This document shows, one piece after another, positions 1 through 51,001 of a stretch of 51,001 nucleotides of DNA (positions within the stretch are counted from its first letter, which is position 1; the number at the start of each line of letters is the position of its first letter). The translations under genes were made by a program, and so were the position numbers. Origin of the DNA: Candidatus Thioglobus sp. REDSEA-S12_B1 (GTDB lineage: Bacteria; Pseudomonadota; Gammaproteobacteria; PS1; Pseudothioglobaceae); assembly GCA_001628405.1 (NCBI GenBank), contig LURN01000056.1, forward strand, positions 1 through 51,001. The letters run 5' to 3'. The notes under the pieces are model-generated. The model was not told where the DNA came from and did not search any database. It saw nothing but the letters and a program-made list of their open reading frames with translations.

Positions 1-11
1 ATATAAATCAG

Positions 12-464
12 TTAATTTGGGTTCTCAGTCATAAATCCAACCTTGTCTATCTTGCTATATTGCTTAAGTATTGCAATGATTTCTATGACTTTTTCATATT
101 CAACTTTTTTATCGCCTCTAACGAATACTTGCATATCAGGATAAATTTCTTTTCGTGCAAGAATTTGATTTATTGCCACATTTAAAGATACTGGTTCTAA
201 ATCCTCGATTTCATCAACACCAGGGCTTGTCATGGGGTTAATAAAGTAATTACCATCAACATCAACAGAAATAATTGAAGGCTGTTGGTCTTGATAATCA
301 ACGACATTCGCTGGAGCACTAGGAAGGTCAACCTCAACTCCCTGCTCAATAATTGGAGTGGTCATCATAAAGATAACCAGAAGAACAAGCATTACATCAA
401 TATAAGGAACAATATTGATATCTGCATGAATATCTGGCCTAGAACGCTTTGGTAGTTCAATCAT
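12..464 (-). CDS. tolR: TolR, ExbD/TolR-family inner membrane protein
   Basis: Proton-channel partner of TolQ in the Tol-Pal system, which energises outer-membrane constriction during division. The 150-residue length fits the family. A short cytoplasmic N-terminus precedes one membrane helix at about residues 18-38 (YIDVMLVLLVIFM). That helix carries the conserved channel Asp in the VPYIDVML context. A periplasmic ExbD-type domain follows, with the usual VFVRGDKKVEYEKV region near residue 113. The start overlaps the end of tolQ by 4 bp, so translation is probably coupled. tolA, tolB and pal would be expected beyond the left edge of the window. ExbD is the alternative name, but the neighbouring tolQ and ybgC settle it as TolR. 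Confidence 0.93.
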   Translation of the reverse strand: MIELPKRSRPDIHADINIVPYIDVMLVLLVIFMMTTPIIEQGVEVDLPSAPANVVDYQDQQPSIISVDVDGNYFINPMTSPGVDEIEDLEPVSLNVAINQILARKEIYPDMQVFVRGDKKVEYEKVIEIIAILKQYSKIDKVGFMTENPN

Positions 465-1132
465 TTTTGTCTCTGAAGAATAACAAATATCTCTTCAACA
501 AAAGCAGTATATCTATTTCCAATATCTTCAACTTGTGAAACTAGCCTGTTATAGGCAATAGTAGCTGGAATCGCTGCAAATAAGCCAAAAGCAGTCGCAA
601 TAAGAGCTTCAGCAATACCTGGAGCAACAACAGCAATCGTTGCCTGCTTAACAGAAGCAAGGCCGATAAATGAGTGCATAATTCCCCAAACCGTACCAAA
701 AAGACCAATATAGGGGCTTGAAGAGGCAATCATTGCAAGAATTGAAAGACTTGAATCTAACCTATCTATTTCATTGCTTGCAGAGGTATTCATAGCCCTA
801 TACGCTCTTTCAGAATTCATGATAAGTGATTGATTGGAGGTAGACTTAGTATGAGTAAATTCTTTATAACCAGAACCAAAAATATCCTCCATGGCAGTCC
901 AATCTGAAGCGAGTGGAGGTAAATTTTTATATAAGGTAGCTAATTTGTCATTCCTTTCAAACTCTTCATGAAAAGTATCTATGTCATTTGATGCATCAAT
1001 CAGAATCTTCTTCTTGGCCATAATTACGGTCCATGAGTAGATTGACATCAAAACCAAAATAATCATCACTAACTGAACTACAAGCCCCGCATTGAAGATT
1101 AAACCGACGATTGATAAACTATTTTCTTCCAT
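461..1132 (-). CDS. tolQ: TolQ, MotA/TolQ/ExbB proton channel protein
   Basis: Membrane subunit that forms the proton channel with TolR and drives TolA. The protein has 223 residues with three hydrophobic segments: one near the N-terminus (about 10-35) and two in the C-terminal half. The latter contain the family motif region SSSPYIGLFGTVWGIMHSF at about residues 136-154 and the AIPATIAYN segment near 187. These are diagnostic of the MotA/TolQ/ExbB domain. The gene overlaps the end of ybgC by 14 bp and the start of tolR by 4 bp, so all belong to one transcript coming from ruvB. Confidence 0.95.
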   Translation of the reverse strand: MEENSLSIVGLIFNAGLVVQLVMIILVLMSIYSWTVIMAKKKILIDASNDIDTFHEEFERNDKLATLYKNLPPLASDWTAMEDIFGSGYKEFTHTKSTSNQSLIMNSERAYRAMNTSASNEIDRLDSSLSILAMIASSSPYIGLFGTVWGIMHSFIGLASVKQATIAVVAPGIAEALIATAFGLFAAIPATIAYNRLVSQVEDIGNRYTAFVEEIFVILQRQK

Positions 1133-1523
1133 TAAGTTTCTCCATGATTTCTTGCGGAACAGCGCAAGGTTTTAAATTATTTCTTGATACAGAAACAACC
1201 TTGACTTCCGCATTAAATAATACCGTATTTTTCTCCAAATTCAGAATTTTCTGAACAAAAACTAGACTTGCATTTTTAATTAATTTGATACTCGTTTGAA
1301 CTTCAATTAAGTCATCTAAATACGCAGGCGATATATAGTCTGCACTCAAAGATTTAACGACAAAAACTATATTTTTTTCAATAGCTAAAGAGCCTTGATC
1401 AAAACCAAGCTCTCGAAGATGTTCAGTCCTTCCTCGTTCTATAAATTTAAGATAATTGGCATAAAAAACTACACCTCCAGCATCAGTATCTTCGTAATAA
1501 ACTCTATATCGATGTTGACTCAT
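1119..1523 (-). CDS. ybgC: YbgC, tol-pal system acyl-CoA thioesterase
   Basis: Hotdog-fold thioesterase of the 4-hydroxybenzoyl-CoA thioesterase family, usually the first gene of tol-pal operons. The 134-residue length is normal. The N-terminal motif [19 protein letters not shown] contains the catalytic Asp (DTDAGG) and the substrate-pocket Tyr. ERGRTE follows on the active-site helix. The substrate in vivo is uncertain in the family as a whole; acyl-CoA or acyl-ACP species linked to phospholipid metabolism have been proposed. The start overlaps the ruvB stop by 4 bp. Confidence 0.92.
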
Positions 1524-2548
1524 TTACTAAATAAATCTTGTTCCTGTGCTTGTCTGACTTCCCCTAAGTGAGAGAAAGCTTGATCAGTAGCGATACGCCC
1601 TCTTGGCGTCCTCATAATAAAACCTTGCTGTAGAAGATATGGCTCAATCATGTCTTCTAAAGTCGTTCTTTCTTCACCTAAAGCAGTTGCCAATGTATCC
1701 AGTCCAACAGGACCAGCGGAAAATTTTTGAATAATTAAGCCTAAATAATCTCTATCCAGTTGCTCTAGCCCAGCCTCGTCAACTTTTAGCGCCTCGAGCG
1801 CTTCTTGAGCAATCTCAACATTAATGACTCCTTTTGTTTTGACGTCTGCAAAATCACGAACTCTTCTTAATAGACGATTAGCAATTCTTGGTGTTCCTCT
1901 TGAACGCTTTGCAATTTCTTCTGAACCCTTTTTCTCAATTTTTATTTTTAAAATAGATGCTGACCTTTCAATAATATCTTGAAGCTCTTTTAGGTTATAA
2001 AAAGCCAGCCTATGGACAATTCCGAATCTATCTCTCAAAGGAGAGGTAAGCATTCCAGCTCTTGTGGTTGCTCCGATTAAAGTAAACGGAGGTAACTCAA
2101 GTTGTACTGAGTGCGCAGCCACTCCCTCACCTACCAATATATCAAGCTTAAAGTCTTCAAGTGCAGGATACAAAATTTCCTCCACTACGGGGTTGAGCCT
2201 GTGGATTTCATCAATAAATAAAATATCATATGGCTCTAGCTTAGTAAGAATTGCTGCCAGATCACCAGATCGCTCCAAGACAGGCCCTGAAGTCTGCTTT
2301 ATTCCTGCATTCATTTGGTTAGCAATTACATTTGCCAAGGTAGTTTTACCAAGTCCAGGTGGGCCATAAATCAGACAATGGTCAAGGACATCTTCGCGAG
2401 ATCTTGCAGCCTCAATGAACAAAGACATTTGTGATTTAACGTCTTCTTGCCCAATGTAATCTGAGAAAGAATTGGGTCGAACCGAGGCAGCCTTGAGATC
2501 TTCATTGGACTGATTCTCACCTCCGATCAATCTATCCTCTTCTATCAT
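1520..2548 (-). CDS. ruvB: RuvB, Holliday junction branch-migration ATPase
   Basis: AAA+ motor that drives branch migration with RuvA. The 342 residues carry Walker [10 protein letters not shown] near residue 63, Walker [10 protein letters not shown] near 110, the sensor region [11 protein letters not shown] and a C-terminal winged helix ending with the conserved segment RTPRGR. It is the first gene of the ruvB-ybgC-tolQ-tolR transcript. ruvA and ruvC, often directly upstream, are absent: the upstream neighbour is divergent hemA. The start ATG fits the family N-terminus (MIEEDRLI). Confidence 0.96.
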
Positions 2549-2649
2549 GCAAAGTAATTAATTTATAAGATTATGATAAGTATTTTAGACCAATCGTAAC
2601 TGAGGTTGATTGTTTATGCAAAACTAGAAGTTTGAGCGCAAAGTATAAA

Positions 2650-2679
2650 TTGGAATGTCATTGAAATGAAAGGTATAAT
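2650..2679 (+). promoter_or_regulatory. Sigma-70-type promoter of hemA
   Basis: TTGGAA at 2650-2655 and TATAAT at 2674-2679 are separated by 18 bp, with a predicted start of transcription near 2686. The region is the 148-bp spacer between divergent ruvB and hemA. This placement favours the second in-frame ATG of hemA at 2709 over the one at 2697. It is assigned by sequence pattern only. Confidence 0.5.
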
Positions 2680-2708
2680 TAATCGATTAATTTTTAATGA
2701 CTTGTCCA

Positions 2709-3977
2709 ATGTCAAATATTGCGGTACTTAGTATTAGTCATCAATTGGCCCCAGTTGAAATAAGGGAAAAAGTAGCATTTGCTCCAAGTGAATTGCCTAC
2801 TTCCATTTCGAATTTATTATCAATTGCTGATATTAAAGCATGCGTAATATTCTCAACCTGCAATAGATCTGAGATTTATGTCTCCCATAATTCAAAAAAT
2901 ATTAATGAGGTCCTATTAAAATTTTTAGCAACGACTCACGCTATTGATCATTTATCGCTCGTTGAATATGTTTCTTTTTTTGAATCTAATGAAGCTATTG
3001 ACCATATCTGTAAAGTGGCATGTGGTCTTGAATCATTGGTCCTTGGTGAGCCACAAATATTTGGCCAACTTAAAGAAGCATATCAAATCTCAAAAACGCA
3101 TGGTGCGCTAGACAAGATCCTGGAAAAACTTTTTCAACATGTATTTAAAACTGCAAAGAAAGTAAGAACTGATACCAATATTGGATCTTCTCCAATATCT
3201 GTTGCTTATTGTGCTGTTAAGCTCAGTGAGAAAATCTTTACCAACTTAGAAAATCAAACTGTGCTTTTGATTGGGGCTGGTGAAATGGTTGAACTCAGCG
3301 CTCAACATCTCAGTAAAAGAGGTGTTAAGGATATGATTTTTGCTAACAGAACACTTGAGAATGCTCAGCCAATTGCAATTAAACATAACGCTGAAGCTAT
3401 CGCTCTTAAAAGTTTATCTGAAAATCTTCATCGGGCTGATATAGTCATCTCATCCACTGCAGCACCCATCCCAATAATAGGTAAGGGTTTGGTAGAAACG
3501 GTACTTCTTCAGCGAAAGCATCAACCAATGCTTTTAATTGATCTGGCGATTCCAAGAGATATAGAGCCGGAGGTTAATCAACTTGAGGATGTATTTCTTT
3601 ATACAGTTGATGATTTACAGCAAATTGCGAACAGCAACCTAGAAGAAAGACTCAAAGAAAAAGTTGATGCTGAAAAAATAATCAAACTCAGCAGCATTGA
3701 GTTCATGGCCTGGCTCAATAATATTCCTAATGAAGAAGTTATTAAAAATTATAGAATGCAAGCCGATTTACTTAAAGATGAACTATTGCAAATAGCTTTG
3801 AGAAAACTTAAATCCGGCTCTAGTCCAGACCTTGTGGTGGAGGAACTGGCTGACAAACTCACTAATAAGTTATTGCATCAATCCTTAGAACAAATTAAAA
3901 GACCTGTCCAATCAAAAGCTAATTCTAAAGTTTCAGTCGATAAAGATACAAATACACATTCGAAGATCGAAAGTTAA
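2709..3977 (+). CDS. hemA: HemA, glutamyl-tRNA reductase
   Basis: NADPH-dependent reduction of glutamyl-tRNA(Glu) to glutamate-1-semialdehyde, the first step of C5 tetrapyrrole synthesis. The catalytic Cys lies in STCNRSEIY. The segment [14 protein letters not shown] and the Rossmann motif LLIGAGEM are both visible, followed by a C-terminal dimerisation helix. I chose the ATG at 2709 because [20 protein letters not shown] aligns end-to-end with the family N-terminus. An in-frame ATG at 2697 would add only four residues. The stop overlaps the prfA start by one base (TAATG). hemA-prfA is a common gammaproteobacterial pair. Confidence 0.95.
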
Positions 3978-5065
3978 TGAATCAGTCTATCCTTTCAAAG
4001 TTAGAGCAATTATCAATGCGCCTTGAAGAAATCAATGCTCTTCTATCTGATCAATCCATTGCCTCAGATCAAAATAAGTTTAGAGAGCTTTCCATTGAAC
4101 ATTCACAGCTAACACCAGTCAATGATAAATATAAATCATACCTATCTACGATTGATGACATTGAAGCTGCTGAAAAATTGTTAAGTGAACAAGATGATGA
4201 GATGAAACAAATGGCTGAGGAGGAGATATCTTCTGGTCAAAAAGTTTTAGAGCAATTGGAGTTAGATCTTAAAAAAGCCCTGCTTCCAAAAGACCCTAAC
4301 GACTCAAGAAATATTATTCTTGAAATAAGAGCAGGAACTGGTGGTGATGAAGCCAGTATTTTTTCAGGCGATCTTTACAGAATGTATACCCGATATGTTG
4401 AAAAATCCAAATGGCAGCTTGAAATTTTAAGTTCAAGCGTTGGAGAACATGGGGGCTTTAAAGAAATCATTGCGAGAATTAGTGGTACTAATGTCTATTC
4501 AAAACTAAAGTTTGAATCTGGCGCTCATCGAGTTCAAAGAGTCCCTGAAACTGAATCTCAAGGAAGAGTCCATACTTCTGCATGCACTGTTGCTGTGATG
4601 CCTGAAGTTTCTGATATTGAAGAGGTGGATATCAACATGAATGATGTTAGAGTTGACACATTTAGGGCATCTGGAGCTGGTGGCCAACATGTAAATAAAA
4701 CGGATTCAGCTGTGAGAGTTACGCATATCCCTACTGGTACAGTAGTTGAATGTCAGGATGGAAGATCTCAACACAAAAATAAAGCTCAAGCTCTATCTGT
4801 ACTTGCATCAAGGATTTTAGACGCTCAACAACAGGAACAGCAAAAGGAGCAAGCCTCTCAACGAAAGGAGTTGGTTGGTAGTGGAGATAGATCGCAAAGA
4901 ATTCGCACTTATAATTATCCTCAAGGAAGGGTTACTGATCATCGCATTAACCTTACTCTCTATAAACTCAACGAGGTTATGGAAGGTGATTTAGAATCAA
5001 TAATTGACCCTCTAATTATTGAGCAACAAACTAATCAATTGACAGAGCTTAATGCAAGCCTTTAA
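3977..5065 (+). CDS. prfA: PrfA, peptide chain release factor 1
   Basis: Class I release factor reading UAA and UAG. The 362-residue length is typical. The catalytic GGQ lies in [11 protein letters not shown]. The stop-codon-recognising tripeptide P-x-T is present as PET in [10 protein letters not shown], the position of PAT in E. coli RF1. The N-terminal coiled-coil domain covers about residues 1-100. It is co-transcribed with hemA. prmC (the methylase of the GGQ glutamine), often next in other species, is not here: the next gene is on the opposite strand and overlaps the prfA stop by 4 bp. Confidence 0.96.
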
Positions 5066-5847
5066 GTTTTTTTAGGTAGAAACTGCGCGATAAAAAACAA
5101 AGCACCCAATGTGATTACAATTGTTGGCCCGGTTGCAAGATCATAATCAATTGAAAGATAAAGGCCTAGTAATACTGCCGCAATAGACACCAACATTGAA
5201 GTGAATATCATTACGACTGGTGAATTTGAAAAGACTCGCGCAATTGCCGGAGGAATAATCAGCAGTGAGGTAATAAGAAGCACCCCAACAATTTGAACTG
5301 AAACTGAAACTGCTAAGGCAATTAGAAACATGAAAAGAAGATCATAATAAAGCTTATTAATTCCTTCAGCTTTTGCCAGCTCTTCATTGAGTGTTAGCAG
5401 CAGCAACTTTTTCCAATGAGTTATTAAAATTAAAACGACTATTACCCCTACCAAAAAAACCCAATAAAGATCTGTTGACGTAATTGAGAGAATATCTCCA
5501 AAGAGATAAGCAAAATAATCAGTATTTTGATTTCCTACAATTCCCAGAATTACTATTCCTAAAGAGAGTGATACATGCGAGAAAATCCCTAGAACAGCGT
5601 CACTTGACCAGAAATCTTTTTGTTGAAGTATAACAATGAGTGCTGCAAACAATCCACCCACAATGACTAAACCTAAATTAATGCCTATGCCACTTGCGAT
5701 GCCCAATGCAACACCTAAAAGAGCGCTATGTGAAATTGAATCAGAGAAATAGGAAAGTCGTTTCCAGATGACAAAACATCCTAGCGAACCTGCAATTAAT
5801 GAGACACCAATCGATGCAATTAGAGCTCTATAAATAAAATCATCCAT
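5062..5847 (-). CDS. znuB: ZnuB-like metal ABC transporter permease
   Basis: Integral membrane permease of the ABC-3 family that imports zinc or manganese. The 261 residues form about eight hydrophobic segments. The family motif region around [18 protein letters not shown] lies near residue 31 and the conserved coupling loop EELAKAEGI near 155. The gene starts 22 bp after fur and is probably co-transcribed with it. No ATPase (znuC) or binding protein (znuA) lies alongside, which is unusual. Zinc is inferred from family resemblance; manganese or iron import cannot be excluded, and linkage to fur would suit iron. Confidence 0.82.
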
Positions 5848-5869
5848 AACCTACAAAGGTAGAGTAAGG

Positions 5870-6277
5870 TTAATGACAGTCCTCACACAATCCATAAAGA
5901 TAGAGAGAGTGATCAGTCAAATCAAATCCGTGTTTTTTTGCAATTTGAATTTGATGCTTCTCAATCACATCATCCTGAAACTCAATAATCTTATTACATT
6001 TCACGCAAACTAAATGGTCATGATGCTCTGCTCCGCATAACTCATAGACTGCTTGATTATTTTCAAAATTTAATTTTTGGACTATACCTGATTCTTCAAA
6101 CTGTGACAAAACTCTATAAATTGTTGCAACACCCACCTCTTCATTTTGTTCAATAAGAACTCTGTAAATATCCTCCGCACTCAGGTGATGACTTGAAGAG
6201 CTCTCGAGAACCTCTAAAATTTTAAGTCTTGGAAGGGTGACTTTAAGTCCAGCACTTTTTAAATCTTCTGCATCCAT
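5870..6277 (-). CDS. fur: Fur, ferric uptake regulator
   Basis: Metal-dependent repressor. The 135 residues begin LKSAGLKVTLPRLKILEVLE, matching the Fur winged helix, with the recognition-helix region VGVATIYRVLSQFEESGIV. The C-terminal half has the HHDHLVCVKC metal-binding stretch and a second Cys pair, CEDC, at the C-terminus (structural zinc site). This fits Fur better than Zur. It is divergent from bamE across about 50 bp, a conserved arrangement (fur-omlA), and lies upstream of an orphan metal permease. I could not identify a clear Fur box in the spacer. Confidence 0.92.
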   Translation of the reverse strand: MDAEDLKSAGLKVTLPRLKILEVLESSSSHHLSAEDIYRVLIEQNEEVGVATIYRVLSQFEESGIVQKLNFENNQAVYELCGAEHHDHLVCVKCNKIIEFQDDVIEKHQIQIAKKHGFDLTDHSLYLYGLCEDCH

Positions 6278-6329
6278 TAAAAAATCCTTAAGGTAAAATC
6301 CTTTATATATTTTATATGCTAAACAATAG

Positions 6330-6773
6330 ATGAAAAGATTAACTTTTATTTTGCTTGCTTCTATGCTGCTTTATGGCTGTTCAGATACCCTTCCAAAAGC
6401 ACCTGAACTTCCAAAAATGCCAAAGTTTTCAATGCCTGAGCTCCCTAAAATGCCTAAACTTTCTCTACCCAGCTGGGCGAAACCAAAATTACCATCAATT
6501 GAAGTCTATAAACCCACAATTCTGCAAGGATCGGTTTTAGACATGAATGAAGTCAACCAGCTGCAAATTGGGATGAGTAAGGAGATGGTAATAAACTTAA
6601 TAGGCTCTCCAAGCATCATTGACCCCTTTCATCAGTATCAGTGGGACTACATTAATCATTCCTTAATTGAGGGTGAAACCAAGATTCAATATCGCTTAAG
6701 ATTAATATTTGATGATAATATACTAGCTGAAATTGACAAAACTGGGCTTCAAGGTTTAACACTAGATAATTAA
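6330..6773 (+). CDS. bamE: BamE-like outer membrane assembly lipoprotein (SmpA/OmlA)
   Basis: Small lipoprotein of the BAM complex that inserts beta-barrel proteins. A signal peptide ends in the lipobox LLYGCS, giving a lipidated Cys near residue 17. The SmpA/OmlA domain spans about residues 60-145: QLQIGMSKEMVINLIGSPSI, DPFHQYQWDYI and a closing strand. Between the lipid anchor and the domain there is an unusual proline-rich linker (about residues 20-58) with two tandem 11-residue repeats, PELPKMPKFSM and PELPKMPKLSL. Most BamE proteins go almost directly from the Cys to the domain. Its position divergent to fur supports the call. Confidence 0.88.
   Translation: MKRLTFILLASMLLYGCSDTLPKAPELPKMPKFSMPELPKMPKLSLPSWAKPKLPSIEVYKPTILQGSVLDMNEVNQLQIGMSKEMVINLIGSPSIIDPFHQYQWDYINHSLIEGETKIQYRLRLIFDDNILAEIDKTGLQGLTLDN
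6402..6467 (+). repeat. Tandem 33-bp repeat inside bamE
   Basis: Two adjacent 33-bp units (6402-6434 and 6435-6467) encode PELPKMPK plus three residues each. Many differences between the units are at third codon positions, so the duplication looks old and kept at the protein level. A further LPSWAKPKLP stretch extends the proline- and lysine-rich linker. Confidence 0.8.
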
Positions 6774-6845
6774 TTGTTACGCCGTTTTATCTTTTAGCTA
6801 AAACACTACCTGTTAGTGATTTTAGGTACTAATTAAAGTAGATTA

Positions 6846-7448
6846 ATGTCGAAACTAAAAGTAAACAATTTAAGCTGTCAAAAAGGCTACAACCTTCTCT
6901 TTGAAAATCTTTCTTTTGAGATTAACTCTGGTGAAGCCTTAAGAGTTTCAGGTCCAAATGGCTCTGGAAAAACCTCTTTGTTAAGAATTATTGCTGGACT
7001 AAGTTCGTTTGAGACAGGCCAAATAGATTATGACTCCTATAAATTGAACAGTGAGAAATATAAGCTCGATTTTCTTTATCTTGGACATTTAGCAAGCCTA
7101 AGTCCAGAGCTAACTTGCATTGAAAATTTAAAATACAGCTCACTACTTGAAGGCGAAAGCATCGAAATTGATTATTCTTTGGCTCTCCAGCACGTGGGTT
7201 TAGAAAACTATGAGAACGATCTTGTTGGCACGCTGTCAGCTGGCCAGAAAAAAAGAATTGCACTGTCTCTTCTGTTTATAAGTCAATCGAAAGTTTGGCT
7301 TTTAGATGAGCCATTTTCCGCACTTGATTCTAATGCAATTAGGATTATTGAAAAAAGAATCGATGAGCATTGCAATAACGGTGGAATCTGTATTTTCACT
7401 ACGCATCAGGAATGCAATATTAAAAATCTAAAGGAGATTTCACTTTGA
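6846..7448 (+). CDS. ccmA: CcmA, haem exporter ATP-binding protein
   Basis: ATPase of the CcmABCDE system that releases holo-CcmE during cytochrome c maturation. The 200-residue length is typical of this short ABC ATPase. Walker A GPNGSGKTSL is near residue 38, the ABC signature LSAGQKKR near 132 and Walker B VWLLDEPFSALD near 150. It overlaps ccmB by 4 bp. ccmC and later ccm genes do not follow. Confidence 0.92.
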   Translation: MSKLKVNNLSCQKGYNLLFENLSFEINSGEALRVSGPNGSGKTSLLRIIAGLSSFETGQIDYDSYKLNSEKYKLDFLYLGHLASLSPELTCIENLKYSSLLEGESIEIDYSLALQHVGLENYENDLVGTLSAGQKKRIALSLLFISQSKVWLLDEPFSALDSNAIRIIEKRIDEHCNNGGICIFTTHQECNIKNLKEISL

Positions 7449-8110
7449 ATATCTTCTTCACAACCATATTAAGGGATCTCAAAATGGCACTTAGGAATCC
7501 TTCAAGCTTTCTTAATCCTTTGATGTTTTTTGTGATCTCTATTTCGTTATTTCCAATTGCAATAAGTCCTAATGCTGAGACTTTATCAACTTTGGCTCCA
7601 GGAATCATTTGGGTAATAACAATGCTGTCCGTTCTGCTATCTCTCAACACATTATTTCACTATGACTTTGATAATGGTGTTCTTGAACAAATGATCATGT
7701 CTCATCATTCGCTTTCGCTCATTTTATTAGCAAAAACCCTAGCTCATTGGATTCTTTCGGGACTTCCAATTATTATTTTATCTCCTTTCCTTGGTATGGC
7801 ACTTTTTCTTGACTCTCAAAGCATCAATATTTTGATAGTGACCTTGATTATCGCTACGCCATGCTTGAGTCTAATTGGCTCCATTGGAGCATCTCTTGTT
7901 GTTGGAATAAAAAACTCAGGTATGCTATTGTCCTTGTTGATACTTCCACTCTATATTCCAATTTTAATCTTTTCAACCAGTGCAGTTTCTCATGCTCAGT
8001 CAAACCTAGCAATTGATGGTCAGTTATATTTTTTAGGATTTATCTTAATTATGAGCCTAATCATTGCTCCATTTCTCAGTGCATTATCTTTAAAAATAAG
8101 TCTCGATTAG
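7445..8110 (+). CDS. ccmB: CcmB, haem exporter permease
   Basis: Membrane subunit partnered with CcmA. The 221 residues contain about six hydrophobic segments, and the family features FHYDFDNGVLEQMI and LAKTLAHWI are present. The start codon lies inside the end of ccmA, so the two are translationally coupled. The operon ends here, because the next element is the promoter and riboswitch of metK. The ccmC-ccmI genes must be elsewhere if the system is complete. Confidence 0.92.
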   Translation: MNIFFTTILRDLKMALRNPSSFLNPLMFFVISISLFPIAISPNAETLSTLAPGIIWVITMLSVLLSLNTLFHYDFDNGVLEQMIMSHHSLSLILLAKTLAHWILSGLPIIILSPFLGMALFLDSQSINILIVTLIIATPCLSLIGSIGASLVVGIKNSGMLLSLLILPLYIPILIFSTSAVSHAQSNLAIDGQLYFLGFILIMSLIIAPFLSALSLKISLD

Positions 8111-8112
8111 GC

Positions 8113-8140
8113 TTTACATTAGTATTCATAAGGCTATAAT
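8113..8140 (+). promoter_or_regulatory. Sigma-70-type promoter of metK
   Basis: TTTACA at 8113-8118 and TATAAT at 8135-8140 are separated by 16 bp. The predicted transcription start (about 8146-8148) falls exactly at the first base-paired position of the downstream riboswitch, which supports both calls. Confidence 0.7.
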
Positions 8141-8145
8141 TAATC

Positions 8146-8198
8146 AACGCTGATTTGTTCCGATTGCTAGCGTTGCCGTTTTTGCGGCTAAAACAAGC
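8146..8198 (+). ncRNA. SAM-II/SAM-V-type riboswitch upstream of metK
   Basis: The element has the H-type pseudoknot plan of the SAM-II and SAM-V classes. Stem 1 pairs AACGCT (8146-8151) with AGCGTT (8169-8174). Its loop begins with the conserved GATTT and contains TTGTT (8155-8159), which pairs with AACAA (8192-8196). The conserved 3' motif GCTAAAA is present at 8187-8193. A small extra hairpin, GCCG/CGGC (8175-8178 with 8185-8188), fills the linker. Its location before SAM synthetase fits feedback by SAM. Choosing between SAM-II and SAM-V needs a covariance-model score. Confidence 0.8.
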
Positions 8199-8241
8199 TA
8201 AAGCAGATCATTTTTAATAAATTTTCCTTTAGCTTTTTTTT
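8197..8241 (+). terminator. Possible intrinsic terminator between the SAM riboswitch and metK
   Basis: GCTAAAG (8197-8203) can pair with CTTTAGC (8227-8233), followed by eight T (8234-8241), all inside the metK leader and 21 bp before its start codon. The 5' arm abuts the pseudoknot strand of the riboswitch, so the two folds could influence each other. The hairpin is weak (seven pairs, 23-nt loop). Confidence 0.5.
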
Positions 8242-8262
8242 GAATTTAATAGGATTATAAAA

Positions 8263-9396
8263 ATGATTTTTACCTCTGAATCTGTCTCAGCCGGACACCC
8301 TGACAAAGTTTGTGATCAAATATCTGATGCTATTTTAGATGCTGCTCTTGATCAAGACCCTAACTCAAGAGTTGCAGTCGAAACTCTAGTTAAGGACAAT
8401 CAAGTTGTACTAGCAGGGGAAATAACAACTGCAGCTGAAATTGACTATGAAGCTATAGTCAGAAAGACTATTTTAGCTATTGGTTATGATCAAGAAGAGT
8501 ATGGCTTTAATGGAGCGACATGCTCAATAACAAATCTACTTGGAAGGCAATCTCAAGATATTTCAATGGGAGTTACCGAGAGTGAAAATCATGAGCAAGG
8601 AGCCGGTGATCAAGGACTCATGTTTGGCTATGCTGAAAATTCAACTGAAGAGTTAATGCCAGCACCTATAATGATTTCTCATCAACTTGTGAGGCAACAA
8701 GCTGATTTGATGCTTAGTGGAGAGATACCATGGCTTCGTCCAGATGCTAAATCTCAAGTTTCTTGTATTTATGAAGGAAATCAAATTGTTGGAATAGATG
8801 CTGTTGTTCTATCCACTCAACACGATGGAGATATTCCCTTAGGCGAGTTAAGAGAAAGTGTTTTAGAAAACATTATCAAACCTATTCTTCCAGAAAAATG
8901 GCTTACGAACGAAACTCAATATCATATTAATCCAACCGGTAATTTTGAGATTGGAGGACCTGTAGGTGATGCAGGACTCACTGGAAGGAAAATTATTGTC
9001 GACACATATGGCGGCATGGCAAGACATGGAGGTGGGGCATTTTCTGGTAAAGATCCATCTAAAGTAGATAGAAGTGCCGCCTATGCGACTCGATATGTTG
9101 CAAAAAATATTGTTGCTGCTGGCATTGCTAAACGATGTGAAATTCAAGTCTCCTATGCTATTGGAGTCGCAGAACCAACGAGTATTAGTGTCGATACATT
9201 TGGAACAGGTGAGATACCTAATCATGAAATTGTAGCTTTAATTAGAGAGCATTTTGATCTTCGACCTAAAGGCTTGATTGCAATGTTGGATTTAAAGCGA
9301 CCTATTTATCAGCAAACTGCAAGTTATGGTCACTTTGGAAGGACAGAAGATACAATAAGCTGGGAAAAAACAAATAGAGCTGACCTACTAAAATAG
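8263..9396 (+). CDS. metK: MetK, S-adenosylmethionine synthetase
   Basis: Makes SAM from methionine and ATP. The 377 residues (E. coli has 384) carry the ATP and metal motifs [19 protein letters not shown] at the N-terminus, [12 protein letters not shown] near residue 113 and the glycine-rich loop [19 protein letters not shown] near 258. It is preceded by a strong promoter and a SAM-binding leader, and followed by ahcY behind an SAH riboswitch. The pair therefore covers synthesis of SAM and disposal of its product. Confidence 0.97.
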
Positions 9397-9431
9397 TTTC
9401 TTTTGATTTTGTTTTTGGTATAATTTATATC

Positions 9432-9491
9432 TGCCAAGGAGCGTTGCAATGAGAAATTTCTCAATCAGGCTTGGCAATCAAAACGACGCTC
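9432..9491 (+). ncRNA. S-adenosylhomocysteine (SAH) riboswitch upstream of ahcY
   Basis: The sequence matches the SAH element plan. P1 is TGCCAAG (9432-9438) with CTTGGCA (9470-9476). The conserved GAGCGTTGCAA core follows. A P2 hairpin is formed by the palindrome TGAGAAATTTCTCA. Pseudoknot P4 pairs GAGCGT (9439-9444) with ACGCTC (9486-9491). A TATAAT at 9419-9424 would start transcription at about 9431, the first base of the element. SAH riboswitches turn gene expression on when SAH accumulates, which suits SAH hydrolase. Confidence 0.93.
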
Positions 9492-9518
9492 ATTTTTTTC
9501 AACTAACAAGGAAAATAA

Positions 9519-10946
9519 ATGAGCAATTCAACAGTAAATAGTAAAGACTTTAAGGTTTCTGATCTCGACCTCAATAGCTTAAGCAATGATTATAAGGTTG
9601 CTGATATAAACCTTGCAGATTTTGGTCGCAAGGAAATTGAACTAGCTGAATCTGAAATGCCAGCGTTGATGGCGCTTAGAGAAAAGTATAGCAAAGAGCA
9701 GCCACTTAAAGGTGCAAAGATTATGGGCTGCATTCATATGACCATCCAAACGGCTGTCCTGATGGAAACACTGATTGATCTTGGCGCCGAAATACGCTGG
9801 TCATCCTGCAATATTTTTTCAACGCAAGATCATGCTGCTTCCGCAATGGCTGCAAGAAATATTCCTGTCTTCGCATGGAAAGGTGAAACTGAAGAGGAGT
9901 TTTTGTGGTGTATTGAACAAACCATTCTTCATAATGGCAAACCATGGGATGCCAACATGATTCTTGATGATGGTGGTGACCTCACTGGCATGGTTCATGA
10001 AAAATACCCTGAAATGCTCGATAAAATCCATGGCATCAGCGAAGAGACAACAACAGGGGTTCATCGTCTACTAGAAATGATTGAGAATGGTGAACTTAAG
10101 GTTCCAGCTATTAATGTAAATGATGCTGTGACAAAAGCAAAAAATGACAATAAGTATGGTTGTCGTCACTCGTTGAATGATGCTATTAAGCGCGGAACTG
10201 ACATGTTGATGTCTGGCAAGAAAGCTCTCCTTATTGGTTATGGTGATGTTGGCAAAGGTTCAGCGATGTCACTTCGTCAAGAGGGGATGATAGTTAAAAT
10301 CTCCGAGATTGACCCTATTTGTGCTTTTCAGGCATGCATGGATGGCTTTGAAGTAGTCTCTCCCTATATTGATGGTGTCAATACAGGCTCTGTAGATTGT
10401 ATTAACAAGGATTTACTTGCTAATACTGATTTGATAGTTACAACTACAGGCAATACTAATGTTTGCGATGCAGCTATGCTTCAATGCCTTAAAGCGGGCT
10501 CTGTGGTCTGCAATATCGGACACTTTGACAATGAAATTGACACTCAATATATGCGTGATCATTGGAAATGGGATGAAGTCAAGCCTCAAGTTCACCGCAT
10601 CTACCGCTCAAATGATAATAGTGATTACTTGATTTTGCTTTCTGAGGGAAGATTGGTTAACTTAGGGAATGCAACTGGGCATCCTTCAAGAATCATGGAT
10701 GGATCTTTTGCTAACCAGGTACTCGCTCAAATGCACCTTTTTGATAAGAAATTTGCCGACCTGCCTGAAGATCAAAAAGCGGCCAATATCAGTGTTGAGC
10801 TGCTTCCAAAGAAACTAGATGAGGAAGTTGCTGCTGGTATGGTTGGAGGCTTCGGTGGCGTTTTAACTGTTATGACCAATGAGCAAGCAAAATATATTAA
10901 TACGCCTAAAGAGGGTCCATTCAAACCAGAGTCTTACAAGTATTAA
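9519..10946 (+). CDS. ahcY: AhcY, adenosylhomocysteinase (SAH hydrolase)
   Basis: NAD-dependent hydrolysis of SAH to adenosine and homocysteine. The 475 residues are typical of the longer bacterial form. Visible features are the catalytic-domain region [30 protein letters not shown], the NAD-binding [13 protein letters not shown] near residue 243 and the C-terminal FKPESYKY, whose Lys-Tyr closes the partner subunit's NAD site. Expression is probably controlled by the SAH riboswitch directly upstream. It is monocistronic, with a strong terminator after the stop. Confidence 0.97.
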
Positions 10947-10964
10947 TTTTATTGATGCTGATTA

Positions 10965-10992
10965 AATGCGGGATTTTTCCCGCATTTTTTTT
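10965..10992 (+). terminator. Rho-independent terminator of ahcY
   Basis: AATGCGGG (10965-10972) and CCCGCATT (10979-10986) form a perfect 8-bp stem with a 6-nt loop. The T tract runs from 10985 to 10992. It starts 18 bp after the ahcY stop. Confidence 0.93.
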
Positions 10993-11077
10993 ATCTCAGC
11001 TTCAGTAAATACTTAAATGTCAGCCCTTAAACTAGATTGGTGGGGTAAAATTTTCGTTATTTCTTAGTTCGAATTAA

Positions 11078-11807
11078 ATGTCTAATTTAGAGCTTGATAC
11101 AACCAAATCATTTCAAAATTTAATCCTTAAATTACAGAGTTTCTGGGCAGAAAAAGGTTGCGCTATCGTTCAGCCGTTTGATATGGAGGTTGGTGCAGGC
11201 ACATTTCATCCAGCTACTTTTATCAGAGCCATTGGTCCAGAGCCCTGGAAGGCAGCGTATGTTCAACCCTCGAGAAGACCAGGAGATGGCCGCTATGGTG
11301 AAAATCCTAATCGCCTTCAACACTATTACCAATTTCAAGTTTTACTAAAACCCTCTCCAAGCGATATTCAAGACCTTTATCTCGACTCATTAGCATCAAT
11401 CGGTATTGATTTAAAAATGTATGATGTTAGATTCGTGGAAGATAATTGGGAGTCTCCAACCTTGGGTGCCTGGGGTCTGGGATGGGAAGTATGGCTTAAC
11501 GGAATGGAGGTCAGTCAGTTTACTTATTTTCAGCAACTTTGAGATTGCAGACACGGATGTTTTATTTAGGCAGTTTGATGAGGCTGAATCAATGAACTTA
11601 AAGCTTATTGAAGAGAACCTTCCATTTCCAGCTTATGAACAAACCATGAAAGCCTCTCATATTTTTAATTTACTTGATGCAAGGAAAGCTATCAGTGTAA
11701 CGGACAGAGCAAGGTTTATTAGAAGAGTTAGATCAATGAGTCAAAAAGTGGCTCAAGCATATTATGATTCTAGAGAGCGGCTGGGCTTTCCAATGTTAAA
11801 AAAATAG
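11078..11807 (+). pseudogene. glyQ: Glycyl-tRNA synthetase alpha subunit, disrupted by internal deletion
   Basis: Frame 1 (11078-11542) encodes GlyQ from its N-terminus through [10 protein letters not shown] and then stops at TGA (11540-11542). A second frame resumes at 11535 with [11 protein letters not shown] and continues to the normal C-terminus, REALGFPM-like ([11 protein letters not shown]), at 11807. In E. coli GlyQ these two blocks are separated by about 59 residues. A segment of roughly 175 bp, not a multiple of three, is therefore missing; it includes part of the catalytic core. glyS is not adjacent. As written no functional alpha subunit can be made. An assembly error is a real alternative, since the enzyme is essential unless a second glycyl-tRNA synthetase exists. 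Confidence 0.85.
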
Positions 11808-11822
11808 AATGATCAATTCTCA

Positions 11823-12401
11823 ATGAGGCCATTCCACTCAATTTATAACAAGATTCTAGTTTGGTCCTCAAGTCGATTTGCTATTCTCTGGCTCTCAGTG
11901 ATTAGTTTTTTTGAGTCGATCATTATCCCGCTACCACTCCAAGACTTGCTTTTGGCATCCATGTCCTTAAGAAATAGATCAAAGGCTTTTTATTTTGCTG
12001 CAATTTGCACGATTGCCTCAGTTTTAGGAGCGATTCTAGGTTACTTTATTGGGGTTCAGGCAGAAAACTTTGTCATGCCTTTGTTAATTAGTATGGGCTA
12101 TGAGGCGAAATTTGAGACCGCACAAATATACTTTCAGACTTATGGTATCTATATTATCCTAATCGCTGGTTTTAGCCCTATTCCATATAAACTTTTTACA
12201 ATTTCCGCTGGAATGATGTCAATGTCTCTATTTCCATTCATTGTTTTTTCTTTAATTGCAAGAGGCTCTAGATATTTTTTAATATCCCTTGTTGTAAGAA
12301 AATTTGGAAAAATGGCAGATGCGTGGTTAAATAAATACATTGATTGGCTCGGATATCTTCTTATTATCGCGATTGCTCTATTTTTATGGTATGAATACTA
12401 A
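11823..12401 (+). CDS. YqaA-like DedA/SNARE-associated family membrane protein
   Basis: A 192-residue membrane protein of the VTT/DedA superfamily, closest in look to the YqaA group. It has four to five hydrophobic segments and the family's re-entrant loop region, FFESIIIPLPLQDLLLASM near residue 28, and GFSPIPYKLFTISAG near 117 (the F-x-P-x-P motif typical of DedA proteins). Family members act in lipid scrambling or membrane homeostasis. The exact role here is unknown. It overlaps the following lipoprotein gene by 11 bp. Confidence 0.8.
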   Translation: MRPFHSIYNKILVWSSSRFAILWLSVISFFESIIIPLPLQDLLLASMSLRNRSKAFYFAAICTIASVLGAILGYFIGVQAENFVMPLLISMGYEAKFETAQIYFQTYGIYIILIAGFSPIPYKLFTISAGMMSMSLFPFIVFSLIARGSRYFLISLVVRKFGKMADAWLNKYIDWLGYLLIIAIALFLWYEY

Positions 12402-12888
12402 ATTAATAACACTTGCTATTGTTGTTGTTTTATCAGGCTGCCTCACCAATCCCCCAGGCCAGGTAATCGTTGAAGAAAAATCCTTCAATGTCGTTGAATC
12501 TAAAAGCCAACCGAGTTCTACCCAGTCTAAAAAAACAAATGTGAAGAAGAATTGGTCATTACCTGTTGATTCTCCAATTCTGAAAAATTATTCTGAAAAT
12601 GATGGTCACTATGGATTAACGTTTGATAATGCTTCAGGTCAAGAGGTCAGGGCCGTTAGAAAAGGAGAAGTTGTTTATAGCGGTGATAGGATGGCCAGCT
12701 ATGGAAAAATGATTATTATTAAGCACGCCTATGGCTTTTATAGCATCTACAATCAAAACCAGGAGCTGCTTGTTAGTGAAGGTGATAGTATTGAGAAAGG
12801 CGAGCTAATCGCAATCACAGGTGACAAGCCGTTTTATTTCGAAATGAAAAAATACGAGGAACCCATTAATCCATTAAAATATCTCTGA
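12391..12888 (+). CDS. NlpD/EnvC-like lipoprotein with degenerate LytM (M23) domain
   Basis: The lipobox is VVVLSGCL, with the Cys near residue 17, if translation starts at the ATG at 12391. An upstream in-frame ATG at 12340 would put 17 extra residues before the signal peptide and is unlikely. The C-terminal M23-like domain (about 60-165) reads VRAVRKGEVVYSGDRMASYG, IIIKHAYGFYSIYN and FYFEMKKYEEPINPLKYL. The metal ligands of active M23 peptidases are replaced (HYGLTFD where H-x-G-x-D is expected; FYFEM for LHFE). It is therefore probably not an enzyme but an activator of N-acetylmuramyl amidases, as in NlpD and EnvC. Unlike NlpD it has no LysM domain. Confidence 0.8.
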   Translation: MNTKLITLAIVVVLSGCLTNPPGQVIVEEKSFNVVESKSQPSSTQSKKTNVKKNWSLPVDSPILKNYSENDGHYGLTFDNASGQEVRAVRKGEVVYSGDRMASYGKMIIIKHAYGFYSIYNQNQELLVSEGDSIEKGELIAITGDKPFYFEMKKYEEPINPLKYL

Positions 12889-13922
12889 TGAATGACTTTA
12901 TCCACAATATAAGCCCAATTCAAACGATTGCTGTTCTTTTAGTTATCACAATTATTGCTCATTTTGTATTGGGTAAGATTCTAAAGCAAATTTCGAAGCA
13001 TTCTAAAAGCACGAAGACACAAATAGACGATTATCTAATAGGTGCCATTTCAGCGCCACTTAAGCTATTGATTTGGTTTGGATGGTTATATTTTTCCCTC
13101 AAAGAGCTAACTTCTGAGATTCAATCTTTAAATGACATCGTTGGCTATATAGCTATTGCACCTGTATTTATTTTAACTTGGGGGGTCTTGAGGCTGATTT
13201 CAAGCGTTGAGAGCTATTTGCTGGAAGGTGAAGGTAATGTTGATAAAGACTCCATACGGCTTTTTACCCGTCTTGTTAAGATTCTCTTTGTATTCGCTAT
13301 CATTCTCGGAGTAGCTCAATTTTATGGGTATGCTGTCTCTTCTATATTAACGCTTGGAGGTGTTGGTGGTATTGTAGTCGGCTTTGCAGCGAAGGATATG
13401 CTTGCAAATGTCTTCGGTGGCCTCATGATACAAATGGATAAACCATTCTCGACTGGAGACTGGATTCGTACAACTGACAAAAGTATTGAAGGCGTAGTAG
13501 AAAAAATAGGTTGGAGGATGACTCGAATTAGAACCTTTAACAAGAATCCTGTTTATGTTCCAAACTCTATCTTTGCAACTATACCAATAGAGACACCTTC
13601 AAGAATGACCAATAGACAAATTCATGAGGTAATAGGAATCCGCTACGATGACATTGCGCAAATGGAGAGCATTATCGAAAAAGTTGAAGAGTTGCTCTCT
13701 AACAGTGAACATATCGATAAAAGTCAGCCTTGTAGGGTCAATTTTGACTTGTTCAATGCCTCATCGCTTGATTTTGTAATTTGGGCATTTAGTTCACTCA
13801 CAGATGCTGGTCAGTTTAAAAAATTTAAAGGTAAATTGCTTCTCGATATAGCTCAAATCATTGCTGATCATGGGGCTGAGATTGCCTATCCAACGCAGAC
13901 TTTACATATTCAAAAATCCTAA
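12888..13922 (+). CDS. MscS-family mechanosensitive channel
   Basis: A 344-residue protein. Hydrophobic helices occupy the first ~165 residues. The pore-helix signature GGVGGIVVGFAAKDMLANVFGG is at about 157-178 (Gly/Ala-rich TM3), then FSTGDWI and the beta domain with NKNPVYVPNSIF, which are diagnostic of MscS. It releases solutes on hypo-osmotic shock. The start overlaps the previous stop (TGATG) and the stop is immediately followed by the miaB ATG, so it is part of the same operon. Confidence 0.9.
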   Translation: MNDFIHNISPIQTIAVLLVITIIAHFVLGKILKQISKHSKSTKTQIDDYLIGAISAPLKLLIWFGWLYFSLKELTSEIQSLNDIVGYIAIAPVFILTWGVLRLISSVESYLLEGEGNVDKDSIRLFTRLVKILFVFAIILGVAQFYGYAVSSILTLGGVGGIVVGFAAKDMLANVFGGLMIQMDKPFSTGDWIRTTDKSIEGVVEKIGWRMTRIRTFNKNPVYVPNSIFATIPIETPSRMTNRQIHEVIGIRYDDIAQMESIIEKVEELLSNSEHIDKSQPCRVNFDLFNASSLDFVIWAFSSLTDAGQFKKFKGKLLLDIAQIIADHGAEIAYPTQTLHIQKS

Positions 13923-15245
13923 ATGAGTATCTCCAAGCTTCACATCCGCACCTTTGGGTGTCAAATGAATGAGTATGATTCGAACAAGATGAGCGACGTA
14001 CTTAAGGCCTCTCACAATCTTGATCTTACCGAGGATATTAATGAGGCTGATGTGTTATTAATTAATACTTGCTCGATTAGGGAAAAAGCCGAAGATAAGC
14101 TATTTCATCAACTGGGTCGCTGGAGAAAGCTCAAAGAAAAGAATCCAAATCTAGTAATTGGTGTAGGTGGTTGTGTTGCCTCTCAAGAAGGCGACCTCAT
14201 TCTTAAGAGAGCTCCCTATGTTGACATGATTTTTGGACCTCAAACCCTGCATCGACTTCCAAATATGCTGAATGAGGCATTAAATGATGATGAGATCACT
14301 GTTGATATTTCATTTCCAGAGATTGAAAAATTTGATCATTTGCCTGAGCCACATAGTGATGGCGCATCAGCCTTTGTCTCAATTATGGAGGGGTGCAGTA
14401 AATATTGTACTTTTTGCGTTGTCCCCTATACCAGGGGAGAAGAAATTTCAAGGCCATTTATAGATGTGATACATGAAGTTGAGCTCTTGGCAGAACAAGG
14501 GGTCAAAGAGGTCAACCTTCTAGGACAAAACGTCAACTCCTATAGAGGCCTTATGGATGATGGAGAGGTCGCAGATTTAGCCCTTTTGATTACTATTGTT
14601 GCTCAGATTGAGGGCATAGAAAGAATTAGATTCACCACATCACATCCGGTCGAATTTAGTGATAGATTAATCGAAACCTATGCCGAAGTCCCTGAGCTCG
14701 TCTCGCACCTACACCTTCCAGTTCAGGCTGGATCTGATAAGATTTTAGGCTTAATGAAACGGGGACATACTGCCATTGAATACAAGTCAAAAATACGTAA
14801 ATTAAAACAAATACGGCCAGATATTTCTATCTCTTCTGACTTTATTATTGGGTTTCCTGGGGAAACAGAGAGTGACTTTAATGACACAGTTAAATTGATT
14901 GATGAAATTGGGTTTGATAAATCATTTAGCTTTATTTACTCTAAAAGGCCTGGCACAATTGCCTCGAGCTTTGCTGATGATGTAAGCGCCGATACTAAAA
15001 AGGAGAGACTCTCAATCGTTCAAGAAAGGTTAAACAACAACACAGAAGAAATATCAAAATCAATGATAGGAAGCACTCAAAAAGTTTTAGTTGAGGGCTT
15101 CTCAAAAAAAGGAAATACTCTCTCAGGAAGAACAGAGAATATGAGGACCGCTCACTTCGAAGGCGGAGAAGAGCTTATTGGCGAGATTGTATCGGTCAAA
15201 ATCTTAGATGGAATTGCAAACTCCCTAAAGGCCGAACTCATTTAA
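13923..15245 (+). CDS. miaB: MiaB, tRNA-2-methylthio-N6-isopentenyladenosine synthase
   Basis: Radical-SAM methylthiotransferase acting on i6A37 of tRNA. The 440 residues include the N-terminal UPF0004 domain with three cluster cysteines ([27 protein letters not shown]), the radical-SAM motif CSKYCTFC near residue 158, [12 protein letters not shown], and a C-terminal TRAM domain. miaA, which makes its substrate, is also in this window at 30585-31502. phoH and ybeY usually follow miaB. Here a deacetylase gene on the opposite strand intervenes before phoH. Confidence 0.96.
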
Positions 15246-16264
15246 AGCCTTAACCACAGTTTTGAAAACCAATAGTATCGTCCGTTTTCCTTTGAAGGCA
15301 TAGTGCAGTTGTAACGACTCCTTCCAACTCCTAGAGGCTCTTCAGGCAAGACAGTTGCTGACTGAAGACCGCTCCACTCTATTTTTGCTTTGCTTTGGCC
15401 TGAAACGTAGCATGCAAAATTATTCATCTCATATTTACTAAGTGGCCTCGAAAAAACTAATTCTAGAGAAGGTTTAAAATCATCTTCAATAATCATAGAC
15501 TTAGGTGAAATACTCTCTAATGGCATATCCAAAGTCTTAACTTTGAGGATAAAGCTATCCATTTTGGCATAGGGACCGGACATAGAAAATCTAGGGATAT
15601 TTAAAAAATCACTGTTCTGGCTTGCTACGCCTGATTGCTGTCCAAAGGCAATGTAATTATTTGACTTTAGAAACTCATAAGTCTTATCATCATATTCACC
15701 ATATGGATAGGCAAAATACTTATCTTTAACCCCTAATTCTTTTGAAATTCTATCTTGAGCAAGATAAACCTCATTCTCAAGAGTACCTGGCAATAGATTG
15801 ACCAAATGTGGATGATTTACAGTGTGATTAAATACATCCACGAGGGGCGCCATTTCGCGTAACTGGCTCCAGGACATCATTGCATCATATTTCTTATCAA
15901 TTGGATTGGTTGAAACGAATATGGACATGGGGTATTGATATTCGGTCAATAATGGGAACGCCTCATTGTAGATCGACAAAAAACCATCATCTGCTGTCAA
16001 ACTAACGCAGTCGGGAGGTAAGTTTTCTTTTGATTGAAGTTTCTCAATAACTGTTTTTAAGGGAAGCACTGAATAGTCGTTTTCTTTAAGATAGGCCAAA
16101 TGCTGTTTAAATACTTCCGGTGAGGTGCTGGTTGACTTGGGCCCTTCATCTGAAAAACGATGATATACAAGTATGACACAATCAGACTCTAGTGCATAAG
16201 ACATAGAGGGAGAAAAAATTGCAGATAACAATAATAATTTAAATAAAATTTTTAACTTTTTCAT
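15242..16264 (-). CDS. Secreted polysaccharide deacetylase (NodB domain)
   Basis: A 340-residue exported protein. The N-terminal signal peptide ends near SMSYALES. The NodB homology domain has the metal and base motif TADDGF near residue 97 and HTVNHPHL with H-x3-H near 146, followed by YPYGEYDD. The layout resembles the deacetylase half of PgaB/IcaB, which act on poly-N-acetylglucosamine. No pga synthesis genes are nearby, so the glycan is unknown. The C-terminal ~100 residues are of unrecognised type. The gene is convergent with miaB (4-bp overlap) and separated from phoH by a divergent spacer. Confidence 0.82.
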
Positions 16265-16345
16265 GAGTTAAATGATAAATCAATTAACGAGCAAAATCTT
16301 GCAACTTAACATTTGTTTTCAAAGTAATTCAGTAAAATATAAATC

Positions 16346-17263
16346 ATGAAATTTTCTTTGGATATTAAACGCTCGGAACAGCTTGCAAATATATGTGGAA
16401 GCCTAGATAAAAATCTTGAAAATATTGCAAACAACCTAAACGTTACTATTAGTAACAAAGGTGCTGATTTCAATATTAAAGGGAAAAATGCTGCAGAGGC
16501 AGTTTCTGTCCTTCAGGACCTACTTTCGATTTCAGAAAAAAAGACCATTGATTTGAGTGATATTGACTTGTGCATTAAATCACTTAATAGCACAAATGGA
16601 GAGGCCCCATCAATTACAATCAAAACCAGCAAAAAACATATTCATATAAGAAGCGGCAATCAGCAAAAATATGTCAACGCAATTATAGAAAATGATGCAG
16701 TTTTCGCTATTGGTCCAGCAGGAACAGGGAAAACCTACTTGGCAGTTGCAAGAGCAGTTGAAGCTTTAGAAAATTCGAATGTTAAAAGGATAGTGCTGGT
16801 CAGACCAGCAGTAGAAGCCGGGGAAAAATTAGGCTTTCTACCAGGAGATTTAAGTGAAAAGGTTGACCCATATCTCAGACCTATTTATGATGCCCTTTAC
16901 GAGTTTATTGGTTTTGAAAAGGTCAACAAGTTAATAGAAAAACATGTAATAGAGGTTGCCCCCTTGGCATTCATGAGAGGCAGAACGCTGAATGAATCAT
17001 ATATCATTCTTGATGAAGCTCAAAATACAACCATTCCACAAATGAAAATGTTTTTAACAAGAATGGGCTTTGGCTCGAAAATGGTCATCACGGGTGACAT
17101 TACTCAAATTGATTTGCCTAATCCTAGTCAATCAGGTCTAACAGACGCTATTAAGGTACTTAAGAATATTGACCATATTGCTTTTTGTGATTTTGATGCC
17201 GCTGATGTTGTCAGGCACCAACTCGTCAAGAAAATTGTTAGTGCATACGATAACGTTAAATGA
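16346..17263 (+). CDS. ybeZ: PhoH-like ATPase (YbeZ)
   Basis: P-loop ATPase of the PhoH family. The 305 residues carry a short N-terminal KH-like region, Walker [12 protein letters not shown] near residue 129, [13 protein letters not shown] (Walker B) near 222 and [10 protein letters not shown]. In gammaproteobacteria the gene is normally miaB-ybeZ-ybeY-ybeX and YbeZ partners the YbeY ribonuclease. Here ybeY does not follow. Instead mnmA overlaps the stop by 4 bp. Confidence 0.92.
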
Positions 17264-18348
17264 ATAGCAAAGATAAAGTAATCGTGGGTCTTTCTGGAGG
17301 TGTTGACTCTTCGGTTGCTGCCTATTTATTACTAAAACAGGGCTATGAAGTTGAAGCCTTATTTATGAAAAACTGGGATGAGGACGATGATGATGAATAC
17401 TGCAGCGCCTCTGAAGATTTAGCTGATGCCCAGGAAGTTGCAAAGGCACTAGGCATTGAGCTTCATACTGTAAATTTTTCTCATGAGTACTGGGAAGATG
17501 TTTTTGAGCATTTTCTATCAGAACATAAAAAAGGAAGAACACCGAATCCGGATGTATTATGTAATCAAAGAATTAAATTTAAGGCGTTCCTAGACTATGC
17601 CAAAGACCTTGGCGCAACTAAGATTGCTACTGGACACTATGCAAGGATTAGTGAAGACAATGGAAAGTACTTTCTAAAGGCTGGCATAGATGGCAATAAA
17701 GATCAGAGCTACTTTCTGCATTTGCTGAATCAAGATCAACTTTCACAAAGCCTATTTCCGTTGGGTGAGATTGACAAGAAAGAGGTTCGTGAAATTGCGA
17801 AAAATAATAATTTTGTTACTGCAGAAAAAAAAGACTCTACCGGAATCTGTTTTATAGGTGAAAGGCCATTCTCAGAATTTTTAACGACTTTTCTACCAAA
17901 AGAAAAAGGTGACATCGTTGACCAAGATGGTACCTTTATAAAACACCATAATGGGCTTCCTTTCTATACCATTGGACAGAGAAAAGGCCTTGAGATTGGC
18001 GGTGGATATGGTAATTCTCAAGAGCCTTGGTTTGTCGCAGACAAATTGACTGAATCGAATCAAATAGTGGCAGTGCAAGGAGATCACGACCTGCTTTACC
18101 ATAATTCATTAGTAGCAGATGAAATCCACTGGATTGATGACGAACCAGAGATGCCCATGCAATGTAGTGCTAAAATACGTTACCGACAAGCTTCGCAAGA
18201 ATGCTCAGTTAGAATTGGAGAAAACCACACCATTAAGGTTTTTTTTAAAGATTCTCAAAGAGCGATTACGCCAGGCCAATCTGTAGTTTTTTATGATGGT
18301 GAAACTTGCCTTGGTGGGAGTGTAATTAAATCCAGATACAATGAATAA
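17260..18348 (+). CDS. mnmA: MnmA, tRNA 2-thiouridylase
   Basis: Adds sulfur to wobble U34 of tRNA(Lys/Glu/Gln). The 362 residues carry the PP-loop [13 protein letters not shown] at the N-terminus, TGHYARI, the catalytic Cys in [12 protein letters not shown] and the second Cys in [13 protein letters not shown]. The C-terminal barrel domain ends normally. It overlaps ybeZ by 4 bp and hflD by 8 bp. mnmA-hflD is a conserved gammaproteobacterial pair. Confidence 0.97.
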
Positions 18349-18946
18349 GTCAGCAAAACAAACCATAGCACTTGCAAGCATTTTTCAATCATCCGCTTTA
18401 GTGCACCAGCTAGCTATTTCTGGTAAGTGTGATAGCCATACAAATAAGGCAAGTCTTAACAGTATTGTTAGCTCAAGTGATTCTATTGACGAGATCTTTA
18501 CTTCTCCTGAAGACTTAAAAATTGGTTTTGATTCTCTAAAATTGATTCTTGAGAAAAAAACAATAGAAATGCACAACGTCATGGTTTACGCTACAGCCCT
18601 GATTAATTTAGAAAAAAAATTAATGAAAAAACCTAAACTATTAGATCAAATCTCAGAAGAAATTAATCTCATTAATAAACAGGAATTTTTTGACATTTAT
18701 CACAGCAACTCTATTGCTCGATTGGCTGAGTTATATAAAAACACATTAGGGAGCTTAAACCCTACGATTATGGTTCGTGGAGAGCAAATTTATCTATCCA
18801 ATCAACACACAGCCAATCATATAAGGGCGCTTCTTTTGGCTGGAATTAGAGCAGTCTCATTATGGAAAAATCAAGGCGGGAAGACCTGGCACTTGTTATT
18901 CGGTAAAAAGAAAACACTACAATATATCAAATCACTTGCAAATTAA
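18341..18946 (+). CDS. hflD: HflD family protein
   Basis: Peripheral membrane protein known from E. coli as a modulator of lambda CII; its cellular role is unclear. The 201 residues show family features: [17 protein letters not shown] at the N-terminus, SLNSI, a mid-protein LEKKL helix, and [14 protein letters not shown] near residue 165. It overlaps mnmA, the standard neighbour. Confidence 0.88.
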
Positions 18947-18964
18947 TCTATTCCTATTAAACGC

Positions 18965-18993
18965 TTGCATAATTGAGGGTGAGACTCTATAAT
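18965..18993 (+). promoter_or_regulatory. Strong sigma-70-type promoter of rpsT
   Basis: TTGCAT (18965-18970) and TATAAT (18988-18993) are separated by an ideal 17 bp, with transcription predicted to start near 19000, about 28 bases before the rpsT ATG. It is one of the best consensus promoters in the window, as expected for a ribosomal protein gene. Confidence 0.8.
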
Positions 18994-19027
18994 TCATGTT
19001 TTCTTAATTTAAGCACAATTAATATTT

Positions 19028-19288
19028 ATGGCCAATTCAGCAGGTTCAAGAAAACGCGCAAGACAAGCAGTTAAACGCAACAAGCATAACTCTCAGATAA
19101 GAGCTAAAGTTCGTACTTTCATTAAAAAGGTGACTTATGCAATCGATGCGGGAAATAAAAAGGAAGCAACAAGTGGTTTTGCCGATATGCAAAAAAATCT
19201 TGATCAAGCGGTAAGCAAGGGTTTATATCACAAGAACCTAGCTGCCAGAAAGAAATCACGTATTAGTGCTCAAATCAAAGCTCTATAA
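19028..19288 (+). CDS. rpsT: RpsT, ribosomal protein S20
   Basis: The 86 residues match the S20 length and composition: MANSAGSRKRARQAVKRNKHN at the N-terminus, then RAKVRTFIKKV and a C-terminal LAARKKSRISAQIKAL. It binds the 5' domain of 16S rRNA. It is monocistronic, between its own promoter and a terminator. Confidence 0.97.
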   Translation: MANSAGSRKRARQAVKRNKHNSQIRAKVRTFIKKVTYAIDAGNKKEATSGFADMQKNLDQAVSKGLYHKNLAARKKSRISAQIKAL

Positions 19289-19340
19289 ATATCATTCTAT
19301 TATAGGTTGAGCTCTTGATAATCAAATCATTGCTATAATT

Positions 19341-19363
19341 AAACCCTCTCTGAGGGTTTTTTT
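19341..19363 (+). terminator. Rho-independent terminator after rpsT
   Basis: AAACCCTC (19341-19348) and GAGGGTTT (19352-19359) form a perfect 8-bp stem with a 3-nt loop, ending in seven T (19357-19363). It lies 52 bp past the rpsT stop and 22 bp before the next gene. Confidence 0.9.
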
Positions 19364-19385
19364 ATGTCCAAAAGCAATTAGCGCT

Positions 19386-19880
19386 ATGATTAATGAAAGT
19401 GACAAGTCATTGTTTAGGTCGACAGTTGATCATCAGAAACCAGTTGATAAAGACAGCCCTGGTGAAAATATTGCCATAAAAGCTAATCCAAGAAAGCCAT
19501 TTGAAAATTACAGTTTTTTATACGAGCCTAACTTATCTGGATCAGAGCCAGTAGTCTACAGCATAGATGGATTATCACCAAAAACTCTAAAAAAAATGAA
19601 GCAAGGCAATTTAGGATTTACTCCGTCAATTGACTTGCATGGACACAAAATAGAAGAAGCCTGTCGATCATTGTCAGACTTTATTCATTTTCATTCAGAC
19701 AAACGATTCATTCAGATTATTCATGGCAAAGGATATCACTCTGCTGACGGACTATCAATTATGAAGTCCCAAGTGATTCATTACCTAAAACAACATCCAA
19801 GCGTTCTCGCTTTTTGCTCTTGCCCTCAAGAAATGGGGGGAACTGGAGCAGTATTTGTTCATCTAAAAGCAAATGTTTAA
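19386..19880 (+). CDS. Smr-domain protein (SmrA/YdaL-like)
   Basis: Small MutS-related domain protein, 164 residues. The Smr domain at about residues 75-160 has SIDLHGHKIEEA (the LDLHG motif) and QIIHGKGYHSADG (HGKG motif) and ends with GGTGAVFVHLK. Smr proteins are nucleases that cut branched DNA or, in some, RNA. The first ~60 residues form a polar, probably flexible leader. It overlaps xseA by 8 bp, which puts it with another nuclease gene. Confidence 0.88.
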   Translation: MINESDKSLFRSTVDHQKPVDKDSPGENIAIKANPRKPFENYSFLYEPNLSGSEPVVYSIDGLSPKTLKKMKQGNLGFTPSIDLHGHKIEEACRSLSDFIHFHSDKRFIQIIHGKGYHSADGLSIMKSQVIHYLKQHPSVLAFCSCPQEMGGTGAVFVHLKANV

Positions 19881-21138
19881 TATTGACGAAATATACTCAG
19901 TATCAGACTATATCAAGTTGTGTAAAAACGCAATAGAGAAAAATATACCGCAGTGCTTTGTACAGGGTGAAATCTCAAATTTGTCAATGCCCTCTTCTGG
20001 TCATTGGTATTTCTCTCTTAAAGACAAAAATAGCCAAGTAAGATGTGCATTTTTTAGATTAAATCAAAGAAAAATTAAATTTACACCGGAAAATGGAATG
20101 TCGGTGATCATAAGAGGAGCAACCACTCTATATCCCCAAAGAGGTGACTTTCAACTGATCATTCAGCAAATGGAGCCAGCGGGAATTGGAAATCTTCAAT
20201 TAGCATTTGATCAGTTAAAAAACAAGCTTAGGCTCGAAGGTTTATTTGATTCAGCAAACAAAAAAGAAATTCCATCATTCCCAACTAAAATTGGTGTCAT
20301 TTCCTCTTCAACAGGCGCAGTAATTAAAGATATTATCAAGGTTTTAAATTCACGATATCCTCTTGCGAAAATACTCCTTTACGATACCGTTGTTCAAGGA
20401 GAAAATGCCCATCTAAAAATCATAAAAGCACTCAGGGCTGCAGACCGATCAAAGAATTGCGATGTCATTATTCTTGCAAGGGGAGGAGGCTCTCTAGAGG
20501 ACCTCTGGGCATTCAATGAGGAAGAGCTTGCAAGAGAAATATATCAATGCTCTACGCCTATTATTAGTTCCATAGGACATGAAACTGACACAACAATTGC
20601 TGACTTTGTTTCAGACCTCAGAGCACCAACCCCCTCTGCTGCTGCTATGTCAGCAACCCCAGACCTAAATACTATTCTTTACAATGCTTCAAAACTTAAA
20701 AAATACCTTTATGATTCAATTAAACAATCCATTGAATCTAAGAAAAATACTCTGGAATTACTTAGGCTTAGAATTGTAAACCCAAGTCAACAACTCCTCC
20801 TGAATGCACAAAAACTGGATGAACTTGAAATAAGACTGCTGAAACAGAATAAAACTTTGATTGATGATAACAAAGAAAAATTGAAGCTGTCATTTTCTCA
20901 ATTATTAACTCACTCTCAAAACTTTATTAAAGTACAGCAGAACGAGCTCTCAAATTATGGAAATTCACTAAACCTGCTATCGCCCCTTAATACATTATCT
21001 AGGGGTTACACAATGACCCAAGATAATAGAGGTAGTATTATCACCTCAGTCAAAAGAATCAAGCTAAATGAAGTAATTTCTACTAAATTTCATGATGGTA
21101 AAGTTACTTCCAAAGTGGTCAATAAAGAGGATAATTAA
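19873..21138 (+). CDS. xseA: XseA, exodeoxyribonuclease VII large subunit
   Basis: Nuclease degrading single-stranded DNA from both ends. The 421 residues begin with an OB-fold domain (CFVQGEISNLSMPSSGHWYFSLKD). The catalytic domain has GVISSSTGAVIKDI, LARGGGSLEDLWAFNEEELAR and SSIGHETDTTIADFVSDLRA. A long coiled-coil region follows and the conserved LSRGYTMT lies near the C-terminus. xseB (small subunit) is not in the neighbourhood. Confidence 0.96.
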   Translation: MFNIDEIYSVSDYIKLCKNAIEKNIPQCFVQGEISNLSMPSSGHWYFSLKDKNSQVRCAFFRLNQRKIKFTPENGMSVIIRGATTLYPQRGDFQLIIQQMEPAGIGNLQLAFDQLKNKLRLEGLFDSANKKEIPSFPTKIGVISSSTGAVIKDIIKVLNSRYPLAKILLYDTVVQGENAHLKIIKALRAADRSKNCDVIILARGGGSLEDLWAFNEEELAREIYQCSTPIISSIGHETDTTIADFVSDLRAPTPSAAAMSATPDLNTILYNASKLKKYLYDSIKQSIESKKNTLELLRLRIVNPSQQLLLNAQKLDELEIRLLKQNKTLIDDNKEKLKLSFSQLLTHSQNFIKVQQNELSNYGNSLNLLSPLNTLSRGYTMTQDNRGSIITSVKRIKLNEVISTKFHDGKVTSKVVNKEDN

Positions 21139-21164
21139 GCTATAAAAATTAACCAACATTAAAT

Positions 21165-21569
21165 ATGAAATCTGATGTAACACTTTTGAGACGTATTGGC
21201 TCAATCAGCTATGACTTTTTTCTTGTTTTTTCATTTGTCTTCTTTGTCGCTGGAATTGTAATTCTTCTCAACAATAAAGAGCCAATTACAAGTAATTTTT
21301 TCTTTTTTCTAGTAACGCTTCCTGCAATTTATCTATATTTTTCAATATCCTGGGTGAAAGGAAAACAAACCCTTGGAATGAGAGCATGGAAGTTCGAAAT
21401 TATCCAGAAGAATGGTGAAAACATAACCTTTAAGCAATCTTTTATAAGGTTTTCTTTAGCCATAGTATCGTTAATCGGCTTAGGATTTATCTTTCAGTTG
21501 CTGAATAAAAATAGATTGCCAATTCATGATTACTACTCTAAAACTTACCTCAGTTCGATCTACAAATAA
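21165..21569 (+). CDS. RDD-family membrane protein
   Basis: A 134-residue protein with three hydrophobic segments. The RDD signature residues are the N-terminal RRIGSISYDFF (Arg then Asp) and the distal KNRLPIHDYYSKTYL (Asp). KGKQTLGMRAWKFEI lies between them. Some RDD proteins have been linked to sodium/proton antiport, but the function of most, including this one, is unknown. It lies between xseA and ftsB on the same strand. Confidence 0.82.
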   Translation: MKSDVTLLRRIGSISYDFFLVFSFVFFVAGIVILLNNKEPITSNFFFFLVTLPAIYLYFSISWVKGKQTLGMRAWKFEIIQKNGENITFKQSFIRFSLAIVSLIGLGFIFQLLNKNRLPIHDYYSKTYLSSIYK

Positions 21570-21604
21570 TATGTCACCTGATCAATTCAATATATTATGA
21601 TTTT

Positions 21605-21964
21605 ATGAAAAATAAATCACAAGCTGGCTTAATAGGTTTTATCTATAAGAATAAAGTCACTATTGCTTTGATTATTGTTTTAGTTGCACTAGTAAAACAA
21701 AATATTTTTGAAAATAATTTTCCATATGTAGTTATTGAGAGAGAGAAATCAATCGAAAAGATTAGACTGTCGAACTCCAATTTAGCTACTGAAAATTCAA
21801 TTCTTGAGCGTAAGATTGAAAATTTTACTGAAGAAGATTTAAATTTGATTGAGTCAAAAGCAAGATTTAAATATGGGTTAATTAAAGAGGGTGAACATTT
21901 TTTTAAGGTAAACAGAATTGTTGAGACAGAAGCATCAACAGAAAATGATAAGGCTACACTATAA
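21605..21964 (+). CDS. ftsB: FtsB-like divisome protein (DivIC family)
   Basis: Bitopic cell-division protein that joins FtsQ and FtsL. Of 119 residues, a cytoplasmic basic stretch is followed by one helix at about 17-33, then a periplasmic coiled coil (about 45-75) and the family end YGLIKEGEHFFKV. It is slightly longer than E. coli FtsB (103). Identity rests on these features plus the conserved gene order ftsB-ispD-ispF, which continues downstream. Confidence 0.88.
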   Translation: MKNKSQAGLIGFIYKNKVTIALIIVLVALVKQNIFENNFPYVVIEREKSIEKIRLSNSNLATENSILERKIENFTEEDLNLIESKARFKYGLIKEGEHFFKVNRIVETEASTENDKATL

Positions 21965-22007
21965 TTGTTGATATTAAGCAAAATTGCCTGAGGACAACCT
22001 CATAAAT

Positions 22008-22703
22008 ATGAAAAAAAATAAATATTTTCTAGTCGTCCCAGCCAGTGGAATTGGACAAAGAATGAATTCAAAAATTCCGAAACAATATTTAAAACTAGAA
22101 AACGGTTTATCAATACTTGATCAGTGCCTTGAGTCGACCCTATCAAGTGAATTCATCTCGGGATTCATTGTTGCTCTAGATAAGAAAGATAAGCTCTTCA
22201 AGTCTTCCGTTTTCGCTGCGCACGAAAAACTCATCTCAATTGTGAATGGTGGTAAAGAAAGATTTCACTCTGTACAAAGTGCATTAAGCGAATTAAGTCA
22301 AATTGCAAAGCCAGATGACTGGGTTTTAGTGCATGATGCTGTAAGGCCATGTATTAAAAAAGATGACATTCATAAGCTTATAGAAGAGGTCGGAGATGAT
22401 AAGGTCGGAGGTATTCTTGCTGATAAAGTCGTTGATACAGTTAAACAAAAAAATAGTAATGGTCTAGTTTCAACAATCGACAGGAAAAAACTTCACTTAG
22501 CTCAAACACCTCAAATGTTTAGATTCGGCATTTTGAAAGAAGCAATTGAGAAGGCAATTAAACTCAATATTCATGTAACTGATGAGTCTGAAGCACTTGA
22601 GTGTCTTGGTTATTCAATTAGAATTGTTGATGGTTCATCCAGTAATATTAAAATTACAACTCAAGAGGATTTAGAGTTAGCTAACTATTATTTGAAACAA
22701 TGA
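22008..22703 (+). CDS. ispD: IspD, 2-C-methyl-D-erythritol 4-phosphate cytidylyltransferase
   Basis: MEP-pathway enzyme making CDP-methylerythritol. The CTP-binding N-terminus VVPASGIGQRMNSKIPKQYL and VLVHDAVRPC near residue 105 are diagnostic, and QTPQMFRF follows. I chose the ATG at 22008 because it places VVPASG close to the N-terminus as in the family. A TTG at 21984 would add eight residues with no alignable partner. It overlaps ispF by 4 bp or abuts it, depending on which of two consecutive ATG codons ispF uses. Confidence 0.95.
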   Translation: MKKNKYFLVVPASGIGQRMNSKIPKQYLKLENGLSILDQCLESTLSSEFISGFIVALDKKDKLFKSSVFAAHEKLISIVNGGKERFHSVQSALSELSQIAKPDDWVLVHDAVRPCIKKDDIHKLIEEVGDDKVGGILADKVVDTVKQKNSNGLVSTIDRKKLHLAQTPQMFRFGILKEAIEKAIKLNIHVTDESEALECLGYSIRIVDGSSSNIKITTQEDLELANYYLKQ

Positions 22704-23179
22704 TGAATATTAAAACAGGCATTGGCCAAGATTCTCACCGATTTGAAAAAAACAAAGAGAAGCCTTTAATTCTTGCTGGCATTAAATTTGAGCATCCATT
22801 TGGATTAGAAGGGAATAGTGATGCTGATGTAATATTTCACTCTATAACTAATTCAATATCCAGCATAACTGGGAGAAATATCCTTGGAGATGTTGCTGAT
22901 CAACTTGTCAAAAATGGTCAAAAAGATAGTAGTGAATATCTTAATCTTGCACTGAATGATTTAAAAGGATGGAAAATAAATCATATTGCCATTGCCATTG
23001 AGTGCCTAACACCAAAAATTTCTGCTCAAATCGAGGCTATGAAAGAAAACATAGCCAAGCTTTGCAAAATAAATACCACTGAAGTTGGAATAACCGCAAC
23101 CACTGGCGAAGGCCTAACTGCCTTTGGAAGAGGCGAAGGGATTCAAGCTATAACCATAATCACAGTTAGTAAACCATGA
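22700..23179 (+). CDS. ispF: IspF, 2-C-methyl-D-erythritol 2,4-cyclodiphosphate synthase
   Basis: Next-but-one MEP-pathway step after IspD. The 159 residues carry the metal-binding GIGQDSHRFE near the N-terminus (D-x-H) and LEGNSDADVIFHSITNSI, and end with TTGEGLTAFGRGEGIQA. The usual fifth-position Gly-Asp context is intact. Two consecutive ATG codons (22700, 22703) are possible starts. It is translationally coupled to ispD and to murC (4-bp overlap). Confidence 0.96.
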   Translation: MMNIKTGIGQDSHRFEKNKEKPLILAGIKFEHPFGLEGNSDADVIFHSITNSISSITGRNILGDVADQLVKNGQKDSSEYLNLALNDLKGWKINHIAIAIECLTPKISAQIEAMKENIAKLCKINTTEVGITATTGEGLTAFGRGEGIQAITIITVSKP

Positions 23180-24585
23180 CTCTAATAGACAACCCTTCTC
23201 GATCAAAAATTAATAAAATTCACTTTATAGGTATTGGCGGCTCGGGCATGAGCGGTATCGCCGAGGTGCTTGTTAATTTAGGTTACGAAATCTCAGGATC
23301 TGATATTCAGTCCAGTGATGCTACCAAGAAACTTGAAAAGCTTGGCTGCACAATCAACTACACTCAAAAAGCAGAAAATGTTTTAGGCAAAGAGGCAGTT
23401 GTTGTTTCTTCTGCAATCAATAAAAACAATCCCGAGCTTCAGGAGGCAAGGCATCAAAAATTATTGATTGTACCTAGAGCTGAAATGTTGGGAGAGCTGA
23501 TGCGATTTAGATTCGGAATTGCAGTCTCCGGAACACACGGTAAAACTACAACTACAAGCCTTATAGTTCAAATTTTGAGTGAGGCAAAACTTGACCCAAC
23601 CTACATCATCGGAGGCATTATTAATGCAACTGGAATGAATGCAAAATTAGGCAATAGTGACTACCTAATCGCTGAGGCAGACGAAAGCGACGCTTCTTTC
23701 CTTCACCTTCAACCAATGCTCAGCGTCATAACCAATATCGATGAAGACCATATGGCTACTTATAATCATAACTATGCCAAATTGACTGAAGCTTTTATTA
23801 ACTTCACATCAAACCTTCCATTCTATGGAGTATGCGTTGCCTGTATAGATGACAAAGGAGTTCAAGATATCCTTAAGAAAATTCATAGGCCAGTATTGAG
23901 TTATGGCTTTAGCAATGATGCAGATGTAAAAGCATCCAATATCTCGCAGGACAAAATGAAGATGTCTTTCGATGTGAGTTGTGATAAATATGAAAAGAAC
24001 TTCCCAGTAACTTTAAATTTAATTGGCAGACACAACGTCCTAAATGCTCTTGCAGCAATTAGCGTTTCACTAGAGCTTGACATTAACATTAAGGATATCC
24101 AAAATGCTTTATCACACTTTAGTGGCGTCTCCAGAAGACTGGATTATCATCAAACACTCAAGATAAATCATCATAATATTCCTTTATTTGATGACTATGG
24201 ACATCACCCAAATGAAATTTCAGAGGTATTTAGCTCTCTTAGAAATACTTTTCCAGATAAAAGACTTGTGGTCATTTTTCAGCCACATAGATATTCACGA
24301 ACGAGAGATCTTTTTAATGAATTTGTAAGCAGTTTATCCAAAGTTGATGCTTTGATACTTCTCAATATCTATTCAGCAAATGAAGCCCCAATTAACACTA
24401 TAAGTTCTTCAACACTTGCCGATTCAATCAGGAGAAGAAGCTCAATAGACCCAATTGTTGCCAAAGATATTGCAGAGATTATTGAAATTATTCCAAATAT
24501 AATTGAAGAAAATGATGTGGTTCTGACTCTTGGAGCGGGTGATGTCAGCAAAATTCCTCATGAACTTAAAGAGCATTTTTGTTAA
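23176..24585 (+). CDS. murC: MurC, UDP-N-acetylmuramate-L-alanine ligase
   Basis: Adds the first amino acid of the peptidoglycan stem peptide. The 469 residues start with the Rossmann motif IHFIGIGGSGMSGIAE. The ATP-binding VSGTHGKTTTTSLI is near residue 112, then EADESDASF and the C-terminal domain with FQPHRYSRTRDLF and LTLGAGDV. In most gammaproteobacteria murC follows murG in the dcw cluster. Here it follows ispF, so the dcw cluster is split in this genome. Confidence 0.97.
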   Translation: MTLIDNPSRSKINKIHFIGIGGSGMSGIAEVLVNLGYEISGSDIQSSDATKKLEKLGCTINYTQKAENVLGKEAVVVSSAINKNNPELQEARHQKLLIVPRAEMLGELMRFRFGIAVSGTHGKTTTTSLIVQILSEAKLDPTYIIGGIINATGMNAKLGNSDYLIAEADESDASFLHLQPMLSVITNIDEDHMATYNHNYAKLTEAFINFTSNLPFYGVCVACIDDKGVQDILKKIHRPVLSYGFSNDADVKASNISQDKMKMSFDVSCDKYEKNFPVTLNLIGRHNVLNALAAISVSLELDINIKDIQNALSHFSGVSRRLDYHQTLKINHHNIPLFDDYGHHPNEISEVFSSLRNTFPDKRLVVIFQPHRYSRTRDLFNEFVSSLSKVDALILLNIYSANEAPINTISSSTLADSIRRRSSIDPIVAKDIAEIIEIIPNIIEENDVVLTLGAGDVSKIPHELKEHFC

Positions 24586-24593
24586 ACAGTATC

Positions 24594-25427
24594 ATGCTTA
24601 AATTTAATGAGCCAATGTCTAAACACTGTTCTCTTAGATCTGGAGGAGAGACCTCTGAATTCTTTCAACCCCTCAATCTGGAAGAACTGTCCAACTTTTT
24701 AAAAAACAACACAAAACCAATCCTTATGGTTGGCTTGGGTAGTAATCTTTTAGTTCGTGACAGAGGCTTTAATGGGGTCACAATTCATACCAAAAACTTA
24801 AAAGAACTGAATATTGCTGATAACTTAATTGTGTCAGGCGCTGGAACATCGTTAGCCAAATTATCAAGGTTTGCATTGGCAAATTTGAAGTACGGTGCTG
24901 AATTTCTCAGTGCAATTCCTGGCTCGGTAGGTGGCGCTCTTGCAATGAACGCAGGAGCATTTGGCTCTGAAATATGGCAATATGTTGTTTCCGTGAAAAC
25001 AATGAGTTTTTCTGGAGAAATTTATGAAAGAAATCCGAGTGATTTTGAGGTCTCTTATCGCTCAACTATTCACAAAAACAGTGATGAGTTTTTTGTCGGT
25101 GCTGTTTTTAATTTCAACCTGAAGGAACAAAATGATGATGTTGGTGATTTACTCAAAAAGAGAAACACGACTCAACCTATTGGACTTCCAAGTTGTGGAA
25201 GTGTTTTCAAAAATCCAAAAAATCATTTTGCCGCAAAACTTATTGAGTCCAGCGGACTCAAGGGTTATTGTATTGGAGGTGCTTGTGTTTCCGATAAGCA
25301 TGCTAACTATATTATTAACCAGAATAATGCAACAGCTCAGGATATTGAAAATTTGATTGCTTATATTCAAGACACAATTAAGAGAAAATATAACGTCGAA
25401 CTCGAAACTGAAATAATAATTATATGA
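24594..25427 (+). CDS. murB: MurB, UDP-N-acetylenolpyruvoylglucosamine reductase
   Basis: FAD- and NADPH-dependent formation of UDP-MurNAc. Features are the FAD-binding LMVGLGSNLLVRD, EFLSAIPGSVGGALAMNAGAFG, SYRSTI with the active-site Arg region, and GSVFKNP with the catalytic Ser. It is the short type (about 277 residues). The ATG at 24594 is preferred. A TTG at 24579, inside the end of murC, would add five residues. It overlaps ddl by 4 bp. Confidence 0.95.
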   Translation: MLKFNEPMSKHCSLRSGGETSEFFQPLNLEELSNFLKNNTKPILMVGLGSNLLVRDRGFNGVTIHTKNLKELNIADNLIVSGAGTSLAKLSRFALANLKYGAEFLSAIPGSVGGALAMNAGAFGSEIWQYVVSVKTMSFSGEIYERNPSDFEVSYRSTIHKNSDEFFVGAVFNFNLKEQNDDVGDLLKKRNTTQPIGLPSCGSVFKNPKNHFAAKLIESSGLKGYCIGGACVSDKHANYIINQNNATAQDIENLIAYIQDTIKRKYNVELETEIIII

Positions 25428-26302
25428 TTGCTGTTTTAATGGGTGGTTACTCTGCTGAAAGAGAGATCTCTCTTCTTAGTGGAGAGGCTGTCTATAAGTC
25501 CCTTTGCGAAAGCAAAATTGATTGCTTCCCTTTTGATTTGAACGATAAAAATCTTGATGAGTTGTGGAAACTGAAGTTTCACAAAGCATTTATTGTTCTC
25601 CATGGAAGAGGCGGTGAAGACGGGTTTATTCAGACAGAACTGATGAAAAAAAATATTTCATTCACGGGTTCAGATGCTAAATCGTCTAGCTTATGCATGG
25701 ATAAAGCATTAACGAAAGATTTATGGAAAAAACACAACCTACCGCTCTCTGATTCAATCGTTGTAAACAAAGGAGAGACACCACCCTCTATTTCATTTCC
25801 TCAACCCTGGGCAGTGAAACCGACCCTCGAAGGCTCAAGCATAGGGATTAGCAAAGTTTCAAAGAAAACAGAGCTTGATTCTGCGCTTAATGAGGCTTTT
25901 CAGTATGGCAATCAAGCTCTGGTGGAACAATGGATTGAAGGTGAAGAATATACTGTTTCAATCTTAAATAATCAGGCGCTTCCAAGCATAAAGATTACAT
26001 CGGATCATGATATTTATGATTATCACTCAAAATACTTTAGCAATAAAACTGAATACCTCTGCCCTTCAGATCTGACTGATGAACAAGAACTCAAACTTCA
26101 AAATATTGCACTAAAAGCCTTTAACTTAACTGGCGCATCTGGCTGGGGGCGAGTTGACTTTATCCTTGATAAAGACAAAAACCCTTTCCTTTTGGAAATC
26201 AACACAGTTCCTGGAATGACTTCTCATTCGCTTGTGCCGATGGCAGCAAAAGCTTCAAATTTGAGCTTCAATGAGCTAGTTCTCAGAATACTTCATGGCT
26301 AA
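25424..26302 (+). CDS. ddl: Ddl, D-alanine-D-alanine ligase
   Basis: ATP-grasp ligase making the D-Ala-D-Ala dipeptide. The 292 residues have the N-terminal VLMGGYSAEREISLLSG, LHGRGGEDGFIQ, KPTLEGSSIGISKV in the ATP-binding domain, SGWGRVDFILD and LLEINTVPGMTSHSLVP at the metal site. The order murC-murB-ddl-ftsQ is the classic end of the dcw cluster. It overlaps ftsQ by 8 bp. Confidence 0.97.
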   Translation: MIAVLMGGYSAEREISLLSGEAVYKSLCESKIDCFPFDLNDKNLDELWKLKFHKAFIVLHGRGGEDGFIQTELMKKNISFTGSDAKSSSLCMDKALTKDLWKKHNLPLSDSIVVNKGETPPSISFPQPWAVKPTLEGSSIGISKVSKKTELDSALNEAFQYGNQALVEQWIEGEEYTVSILNNQALPSIKITSDHDIYDYHSKYFSNKTEYLCPSDLTDEQELKLQNIALKAFNLTGASGWGRVDFILDKDKNPFLLEINTVPGMTSHSLVPMAAKASNLSFNELVLRILHG

Positions 26303-27023
26303 GGAAAGAACAAATCAAGTCAAAAAACAAAAAACGCCTCTAAAGAGTGTTTTCAGAAATTTTGCTAGAAAACTAGCCTACTTGTTATTGAGCTTTTCTC
26401 TTATCTTTGTAATTTATCTGATTGATCGCTCAAAACTTTTCGAACCAAAAATTGCCTGGGAAATTAATGGAGAATTAGTGAGCGATGCCCAAAGATATGA
26501 GGATTTAGTTAAGCCATTAATTCAAAACAAATATCTGCTCAATCTTAATCAAATAAAGGACAAACTAAGAGAGAGCGCATGGGTTTATGATGCTCAAGCT
26601 CAAAGGATTTTTTGGAATCAAATAAAGGTATCAATTCAGGAGCATGATGTTGCCATGAGGTGGAATTCAACAGGCTATATCTCCTCTAAAGGTGTTCTTT
26701 TCAAGCCCAACTTTACAGTTAAAACAGATGCACCCATAGGCATTTTTGACGAGACAAATGTCGCTGAATCTTATTCTGACTTCAGGCAATATCAAGCGAT
26801 TTTAGAGCCAGTTAAAATCTCTATTTTCAAAAGAACATCGATTGATGAATTGACACTCGAGAATAATATAAAGATTATTTTGGGGCATCAAAAACAAAAG
26901 GAACGCTTAGAAATATTTGTAAAGTCTTTTGAGAAGCTAAAAAAATACAAAAAAATTAGGACTAGGGGAATTTTCGATATGAGGTATCCTAACGGATTTG
27001 CGCTGAGTTATTCGCCATTATAA
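26295..27023 (+). CDS. ftsQ: FtsQ, cell division protein with POTRA domain
   Basis: Bitopic divisome protein that recruits FtsB and FtsL. Of 242 residues, a basic cytoplasmic tail (residues 1-28) precedes one membrane helix (about 30-45) and a POTRA domain (LLNLNQIKDKLRESAWVYDA). The conserved region ERLEIFVKSFEKL and DMRYPNGFALSY follows at the C-terminus. The assignment leans on position after ddl. ftsA and ftsZ do not follow. The 3' end overlaps a convergent gene by 35 bp. Confidence 0.9.
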   Translation: MAKERTNQVKKQKTPLKSVFRNFARKLAYLLLSFSLIFVIYLIDRSKLFEPKIAWEINGELVSDAQRYEDLVKPLIQNKYLLNLNQIKDKLRESAWVYDAQAQRIFWNQIKVSIQEHDVAMRWNSTGYISSKGVLFKPNFTVKTDAPIGIFDETNVAESYSDFRQYQAILEPVKISIFKRTSIDELTLENNIKIILGHQKQKERLEIFVKSFEKLKKYKKIRTRGIFDMRYPNGFALSYSPL

Positions 27024-27663
27024 CTTTATAGCAAAGCGCAAAGCTAATGGCCATCCAGAATATGATTAGCACCATTGCAACCCAAAAGATTATTTCACCG
27101 ACGCCCAGCAGAATTATTAAACCAACCAATATAGCTGGAACACCCAATTTGATAATGAGAATTCCAAACTGAACACTAAGTCTGAGTTTGTTTTTTTTGT
27201 AGGGAACATCGTTTGCTAAACCAACAAGGTTAAGAGACATAGGAATAAGTAAAAAATAGATAATGGGTACCAAAAAAGGCGAAATAAATATTGGAAACTG
27301 GGTTGCGATTGATAAGAAAAGAAATAATAGAAAAAAACGACCCAATCTTAGACTTGGAAAAACGACGCCCAGTCTTGCAACTGAACCATGCCCCGATACT
27401 ACTAGGCGATAGATATTGATTATGAGAGCCATATAGGCGTAGTCAAACATGATTAAGTATAGCTCATAGAATCTTGGGTACTCTTGAACCTCACCAACGC
27501 CAAATAATTGCGCTTGAAGAATGGTCATCAATTCTGGCAATATAGTGATAAATGGTATAGCTGCTAGAAAAGGGAAGACGCTAGACTCTAGCAATTTTTG
27601 CCAATTAGAAAAAGCAAAGGCCAAAGTCGCAAGAATTGTTTGTCTGATTGGAATATTGTTCAT
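26989..27663 (-). CDS. Multi-pass membrane protein of unknown function
   Basis: I do not recognise this family. The 224 residues are strongly hydrophobic, with about five or six predicted membrane segments (around 28-50, 68-88, 107-128, 132-150, 170-215) and no cysteine pattern or signal peptide of note. It starts 4 bp inside the end of mltD and so is probably co-transcribed with it. Its own 3' end overlaps ftsQ by 35 bp in the convergent direction. Codon use looks like that of the neighbours. Confidence 0.75.
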   Translation of the reverse strand: MNNIPIRQTILATLAFAFSNWQKLLESSVFPFLAAIPFITILPELMTILQAQLFGVGEVQEYPRFYELYLIMFDYAYMALIINIYRLVVSGHGSVARLGVVFPSLRLGRFFLLFLFLSIATQFPIFISPFLVPIIYFLLIPMSLNLVGLANDVPYKKNKLRLSVQFGILIIKLGVPAILVGLIILLGVGEIIFWVAMVLIIFWMAISFALCYKVIMANNSAQIR

Positions 27664-29201
27664 GATAAGTTTGAATTTACTACGTTAATTGTAATGGTTA
27701 GTTTGTCTCCAGGTTGCAAAATATCTGTCTCATTTAAATCATTCCAATCCCTTATCTGTGAAACTTTGACTTTATATTTCTGCGCAATTAAGGAAAGGTT
27801 ATCGCCACTCCTTACTGTATAAACTATCTTTCTGTTTATATCAATTCCAGTATTTGTTATTTTAGCTAACTCTGTCTTCTCTTTAGCATCAATCAAAATA
27901 ACTAACTCTTTGCCAATCGACAGCGGCGCTGTCGGAACAATCTTATTCCATCTAACTAGATCATTGACAGTAACATCAAAATTACGTGATATCTTCCAAA
28001 GGCTATCGCCAGAGACAACTTTGTAAATCAATTTATCTGAATTCTTTGTTGCATTGAGTCTACTTTTTTCTCTTTGAGCATCAGACAACGAATAGTAAGC
28101 TTCACTCTCTCTTGCTAGGGGCACAATAAGGTAACTGTTAGCTCTAATTAAGCTTCCATTAATATTGTTAACGCTCTGAATTTGATTAATCGTAGTGTTA
28201 AAGTTTTGAGCAATGACACTTAAACTATCGCCCTCCTTTACCTTGTAACGAGTCCAACTAACCTTTGGCCTATTCTTTTGATTAGTCAAAATCTCTTTAA
28301 AATCACCTACCACATCAACAGGCAACAAAATTGTGTAAGGCAGTTCCTCAGGCGTTGCCCATCTTTTTAGTCCAGGATTAAACGAGTAGATTTCATCAAT
28401 ACTTAAGTTGGTCCACTGTGCAATCAAAGCTAAATCGAACTGAGATTCTAATTTAATTGGCTCTAGGTATGGTTTATTTTCAATTTTGATAAGTTTTTGA
28501 TTGAAGCGCTCAGGATTTTTCAAGACCTTTCCTAGTGCTAAGAGTTTTGGGACATATTTTTCTGTTTCTTTAGGTAAGTCTAGACTCCAGTAGTCAGTCC
28601 TCTTACCTTGGTTACGATTCTTATCGATAGCTCTTTGTACCCTTCCAGGACCAGCATTATAGGCTGCAATTGAGAGTAGCCAATCTCCATCAAACATTCG
28701 ATTTAAATCTTTTAAGTATCGAACTGCGGCCTTCGTTGAAGCTAACACGTCTCTCCGATCTTCGTGCCACCAATCTTCATCGAGCCCATACATCCTTCCG
28801 GTTGAAGGAATAAACTGCCAAATACCGGTTGCCGTTCCATGAGAATATGAAAATGGATAGTAATCAGACTCTACTATAGGTAGCAAAGCTATTTCAATCG
28901 GCAGTTCTTCTTTCTCAACCTCAGAAACCACAAGATATAGAAATGGCTCTGCACGTTTTGAGATGCTGGCTAGGTAATCTGGTCGCTGACTAATCCAATC
29001 GATGTGACTTTGAATTCTAGGATTGTTATCAACAATAATTTCTTGACGATCGGCGATCACTCTCCATAAGTCATTGTCATCTGAATAATTTAGCGCATCA
29101 ACATTATCAGCCTCAAAAATTGCTAAATTATTATCACCCACCAGACTCTGACAGCCAGATAAAACCAATACAATAATTAAAAGTAGAGGCCTCACAAACA
29201 C
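27660..29201 (-). CDS. mltD: MltD-like membrane-bound lytic transglycosylase with LysM repeats
   Basis: Lipoprotein (lipobox LVLSGCQ, Cys near residue 17) that cleaves peptidoglycan. The SLT domain at about 100-230 has LLPIVESDYYPFSYSHG (catalytic Glu), TGIWQFIPSTGRMYGL and AAYNAGPGRV. The C-terminal half carries three LysM modules, beginning YKVKEGDSLSVIAQNF (~323), YKVVSGDSLWKISRNF (~395) and YTVRSGDNLSLIAQKY (~460). The length of 513 is somewhat above E. coli MltD (452), which has two LysM modules. It is followed by a membrane protein gene and preceded by bolA. Confidence 0.93.
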   Translation of the reverse strand: MFVRPLLLIIVLVLSGCQSLVGDNNLAIFEADNVDALNYSDDNDLWRVIADRQEIIVDNNPRIQSHIDWISQRPDYLASISKRAEPFLYLVVSEVEKEELPIEIALLPIVESDYYPFSYSHGTATGIWQFIPSTGRMYGLDEDWWHEDRRDVLASTKAAVRYLKDLNRMFDGDWLLSIAAYNAGPGRVQRAIDKNRNQGKRTDYWSLDLPKETEKYVPKLLALGKVLKNPERFNQKLIKIENKPYLEPIKLESQFDLALIAQWTNLSIDEIYSFNPGLKRWATPEELPYTILLPVDVVGDFKEILTNQKNRPKVSWTRYKVKEGDSLSVIAQNFNTTINQIQSVNNINGSLIRANSYLIVPLARESEAYYSLSDAQREKSRLNATKNSDKLIYKVVSGDSLWKISRNFDVTVNDLVRWNKIVPTAPLSIGKELVILIDAKEKTELAKITNTGIDINRKIVYTVRSGDNLSLIAQKYKVKVSQIRDWNDLNETDILQPGDKLTITINVVNSNLS

Positions 29202-29203
29202 CT

Positions 29204-29506
29204 TTAGGACTTGCTAGCGCATTCAGGAGAATCAGGCGCTGCCTTTCTCTTCTCCCATTCTTTCGGGGTATAGGTATGCATCGCTAGCGCATGAATATGC
29301 TTGAGCTCTTCAGTAAATAGCTTATTTATAAAACGGTGCCTATCGATCAGCTTCATCTCATCAAAATCTGAGCTCACAACGACAATTTTGAAGTGAGACT
29401 CTGTTGCCGGACCAGAGTGCTGACCTGATTCATTCACAACTTCACAGTATTCTGGCTGGAGTGCCAGCTGGAGTTGTTCTTCAAGGTGGTTTTGCATACT
29501 AATCAT
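29204..29506 (-). CDS. bolA: BolA-family protein
   Basis: A 100-residue protein with the BolA fold signature: HFKIVVVSSDF and RHRFINKLFTEELKHIHALA, with the Cys/His region ending in MHTYTPKEWEK. BolA proteins work with monothiol glutaredoxins in iron-sulfur cluster handling, and some bind DNA. Either Met1 or Met4 could be the start. It overlaps the upstream ferredoxin-reductase gene by 8 bp, which is consistent with an iron-sulfur link. Confidence 0.9.
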   Translation of the reverse strand: MISMQNHLEEQLQLALQPEYCEVVNESGQHSGPATESHFKIVVVSSDFDEMKLIDRHRFINKLFTEELKHIHALAMHTYTPKEWEKRKAAPDSPECASKS

Positions 29507-30533
29507 CAGTAGAACTCACATTGGCATATTCAAAAGAATCAGAAAAGAAATTTTCTTTCTTTAGTTTGTTTTCTATACAGCTTTTTGCAGCCGCCTTTAC
29601 CATGACAGGTGGTCCGCAAGCGTATACCTCAAAATCTGTTAAATCATCAAAATCACTCATCACAGCCTCATGAACATACCCGGATTTTTTACTCCATGAG
29701 CTATCAGGCTCGGATAAAACTGGAACAAAGTTAATATTAGCATGTTTTTCACTCCACTCAGATGGCAGATTTAAATAAAAGTCTTGCTCCGTGCGAACAC
29801 CCCAGTATAAGTAAACAGTTCTGCTTGAATTCATTAATATTAAATGCTCTATGATAGCTTTGATAGGACCAAATCCAGTTCCACCAGCTATAAATATGAT
29901 TGGACAGTCACTATCATCTCTTAGAAAGAAACTTCCTTTGGGTCCCTCTATCCTTAAAATGGTTTTCTCAGTTAAAGCATTAAAAACAAAATTTGTAAAC
30001 TGCCCTCCTTCAACCAAACGAACATGAAGCTCTAATAAGTTTGAATTGGTGGGAGCATTAGCAATTGAGAAAGCCCTTGGCTCGAAATCAGGATGCTCAA
30101 TATCAAGATACTGGCCAGCCAAATACTGAAGAGACTGCGATCCAGGTATCTTCAAAATCAGCTGAATTACATCATGATTTAGGTGATTAACCTCTTCGAC
30201 ACGACACGGCATACTTCGAATCTGTATATTGGCTAAAGAGTCTAACTCATCAACCGCAATGTACAGGTCACTTTTAGCTTTGCATTGACACAATAGAGCA
30301 ATGTTGGCATCTCGATCTTCCTCGCTGATTGCATCAGGAATAGGCCCATCATAATCGACTTCACCATTGAGAATAACCGCTTTGCATTGCCCACAAAATC
30401 CATTTTGACATCCGTACGGAAAGTTAAAGCCATTAGATAGAGCTCCGTCTAGAACTGTCTCTTCGCCTCCGCACTCAAAAGATTTGCCACTAACCTGATT
30501 TAAAACCGTGTACATCGTTTTAGAGATAAACAA
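29499..30533 (-). CDS. [2Fe-2S] ferredoxin-FAD/NAD(P)H reductase fusion (CDP-6-deoxyglucoseen reductase-like)
   Basis: Single-chain electron-transfer flavoprotein of 344 residues. The N-terminal plant-type ferredoxin has C-x4-C-x2-C in YGCQNGFCGQCK and a fourth Cys in ALLCQCKA. The FAD domain has RAFSIANAP, and the NAD(P) domain has FIAGGTGFGPIKAIIE and VYACGPPVMV. The layout matches the AscD/RfbI and oxygenase-reductase group. Similar housekeeping copies are found in many gammaproteobacteria without sugar-deoxygenation genes, and none are present here, so the electron acceptor is unknown. A start at Met7 (30515) is possible. Confidence 0.85.
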   Translation of the reverse strand: MFISKTMYTVLNQVSGKSFECGGEETVLDGALSNGFNFPYGCQNGFCGQCKAVILNGEVDYDGPIPDAISEEDRDANIALLCQCKAKSDLYIAVDELDSLANIQIRSMPCRVEEVNHLNHDVIQLILKIPGSQSLQYLAGQYLDIEHPDFEPRAFSIANAPTNSNLLELHVRLVEGGQFTNFVFNALTEKTILRIEGPKGSFFLRDDSDCPIIFIAGGTGFGPIKAIIEHLILMNSSRTVYLYWGVRTEQDFYLNLPSEWSEKHANINFVPVLSEPDSSWSKKSGYVHEAVMSDFDDLTDFEVYACGPPVMVKAAAKSCIENKLKKENFFSDSFEYANVSSTDD

Positions 30534-30584
30534 ATAAAGCTGACATTATAATGTAGGACATACAAATATAAGCTTAGTATTGTT

Positions 30585-31502
30585 ATGACTATTGGGTCAA
30601 AAAAATTTGTTTTATTTTTGATGGGACCAACAGCCTCTGGAAAGACAGATCTAGCAATTGAGATAAGCAAAATCATTAATTCAAAATTAATAAGCGTTGA
30701 CTCAGCCCTTATCTATAGAGGGATGGATATTGGTACCGCTAAACCAGACAAAGAAACACTCAAGAAATTTCCACATGAACTTATAGATATTTGTGAGCCA
30801 GAAGACAGTTTCTCTGTCAATGATTTCATTGACCTAGCAACAACACAAATTGAACTAGCTTTCAAGGAAAATAAGCTTCCTATATTGGTTGGAGGAACCT
30901 CCTTTTATTTTAATGCTCTGGAGCATGGGATATCTAATCTCCCAGCTTCGACAGATCAATCTAGAAAACATTTCAATGACCTACTGAAAAAACATGGCAG
31001 CGAAAAGTTACACAATAATTTGAAAGAAATTGACCCCGAATCGGCTGCTCGTATTCACCCCAATGACTCTCAAAGAATAACAAGAGCTCTCGAAGTTCAC
31101 GACCTTTCAGGTAAAACTTTAAGCAGCTTGCAGGGCCAAAAAAATAACAAGAAGCTTAATCTTAAAATTAAGAAAATTATCCTCATGCCGAATAGGTCAG
31201 AGCTCCATGAAAGGATAGAAGAGCGCTTTATTGATATGATTAAAAATGGATTTTTAGATGAAGTAAAAGCTCTCAAAAATAATAAAAAACTTAATCTTGA
31301 TCTAGCTTCAATGAGGTGTGTTGGATATAGACAAGTTTGGAATTACTTTGATGGAATGTACAACAAAAAAGAAATGATAGAAAAGGCTATCGTAGCAACA
31401 AGGCAGCTTTGCAAGAGACAATGCACTTGGCTCAGAAATGAGGAAGAAGCCCTAGTTCTAGCTAGCCCAAGCATTGAAAAAGCAATTGATTACATCAAAT
31501 AA
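30585..31502 (+). CDS. miaA: MiaA, tRNA dimethylallyltransferase
   Basis: Transfers a dimethylallyl group to A37 of tRNAs reading UNN codons, the step before MiaB. The 305 residues carry the P-loop MGPTASGKTDLAIEI, SVDSALIYRGMDIGTAKP, GGTSFYF and the tRNA-binding region SMRCVGYRQVWNYF. The isoprenoid donor depends on the MEP pathway, two enzymes of which are also here. It is divergent from the ferredoxin-reductase gene and is the last clearly housekeeping gene before the catabolic block. Confidence 0.97.
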   Translation: MTIGSKKFVLFLMGPTASGKTDLAIEISKIINSKLISVDSALIYRGMDIGTAKPDKETLKKFPHELIDICEPEDSFSVNDFIDLATTQIELAFKENKLPILVGGTSFYFNALEHGISNLPASTDQSRKHFNDLLKKHGSEKLHNNLKEIDPESAARIHPNDSQRITRALEVHDLSGKTLSSLQGQKNNKKLNLKIKKIILMPNRSELHERIEERFIDMIKNGFLDEVKALKNNKKLNLDLASMRCVGYRQVWNYFDGMYNKKEMIEKAIVATRQLCKRQCTWLRNEEEALVLASPSIEKAIDYIK

Positions 31503-31528
31503 TTATTGATTAACGCTGTATAAGTCTA

Positions 31529-32062
31529 TTAACTCTTTGATTGCTTAGTAAGTTTCTCCATCGTACCGAGCATAGTTCTTAAACTGTCTTTGGTAGTTTC
31601 AAAATCATCACTAGTTAATTCAGATACTGCCAAATTTTCAATCTCGTGAAATTTAGGGAAGACTTCTTCCATCAGATTTTCACCTGCTTGAGTAATATGG
31701 ACAACAACACGTCTACCGTCATCTGAGTGGGGCTCCTTTCTGCAGTAACCATGCTTTTCAAGGGTGGTCAAAATACCAGTCAATGTACTTTTTGCAATGC
31801 CGGCATTCCTTGCTAAATTAGCAGTCTCAAGGTCTCCCCAAACCCACAAAACCCACATCACAACAAATCCAGAAAATGATAGATTAAATTCTTTCAGAAC
31901 TTGATTTTCTGAAAAGTTTCTAAAGATAGATGTAAATCTAAAAGCATTAGAGACAACCGAGACTGACCTACCATATAGGCCAACAGAGATAAGATGTTGC
32001 TTGGCTTTTTCTTCAGCTTTTGAAAGCTTTGGATGGTCCTTGTTATTAGTACTTTTTTTCAT
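31529..32062 (-). CDS. MarR-family transcriptional regulator
   Basis: Winged-helix regulator. With the ATG at 32062 it has 177 residues and begins MKKSTNNKDHPKLS. An upstream ATG at 32110 would overlap the preceding gene by 43 bp and is less likely. The DNA-binding part (about 80-140) reads LARNAGIAKSTLTGILTTLE then HSDDGRRVVVHIT, the MarR wing. It is probably co-transcribed with the acetoacetate-decarboxylase-like gene. HpaR-type MarR proteins repress homoprotocatechuate genes, and related palindromes stand at several promoters of this block. I infer that this protein is their repressor and that a pathway compound is the inducer. Confidence 0.88.
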   Translation of the reverse strand: MKKSTNNKDHPKLSKAEEKAKQHLISVGLYGRSVSVVSNAFRFTSIFRNFSENQVLKEFNLSFSGFVVMWVLWVWGDLETANLARNAGIAKSTLTGILTTLEKHGYCRKEPHSDDGRRVVVHITQAGENLMEEVFPKFHEIENLAVSELTSDDFETTKDSLRTMLGTMEKLTKQSKS

Positions 32063-32067
32063 TATTA

Positions 32068-32868
32068 CTATGTCAAATTTGATCTTTTTAAGGTTGTACC
32101 ACCTTTCCAAGAGACCCCTACTTGACGATAGTATCCCTTAATTAACTCCTCTGGTGAAAGTAATTGAAACTCTTCAACTGGTGAATTAAAAAAATCAATT
32201 TCAAAAGAGCCCTGAAAGGTTAGCCCAATCTCTGCATCATAACCTGACATTGTCACAACTTCATCAAGGCTATCTTTGCCATCGCACTCTATCGAGGGCA
32301 TCCATCGATTATGAACCATCGGTAATGCGTTGACAAAGCCGGCATGGTCTGACTCGCTCTCAATCGTGAATTTAGCCTGAATCAGTCGATGATCATAGGC
32401 TGCTAGAGTAGCCCCAAAAGTGCCGCCTTGCTCAAGTCGCGGACCTGCCTTACCAACAGTGGTAGGCCTAGTTAAATGAATTGATCCAATTTTTTTAGGA
32501 TAGCCTTGAAATTGGCCACGCATAACAGCGTAGTCTTTATCAACCCAGATATAGACGCAACGTGAGTATGTTTTTCCCATAAACTTGCACCTTACGACAA
32601 AAAATACTTCTTTATATTGAGCCCTCATAGGATCTAACAATTCATTAAAGTTATCGCTACAACTCTGCCAGTCAGCCCAAATTACCGCAACAGCTCCAGG
32701 ATCCTCATCAGCTAATTCAAATCCATCAGGCAAAAGCTCAGCAACGCGATCAGGATTTGTTCTATACTCAAGCGTCAAGAGAGTTCCAGAGTAGTGCCAA
32801 GGAACATTGGGAAGCAGAGACGAAATACCAGTTGATGTCCTGGGAAACATAAAACCTTTTATCGACAT
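32068..32868 (-). CDS. Acetoacetate decarboxylase-family enzyme
   Basis: A 266-residue protein of the ADC superfamily. The catalytic lysine pair is present in GYPKKIGSI (Lys125-Lys126), where the first Lys forms the Schiff base and the second lowers its pKa in acetoacetate decarboxylase. SRCVYIWVDKDYAVMRGQF leads into it. Family members decarboxylate or hydrate 2- or 3-keto acids and also include aldolase-dehydratases. The substrate is therefore open, and a breakdown product of the ring-cleavage route is a reasonable guess. It is divergent from the HpaG-like operon with shared operators between. Confidence 0.82.
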   Translation of the reverse strand: MSIKGFMFPRTSTGISSLLPNVPWHYSGTLLTLEYRTNPDRVAELLPDGFELADEDPGAVAVIWADWQSCSDNFNELLDPMRAQYKEVFFVVRCKFMGKTYSRCVYIWVDKDYAVMRGQFQGYPKKIGSIHLTRPTTVGKAGPRLEQGGTFGATLAAYDHRLIQAKFTIESESDHAGFVNALPMVHNRWMPSIECDGKDSLDEVVTMSGYDAEIGLTFQGSFEIDFFNSPVEEFQLLSPEELIKGYYRQVGVSWKGGTTLKRSNLT

Positions 32869-32898
32869 AATTTAATATTTATTTTGAATGATAAAATT

Positions 32899-32931
32899 AT
32901 ATTATATAATACATTCGTTCGTACCCAAATG
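32899..32931 (-). promoter_or_regulatory. Operator and minus-strand promoter of the ADC-like/marR unit
   Basis: On the minus strand TTGGGT (32923-32928) and a TATAAT about 16 bp further on form a promoter reading toward the ADC-like gene. The operator-like sequence CATTCGTTCGTACCCAAATG (32912-32931) covers its -35. Its core TTCGTACCCAAATG recurs at 32986-32999. This is the expected layout for an autoregulated MarR gene. Confidence 0.55.
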
Positions 32932-32949
32932 ATTTTAAATAAATAAATC

Positions 32950-32999
32950 TTTACTAAGTTTAATTTCATAATATAATATATTCATTCGTACCCAAATGA
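32950..32999 (+). promoter_or_regulatory. Promoter and operator of the hpaG-P450-GS-ALDH operon
   Basis: TTTACT (32950-32955) and TATAAT (32972-32977) are 16 bp apart. The operator-like TCATTCGTACCCAAATGA (32982-32999), with palindromic ends TCATT/AATGA, begins 4 bp past the -10 and covers the predicted transcription start. A repressor bound there would block initiation. An AAGGA ribosome-binding site precedes the ATG at 33017. Confidence 0.6.
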
Positions 33000-33016
33000 A
33001 ATAAGGAAAAATACCA

Positions 33017-33907
33017 ATGACAACCAAAGAATATCGAAGAATATTGTTGAATGGTTACCCAGTTCAGACAACTGTTGAGGGCAACGAGCTCGTAACCAAA
33101 GATGGAAGAAGCATTGACATAAATGAAGCTCAACATCTCCCTCCTACTCAACCTTCAAAGATAATTTGTGTTCATTTAAATTATGAAAGTCGCGTCAAGG
33201 AATATATTACAAAATTACCCCCTGCTCCAACATATTTTCATAAACCTATTACCGCCCTGAATAGCCATAATGGAGATATTGTCAGGCCTGAGAGATGTAA
33301 ATGGCTTAACTATGAAGGTGAAATTGCTATTGTTATTGGCCGGAACTGTCGCAATATTAGCCCAGATGAAGCCAAAGATTATATTGCCGGATACACTGTT
33401 GCAAATGATTATGGACTTCATGATTTTAGAGATACCGATGCTGGCTCAATGCTTCGAGTAAAAGGCTCAGATACCCTGTGTCCAGTAGGACCTGGGCTTG
33501 TTACAGGATGGGATTTTCACAACAAAGGTATTCGTACCATTGTTAATGGAAAGGTAATGCAAGATGCAAACACCAATGAAATGGAATGGGATATGAATTA
33601 TCTTGTTGCGGATATTGCACGCAATATTACTCTAGAACCGGGAGACTTATTACTTTCTGGTACCCCTGCAAATAGCCGACCAGTGAACCCTGGCGATATT
33701 GTTGAAGTCGAGGTTGAAGGCTTAGGGAAACTATCAAATAGAATTGTTCATGGGGCCACACCAATCCGTGATGATGTTGGCGCACAACCATCGAGTTCAG
33801 AAGAAGTTGTATCTACAGCTATGGGTGGTGACTGGGAATTTCGAGGTAAAAGAGCTGCAGGCGGCCAGGGCGCAAAATTCTATAAATCATCACTCAAAAA
33901 AAAATAA
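33017..33907 (+). CDS. HpaG-like fumarylacetoacetate hydrolase-family enzyme
   Basis: FAH-fold enzyme of 296 residues resembling the homoprotocatechuate-pathway isomerase/decarboxylase (HpaG, acting after ring cleavage and aldehyde oxidation). Seen: KIICVHLNYESRVKEY near residue 48, the metal ligands in NYEGEIAIVIGR (E-x-E) near 103 and the third in GYTVANDYGLHDFRD, then LLSGTPAN and PGDIVEVEVEGLG. The ~45-residue C-terminal tail with GGDWEFRGKRAAGGQG is extra relative to most relatives and unexplained. It is first in the plus-strand operon, 3 bp before the P450 gene. Relatives include hydratases and 2-oxo-acid decarboxylases, so the exact step is inferred. Confidence 0.82.
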   Translation: MTTKEYRRILLNGYPVQTTVEGNELVTKDGRSIDINEAQHLPPTQPSKIICVHLNYESRVKEYITKLPPAPTYFHKPITALNSHNGDIVRPERCKWLNYEGEIAIVIGRNCRNISPDEAKDYIAGYTVANDYGLHDFRDTDAGSMLRVKGSDTLCPVGPGLVTGWDFHNKGIRTIVNGKVMQDANTNEMEWDMNYLVADIARNITLEPGDLLLSGTPANSRPVNPGDIVEVEVEGLGKLSNRIVHGATPIRDDVGAQPSSSEEVVSTAMGGDWEFRGKRAAGGQGAKFYKSSLKKK

Positions 33908-33910
33908 ACT

Positions 33911-35197
33911 ATGGCAAAAATACTAAAAACTGTTTGTCCAACAAATAATGATGATGTTGACGCTGACATTACCAGTCATGATACTTATGAAAAAGGATTT
34001 CCTCACAATGCATTTAAAAGACTTCGAGACGATGAACCATGTGCATGGATTGATGAACACGATGGAGGAAAAGGTTTTTGGGCAATCACTCGATACAATG
34101 ACATTAGAGAAGTTAACGGCTTACCAAAAATCTTCAGTTCTGCTCAAGGTATTCGTTTAGAAGAACAATCAAAAGAAGAGTTCGAGGCTCGTAAAACATT
34201 CCAAGAAACTGATCCACCTGTTCATACTCGTCAACGTATGATGTTTCATCGAGGCTTTACACGCAAACTTGTTTCTACCTACGAGCCACTTATTCGTGAA
34301 ATTTGTAATGACATTCTAAATGATGCTGTCGATCTGAACGAGGTTGATGCAACCAAAGAAATAGCTAAAAAATTACCTATGAGAATGCTTGGTCGAGTTG
34401 TAGGCACGCCGGATGAAGATGCAGAATGGTTGGTCTCAAAAGGTGACTCAATGATTGCTAATAGTGACCCAGATTTCACAGACCATGTTATTGACAAAGT
34501 GGATACTGATGAATATAGATTCTTGCCATTTAGATCTCCTGCAGGCAGGGAAATATATGACTATGGAGAAAAGCAGAAAAAACTTCGTGAAAATAATGAT
34601 ATGGGTGATGTTTTATCAATGCTTCTTCAACCAGACAAGCATGGTGACACACTGTCAGATTTAGAATTTAAAAACTTTTTCGCGCTCATGGTAGCTGCAG
34701 GTAACGATACGACTCGCTACTCTATGGCATTTTCCATGCACGCTCTAGCAAACAATCCCTATATTTTTGATTGTCTAAAATCTTCTCCCGATGATGCTCC
34801 AATTTGGTCAACTGCAACTGAAGAATTCATCAGATGGGCATCTCCAACTATGCACTTTAGAAGAACAGCCACTGAAGACTACATTCTGCATAATAAAAAA
34901 ATTAGAGAAGGCGACAAAGTTGCTGTATGGTTTATTTCAGGAAACTATGATGAACGTAAGTTTGCTGAGCCTTTTAGCTTTAATCTAGAGAGAGAAAATA
35001 ATCAACATATTGCTTTTGGTCAGGGAGGACCTCATACCTGCCTAGGGATGTGGCTTGCAAGACTTGAAGTCAAGGTGGCTATGCAAGAGTTACTTAAACG
35101 AGTATCTAAAATTGAACAAATTGGACCTGAAAAATACTTACGCTCAAATTTTATTCGTGGAATAAAAAATTTACCCGTAAGATTAACATCGGCATAA
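33911..35197 (+). CDS. Cytochrome P450 (class I bacterial type)
   Basis: Haem monooxygenase of 428 residues. The I-helix oxygen-activation motif is AAGNDTTRYSM near residue 261, the E-x-x-R is in EEFIRWASP and the haem-ligand Cys377 is in FGQGGPHTCLG. That loop has the GGPH form known from CYP125/CYP142-like P450s, with one more residue than the FGxGxHxCxG pattern. The electron donors are encoded in the same operon (ferredoxin 38021-38347, reductase 38349-39560). It would hydroxylate, O-dealkylate or N-dealkylate the pathway substrate. Family-level sequence cannot tell which. Confidence 0.93.
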   Translation: MAKILKTVCPTNNDDVDADITSHDTYEKGFPHNAFKRLRDDEPCAWIDEHDGGKGFWAITRYNDIREVNGLPKIFSSAQGIRLEEQSKEEFEARKTFQETDPPVHTRQRMMFHRGFTRKLVSTYEPLIREICNDILNDAVDLNEVDATKEIAKKLPMRMLGRVVGTPDEDAEWLVSKGDSMIANSDPDFTDHVIDKVDTDEYRFLPFRSPAGREIYDYGEKQKKLRENNDMGDVLSMLLQPDKHGDTLSDLEFKNFFALMVAAGNDTTRYSMAFSMHALANNPYIFDCLKSSPDDAPIWSTATEEFIRWASPTMHFRRTATEDYILHNKKIREGDKVAVWFISGNYDERKFAEPFSFNLERENNQHIAFGQGGPHTCLGMWLARLEVKVAMQELLKRVSKIEQIGPEKYLRSNFIRGIKNLPVRLTSA

Positions 35198-35231
35198 TAA
35201 TGAGTAACCAACTAAAAAGGATAAAATTAAG

Positions 35232-36518
35232 ATGAAAGATTACAAAAGAATTAGAGTGCTCTTCTCGGATCATCTCGGTCTTGCAAGAGGAAAATATCAA
35301 CCAACAAACACTGCAGCTGGTGGTGAAGCAAAGTTCTGTATCAGTCTTTATGGGCTTACCTATGATAAACAACTGTTGCCTGCCCCAGGCAGCGGTTTAT
35401 TGGAGGGCTTACCTGATGTAGTTGCGAAATACAAAAAAGAGGATATTCTCCCTTCATGGGAAGCGGATACCGGTATTGTGATTCCTGATATCGAATTCAA
35501 TGGAGAGCCTCTAGCGCACTGCGGCAGAAATGTATTAAAAAAGACCATTACGCAATTTGAAAAAATAGGCCTAACTCCTTATGTTGGGATAGAGCTTGAA
35601 GCATATGTGTTTGAAAAAGACAATGATGGCAATTGGGTTCCTTATAACACGCCTGGAGCCTACGTATATGGAACAGGAGCAAAAGTTGATCCTGCTGGCC
35701 TGATTGATGAAGTGTGGCTGCAAGCTGAAGCCTGCGGGATTGAGTTAGAATCATTTAATTCAGAATTTGATTCACCACAGTTTGAGCTTACTTTAAAGTA
35801 CGGAAAGGCCCTAGAAGCAGTTGATCAAATCTTTTTATTCAAAACAATGGCCAAAGAAATTTTTGAACAAAAGGGTTATCTATTAAGCTTCATGCCTAAG
35901 CCTTTATCGGCAAATGGTGGAAGCGGGATGCATATTAACTTTAGTTTTGACAATAAAAAAGGTAACAATGCAATATATGACAAATCTGCCAATGATGGAT
36001 TATCAAATATTGCGAAAAAATCTATCTCTGGATTAATTCAACACCACGAAGGGATGGCGGCTTTGGTTGCTCCAACTGTTAACTCCTATCGTAGGTTATT
36101 ACCAGCAAGCCTCTCAGGATATTGGGCAAATTGGGGGTATGATCATAGAGGGGTAACAACTAGAATCCCAGATGACCGTGGGGCACTCTCGAGGATTGAA
36201 TTTAGGATGCCAGATTGTGCGGCTAATCCTTATACTGCAGTAGCTACAGTTCTTCAAGCAGCAAAATTAGGGATAGAGAATGACTACGAGTTACCTGATG
36301 CGGAAACTCAAGATTGTCTAGAATCTCAAAGTACAGAAAGACATGTCCCAGACAATCTGGGGATGGCACTGGAAGCCCTCAATGCTGATAAAGCTCTTTG
36401 TGAGGCAGTAGGTCAAGAATTGGTGGATAACCATACAGCCATTAAGGAACAAGAATGGCAAGGATATATCTCCCACACAACAGACTGGGAATTTGATCAA
36501 TATCTCAAGTATATTTAA
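35232..36518 (+). CDS. Glutamine-synthetase-like ligase (probable gamma-glutamyl-amide synthetase)
   Basis: A 428-residue GS-fold protein lacking the longer layout of GlnA. The catalytic core has GIELEAYVFE (metal ligands) near residue 118, NGGSGMHINFSF near 231, APTVNSYRRL near 279 and RIEFRMPDCAANPYTAV near 316. No adenylylation-loop Tyr motif of GlnA is seen. GS-like proteins embedded in amine-catabolism clusters join glutamate to an amine through an amide bond (for example gamma-glutamylanilide and gamma-glutamylisopropylamide synthetases). Placement in a P450 operon, with a class I amidotransferase at 40565-41305, supports that role over nitrogen assimilation. Confidence 0.85.
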   Translation: MKDYKRIRVLFSDHLGLARGKYQPTNTAAGGEAKFCISLYGLTYDKQLLPAPGSGLLEGLPDVVAKYKKEDILPSWEADTGIVIPDIEFNGEPLAHCGRNVLKKTITQFEKIGLTPYVGIELEAYVFEKDNDGNWVPYNTPGAYVYGTGAKVDPAGLIDEVWLQAEACGIELESFNSEFDSPQFELTLKYGKALEAVDQIFLFKTMAKEIFEQKGYLLSFMPKPLSANGGSGMHINFSFDNKKGNNAIYDKSANDGLSNIAKKSISGLIQHHEGMAALVAPTVNSYRRLLPASLSGYWANWGYDHRGVTTRIPDDRGALSRIEFRMPDCAANPYTAVATVLQAAKLGIENDYELPDAETQDCLESQSTERHVPDNLGMALEALNADKALCEAVGQELVDNHTAIKEQEWQGYISHTTDWEFDQYLKYI

Positions 36519-36527
36519 ATTTAAGCG

Positions 36528-37991
36528 ATGTCAAATCGAGTTAACATAAATGGCGTTGAGGTTTCAACGGATCACTATATTGATGGCAAGAGGGTTTCTT
36601 CAGATAAAAAATTTTCTGTCATCAATCCAAACAATCCCAACGAAGTTCTTGCAAAAGTATCAAGGGGTGATAACGCGATAGCTCAACTTGCAGTTGATGC
36701 TGCAAGAAAAGGCTTTACTATTTGGTCAGAAATGACTGTGGATGAACGTTCTCATATCATGCATAAATTAGCCGACCTTATTGAAAGTCGTGTCGATGAT
36801 ATCTCTCTCATTGAGTGTCTAGATATGGGAATGCGTCATGAAAGCCTTAGAAATAGAGTGATACCTCGAGGAGCTAGAAATTTTCGTTCTTATGCCGATA
36901 TAGCGAAAGAATATCAACCAAGAAAGTGGCATTCAAACACTACTGAAAATGAAATTCAAAGAATGCCAAGCGGCGTAAGTGTCATAATCACGCCGTGGAA
37001 TGCTCCCTTTATGTTATCTACCTGGAAATGTGCACCAGCCCTAGCAGCAGGAAATAGCGTCATTTTAAAACCTGCAGAGTGGTCTCCTTTGTCAGCATCA
37101 ATATTAGGTGATTTGATTGAAGAAGCGGGCTTCCCCCCAGGAGTATTTAACATTGTTCAGGGTATAGGTGAAGAGGTTGGAGCGGCGCTAGTATCAAACC
37201 CTAATGTCAATCGTGTTTCGTTTACTGGCTCTCCAGAAGCAGCAAGACATATTGGAAAATCTGCTGCTGAAAATATTGTTCCATTTACAGGTGAATTAGG
37301 AGGCAAAAGTCCATTAATTATCTTTCCTGATGCAGACTTTGATGCTGCAGTAAATAAAGCAGTTGGGCAATTTGATGACTCTGGTCAAGTATGTCTCGCA
37401 GGGACAAGATTGTTAGTTCACTCATCCATCAAAGAAAAATTTTTAAAACGATTCTTGGAACTAACTGCCGAACAAAAACTAGGTCCAAGTTTTGATGATT
37501 CAACAGAGATTACTCCAATGATTCATCCAGATCATTTGAAAAATGTTAATGATTTTGTTAGCCGAGCAAAAATCAATGGAGACAAGATTCTTTGTGGAGG
37601 AAATATCTATAAAAAAGGTCACTTATGGTTTGAACCAACCTTGATCGAACCGCTCTCAAACGAATCCGAAGTGATCCAAAAAGAAATTTTTGGACCCGTA
37701 CTGACTCTTCAAACATTTAATGATGAATTAGAGGCTATCGAGTTGGCAAACAGCACAAAATATGGGCTCTCGGGAATGGTATATACAAGCAATAAAGCCA
37801 CTGCTGAGCGTGTAGGACGTGCAGTCCGAGCCGGCACGGTCTGGGTTAATTGCTTTTTGATTAGAGATTTAACAGCACCATTTGGAGGATTTGGTATTAG
37901 TGGAATTGGACGCGAAGGTGGAGATTATGGGATTGACTTTCATAGTGATTTAAAAACTTTCCAAATATTGGATAACTCTCTGATTGATTAG
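36528..37991 (+). CDS. HpaE-like aldehyde dehydrogenase
   Basis: NAD(P)-dependent ALDH of 487 residues. The nucleophile Cys289 is in DDSGQVCLAGTR, the general-base Glu in FTGELGGKSPLI, the cofactor region is ITPWNAPFML and the C-terminal signature is IRDLTAPFGGFGISGIGREGG. That last segment is typical of the 5-carboxymethyl-2-hydroxymuconate and 2-hydroxymuconate semialdehyde dehydrogenases of meta-cleavage pathways, which oxidise the product of an extradiol dioxygenase. Such a dioxygenase is encoded at 39579-40451. It lies 9 bp after the GS-like gene. Confidence 0.88.
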   Translation: MSNRVNINGVEVSTDHYIDGKRVSSDKKFSVINPNNPNEVLAKVSRGDNAIAQLAVDAARKGFTIWSEMTVDERSHIMHKLADLIESRVDDISLIECLDMGMRHESLRNRVIPRGARNFRSYADIAKEYQPRKWHSNTTENEIQRMPSGVSVIITPWNAPFMLSTWKCAPALAAGNSVILKPAEWSPLSASILGDLIEEAGFPPGVFNIVQGIGEEVGAALVSNPNVNRVSFTGSPEAARHIGKSAAENIVPFTGELGGKSPLIIFPDADFDAAVNKAVGQFDDSGQVCLAGTRLLVHSSIKEKFLKRFLELTAEQKLGPSFDDSTEITPMIHPDHLKNVNDFVSRAKINGDKILCGGNIYKKGHLWFEPTLIEPLSNESEVIQKEIFGPVLTLQTFNDELEAIELANSTKYGLSGMVYTSNKATAERVGRAVRAGTVWVNCFLIRDLTAPFGGFGISGIGREGGDYGIDFHSDLKTFQILDNSLID

Positions 37992-38020
37992 AAACTTATT
38001 ATTTAAAGAATAAAAAAATT

Positions 38021-38347
38021 ATGGCATTAGTTAAATACATTTTAGAAGACAGCTCCGAAGTAACTATTGAGGCCCAGGTAGGCCAAAATTTAATGCAACT
38101 TGCAATAGAGAATAATGTCGAAGGAATTGAAGGTGCATGCGGTGGCTCTTGTATGTGCGCCACATGCCATGTTAAGGTTGAATCTGTGAATGGTGCTGAA
38201 CTTGGGGAAAGGTCTGAGATGGAGCTAGATGTTCTGGAAATGGAAATTGATGAGGTCGCATCAAATAGTCGACTGGGATGTCAAATTGAAATCAATGAGA
38301 AAATAGAATCTATCACTGTTCGCATCGAATCTATTCAGAGTATCTAG
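38021..38347 (+). CDS. [2Fe-2S] ferredoxin, adrenodoxin/putidaredoxin type
   Basis: A 108-residue electron carrier. The cluster cysteines have the adrenodoxin spacing C-x5-C-x2-C in ACGGSCMCATCHVKV with a fourth Cys in SRLGCQIEI. (One further Cys inside the loop is not needed for the cluster.) This ferredoxin type serves class I P450s. It sits directly upstream of the matching reductase, in the operon with the P450. Confidence 0.94.
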   Translation: MALVKYILEDSSEVTIEAQVGQNLMQLAIENNVEGIEGACGGSCMCATCHVKVESVNGAELGERSEMELDVLEMEIDEVASNSRLGCQIEINEKIESITVRIESIQSI

Positions 38348-38348
38348 A

Positions 38349-39560
38349 ATGTCAGTTGTCATTATTGGAGCTGGACATGCGGGAACAACTGCAGCCGCAG
38401 CCCTAAGAAAACTTGATAAGGACATTAAAATTTCACTTGTCTCTGAAGAAGGAAGTCCTCCGTATCAGAGACCTCCTCTTTCAAAAAAAACGATTTTTTC
38501 TGTTACTCAAAACTATGATCTAATTTTAGGAAAAGATTTCTATAATAAAAATAACATCCAGCTGAATTTAAATTCGGCTGTTGAAGAAATAAATCCTATC
38601 CAAAGTTACGTTAGATTAAATTCAAATAAAATCATTGAGTATGATCAGCTCATAATCGCAACTGGATCTAAAGGTTATAAGCTCAATATCCCTGGTAGCG
38701 AGATAGCCCAAAAGCTATATTCAATTAATGATGCTCAGAAACTAGCTAAATCAATTGCCAAAGCAAAAAAAGTGGCCGTGATTGGGGGCGGTTTTATTGG
38801 CTGTGAAATTGCTTCCGGAGCCCAAAAACAAAACAAAGAGGTAACCTTATTGGAGGCTGGGCCATCAATATTGGGCCGCTCAGTTGCACCTATTTTTGCA
38901 GAATCTGTTTCAAAAATACACCAATCTCAAGGCATCAATATTTTGACAAACTGTAACGCTTTATCTATTAATGCTAGGGGTATTGAAACAGCCTCCTCAT
39001 TTGTACCAGCAGATTTAGTTGTCGCAGGTATTGGAGTTACCCCAAATATTGAACTTGCCTCTAAGGCTAACTTAGATATTGATAATGGAATCTTGGTTAA
39101 TAAATTACTTCAAACTTCAAATGAAAATATCTTTGCGATTGGCGATATTGCAAACTTTCCATTTCAATCTGATTCTGGACGCCTAAGATTAGAGTCTATT
39201 CAAAATGCTAATGAACAAGCCAAGATAGCTGCAAAAAATATCATAGCGCTGAGGAATAATCAAAAACTTCAAAGCTACTCACCGATACCTTGGTTTTGGT
39301 CTGATCAAGGTGATTTAAAGTTACAAATGGTTGGAGTTGGAAAATTAAATGCAAAACACCATGTTCTCGAAAATCAAACTGCTGGAACTTTGACTGTCCT
39401 CCACTTTGAAGACGGTCAATTAGTTGCTATTGATACTCTCAACCATGGGGTAAATCATATTTGTGGAAGAAAACTTCTTTCAAATAAAAAACCTATTTTG
39501 TTGGATGACATTGAAAGATTTAAAGGGGATTTAAAAAGCCTAGTTAAGGAGCTAAATTAA
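38349..39560 (+). CDS. Ferredoxin reductase, putidaredoxin-reductase type
   Basis: FAD- and NAD(P)H-dependent reductase of 403 residues. The FAD-binding VVIIGAGHAGTTAAAALRK is at the N-terminus, PPYQRPPLSK at residues 37-46, the second Rossmann motif VAVIGGGFIGCEIA near 143 and FAIGDIANFP near 260. These match CamA-like oxidoreductases. Its start is one base after the ferredoxin stop, so the two are certainly made together. It completes the three-component P450 system and is the last plus-strand gene of the operon. Confidence 0.94.
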   Translation: MSVVIIGAGHAGTTAAAALRKLDKDIKISLVSEEGSPPYQRPPLSKKTIFSVTQNYDLILGKDFYNKNNIQLNLNSAVEEINPIQSYVRLNSNKIIEYDQLIIATGSKGYKLNIPGSEIAQKLYSINDAQKLAKSIAKAKKVAVIGGGFIGCEIASGAQKQNKEVTLLEAGPSILGRSVAPIFAESVSKIHQSQGINILTNCNALSINARGIETASSFVPADLVVAGIGVTPNIELASKANLDIDNGILVNKLLQTSNENIFAIGDIANFPFQSDSGRLRLESIQNANEQAKIAAKNIIALRNNQKLQSYSPIPWFWSDQGDLKLQMVGVGKLNAKHHVLENQTAGTLTVLHFEDGQLVAIDTLNHGVNHICGRKLLSNKKPILLDDIERFKGDLKSLVKELN

Positions 39561-39578
39561 CAAATAAATGTTTGCTAA

Positions 39579-40451
39579 TTATTTCCATCCGCTTGCTGGA
39601 CGATCAAACCAAAGATGGACCTGGCCGGTACCAGTTGCATTTTCATAGTCGCCAAATTGCTGACCTTTTGCTTTGCAATCAACTCCTCCAATTGCCTCTG
39701 CCATTATTAAATAGTGGCCAAATTTTCCTTCTGGAGAAAACTGATAATAATCCTCCATTCCATCATAGACTGATTTATGATCCCCATTTTTTAACCACTC
39801 TATTCTTGCCTCATCTGCCTCTCTAGCCTCTCTAGTAAGAACATGAATAGGGTCAGAGGCTTCATGTTGCTCTAGCTCTCCTAGTGGCCAAAACTTATGA
39901 CTCAACCCACCACTTGCTAAAATTACTACCCGCTTGTTAGATTGCTCAATCGCTTCTCTCAATCCCCTACCAACTCTAATAAATTGCTCTTTTTTAGCAG
40001 TAGCGCAAATACTCATTGAGAGCCATTGCTCATCGCCTTGAAGGAACTCGAGCATATTGATTGTTGGATAATGAATTGGTAAATGCTCATTATTATTTGA
40101 AGAGCAACGAACACCATTATTGCTTACACATTCGGCAATATTGTTCGCTAACTCAGGATTTCCATTAATATCAAATGGAATACTATCCATTGTCCGAGGT
40201 AGCTCATCTGAAGTGTAAAAGCCTTTGCGCCTTTTATGACTAGATACAATAAACTCTACAATAGTGAACCAATGCGTATCAATTACAATCACTACATCTG
40301 GTTGAAGTGGCTCAATTACTTTTTTTCTAATCTCATTCAAACCAGGCACCAGAGAAATTTCTTTGCCGTCATTTAGAGCATATCTTTGCTCTTTATTCAT
40401 CATGATTGTTGGGGCGTGTGATAAAAGACCAGCGCCGACTATTTCACCCAA
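39579..40451 (-). CDS. HpaD-like class III extradiol ring-cleavage dioxygenase (LigB superfamily)
   Basis: Fe(II) dioxygenase of 290 residues resembling E. coli homoprotocatechuate 2,3-dioxygenase (HpaD). Likely iron ligands are His12 (LLSHAPT) and His60 (IDTHWFT), with an acidic ligand near residue 250. Further matches to HpaD are GFYTSDELPR, FDINGNPELANNIAE, LASGGLSHKF and ATGTGQVHLWF. It would open a catechol ring, plausibly 3,4-dihydroxyphenylacetate or a relative. It is convergent with the P450 operon (18-bp gap), with its own promoter and a perfect operator palindrome upstream. Confidence 0.87.
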   Translation of the reverse strand: MGEIVGAGLLSHAPTIMMNKEQRYALNDGKEISLVPGLNEIRKKVIEPLQPDVVIVIDTHWFTIVEFIVSSHKRRKGFYTSDELPRTMDSIPFDINGNPELANNIAECVSNNGVRCSSNNNEHLPIHYPTINMLEFLQGDEQWLSMSICATAKKEQFIRVGRGLREAIEQSNKRVVILASGGLSHKFWPLGELEQHEASDPIHVLTREAREADEARIEWLKNGDHKSVYDGMEDYYQFSPEGKFGHYLIMAEAIGGVDCKAKGQQFGDYENATGTGQVHLWFDRPASGWK

Positions 40452-40494
40452 AATATTTCTCCAAAATTAATAATTAAGATAACAATATTTAAAT

Positions 40495-40539
40495 TTGTTC
40501 GTATACGAACAATATACTATAATCATAATTATTAGTCAA
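40495..40539 (-). promoter_or_regulatory. Promoter with perfect 18-bp operator palindrome upstream of the hpaD-like gene
   Basis: TTGTTCGTATACGAACAA (40495-40512) is a perfect palindrome. On the minus strand TTGACT (40539-40534) and TATAGT (40521-40516) lie just upstream of it, so the palindrome covers the predicted transcription start, although the spacing between the two hexamers is short. The core GTTCGT-N2-ACGAAC is shared with the tctC and livK-like promoters. Confidence 0.75.
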
Positions 40540-40564
40540 TAAAGCTATCCCTTTAAATAATTAT

Positions 40565-41305
40565 TTATTTTTCTGCATTAGAAAAGTTAGATTTGAAAAA
40601 ATCCATAATCCATTTTGACCAAATACTTGAATCTGACTTTCCAATATCAATACAAGTATTTGCTTTCTTAATATCTTTTTCGCTCAATATTGGTCTTGTC
40701 ACCTCAAGAAACTTATACATTGCACGCTTGGGTTGCTCAGGATGACCTTGCAAGCAGAGAATATTATCTCCAATAGTATATGCATAGTATGGATAATCTT
40801 CAGAGCTAGCAAAACTTAAGGCGTCTTTTGGTAGCTTAGTAACTCTTTCCTTATTGAAATGAAATAAGTCTGTAGTCGTAATCTTTTTTTTCATCCAAGG
40901 TAATTTTTTACTGATGTTTAAAGAAAAGCTCCCAATCATCCAACCTTTTTCATTGCTTTCAACAACACCGCCAAAGTGTTTCGCGATTAACTGATGGCCA
41001 AAGCAAACGCCAACAATGGGTTTATTTTTTTTATGTACTTTGCCAACAAACTCTGAAAGCATTTTTATCCATTCATCTTTATCATGAACACTTACAGGAC
41101 TACCTGTCAATAAGTACCCATCATAACTTTCAATATTTTCAGGGAACTGATACTCAGAAACATAAAAAATATCAAACTTTCCACTAGCATTTTCAGGTTC
41201 TAAAAGGCTTACAAATTTCTCACCATCAGTAATACCATTGTCATCATTCCAATGCATCTTGGGGACTGAGTCTAGAATCGCAATTGATATTGAATGATTA
41301 TTCAC
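40565..41305 (-). CDS. Class I glutamine amidotransferase-like hydrolase (probable gamma-glutamyl amidase)
   Basis: A 246-residue stand-alone GATase domain. The nucleophile Cys101 is in GVCFGHQLIAKHFGG, and His188 and Glu190 are in QGHPEQPKRA, so the triad is complete. It resembles the GMP-synthase glutaminase domain but has no synthetase partner. In gamma-glutamyl-amine pathways such proteins (for instance the second protein of aniline clusters) hydrolyse the gamma-glutamyl amide. With the GS-like ligase in this block, that is the favoured role. Its start is adjacent to the sulfatase stop. Confidence 0.83.
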   Translation of the reverse strand: MNNHSISIAILDSVPKMHWNDDNGITDGEKFVSLLEPENASGKFDIFYVSEYQFPENIESYDGYLLTGSPVSVHDKDEWIKMLSEFVGKVHKKNKPIVGVCFGHQLIAKHFGGVVESNEKGWMIGSFSLNISKKLPWMKKKITTTDLFHFNKERVTKLPKDALSFASSEDYPYYAYTIGDNILCLQGHPEQPKRAMYKFLEVTRPILSEKDIKKANTCIDIGKSDSSIWSKWIMDFFKSNFSNAEK

Positions 41306-42871
41306 TTACCATCTACCAATGATTATGCCGAATTTTTCATCGGTCTCAGGGGAGCGCTTATAAAGCTCATCTAAAGCAACCACCGTCCTCTGTTTTCTGT
41401 GCCTTAACCAATAAAATAATTGACTTTCAAAATCGACTAATTTTTCTGAATGATTTTCACTTTCACCTAAATCAATAAACTCATTCGGGTCATTTAACAA
41501 GTCATAGAGTTGTGGACGGTACCCTTCCCAATAGATATATTTCCATTGATCATTTTTAATCATATAACCTCGGCATTCATATGGGTGCTTATCAAGAATT
41601 TGTCTAGCACCTCTATCACCGTAGTCTATTTCAGCAAAAACAGTATCTCTCCAAGCCAAATTTTCACCATAGAGCAATGGAACAAGTGAGCGCCCCTCCA
41701 TTCTATTGGATGCAAATGAGCCATCCATCATATCAACAATAGTTGGAACAATATCAACAGACTCGGTCATCCTCATTTCGGAAGTACCACGCAATTCATT
41801 AGGCATTTCTGGATCAACAATGATTAATGGAATTCTTAATGAAGCCTCATGAAATAAATCTTTCTCACCAAGCCAATGATCTCCAAGATAATCCCCATGA
41901 TCACTGGTAAAAATAATCGAAGTATTCTCACTCAAATTATTTTTATCTAAAAAAGACATCAGCCTTCCAATATGGTGATCAATTTCGCTAATTAATCCCA
42001 TATATGTTGGAATAACATGTCTACGTTTTTTTTCATCGGAGTAATTTTGAGAGTATTCAAGTTTTTGAAAAGCTGAAAAGACAGGGTGAGGGTTTTGTAT
42101 TTCAGACTCATCCTTATTAACCTTTATTACATCTGAATCTTCATAGATATTGTGATATGGTGCAGGAGCCAATAATGGCCAATGCGGGTTAAAGTAACTT
42201 AAATGAAGGCACCAATTTTTTTTAGGATTTCTCGAGGAAATATAATCCATAGCTCGATCAGTAAGAAATGCTGTCTCAGAATGTTGCGCATCAATATCAG
42301 AAGCTAAGTGGGCGTTTCTCATTTCCCATCCACTATATTGAACGCCAGATTTTGTAGCGGTATTGGCAGCATTTTCCCAAGGGTTGTGCATTTTATAACC
42401 CTTAGACTCTAAGTAATTGTTATAACCTAAACCCTCTTTCAGGATTGGCTCAGGATATAAACCATAATACTGCTCAAAAGGTGTAAAACCATTATCATGC
42501 CTTTCTTGAGCTACTTGCGACTCTACAGGGATATCGAGACGATTTAATGACTCCTTATTTGGTCGACCTTCACTCTTACCAACAACATGCGCCTCACCAC
42601 CAAGTTCACGAACATAGTCACCCAAAGTAACTTCATCTACTCTCAATGGGTCATCATTAGCCATCACTCCATGACTCGACATGTAACGACCTGTGTAAAA
42701 ACTGGCTCTACTAGGGCCACATAATGGGGCATTGCAATGGCTGTTTTTAAATAACATACCATTCTTAGCAAGCATATCTATATTGGGTGTTTTAATGCTT
42801 GGATGGCCTGTACAGCCAAGATAGTCATACCTTAACTGATCACACATAATAAACAGAACATTTTTTTTCAT
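41306..42871 (-). CDS. Sulfatase / phosphonate monoester hydrolase-like enzyme
   Basis: Alkaline-phosphatase-superfamily hydrolase of 521 residues. The formylglycine signature C-x-P-x-R is present as CGPSRASFYTGR (Cys51, Arg55). Metal ligands appear in IMCDQLRYD at the N-terminus and FTSDHGDYLGDHW near residue 310. There is no signal peptide, so it acts in the cytoplasm. General layout and length are close to phosphonate monoester hydrolases and cytoplasmic arylsulfatases, and sequence alone does not separate sulfate from phosphonate esters. The Cys needs conversion to formylglycine by an enzyme not encoded here. It sits between the transporter and the amidotransferase, which suggests that the imported compound is an ester. 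Confidence 0.85.
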   Translation of the reverse strand: MKKNVLFIMCDQLRYDYLGCTGHPSIKTPNIDMLAKNGMLFKNSHCNAPLCGPSRASFYTGRYMSSHGVMANDDPLRVDEVTLGDYVRELGGEAHVVGKSEGRPNKESLNRLDIPVESQVAQERHDNGFTPFEQYYGLYPEPILKEGLGYNNYLESKGYKMHNPWENAANTATKSGVQYSGWEMRNAHLASDIDAQHSETAFLTDRAMDYISSRNPKKNWCLHLSYFNPHWPLLAPAPYHNIYEDSDVIKVNKDESEIQNPHPVFSAFQKLEYSQNYSDEKKRRHVIPTYMGLISEIDHHIGRLMSFLDKNNLSENTSIIFTSDHGDYLGDHWLGEKDLFHEASLRIPLIIVDPEMPNELRGTSEMRMTESVDIVPTIVDMMDGSFASNRMEGRSLVPLLYGENLAWRDTVFAEIDYGDRGARQILDKHPYECRGYMIKNDQWKYIYWEGYRPQLYDLLNDPNEFIDLGESENHSEKLVDFESQLFYWLRHRKQRTVVALDELYKRSPETDEKFGIIIGRW

Positions 42872-42889
42872 ATGAGCATTCTTAATGAA

Positions 42890-44368
42890 TTAGTTTATTT
42901 TTTTGTACTGTCTCCATACTACCCAAAAATGGATTGATAATGCGATTACAATTATCGCAAAAATCGTTCCTGAAATAGGTCGATTAACATAGTCAAAAAT
43001 AGTATCAATACGTGCCTGACTAGCGCGGAATTTTTGTTCCATGATATTACCTAACACCATTCCAAGAATAATCGGCACAATGGGCAAATCAAGTTTTTTT
43101 AATACATAGCCCAAAATGCCAAAAAATGCACACATAATGCAATCAATAAAAGAATTCCTGAGAGTGTATACCCCAACAAAAGAGAGACCTAAAATAGTGA
43201 TCCCCAAAAAACGTTGAGGTATTTGTATTATTCTTAGTAGAGATTTTGTTGCAAATAATAAGAAAACCATCACAATAATGTTAATTATGAACAAACTCTC
43301 ATATAGACCATAGACAAAATCAAGGTTATTTTCAAACAAATCTGGACCTGGAATAATGCTGTGCACATAAAAGACTGACAACATCATTGCGGTTAATGCT
43401 TCGCCTGGAATTCCAAGCGCTAAAAGAGGTATCATCGCAGCTGCAGGAACTGCATTATTTGCCGCTTCAGCAGCAATGATACCTTCTGGTGCGCCTTTGC
43501 CAAACCGCTCCGGTTTTTTTGAAATACTTCTAGCTATATTGTAAGAAAAAAACTGCGCTAGGAATTCACCTACACCGGGAATTATTCCCATTATGACGCC
43601 CATACTGGCAGAAATTGCAGCAACAATCTTGTATTTAATCAGTCCAAAAAGCCCTTCATGTTTTCCACCCTTTAAACTAGGCATCGGAACTTTTTTGTCA
43701 TTTCCAGTAAGAAGTATTAATGCTTGAGAAACAGCAAACAATCCAAGCAATACGGTAATCAAATCAAATCCGGATAACAGCCATGATTGATCATAAGTAA
43801 ATCGTTTAGTGTATTTAACACTTTCCATTCCTACAGTGCTTATAAACATTCCGAAAAACACTAAAAATCCAGCAATTAAAGTTTGCTTTCGATGAGAAAT
43901 AACAACCAAAATTAGCCCTAATAAAGCTGCCATTAATATATCTCTGGAACCAAATAGTGGTGCTACTTTCGCTATCAAAGAGGTCATAAAAATAAGTGCA
44001 AAAATCGAAAAAATACCTCCAGTGAAAGAAGACCAGTAAGCCAAAGTAATAGCTCGCCTTGCCATATTATTTTTTGTCATACTGTAACCATCATAAGTAG
44101 TTAAAGCATTAACCGGTGTTCCAGGGGTGTTAATTAATATTGCTGGAATTGCACCGCCATACATCGCGGAACCATAAATGCCAAGTAAAACAGTAATACC
44201 AATAATGGGGTCCATACTGTAGGTTGCGGGTAGCAAAATAGCAATGGCCACAGCTGGTCCTACACCTGGAATTGCACCAATAATAACGCCACCTACTGAG
44301 CCAATGAGAATGGCTACCCAGACATCCCATCGAAGGAATATTTCAAAACTTGAGAGAATTACATCCAT
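42890..44368 (-). CDS. tctA: TctA-family transporter large membrane subunit
   Basis: Large permease of a tripartite tricarboxylate transporter (TTT). The 492 residues form about 12 hydrophobic segments. The family signatures GAIPGVGPAVAIAILLPATY near residue 32 and AMYGGAIPAILINTPGTP near 68 are present. A second inverted copy, IIPGVGEFLAQFFSYNIA, follows near 263 with IPGEALTAMM. It is driven by an ion gradient and uses the TctC-type binding protein encoded upstream. Citrate is the type substrate, but TTT systems carry many carboxylates and aromatic acids, so the name does not fix the substrate. Confidence 0.93.
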   Translation of the reverse strand: MDVILSSFEIFLRWDVWVAILIGSVGGVIIGAIPGVGPAVAIAILLPATYSMDPIIGITVLLGIYGSAMYGGAIPAILINTPGTPVNALTTYDGYSMTKNNMARRAITLAYWSSFTGGIFSIFALIFMTSLIAKVAPLFGSRDILMAALLGLILVVISHRKQTLIAGFLVFFGMFISTVGMESVKYTKRFTYDQSWLLSGFDLITVLLGLFAVSQALILLTGNDKKVPMPSLKGGKHEGLFGLIKYKIVAAISASMGVIMGIIPGVGEFLAQFFSYNIARSISKKPERFGKGAPEGIIAAEAANNAVPAAAMIPLLALGIPGEALTAMMLSVFYVHSIIPGPDLFENNLDFVYGLYESLFIINIIVMVFLLFATKSLLRIIQIPQRFLGITILGLSFVGVYTLRNSFIDCIMCAFFGILGYVLKKLDLPIVPIILGMVLGNIMEQKFRASQARIDTIFDYVNRPISGTIFAIIVIALSIHFWVVWRQYKKIN

Positions 44369-44377
44369 AAATTCTGA

Positions 44378-44902
44378 TTAAAAATAAACCATAAAGAATG
44401 TTGACCAGCCGTCTGGTAAATACTCATAGATAGCACCACTGGAAATTTTCACTTTTAATAAAGATTTGAATACCACTACAATTCCAAAAGCTGTTACTAA
44501 ACTAATTATCAACATTGATCGAGTTCGATAACCCTGTCTGATTGTGAGTAAAAAGAAGAAAACCAAAGTTGAAAGAAGATAACCAGCAAGAGGAACAAGC
44601 CAAACATAGAGTAAAAAATAAACAACAAACTCAAGCGGCTTAGCCCAAGATTGTAATTCTTTCAATTCACTCTGAATTCTTCCTTCAATTTTGTAATTCT
44701 GCCAAACCTGTAAACTATAAATCAAACTAAATAAAGCCATCCCAGTAATACAAAAAGTAGGCCAAAGCCTTGGCTGTTTAACTAGAGGGATACCGTCAAA
44801 CCATTTAGTTTGATATGGAATTGATATTAACAAAAAGGATACTAAAAAGAGCACAATAATCACAAAGATTAAATTTCCTACTTGGTATTCATTTTTTTCC
44901 AT
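44378..44902 (-). CDS. tctB: TctB-family transporter small membrane subunit
   Basis: A 174-residue membrane protein with four hydrophobic segments (about 9-27, 48-65, 90-115, 122-145), the pattern of TctB. Sequence conservation is low in this family, and the call depends on position between tctC and tctA. It starts downstream of a strong hairpin that follows tctC. Confidence 0.87.
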   Translation of the reverse strand: MEKNEYQVGNLIFVIIVLFLVSFLLISIPYQTKWFDGIPLVKQPRLWPTFCITGMALFSLIYSLQVWQNYKIEGRIQSELKELQSWAKPLEFVVYFLLYVWLVPLAGYLLSTLVFFFLLTIRQGYRTRSMLIISLVTAFGIVVVFKSLLKVKISSGAIYEYLPDGWSTFFMVYF

Positions 44903-44950
44903 AACAACCCGGACAAGTCATGATTAATCTATTTTATGATAATTAAAAAA

Positions 44951-44980
44951 AAGGAAGGTTTAAACCTTCCTTTTTTTTTA
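44951..44980. terminator. Bidirectional terminator hairpin between tctC and tctB
   Basis: AAGGAAGGTTTAAACCTTCC (44951-44970) extends two more bases to a perfect 22-bp palindrome. A-rich sequence lies on its left and nine T (44971-44979) on its right, so it can end transcripts in either direction. In the minus direction it lies about 20 bp after the tctC stop. It probably lets most transcripts end after the binding-protein gene, with read-through to tctBA. Confidence 0.85.
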
Positions 44981-44995
44981 TTTAACTTTACTTTG

Positions 44996-45934
44996 TTATA
45001 GAAGACCGCCAATAGTAGCCATTGTCTCTCTATCCTTATTGATCTGAGACTCTGAAGCTTCAGCATCCATCCAGTAAATTAAAGCGCCAGTATCTGCTGC
45101 TACTTGCTGAGCTCTGTCACTTAGCATAGATTTCTTAGCAACAGCTATGATTTTGTCTTTAACATCTTGAGATGTTCCTGATTCTACAAATAAGCCGTTC
45201 CATAAAAATATATCAAGATCAGATATCAACTCACCAATAGCTGGCGTGTTTGGAACTTTAGAGATTCGGTCATTAGTTACAGAAACCAACACCTTGACTT
45301 CGTCTAAACATGGAAGAATAAGTTGAATCGTTGTATTAATTACATCAGCATCACCTGAAGCCAATGTATTACAGTCCAGCATATCAAAAGCAGCATCTGA
45401 ACCCCATTCAAAGCCCATCACTTTAGCTGCAGCTTTTGTTACCTGTGTAGGTGTTAGTGGATCACCAAAGTGCCCCAATGTTACTTTATTGTTCTTAGCA
45501 TAACCTGCTAGTTGAGCCATAGAACTATATGGCGCATCTCCTGAGGTTGCAATTACAAACGGATAAGTTAAAAATATGCCTAGAGGCTCAAAGGTCTCTT
45601 TAGTTAAGCCTTCTATTCCGAGCTCTGGTCCAACCACTGGAACGCCGATTACAAATGAACCGACCATAGAGCCATCTGCATCAGCTGCCGCTACTTCCAT
45701 TGCACCGGGGAATGGTCCACCGCCACCGCCAGGCTTATTGACAACCGCTGCGGCCACACCATACTCTGCCTGAAAATCTTCGGCAATCATTCTAGTTAAG
45801 ACATCTTCCAAATCCCCAGGAGGCCATGGTACAACAAAAGTTACTGGCTTATCGGGATAGTCTGCTTGTGCAACTGGCATGCCTACTAAAAAAGTAGAAA
45901 ATGCAAATAGCACTCCAATTAGTAATTTTTTCAT
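44996..45934 (-). CDS. tctC: TctC-family periplasmic substrate-binding protein (Bug family)
   Basis: Extracytoplasmic receptor of the TTT transporter. Of 312 residues, a Sec signal peptide ends near PVAQADYPD. The family start YPDKPVTFVVPWPPGD follows, with VVNKPGGGGG near residue 65 marking the carboxylate-binding loop region. Bug proteins typically grip a carboxylate group, so the imported compound is likely to have one. A strong AAGGAG ribosome-binding site and a dedicated promoter with two operators precede it. A terminator follows it, consistent with high expression. Confidence 0.93.
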   Translation of the reverse strand: MKKLLIGVLFAFSTFLVGMPVAQADYPDKPVTFVVPWPPGDLEDVLTRMIAEDFQAEYGVAAAVVNKPGGGGGPFPGAMEVAAADADGSMVGSFVIGVPVVGPELGIEGLTKETFEPLGIFLTYPFVIATSGDAPYSSMAQLAGYAKNNKVTLGHFGDPLTPTQVTKAAAKVMGFEWGSDAAFDMLDCNTLASGDADVINTTIQLILPCLDEVKVLVSVTNDRISKVPNTPAIGELISDLDIFLWNGLFVESGTSQDVKDKIIAVAKKSMLSDRAQQVAADTGALIYWMDAEASESQINKDRETMATIGGLL

Positions 45935-45941
45935 TCTTTTT

Positions 45942-46038
45942 TCTCCTTTAAATTAAATTGAATGTCCTTTTATGTAGTTCGTGTACGAACGAATTATAGA
46001 ATACCATAAAATGTGTTTCGTGTACAAACGAATATTTT
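45942..46038 (-). promoter_or_regulatory. Duplicated promoter-operator cassette upstream of tctC
   Basis: Read on the minus strand, this 97-bp segment is nearly identical (about seven differences) to 50240-50336 on the plus strand. It holds TATAAT (complement 45993-45998), an operator GTTCGTGTACGAAC (45977-45990) just downstream of the -10 and a second, TTTCGTGTACAAAC (46016-46029), about 18 bp upstream of the -10. The AAGGAG ribosome-binding site is inside the conserved segment. Confidence 0.85.
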
Positions 46039-46068
46039 GGTTATTTAGTTTTAATAATTTTTTGATAA

Positions 46069-47175
46069 TCATGACCGTGACCTAGCTCGCTCAGGATCAT
46101 AAACTGGTGTCGCTACGATTTCTGCCTGGCCATTTTCTTCCAAAACCAAGTCTAGTTTATTACCGACTATCGCGTTTGCTCGATTGATTCGAGCTAATCC
46201 AAGAAATTTTCCTTCTAGGTATGGTGAAGGAATTGCCATTGTAACTAGACCCACCTTCTTGTTATTATCCATTAATTCAACGCCATCATATTCTCCTTCC
46301 CCCGGCAATAAAACACTAACGATATCTAATGAAGGATTTTTTTGTGCTTTGATTAAAGCATCCTTTCCATGAAAATTATCCTTGTTGAGATCTACTGACC
46401 ATGCCATTCGGCATTCATAAGGAGTCATGGTATGGTCATATTCGACTTCACCCATAATTAAGCCAGCTTCGATACGACACATCATTACACAAGCAGCTCC
46501 AGCAGGCAATAAACCGAGTGGCTCCCCTGCTTCAAAAAGGGCATCCCAGAATGCTTGTGCACTATCTACAGGTAGCATGATTTCGTAGCCGAGTTCTCCA
46601 GTGTAGCCGATTCGGCTAATTTCAACTTTCATGCCGGCCATATCGACATCAGTCATGAAATGATACCAACGAAGCGCATCATTACTTATATCTATGCTTG
46701 TTAGTTTTTGAAGAATTTCTCTGCTTAAAGGCCCTTGAACTGAGAGCTGTGCAAGCTCATTACGACGTTCACGAACCGAGACATTATTTGGACGGTATTG
46801 ATCCAGTAAATCACCAATGATTGGATTTGCTCCAATAATTCGAACAAGTTCAGGGCCATATACAAAAACAGTGCAATCATCAATCATCATACCTGCTTCA
46901 CTTACAACAACACCGTAGGCAATAGTTCCCGGTTTCATCTCTCTTATATCACGCGAAAATATACTATTTACGGTTTGAATTGCGCCTTCACCTTCTACAT
47001 CCCATTTGAGAAGCATAGAAAATTCAAAGGCTGCAGCATGATTACGAGCTGCTGCATATTCAGCACCTGGATCACCCCAAGTTAAGGGCACAGCATAACC
47101 GTAGACATCAATCCATTCGACAACTCCATCAGGATAGGAGGCTGAAAATGGAGTTTGTTTGAGTTCATCTGACAT
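46069..47175 (-). CDS. GcvT-like tetrahydrofolate-dependent aminomethyltransferase/demethylase
   Basis: A 368-residue protein of the GcvT/DmdA/dimethylglycine-oxidase folate-binding family. Visible features are FEFSMLLKWDVEGEGA near the N-terminus, AYGVVVSEAGMMIDDCTVF, ISRIGYTGELGYEIMLP near residue 207 and EAGLIMGEVEYDHTMTPYE. Family members accept a methyl or methylene group on tetrahydrofolate, or demethylate sulfonium and O-methyl compounds. It starts 12 bp after the TMADH-like gene, so it very likely captures the one-carbon unit released by that enzyme. Glycine cleavage itself is unlikely, as gcvH and gcvP are absent. Confidence 0.87.
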   Translation of the reverse strand: MSDELKQTPFSASYPDGVVEWIDVYGYAVPLTWGDPGAEYAAARNHAAAFEFSMLLKWDVEGEGAIQTVNSIFSRDIREMKPGTIAYGVVVSEAGMMIDDCTVFVYGPELVRIIGANPIIGDLLDQYRPNNVSVRERRNELAQLSVQGPLSREILQKLTSIDISNDALRWYHFMTDVDMAGMKVEISRIGYTGELGYEIMLPVDSAQAFWDALFEAGEPLGLLPAGAACVMMCRIEAGLIMGEVEYDHTMTPYECRMAWSVDLNKDNFHGKDALIKAQKNPSLDIVSVLLPGEGEYDGVELMDNNKKVGLVTMAIPSPYLEGKFLGLARINRANAIVGNKLDLVLEENGQAEIVATPVYDPERARSRS

Positions 47176-47187
47176 ATTTAACTCCTT

Positions 47188-49341
47188 TTAATGGTATGGT
47201 TTAACCAATAGAGTCTCAGCATCGAGCTGATAATCTTTTTCTGTCGCATTTAGAAGGCGACGTTCACGAATGAATGGTTTATGTTGATCAGGATTATCTG
47301 AATCAAATTCTCTTGCAAGACGAGTTCCAGAAAAAGTTGCTTGTGCAATGACGCTAGGTGTGTGTGCATCTCCGATTAAATGTATTGACTTAATACCGGC
47401 ATTGGACATGTCATCTGGCGATCCTTGAAGTTGGTCATATAAATCACAATTAGAAGTTTTGTGAGTAACTAACATTACACTATCGTATTCAACAGTCATT
47501 TCCTCACCTTTCCATATATCGACAAGGGTAGCATTTCCATTTTCAACAGCTACTGCAATATGGTGATTAATCGTGGTTACTCCGAGCTCCATAAGTCGCA
47601 TTAACATTCTCTGCTCTTCCAAAACCAGACGGAGGTATGGACCAACGGTATCTCCATAAGTGGCGTAAGTTACTTCATGGCCATTTTCTGCAATAAGTTG
47701 TGCCATAGCTGAACCCATATAGTATGGGTCATTGTCGATTACTAATACTCTTTTTCCGAGTTTTTTCCCGTGTACACAATATTGCTCTGGAGTGCAAATT
47801 TCAGGCTTTGAAGCATTAGCACCAGCAATATCATCATGAAGCAGTGATGACATACCGGTTTCGTCCCAATTAGAACCTGTTGCGAAAACAATGCGCTCAG
47901 CTCCGCATTCAAGAATATCCTGATAATTAAGCCGATTATTTAAGATAATTTGTACATTAGTTTTTGTTCTGATTTGAGTTTCCCGCCAATCAATAACACG
48001 CTTCCAAGCCCCAAAACCAGGTAGTTTGGAAACCCAACGTAAATGCCCGCCTATTTCAGCTTCAGCTTCAATTAGGTGAACAGTATTATAACCTCGAAGT
48101 CCTAGAGTCATTGCACACTCAAGCCCGGCAGGACCTGCTCCAACAACAACAATTGGAAGATCAGGATTATCTGTTGGAACATACTTTTCAGGATGCCAAC
48201 CCCTGCGATATTCTTCACCAGAAGTTGGATTCTGAGTACACCAAATCGGAGGTCCGCCTTTTTCCCATCGAGAAACACAGATATTGCAACCAATACATTC
48301 CCGGATATCATTGTATAGACCTTCCTCTATTTTTTTTGGTAGAAATGGGTCGGCTATAGATGGACGAGCTGCCCCAATAATATCGCATTGACCTGAATTT
48401 ATTGCTTTAATCATGACCTCTGGATCTGTAAAGCGACCAACATTAATAACTGGTTTTTTAGAGGCTTTTTTTGCATGTTGGGTATACAGGGCTTGATGAT
48501 TTGAATCAAAGAACCGGGAAGATCCTGCATCCTCTCCCCAATTTAGGGTGCCAATATTGATATCCCAATAATCAACTAGATCATCCATTGCCTTGATGAA
48601 AGCTACGCCCTCATCTTCAGCTTTTATTCCCAAATCTCCATGACCAAAAGGTTCAGGCAAGGTATCAATTGGAAAGCGAATTCCAATTGCACAGTCATCA
48701 ATTTCTTCTCTCATCATTTCTAACAATTCTCGAGTAAAACGACACCGGTTTTCAAAGGAACCACCATATTCGTCAGTACGCTTGTTGTGAGTACGGTACA
48801 AGAAATGCTGAGGTATTGTCGAAAGACCAACATAAACAGTCAGCAAATCAAAACCTGCTGCTCTTGCTCTTAAAGCTGCATCCACATGCTCACGTTGTAT
48901 TTGTCGAATTTCTTTAATTGTCATTGCCCTAGCACTTGCCATAGGTTCAAATTCATGTGGTATTTGCGAGGCTGCTCGAGTTGGTTCACGGGTTTCTGCA
49001 TTAAAGCCAAAGGAAGTTGCATGGGTAAGTTCCACTCCAGCAAGACCCCCATGAGCGTGGATACTATCGCACATCAAAGATAAATTCCTAACGTCACCCT
49101 CATCAATAATCTTACTTCCAACCCATGGATGAATATCACTATCATGTGTTATAAAACAAACTTCTGTAAAAACTGCTCCCCAACCACCTTCAGCTTTCAT
49201 TCCTCGAAAAGATGCCTGCATTCCTGGCTTATCCGACCCAGCTCCATTACAGTGAGGTACTTGCCAGAATCTATTTTTAAGAACTTTAGGGCCAAGTTTG
49301 ATTGGCTCAAAAAGAATATCGTGCCGCTTCTCTCTCCCCAT
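47188..49341 (-). CDS. Trimethylamine dehydrogenase-like iron-sulfur flavoprotein
   Basis: A 717-residue protein with full-length similarity to trimethylamine dehydrogenase (TMADH). It has an FMN barrel (starting HDILFEPIKLGPKVLKNRF), a [4Fe-4S] site at Cys349, 352, 355 and 368 (the same 3-3-13 spacing as in TMADH) and a C-terminal dinucleotide domain (VVVGAGPAGLECAM near 396). By recalled TMADH numbering, two of three residues of the aromatic bowl that binds trimethylamine are kept (Trp268, Trp359). The third, Tyr60, is Val61, and His172 is Leu173. Asp271 is kept. The substrate is therefore probably another N-methylated amine. No tmm gene or ETF genes are nearby. It is divergent from tetR. 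Confidence 0.88.
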   Translation of the reverse strand: MGREKRHDILFEPIKLGPKVLKNRFWQVPHCNGAGSDKPGMQASFRGMKAEGGWGAVFTEVCFITHDSDIHPWVGSKIIDEGDVRNLSLMCDSIHAHGGLAGVELTHATSFGFNAETREPTRAASQIPHEFEPMASARAMTIKEIRQIQREHVDAALRARAAGFDLLTVYVGLSTIPQHFLYRTHNKRTDEYGGSFENRCRFTRELLEMMREEIDDCAIGIRFPIDTLPEPFGHGDLGIKAEDEGVAFIKAMDDLVDYWDINIGTLNWGEDAGSSRFFDSNHQALYTQHAKKASKKPVINVGRFTDPEVMIKAINSGQCDIIGAARPSIADPFLPKKIEEGLYNDIRECIGCNICVSRWEKGGPPIWCTQNPTSGEEYRRGWHPEKYVPTDNPDLPIVVVGAGPAGLECAMTLGLRGYNTVHLIEAEAEIGGHLRWVSKLPGFGAWKRVIDWRETQIRTKTNVQIILNNRLNYQDILECGAERIVFATGSNWDETGMSSLLHDDIAGANASKPEICTPEQYCVHGKKLGKRVLVIDNDPYYMGSAMAQLIAENGHEVTYATYGDTVGPYLRLVLEEQRMLMRLMELGVTTINHHIAVAVENGNATLVDIWKGEEMTVEYDSVMLVTHKTSNCDLYDQLQGSPDDMSNAGIKSIHLIGDAHTPSVIAQATFSGTRLAREFDSDNPDQHKPFIRERRLLNATEKDYQLDAETLLVKPYH

Positions 49342-49374
49342 GCTATATCTCCTAAATTTATTTTAAAAAAATTG

Positions 49375-49427
49375 ACCGTCAAATGACGGTTATAGAGTAA
49401 TATACTACTTATTAAAACACAAGTCAA
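49375..49427 (-). promoter_or_regulatory. Promoter and TetR-type operator of the TMADH-like/gcvT-like operon
   Basis: On the minus strand TTGACT (complement 49422-49427) and TATATT (complement 49399-49404) are 17 bp apart. Just downstream, ACCGTCA (49375-49381) and TGACGGT (49384-49390) form a perfect 16-bp inverted repeat with a 2-bp spacer, overlapping the predicted transcription start. The divergent TetR regulator is the obvious candidate to bind it. The motif differs from the GTTCGT-type operators. Confidence 0.75.
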
Positions 49428-49484
49428 AAAAAATATTTATTACAACGTACAATAAGATTTTTGTAATTTTAAGAATTTAATCTT

Positions 49485-50132
49485 ATGGCTAAACAACAAT
49501 TCGACTCGTCTCAAAATATTTCGCCAAGGAACTTAAAACGAAAAAGTTCTTTAAAACGCAGTATGGAGATACTTGAAGCGACAAAGCTACTTCTTTCTGA
49601 GCAGGGTTATGATAAGCTTAGTTTGCGAAAGATAGCAGCAATCACAGGAATCCACTTGAAGACTCTTCAACACTACTTTCCTACTAAAGAGATCTTGATA
49701 AAAGCAACACTGGAATATGTCCAATCTTTGTATGAAAAAAAAATTCAGGAGATCTCATCACATTCAACTGATGCTGAAAAAAATTTTAAAAACTATATAA
49801 ATTATCTAGTTGAAGACATCAAAACTATTGAAACAGCTGGATTTTTCTACCAACTCTGGGCAATGGCACATGTTGATAAAAATACCAATAATATAATGGA
49901 ACAAATTTATCAAGCCCACACTGATAGTATTGAAAATTTAATTAAAGCAATTAATCCAGATATGGGTAATCATATGAGAAAACAGCGTGCCGTGATGATT
50001 GCAGCATTAATTGAAGGAATGATGTTATTTCTGGGTTATGGAAAAAAACGCCCTAAAAATACAGCCCATATAGAAAATGAAATTATTGCACTTTGCACTA
50101 ATCTTGCTGTAACTAATGATTCACTGCAATAG
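49485..50132 (+). CDS. TetR-family transcriptional regulator
   Basis: A 215-residue protein. The N-terminal helix-turn-helix (about 25-75) reads ILEATKLLLSEQGYDKLSLRKIAAIT and GIHLKTLQHYFPTKEILIKA, a clear TetR pattern (YFPTKE for the usual YFxxKE). The ligand domain is not recognisable. It is divergent from the TMADH-like operon, with a palindrome between them, and so probably represses that operon. The 210 bp after it hold only the duplicated promoter cassette of the next gene and a 15-codon open frame with no support. Confidence 0.9.
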   Translation: MAKQQFDSSQNISPRNLKRKSSLKRSMEILEATKLLLSEQGYDKLSLRKIAAITGIHLKTLQHYFPTKEILIKATLEYVQSLYEKKIQEISSHSTDAEKNFKNYINYLVEDIKTIETAGFFYQLWAMAHVDKNTNNIMEQIYQAHTDSIENLIKAINPDMGNHMRKQRAVMIAALIEGMMLFLGYGKKRPKNTAHIENEIIALCTNLAVTNDSLQ

Positions 50133-50239
50133 ACACAATTATGAGAAATGCTATTGATGCTCTTTACACTGAAGGATTGACTGTTTAATAACTTCTACTC
50201 TTTCTGAAAAGTCAGAAAAAATATCACAACTGAATCATC

Positions 50240-50336
50240 AAAATATTCGTTTGTACACGAACTATATTTTATGGTATTCTATAATTCGTTCGTACACGAA
50301 CTACATAAAAAGACATTTAATTTAATTAAAAGGAGA
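50240..50336 (+). promoter_or_regulatory. Duplicated promoter-operator cassette upstream of the livK-like gene
   Basis: This is the second copy of the 97-bp segment described at 45942-46038, here on the plus strand. It holds operator GTTTGTACACGAAC (50249-50262), TATAAT (50280-50285) and operator GTTCGTACACGAAC (50288-50301), ending in an AAGGAG ribosome-binding site before the ATG at 50343. The -10 is flanked on both sides by operators, as expected for tight repression. Confidence 0.85.
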
Positions 50337-50342
50337 GAGAAG

Positions 50343-51001
50343 ATGTCAAGAATAAAAAAATTTATGAATTTGGGTAAAGTCATTTCATGCGCGATATTGC
50401 TCAATACACTTACAGCAACCTCAATTGCTGGAGATGATCTAGTTATAGGAGTTCCAACTAATTTATCAGGACCAATTGGAGGTGCTGATCATATGGACTG
50501 GCTGAATGGAGTTAATCTGGCTGTTTCTGAAATAAATGCAGCTGGAGGAGTTAATGGAAGAGCGCTTCGTGTTGAGGTAGTCGATACAGATATTTTGACA
50601 CCAGAGGGAACAGTTGCTGCCTTTCAAGCATTAATTGAAAAAGGCTCTCATGCTATAGCTTCTTCATTTGTCTTAATTCCACAGGTTGCTATGGATGCAG
50701 CTGCTTCAAACGGAATTCCATACATGCATGGTAATACTTCAGTTGTCTCATTGGAAATGGTTCGCGATAATCCTAAAAAATATCGCAATATTTTTCAAAT
50801 TGATGGTGATGAAACTTGGTATGGAAGTGGCTTAATCAATTACCTTGACTCAATGAATAAAGACACTGAATGGAACCCAATAAATAACAAAGTGCATATT
50901 GTTCAAGGGCAAATAGCATACACTCAGACTGTATCAAAGTCTGCACAAGAGGCTATTGCTGCATCTCCAAATTGGGAACTCGCTAAAATCACTGATATTG
51001 C
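50343..51001 (+). CDS. LivK-type ABC transporter substrate-binding protein (partial, 3' end beyond window)
   Basis: The first 219 codons of a periplasmic binding protein of the branched-chain amino acid/amide (type I) family. A signal peptide ends near TATSIAGDD. The mature start DLVIGVPTNLSGPIGG and the early motif GVNLAVSEINAAGGVNGRALRVEVVD are characteristic, then ASSFVLIPQVAMDAAASNGIPYM. Family members bind amino acids, amides, urea or aromatic acids. It has the same promoter cassette as tctC, which suggests a second importer in the same regulon. Permease and ATPase genes would be expected downstream. Confidence 0.9.
   Translation, partial: MSRIKKFMNLGKVISCAILLNTLTATSIAGDDLVIGVPTNLSGPIGGADHMDWLNGVNLAVSEINAAGGVNGRALRVEVVDTDILTPEGTVAAFQALIEKGSHAIASSFVLIPQVAMDAAASNGIPYMHGNTSVVSLEMVRDNPKKYRNIFQIDGDETWYGSGLINYLDSMNKDTEWNPINNKVHIVQGQIAYTQTVSKSAQEAIAASPNWELAKITDI

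Follow-up and report, generated by a model that had tools for sequence, protein, structure and literature searches.

Promoter propagation in prokaryotes was reportedly described by Matus-Garcia, Nijveen and van Passel in 2012. The copying of a promoter is usually inferred from the finished repeats. As far as such cases are described through the literature cited in PMC5906472 and PMC11111574, a near-identical promoter is found before non-homologous genes of one genome, with the similarity confined to the upstream sequence. In regulatory switching, or horizontal regulatory transfer (Oren et al. 2014, in the form in which PMC9944727 cites it; Piggy, PMC5890482), a non-homologous intergenic region takes the place of the original one before a conserved gene. 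For the control of such promoters, a comparable system is the HpaR/MarR regulation of homoprotocatechuate catabolism in E. coli W and Yersinia; in Yersinia, the two sites bound by HpaR have 4-bp arms with 4 bp between them (PMC7180172).

The locus presented here is part of the window, the whole stretch of DNA that was analysed (51,001 nucleotides). The window is an entire contig, ending inside a livK-type gene, of a draft genome of 77 contigs (G000). It comes from a marine bacterium of the sulfur-oxidiser type, in the Ca. Thioglobus/SUP05-like genus, for which 29 genomes were compared. The genus relatives referred to below are AG-390-E17 (G003), AG-319-K19 (G018), SCGC AAA007-O20 (G021), AG-464-B02 (G008) and a Station ALOHA Thioglobus MAG (G017).

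Like the described cases of promoter propagation, the window genome carries a near-identical promoter before two non-homologous genes, tctC and livK, and the similarity is confined to the region upstream. Unlike the cases in the literature cited above, the state before the event is kept in five relatives and both junctions are visible; moreover, the copy is inverted and comprises two operators and a ribosome-binding site. As in regulatory switching, the intergenic region before a conserved gene appears to have been replaced by a non-homologous one, the gene itself (tctC) being 98% identical. In contrast to the cases of switching as cited, the operator type is retained, and the new region also stands before another gene of the same genome, livK, so that the likely donor is known. 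The locus adds a further case of promoter propagation or regulatory switching, both known already, and is unusually well bracketed by relatives: a tidy example, not a new mechanism. The original, the donor and the replaced promoters are all visible in close relatives, with junctions at base level. Because all three promoter states can be seen, the loss of the leader and the step from one operator to two are directly testable. What is observed directly is the pair of copies, the native tctC promoter of five relatives, the junctions, and which genomes have the operator, tctC, MarR and TetR; the explanation built on these observations, a replacement of the tctC promoter by the inverted livK promoter with an HpaR-like MarR protein as the likely repressor, is given a probability of roughly three in four (0.74).

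Two near-identical cassettes before tctC and livK

The pair and the genes behind it comprise the following features:

45942..46038, minus strand: cassette copy before tctC; TATAAT at 45993-45998, ribosome-binding site at 45942-45949; 91/97 identical to the livK copy
46016..46029, minus strand: op1 of the tctC copy, GTTTGTACACGAAA, with two mismatches to GTTCGTRYACGAAC
45977..45990, minus strand: op2 of the tctC copy, GTTCGTACACGAAC
50240..50336, plus strand: cassette copy before livK; TATAAT at 50280-50285, ribosome-binding site at 50329-50336; orthologous to the livK promoter of G003 (94/98)
50249..50262, plus strand: op1 of the livK copy, GTTTGTACACGAAC, with one mismatch
50288..50301, plus strand: op2 of the livK copy, GTTCGTACACGAAC
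44996..45934, minus strand: tctC, a TctC-type binding protein (PF03401); first gene of tctC-tctB-tctA-sulfatase-GATase, present in 6/29 genus genomes
50343..51001, plus strand: livK-type binding protein (PF13458, Peripla_BP_6), truncated by the contig end

In pairwise alignment, the two copies match without gaps at 91 of 97 positions, and their longest identical run is 45 bp. The coordinates of the preliminary description are correct, but its "about seven" differences have to be lowered to 6 over the 97 bp. Inside each copy, the order is op1, a 17-bp AT-rich spacer, TATAAT, op2 and the ribosome-binding site AAAGGAGA; as had been described, the repeat spans the promoter, both operators (two palindromes) and the ribosome-binding site. 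TATAAT and the operators are kept in both copies, op1 of the tctC copy with its two mismatches. The identity also covers the spacer and the ribosome-binding site and is thus not limited to the two operators. A weaker similarity reaches ~30 bp further upstream, to 46060 and 50217, respectively, and a few A-rich bases at the start codons of tctC and livK align as well, with a small offset. The two genes are indeed unrelated (TctC, PF03401, and Peripla_BP_6, PF13458), and the similarity ends at the coding region: on the tctC side, the sequence past the ribosome-binding site is that of native tctC, 98% identical to G003 up to 45949.

A search of the 1.6-Mb window genome recovered the second copy with E = 2e-37 and gave just two copies genome-wide. 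Among 58 relatives, a single copy was found, in G003 (one of 28 congeners), and none elsewhere. With these copy numbers, a dispersed repeat or mobile element (MITE, REP) was rejected; the general repeat against which the preliminary description had cautioned did not emerge from either search. The tctC copy matches positions 5446-5575 of locus L033 in G003, in inverted orientation and at 88%.

Within the 29 genomes of the genus, livK is limited to G000 and G003, and no close relative was found at E 1e-90 in the 369 genomes of the class that were searched. In G003, two ABC ATPases, two permeases and a DMF amidase-like gene follow downstream of livK. Judged by synteny with G003, the livK operon of the window genome probably runs on from the contig end onto another contig, C37.

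The tctC promoter in the relatives and in the window genome

All five relatives with the tctC operon (G003, G018, G021, G017 and G008) keep a native tctC promoter, which is absent from G000 alone; there, the region upstream of the orthologous gene is non-homologous. The native promoter has a TATATT or TATACT -10 box, followed directly by one operator, GTTCGTATACGAAC (with one mismatch in G008), and then by a leader of ~100 nt. In G003, this promoter and the two-operator livK promoter stand back to back, and the cassette is found before livK only.

When the conserved native leader was folded and compared with shuffles, a terminator-like hairpin with a T run behind it emerged in G021 (-17 kcal/mol, z -2.9); the fold is moderate in G018 (z -2.0) and not distinct from shuffles in G003 (z -0.8). 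In the G021 leader (L034 6794-6901), as well as in those of G017 and G008, a hairpin AACGTCTC...GAGACGTT is formed around a second hairpin and followed by T8. This structure looks like a transcription attenuator, which would be gone from the window genome through the promoter swap.

Between G000 and G003, the tctC region is 98.3% identical over 40727-45949. At the ribosome-binding site, this match breaks off and gives way to the inverted cassette. This stop in the homology, with the inverted livK promoter in the place of the native one, argues that a promoter was copied. The closest match is between the livK promoters of G000 and G003 (94/98), while the tctC copy shares 91/97 positions with the livK copy of G000 and 90/98 with the livK promoter of G003. 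Most likely, the native tctC promoter was overwritten by a copy of the livK promoter, the direction being from livK to tctC. With just 6 differences in 97 bp, the age and the direction of the copy are not firmly fixed, and the tctC copy could stem from an unsampled donor.

The preliminary description had proposed that a regulatory module was copied, and the 91/97 pair before unrelated genes, which is no general repeat, bears this out. Its further suggestion, that the copy placed a second importer under the same control, has to be abandoned: the tctC promoter of the five relatives already carries the same operator core. As the native promoter already had this type of operator, tctC was not newly recruited. 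The swap changed the form of the promoter, from one operator and a long leader to two operators and a short leader, not the membership of the regulon.

The ancestral tctC would have had its own -10 box, one operator GTTCGTATACGAAC at the transcription start and a leader of ~100 nt. In the proposed scenario, livK was acquired nearby, and its promoter contained two operators for the same repressor. In the lineage of the window, ~130 bp from the gcvT stop codon to the tctC ribosome-binding site would have been overwritten by the inverted livK promoter, with the shared AAAGGAGA as the junction on one side and a point just past the gcvT stop codon on the other. Both importers would now start at near-identical promoters, and a repressor, most likely the HpaR-like MarR protein encoded at 31529-32110, would sit on both operators, op1 near -35 and op2 at the start site, and come off in the presence of an inducer arising in the catabolic pathway. 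The putative route is short-homology recombination, by gene conversion or template switching, or else the import of an already switched allele.

The surroundings of the pair have been rearranged as well, and two features are needed here:

46065..50139: gcvT-TMADH-tetR segment between the copies, 89% to G021
50137..50226, plus strand: 90-bp scar after tetR, put together from pieces of the last livK-operon gene (3' end) and of the gene that follows it, X, with the intervening sequence lost

The interval from tctC to X, a Mur-ligase-like gene, contains remnants only in G018, TMADH in G008 and G017, gcvT-TMADH-tetR in G021 and the livK operon in G003, whereas G000 has the two modules together. Seen across these genomes, the region around tctC is a site of repeated rearrangement. 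The scar pieces are fused at a shared CTGAAGGA. In G018 (L035 2785-2940), derived bases of the second scar piece are common with G000, and the 3' end of gcvT is also retained. From these shared bases and this remnant, G018 probably lost both modules from a G000-like arrangement, yet it retains the native tctC promoter. Through the scar, short direct repeats probably lie on either side of the livK operon in G000, and this operon could be lost by way of them.

Over most of the stretch that was compared, identity to G003 (L033) lies mostly at 75-86%; it is 90-96% around marR-adc and rises to 97-98% at the tctC operon (40727-45949) and at livK (50217-51001). This difference suggests a recent exchange of the tctC/livK block between species. 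The switch could have taken place in situ or could have been imported with the exchanged block; both fit.

An overwrite within one chromosome, between livK and tctC promoters that lie ~4 kb apart and inverted and are guided to each other only by the palindromic operators and the ribosome-binding site, is a rather doubtful version of the replacement. If it were true, repressor operators would be recombination handles that spread promoters within a regulon, and a leader with a terminator-like hairpin would have been traded for a second operator.

Distribution of the operator and candidate regulators

The further operators and the regulator genes of interest are:

40497..40510: single operator GTTCGTATACGAAC before a LigB/HpaD-like dioxygenase gene; conserved in G018, G021, G017 and G008
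10361-10374 of contig C37 (G000): exact operator in the divergent promoter of class III aminotransferase and glutamine-synthetase-like genes; one mismatch in G003
31529..32110, minus strand: MarR/HpaR-like regulator (PF01047; TIGR02337 at 1e-13, below the cut-off), best candidate for binding of the operators
32918..32929: operator-like TTCGTACCCAAA in the adc-marR / FAA-hydrolase divergent promoter
32985..32996: second operator-like TTCGTACCCAAA in the same adc-marR / FAA-hydrolase promoter; conserved in all six genomes
49485..50132, plus strand: TetR/BetI-like regulator (PF00440; BetI-like below the cut-off), in 2/29 genus genomes (G000, G021)
49375..49390: palindrome ACCGTCAAATGACGGT in the TMADH/tetR promoter; ACCGTCAATTGACGGT in G021

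The exact palindrome GTTCGTRYACGAAC is present in six of the 29 genomes, precisely those with the tctC operon, and absent from the remaining 23. In the whole genome of G000, it is found in op2 of both cassettes, before ligB (40497) and in the C37:10361 promoter, and in no other place. No excess that would indicate a wider regulon was seen genome-wide when two mismatches were allowed (10 sites, against 20 in the reversed control). By this distribution, the operator is confined to the tctC/MarR-linked system. Its position at the predicted transcription start implies repression.

The MarR gene is present in the same 6/29 genomes as the operator and the tctC operon. This common distribution makes its product the best candidate regulator of the cassette operators, a suggestive assignment; it is weak evidence of regulation, since tctC, MarR and operator all belong to a single linked cluster (split over two contigs in G003). 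The adc-marR promoter contains TTCG-N4-CGAA/CAAA sites, which are kept in the six genomes and are similar, not identical, to the cassette operators. In 80 loci of Rhodobacteraceae, no relative of this MarR was found near tctC at E 1e-15.

As in the HpaR system (PMC7180172), there are two sites with 4-bp arms 4 bp apart, one of them near the transcription start, and HpaD-like dioxygenase, FAA hydrolase and HpaR-like MarR genes lie in one cluster. Unlike in that system, the arms are TTCG/CGAA instead of TTAA/TTAA, the HpaR match is below the cut-off, and the binding by MarR is a prediction. The TIGR02337 equivalog score is 51 bits for a cut-off of 121, and the protein is hence named HpaR-like and not HpaR.

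The main rival to MarR is a GntR-FCD (CsiR-like) regulator encoded near gene X (L058 2971-3639), which is an unlikely candidate. It is present in all six operator genomes, and its gene lies ~7 kb from the C37 operator; against it, the protein also occurs in 12 more genus genomes without the exact operator, and the gene adjoins csiD, while the exact operator was not found in the gntR-csiD promoter.

A tempting assignment would be the TetR protein encoded between the copies, in which case 46038-50240 would be one self-contained regulatory unit. The two copies lie 0.1-4 kb from the tetR gene, and palindromes as long as the cassette operators are bound by TetR proteins. That this TetR reads the cassettes is nevertheless very improbable, as its orthologue is found in G000 and G021 alone and the operator also in G003, G008, G017 and G018 (of these TetR-less genomes, two are less than 90% complete, G003 91% and G017 95%). 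Furthermore, a different palindrome, ACCGTCANNTGACGGT, is found in the TMADH/tetR promoter and is conserved along with TetR in G021. TetR probably controls the divergent TMADH promoter and not the cassette, which corrects the tempting assignment.

Other origins and roles of the pair

An old duplication of one ancestral promoter, or convergence, could be put in the place of the recent overwrite. The core of the native tctC promoter and that of the cassette are alike at 28/34 positions (local score 38, the highest of 300 shuffles being 36), but most of this likeness is the operator itself, and the 97-bp identity includes a spacer and a ribosome-binding site that are not in the native promoters. 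G000 alone departs from five relatives, and the native promoters of G003 and G018 disfavour this origin, which has little to recommend it.

The probability of an assembly or amplification artefact is just as low. Whole-genome amplification is a known source of inverted chimeras, the draft genome consists of 77 contigs, and the contig end falls inside livK. However, the copies differ at 6/97 positions and in their flanks, so neither can be a technical duplicate of the other. The tctC copy lies exactly between gcvT and tctC, as synteny with G021 predicts, and the scar at 50137-50226 partly shares derived bases with an independent genome, G018.

The preliminary description had raised an inversion of the TMADH-gcvT-tetR segment; that the copies are inverted repeats which flip it as a phase switch is the least probable reading. 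It recalls invertible promoter elements of phase variation in having inverted repeats around a segment, and the inverted orientation with a 45-bp identical run is enough for some RecA-dependent exchange, but the repeat pair exists in one genome only (G000), the orientation of TMADH relative to tctC is identical in 4/4 genomes with both (G000, G021, G017 and G008), no recombinase gene lies between the copies (the genes are gcvT, TMADH and tetR), and, as both promoters are inside the repeats and face outward, tctC and livK would still have equivalent promoters after an inversion, which would turn neither of them on or off. In invertible promoter elements, by contrast, a recombinase, promoters placed otherwise and a second orientation would be expected.

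Some of the surrounding genes point to catabolic functions. Window positions 46069-49341 encode a trimethylamine-dehydrogenase relative (1djn, E 1e-208) and a GcvT-like, demethylase-type protein. At the end of the livK operon of G003 (L033 10792-13104), a protein closely related to the large subunit of DMF amidase is encoded (6lvb, E 2e-177). Together, these three proteins could serve the breakdown of a dimethylamide or dimethylamine. The substrate of another catabolic set in the window (32068-41305), with P450, glutamine-synthetase-like and GATase genes, is possibly an aromatic amine handled as a gamma-glutamyl adduct; this set, accompanied by the TctC importer, recurs in many Rhodobacteraceae (loci L096-L168).
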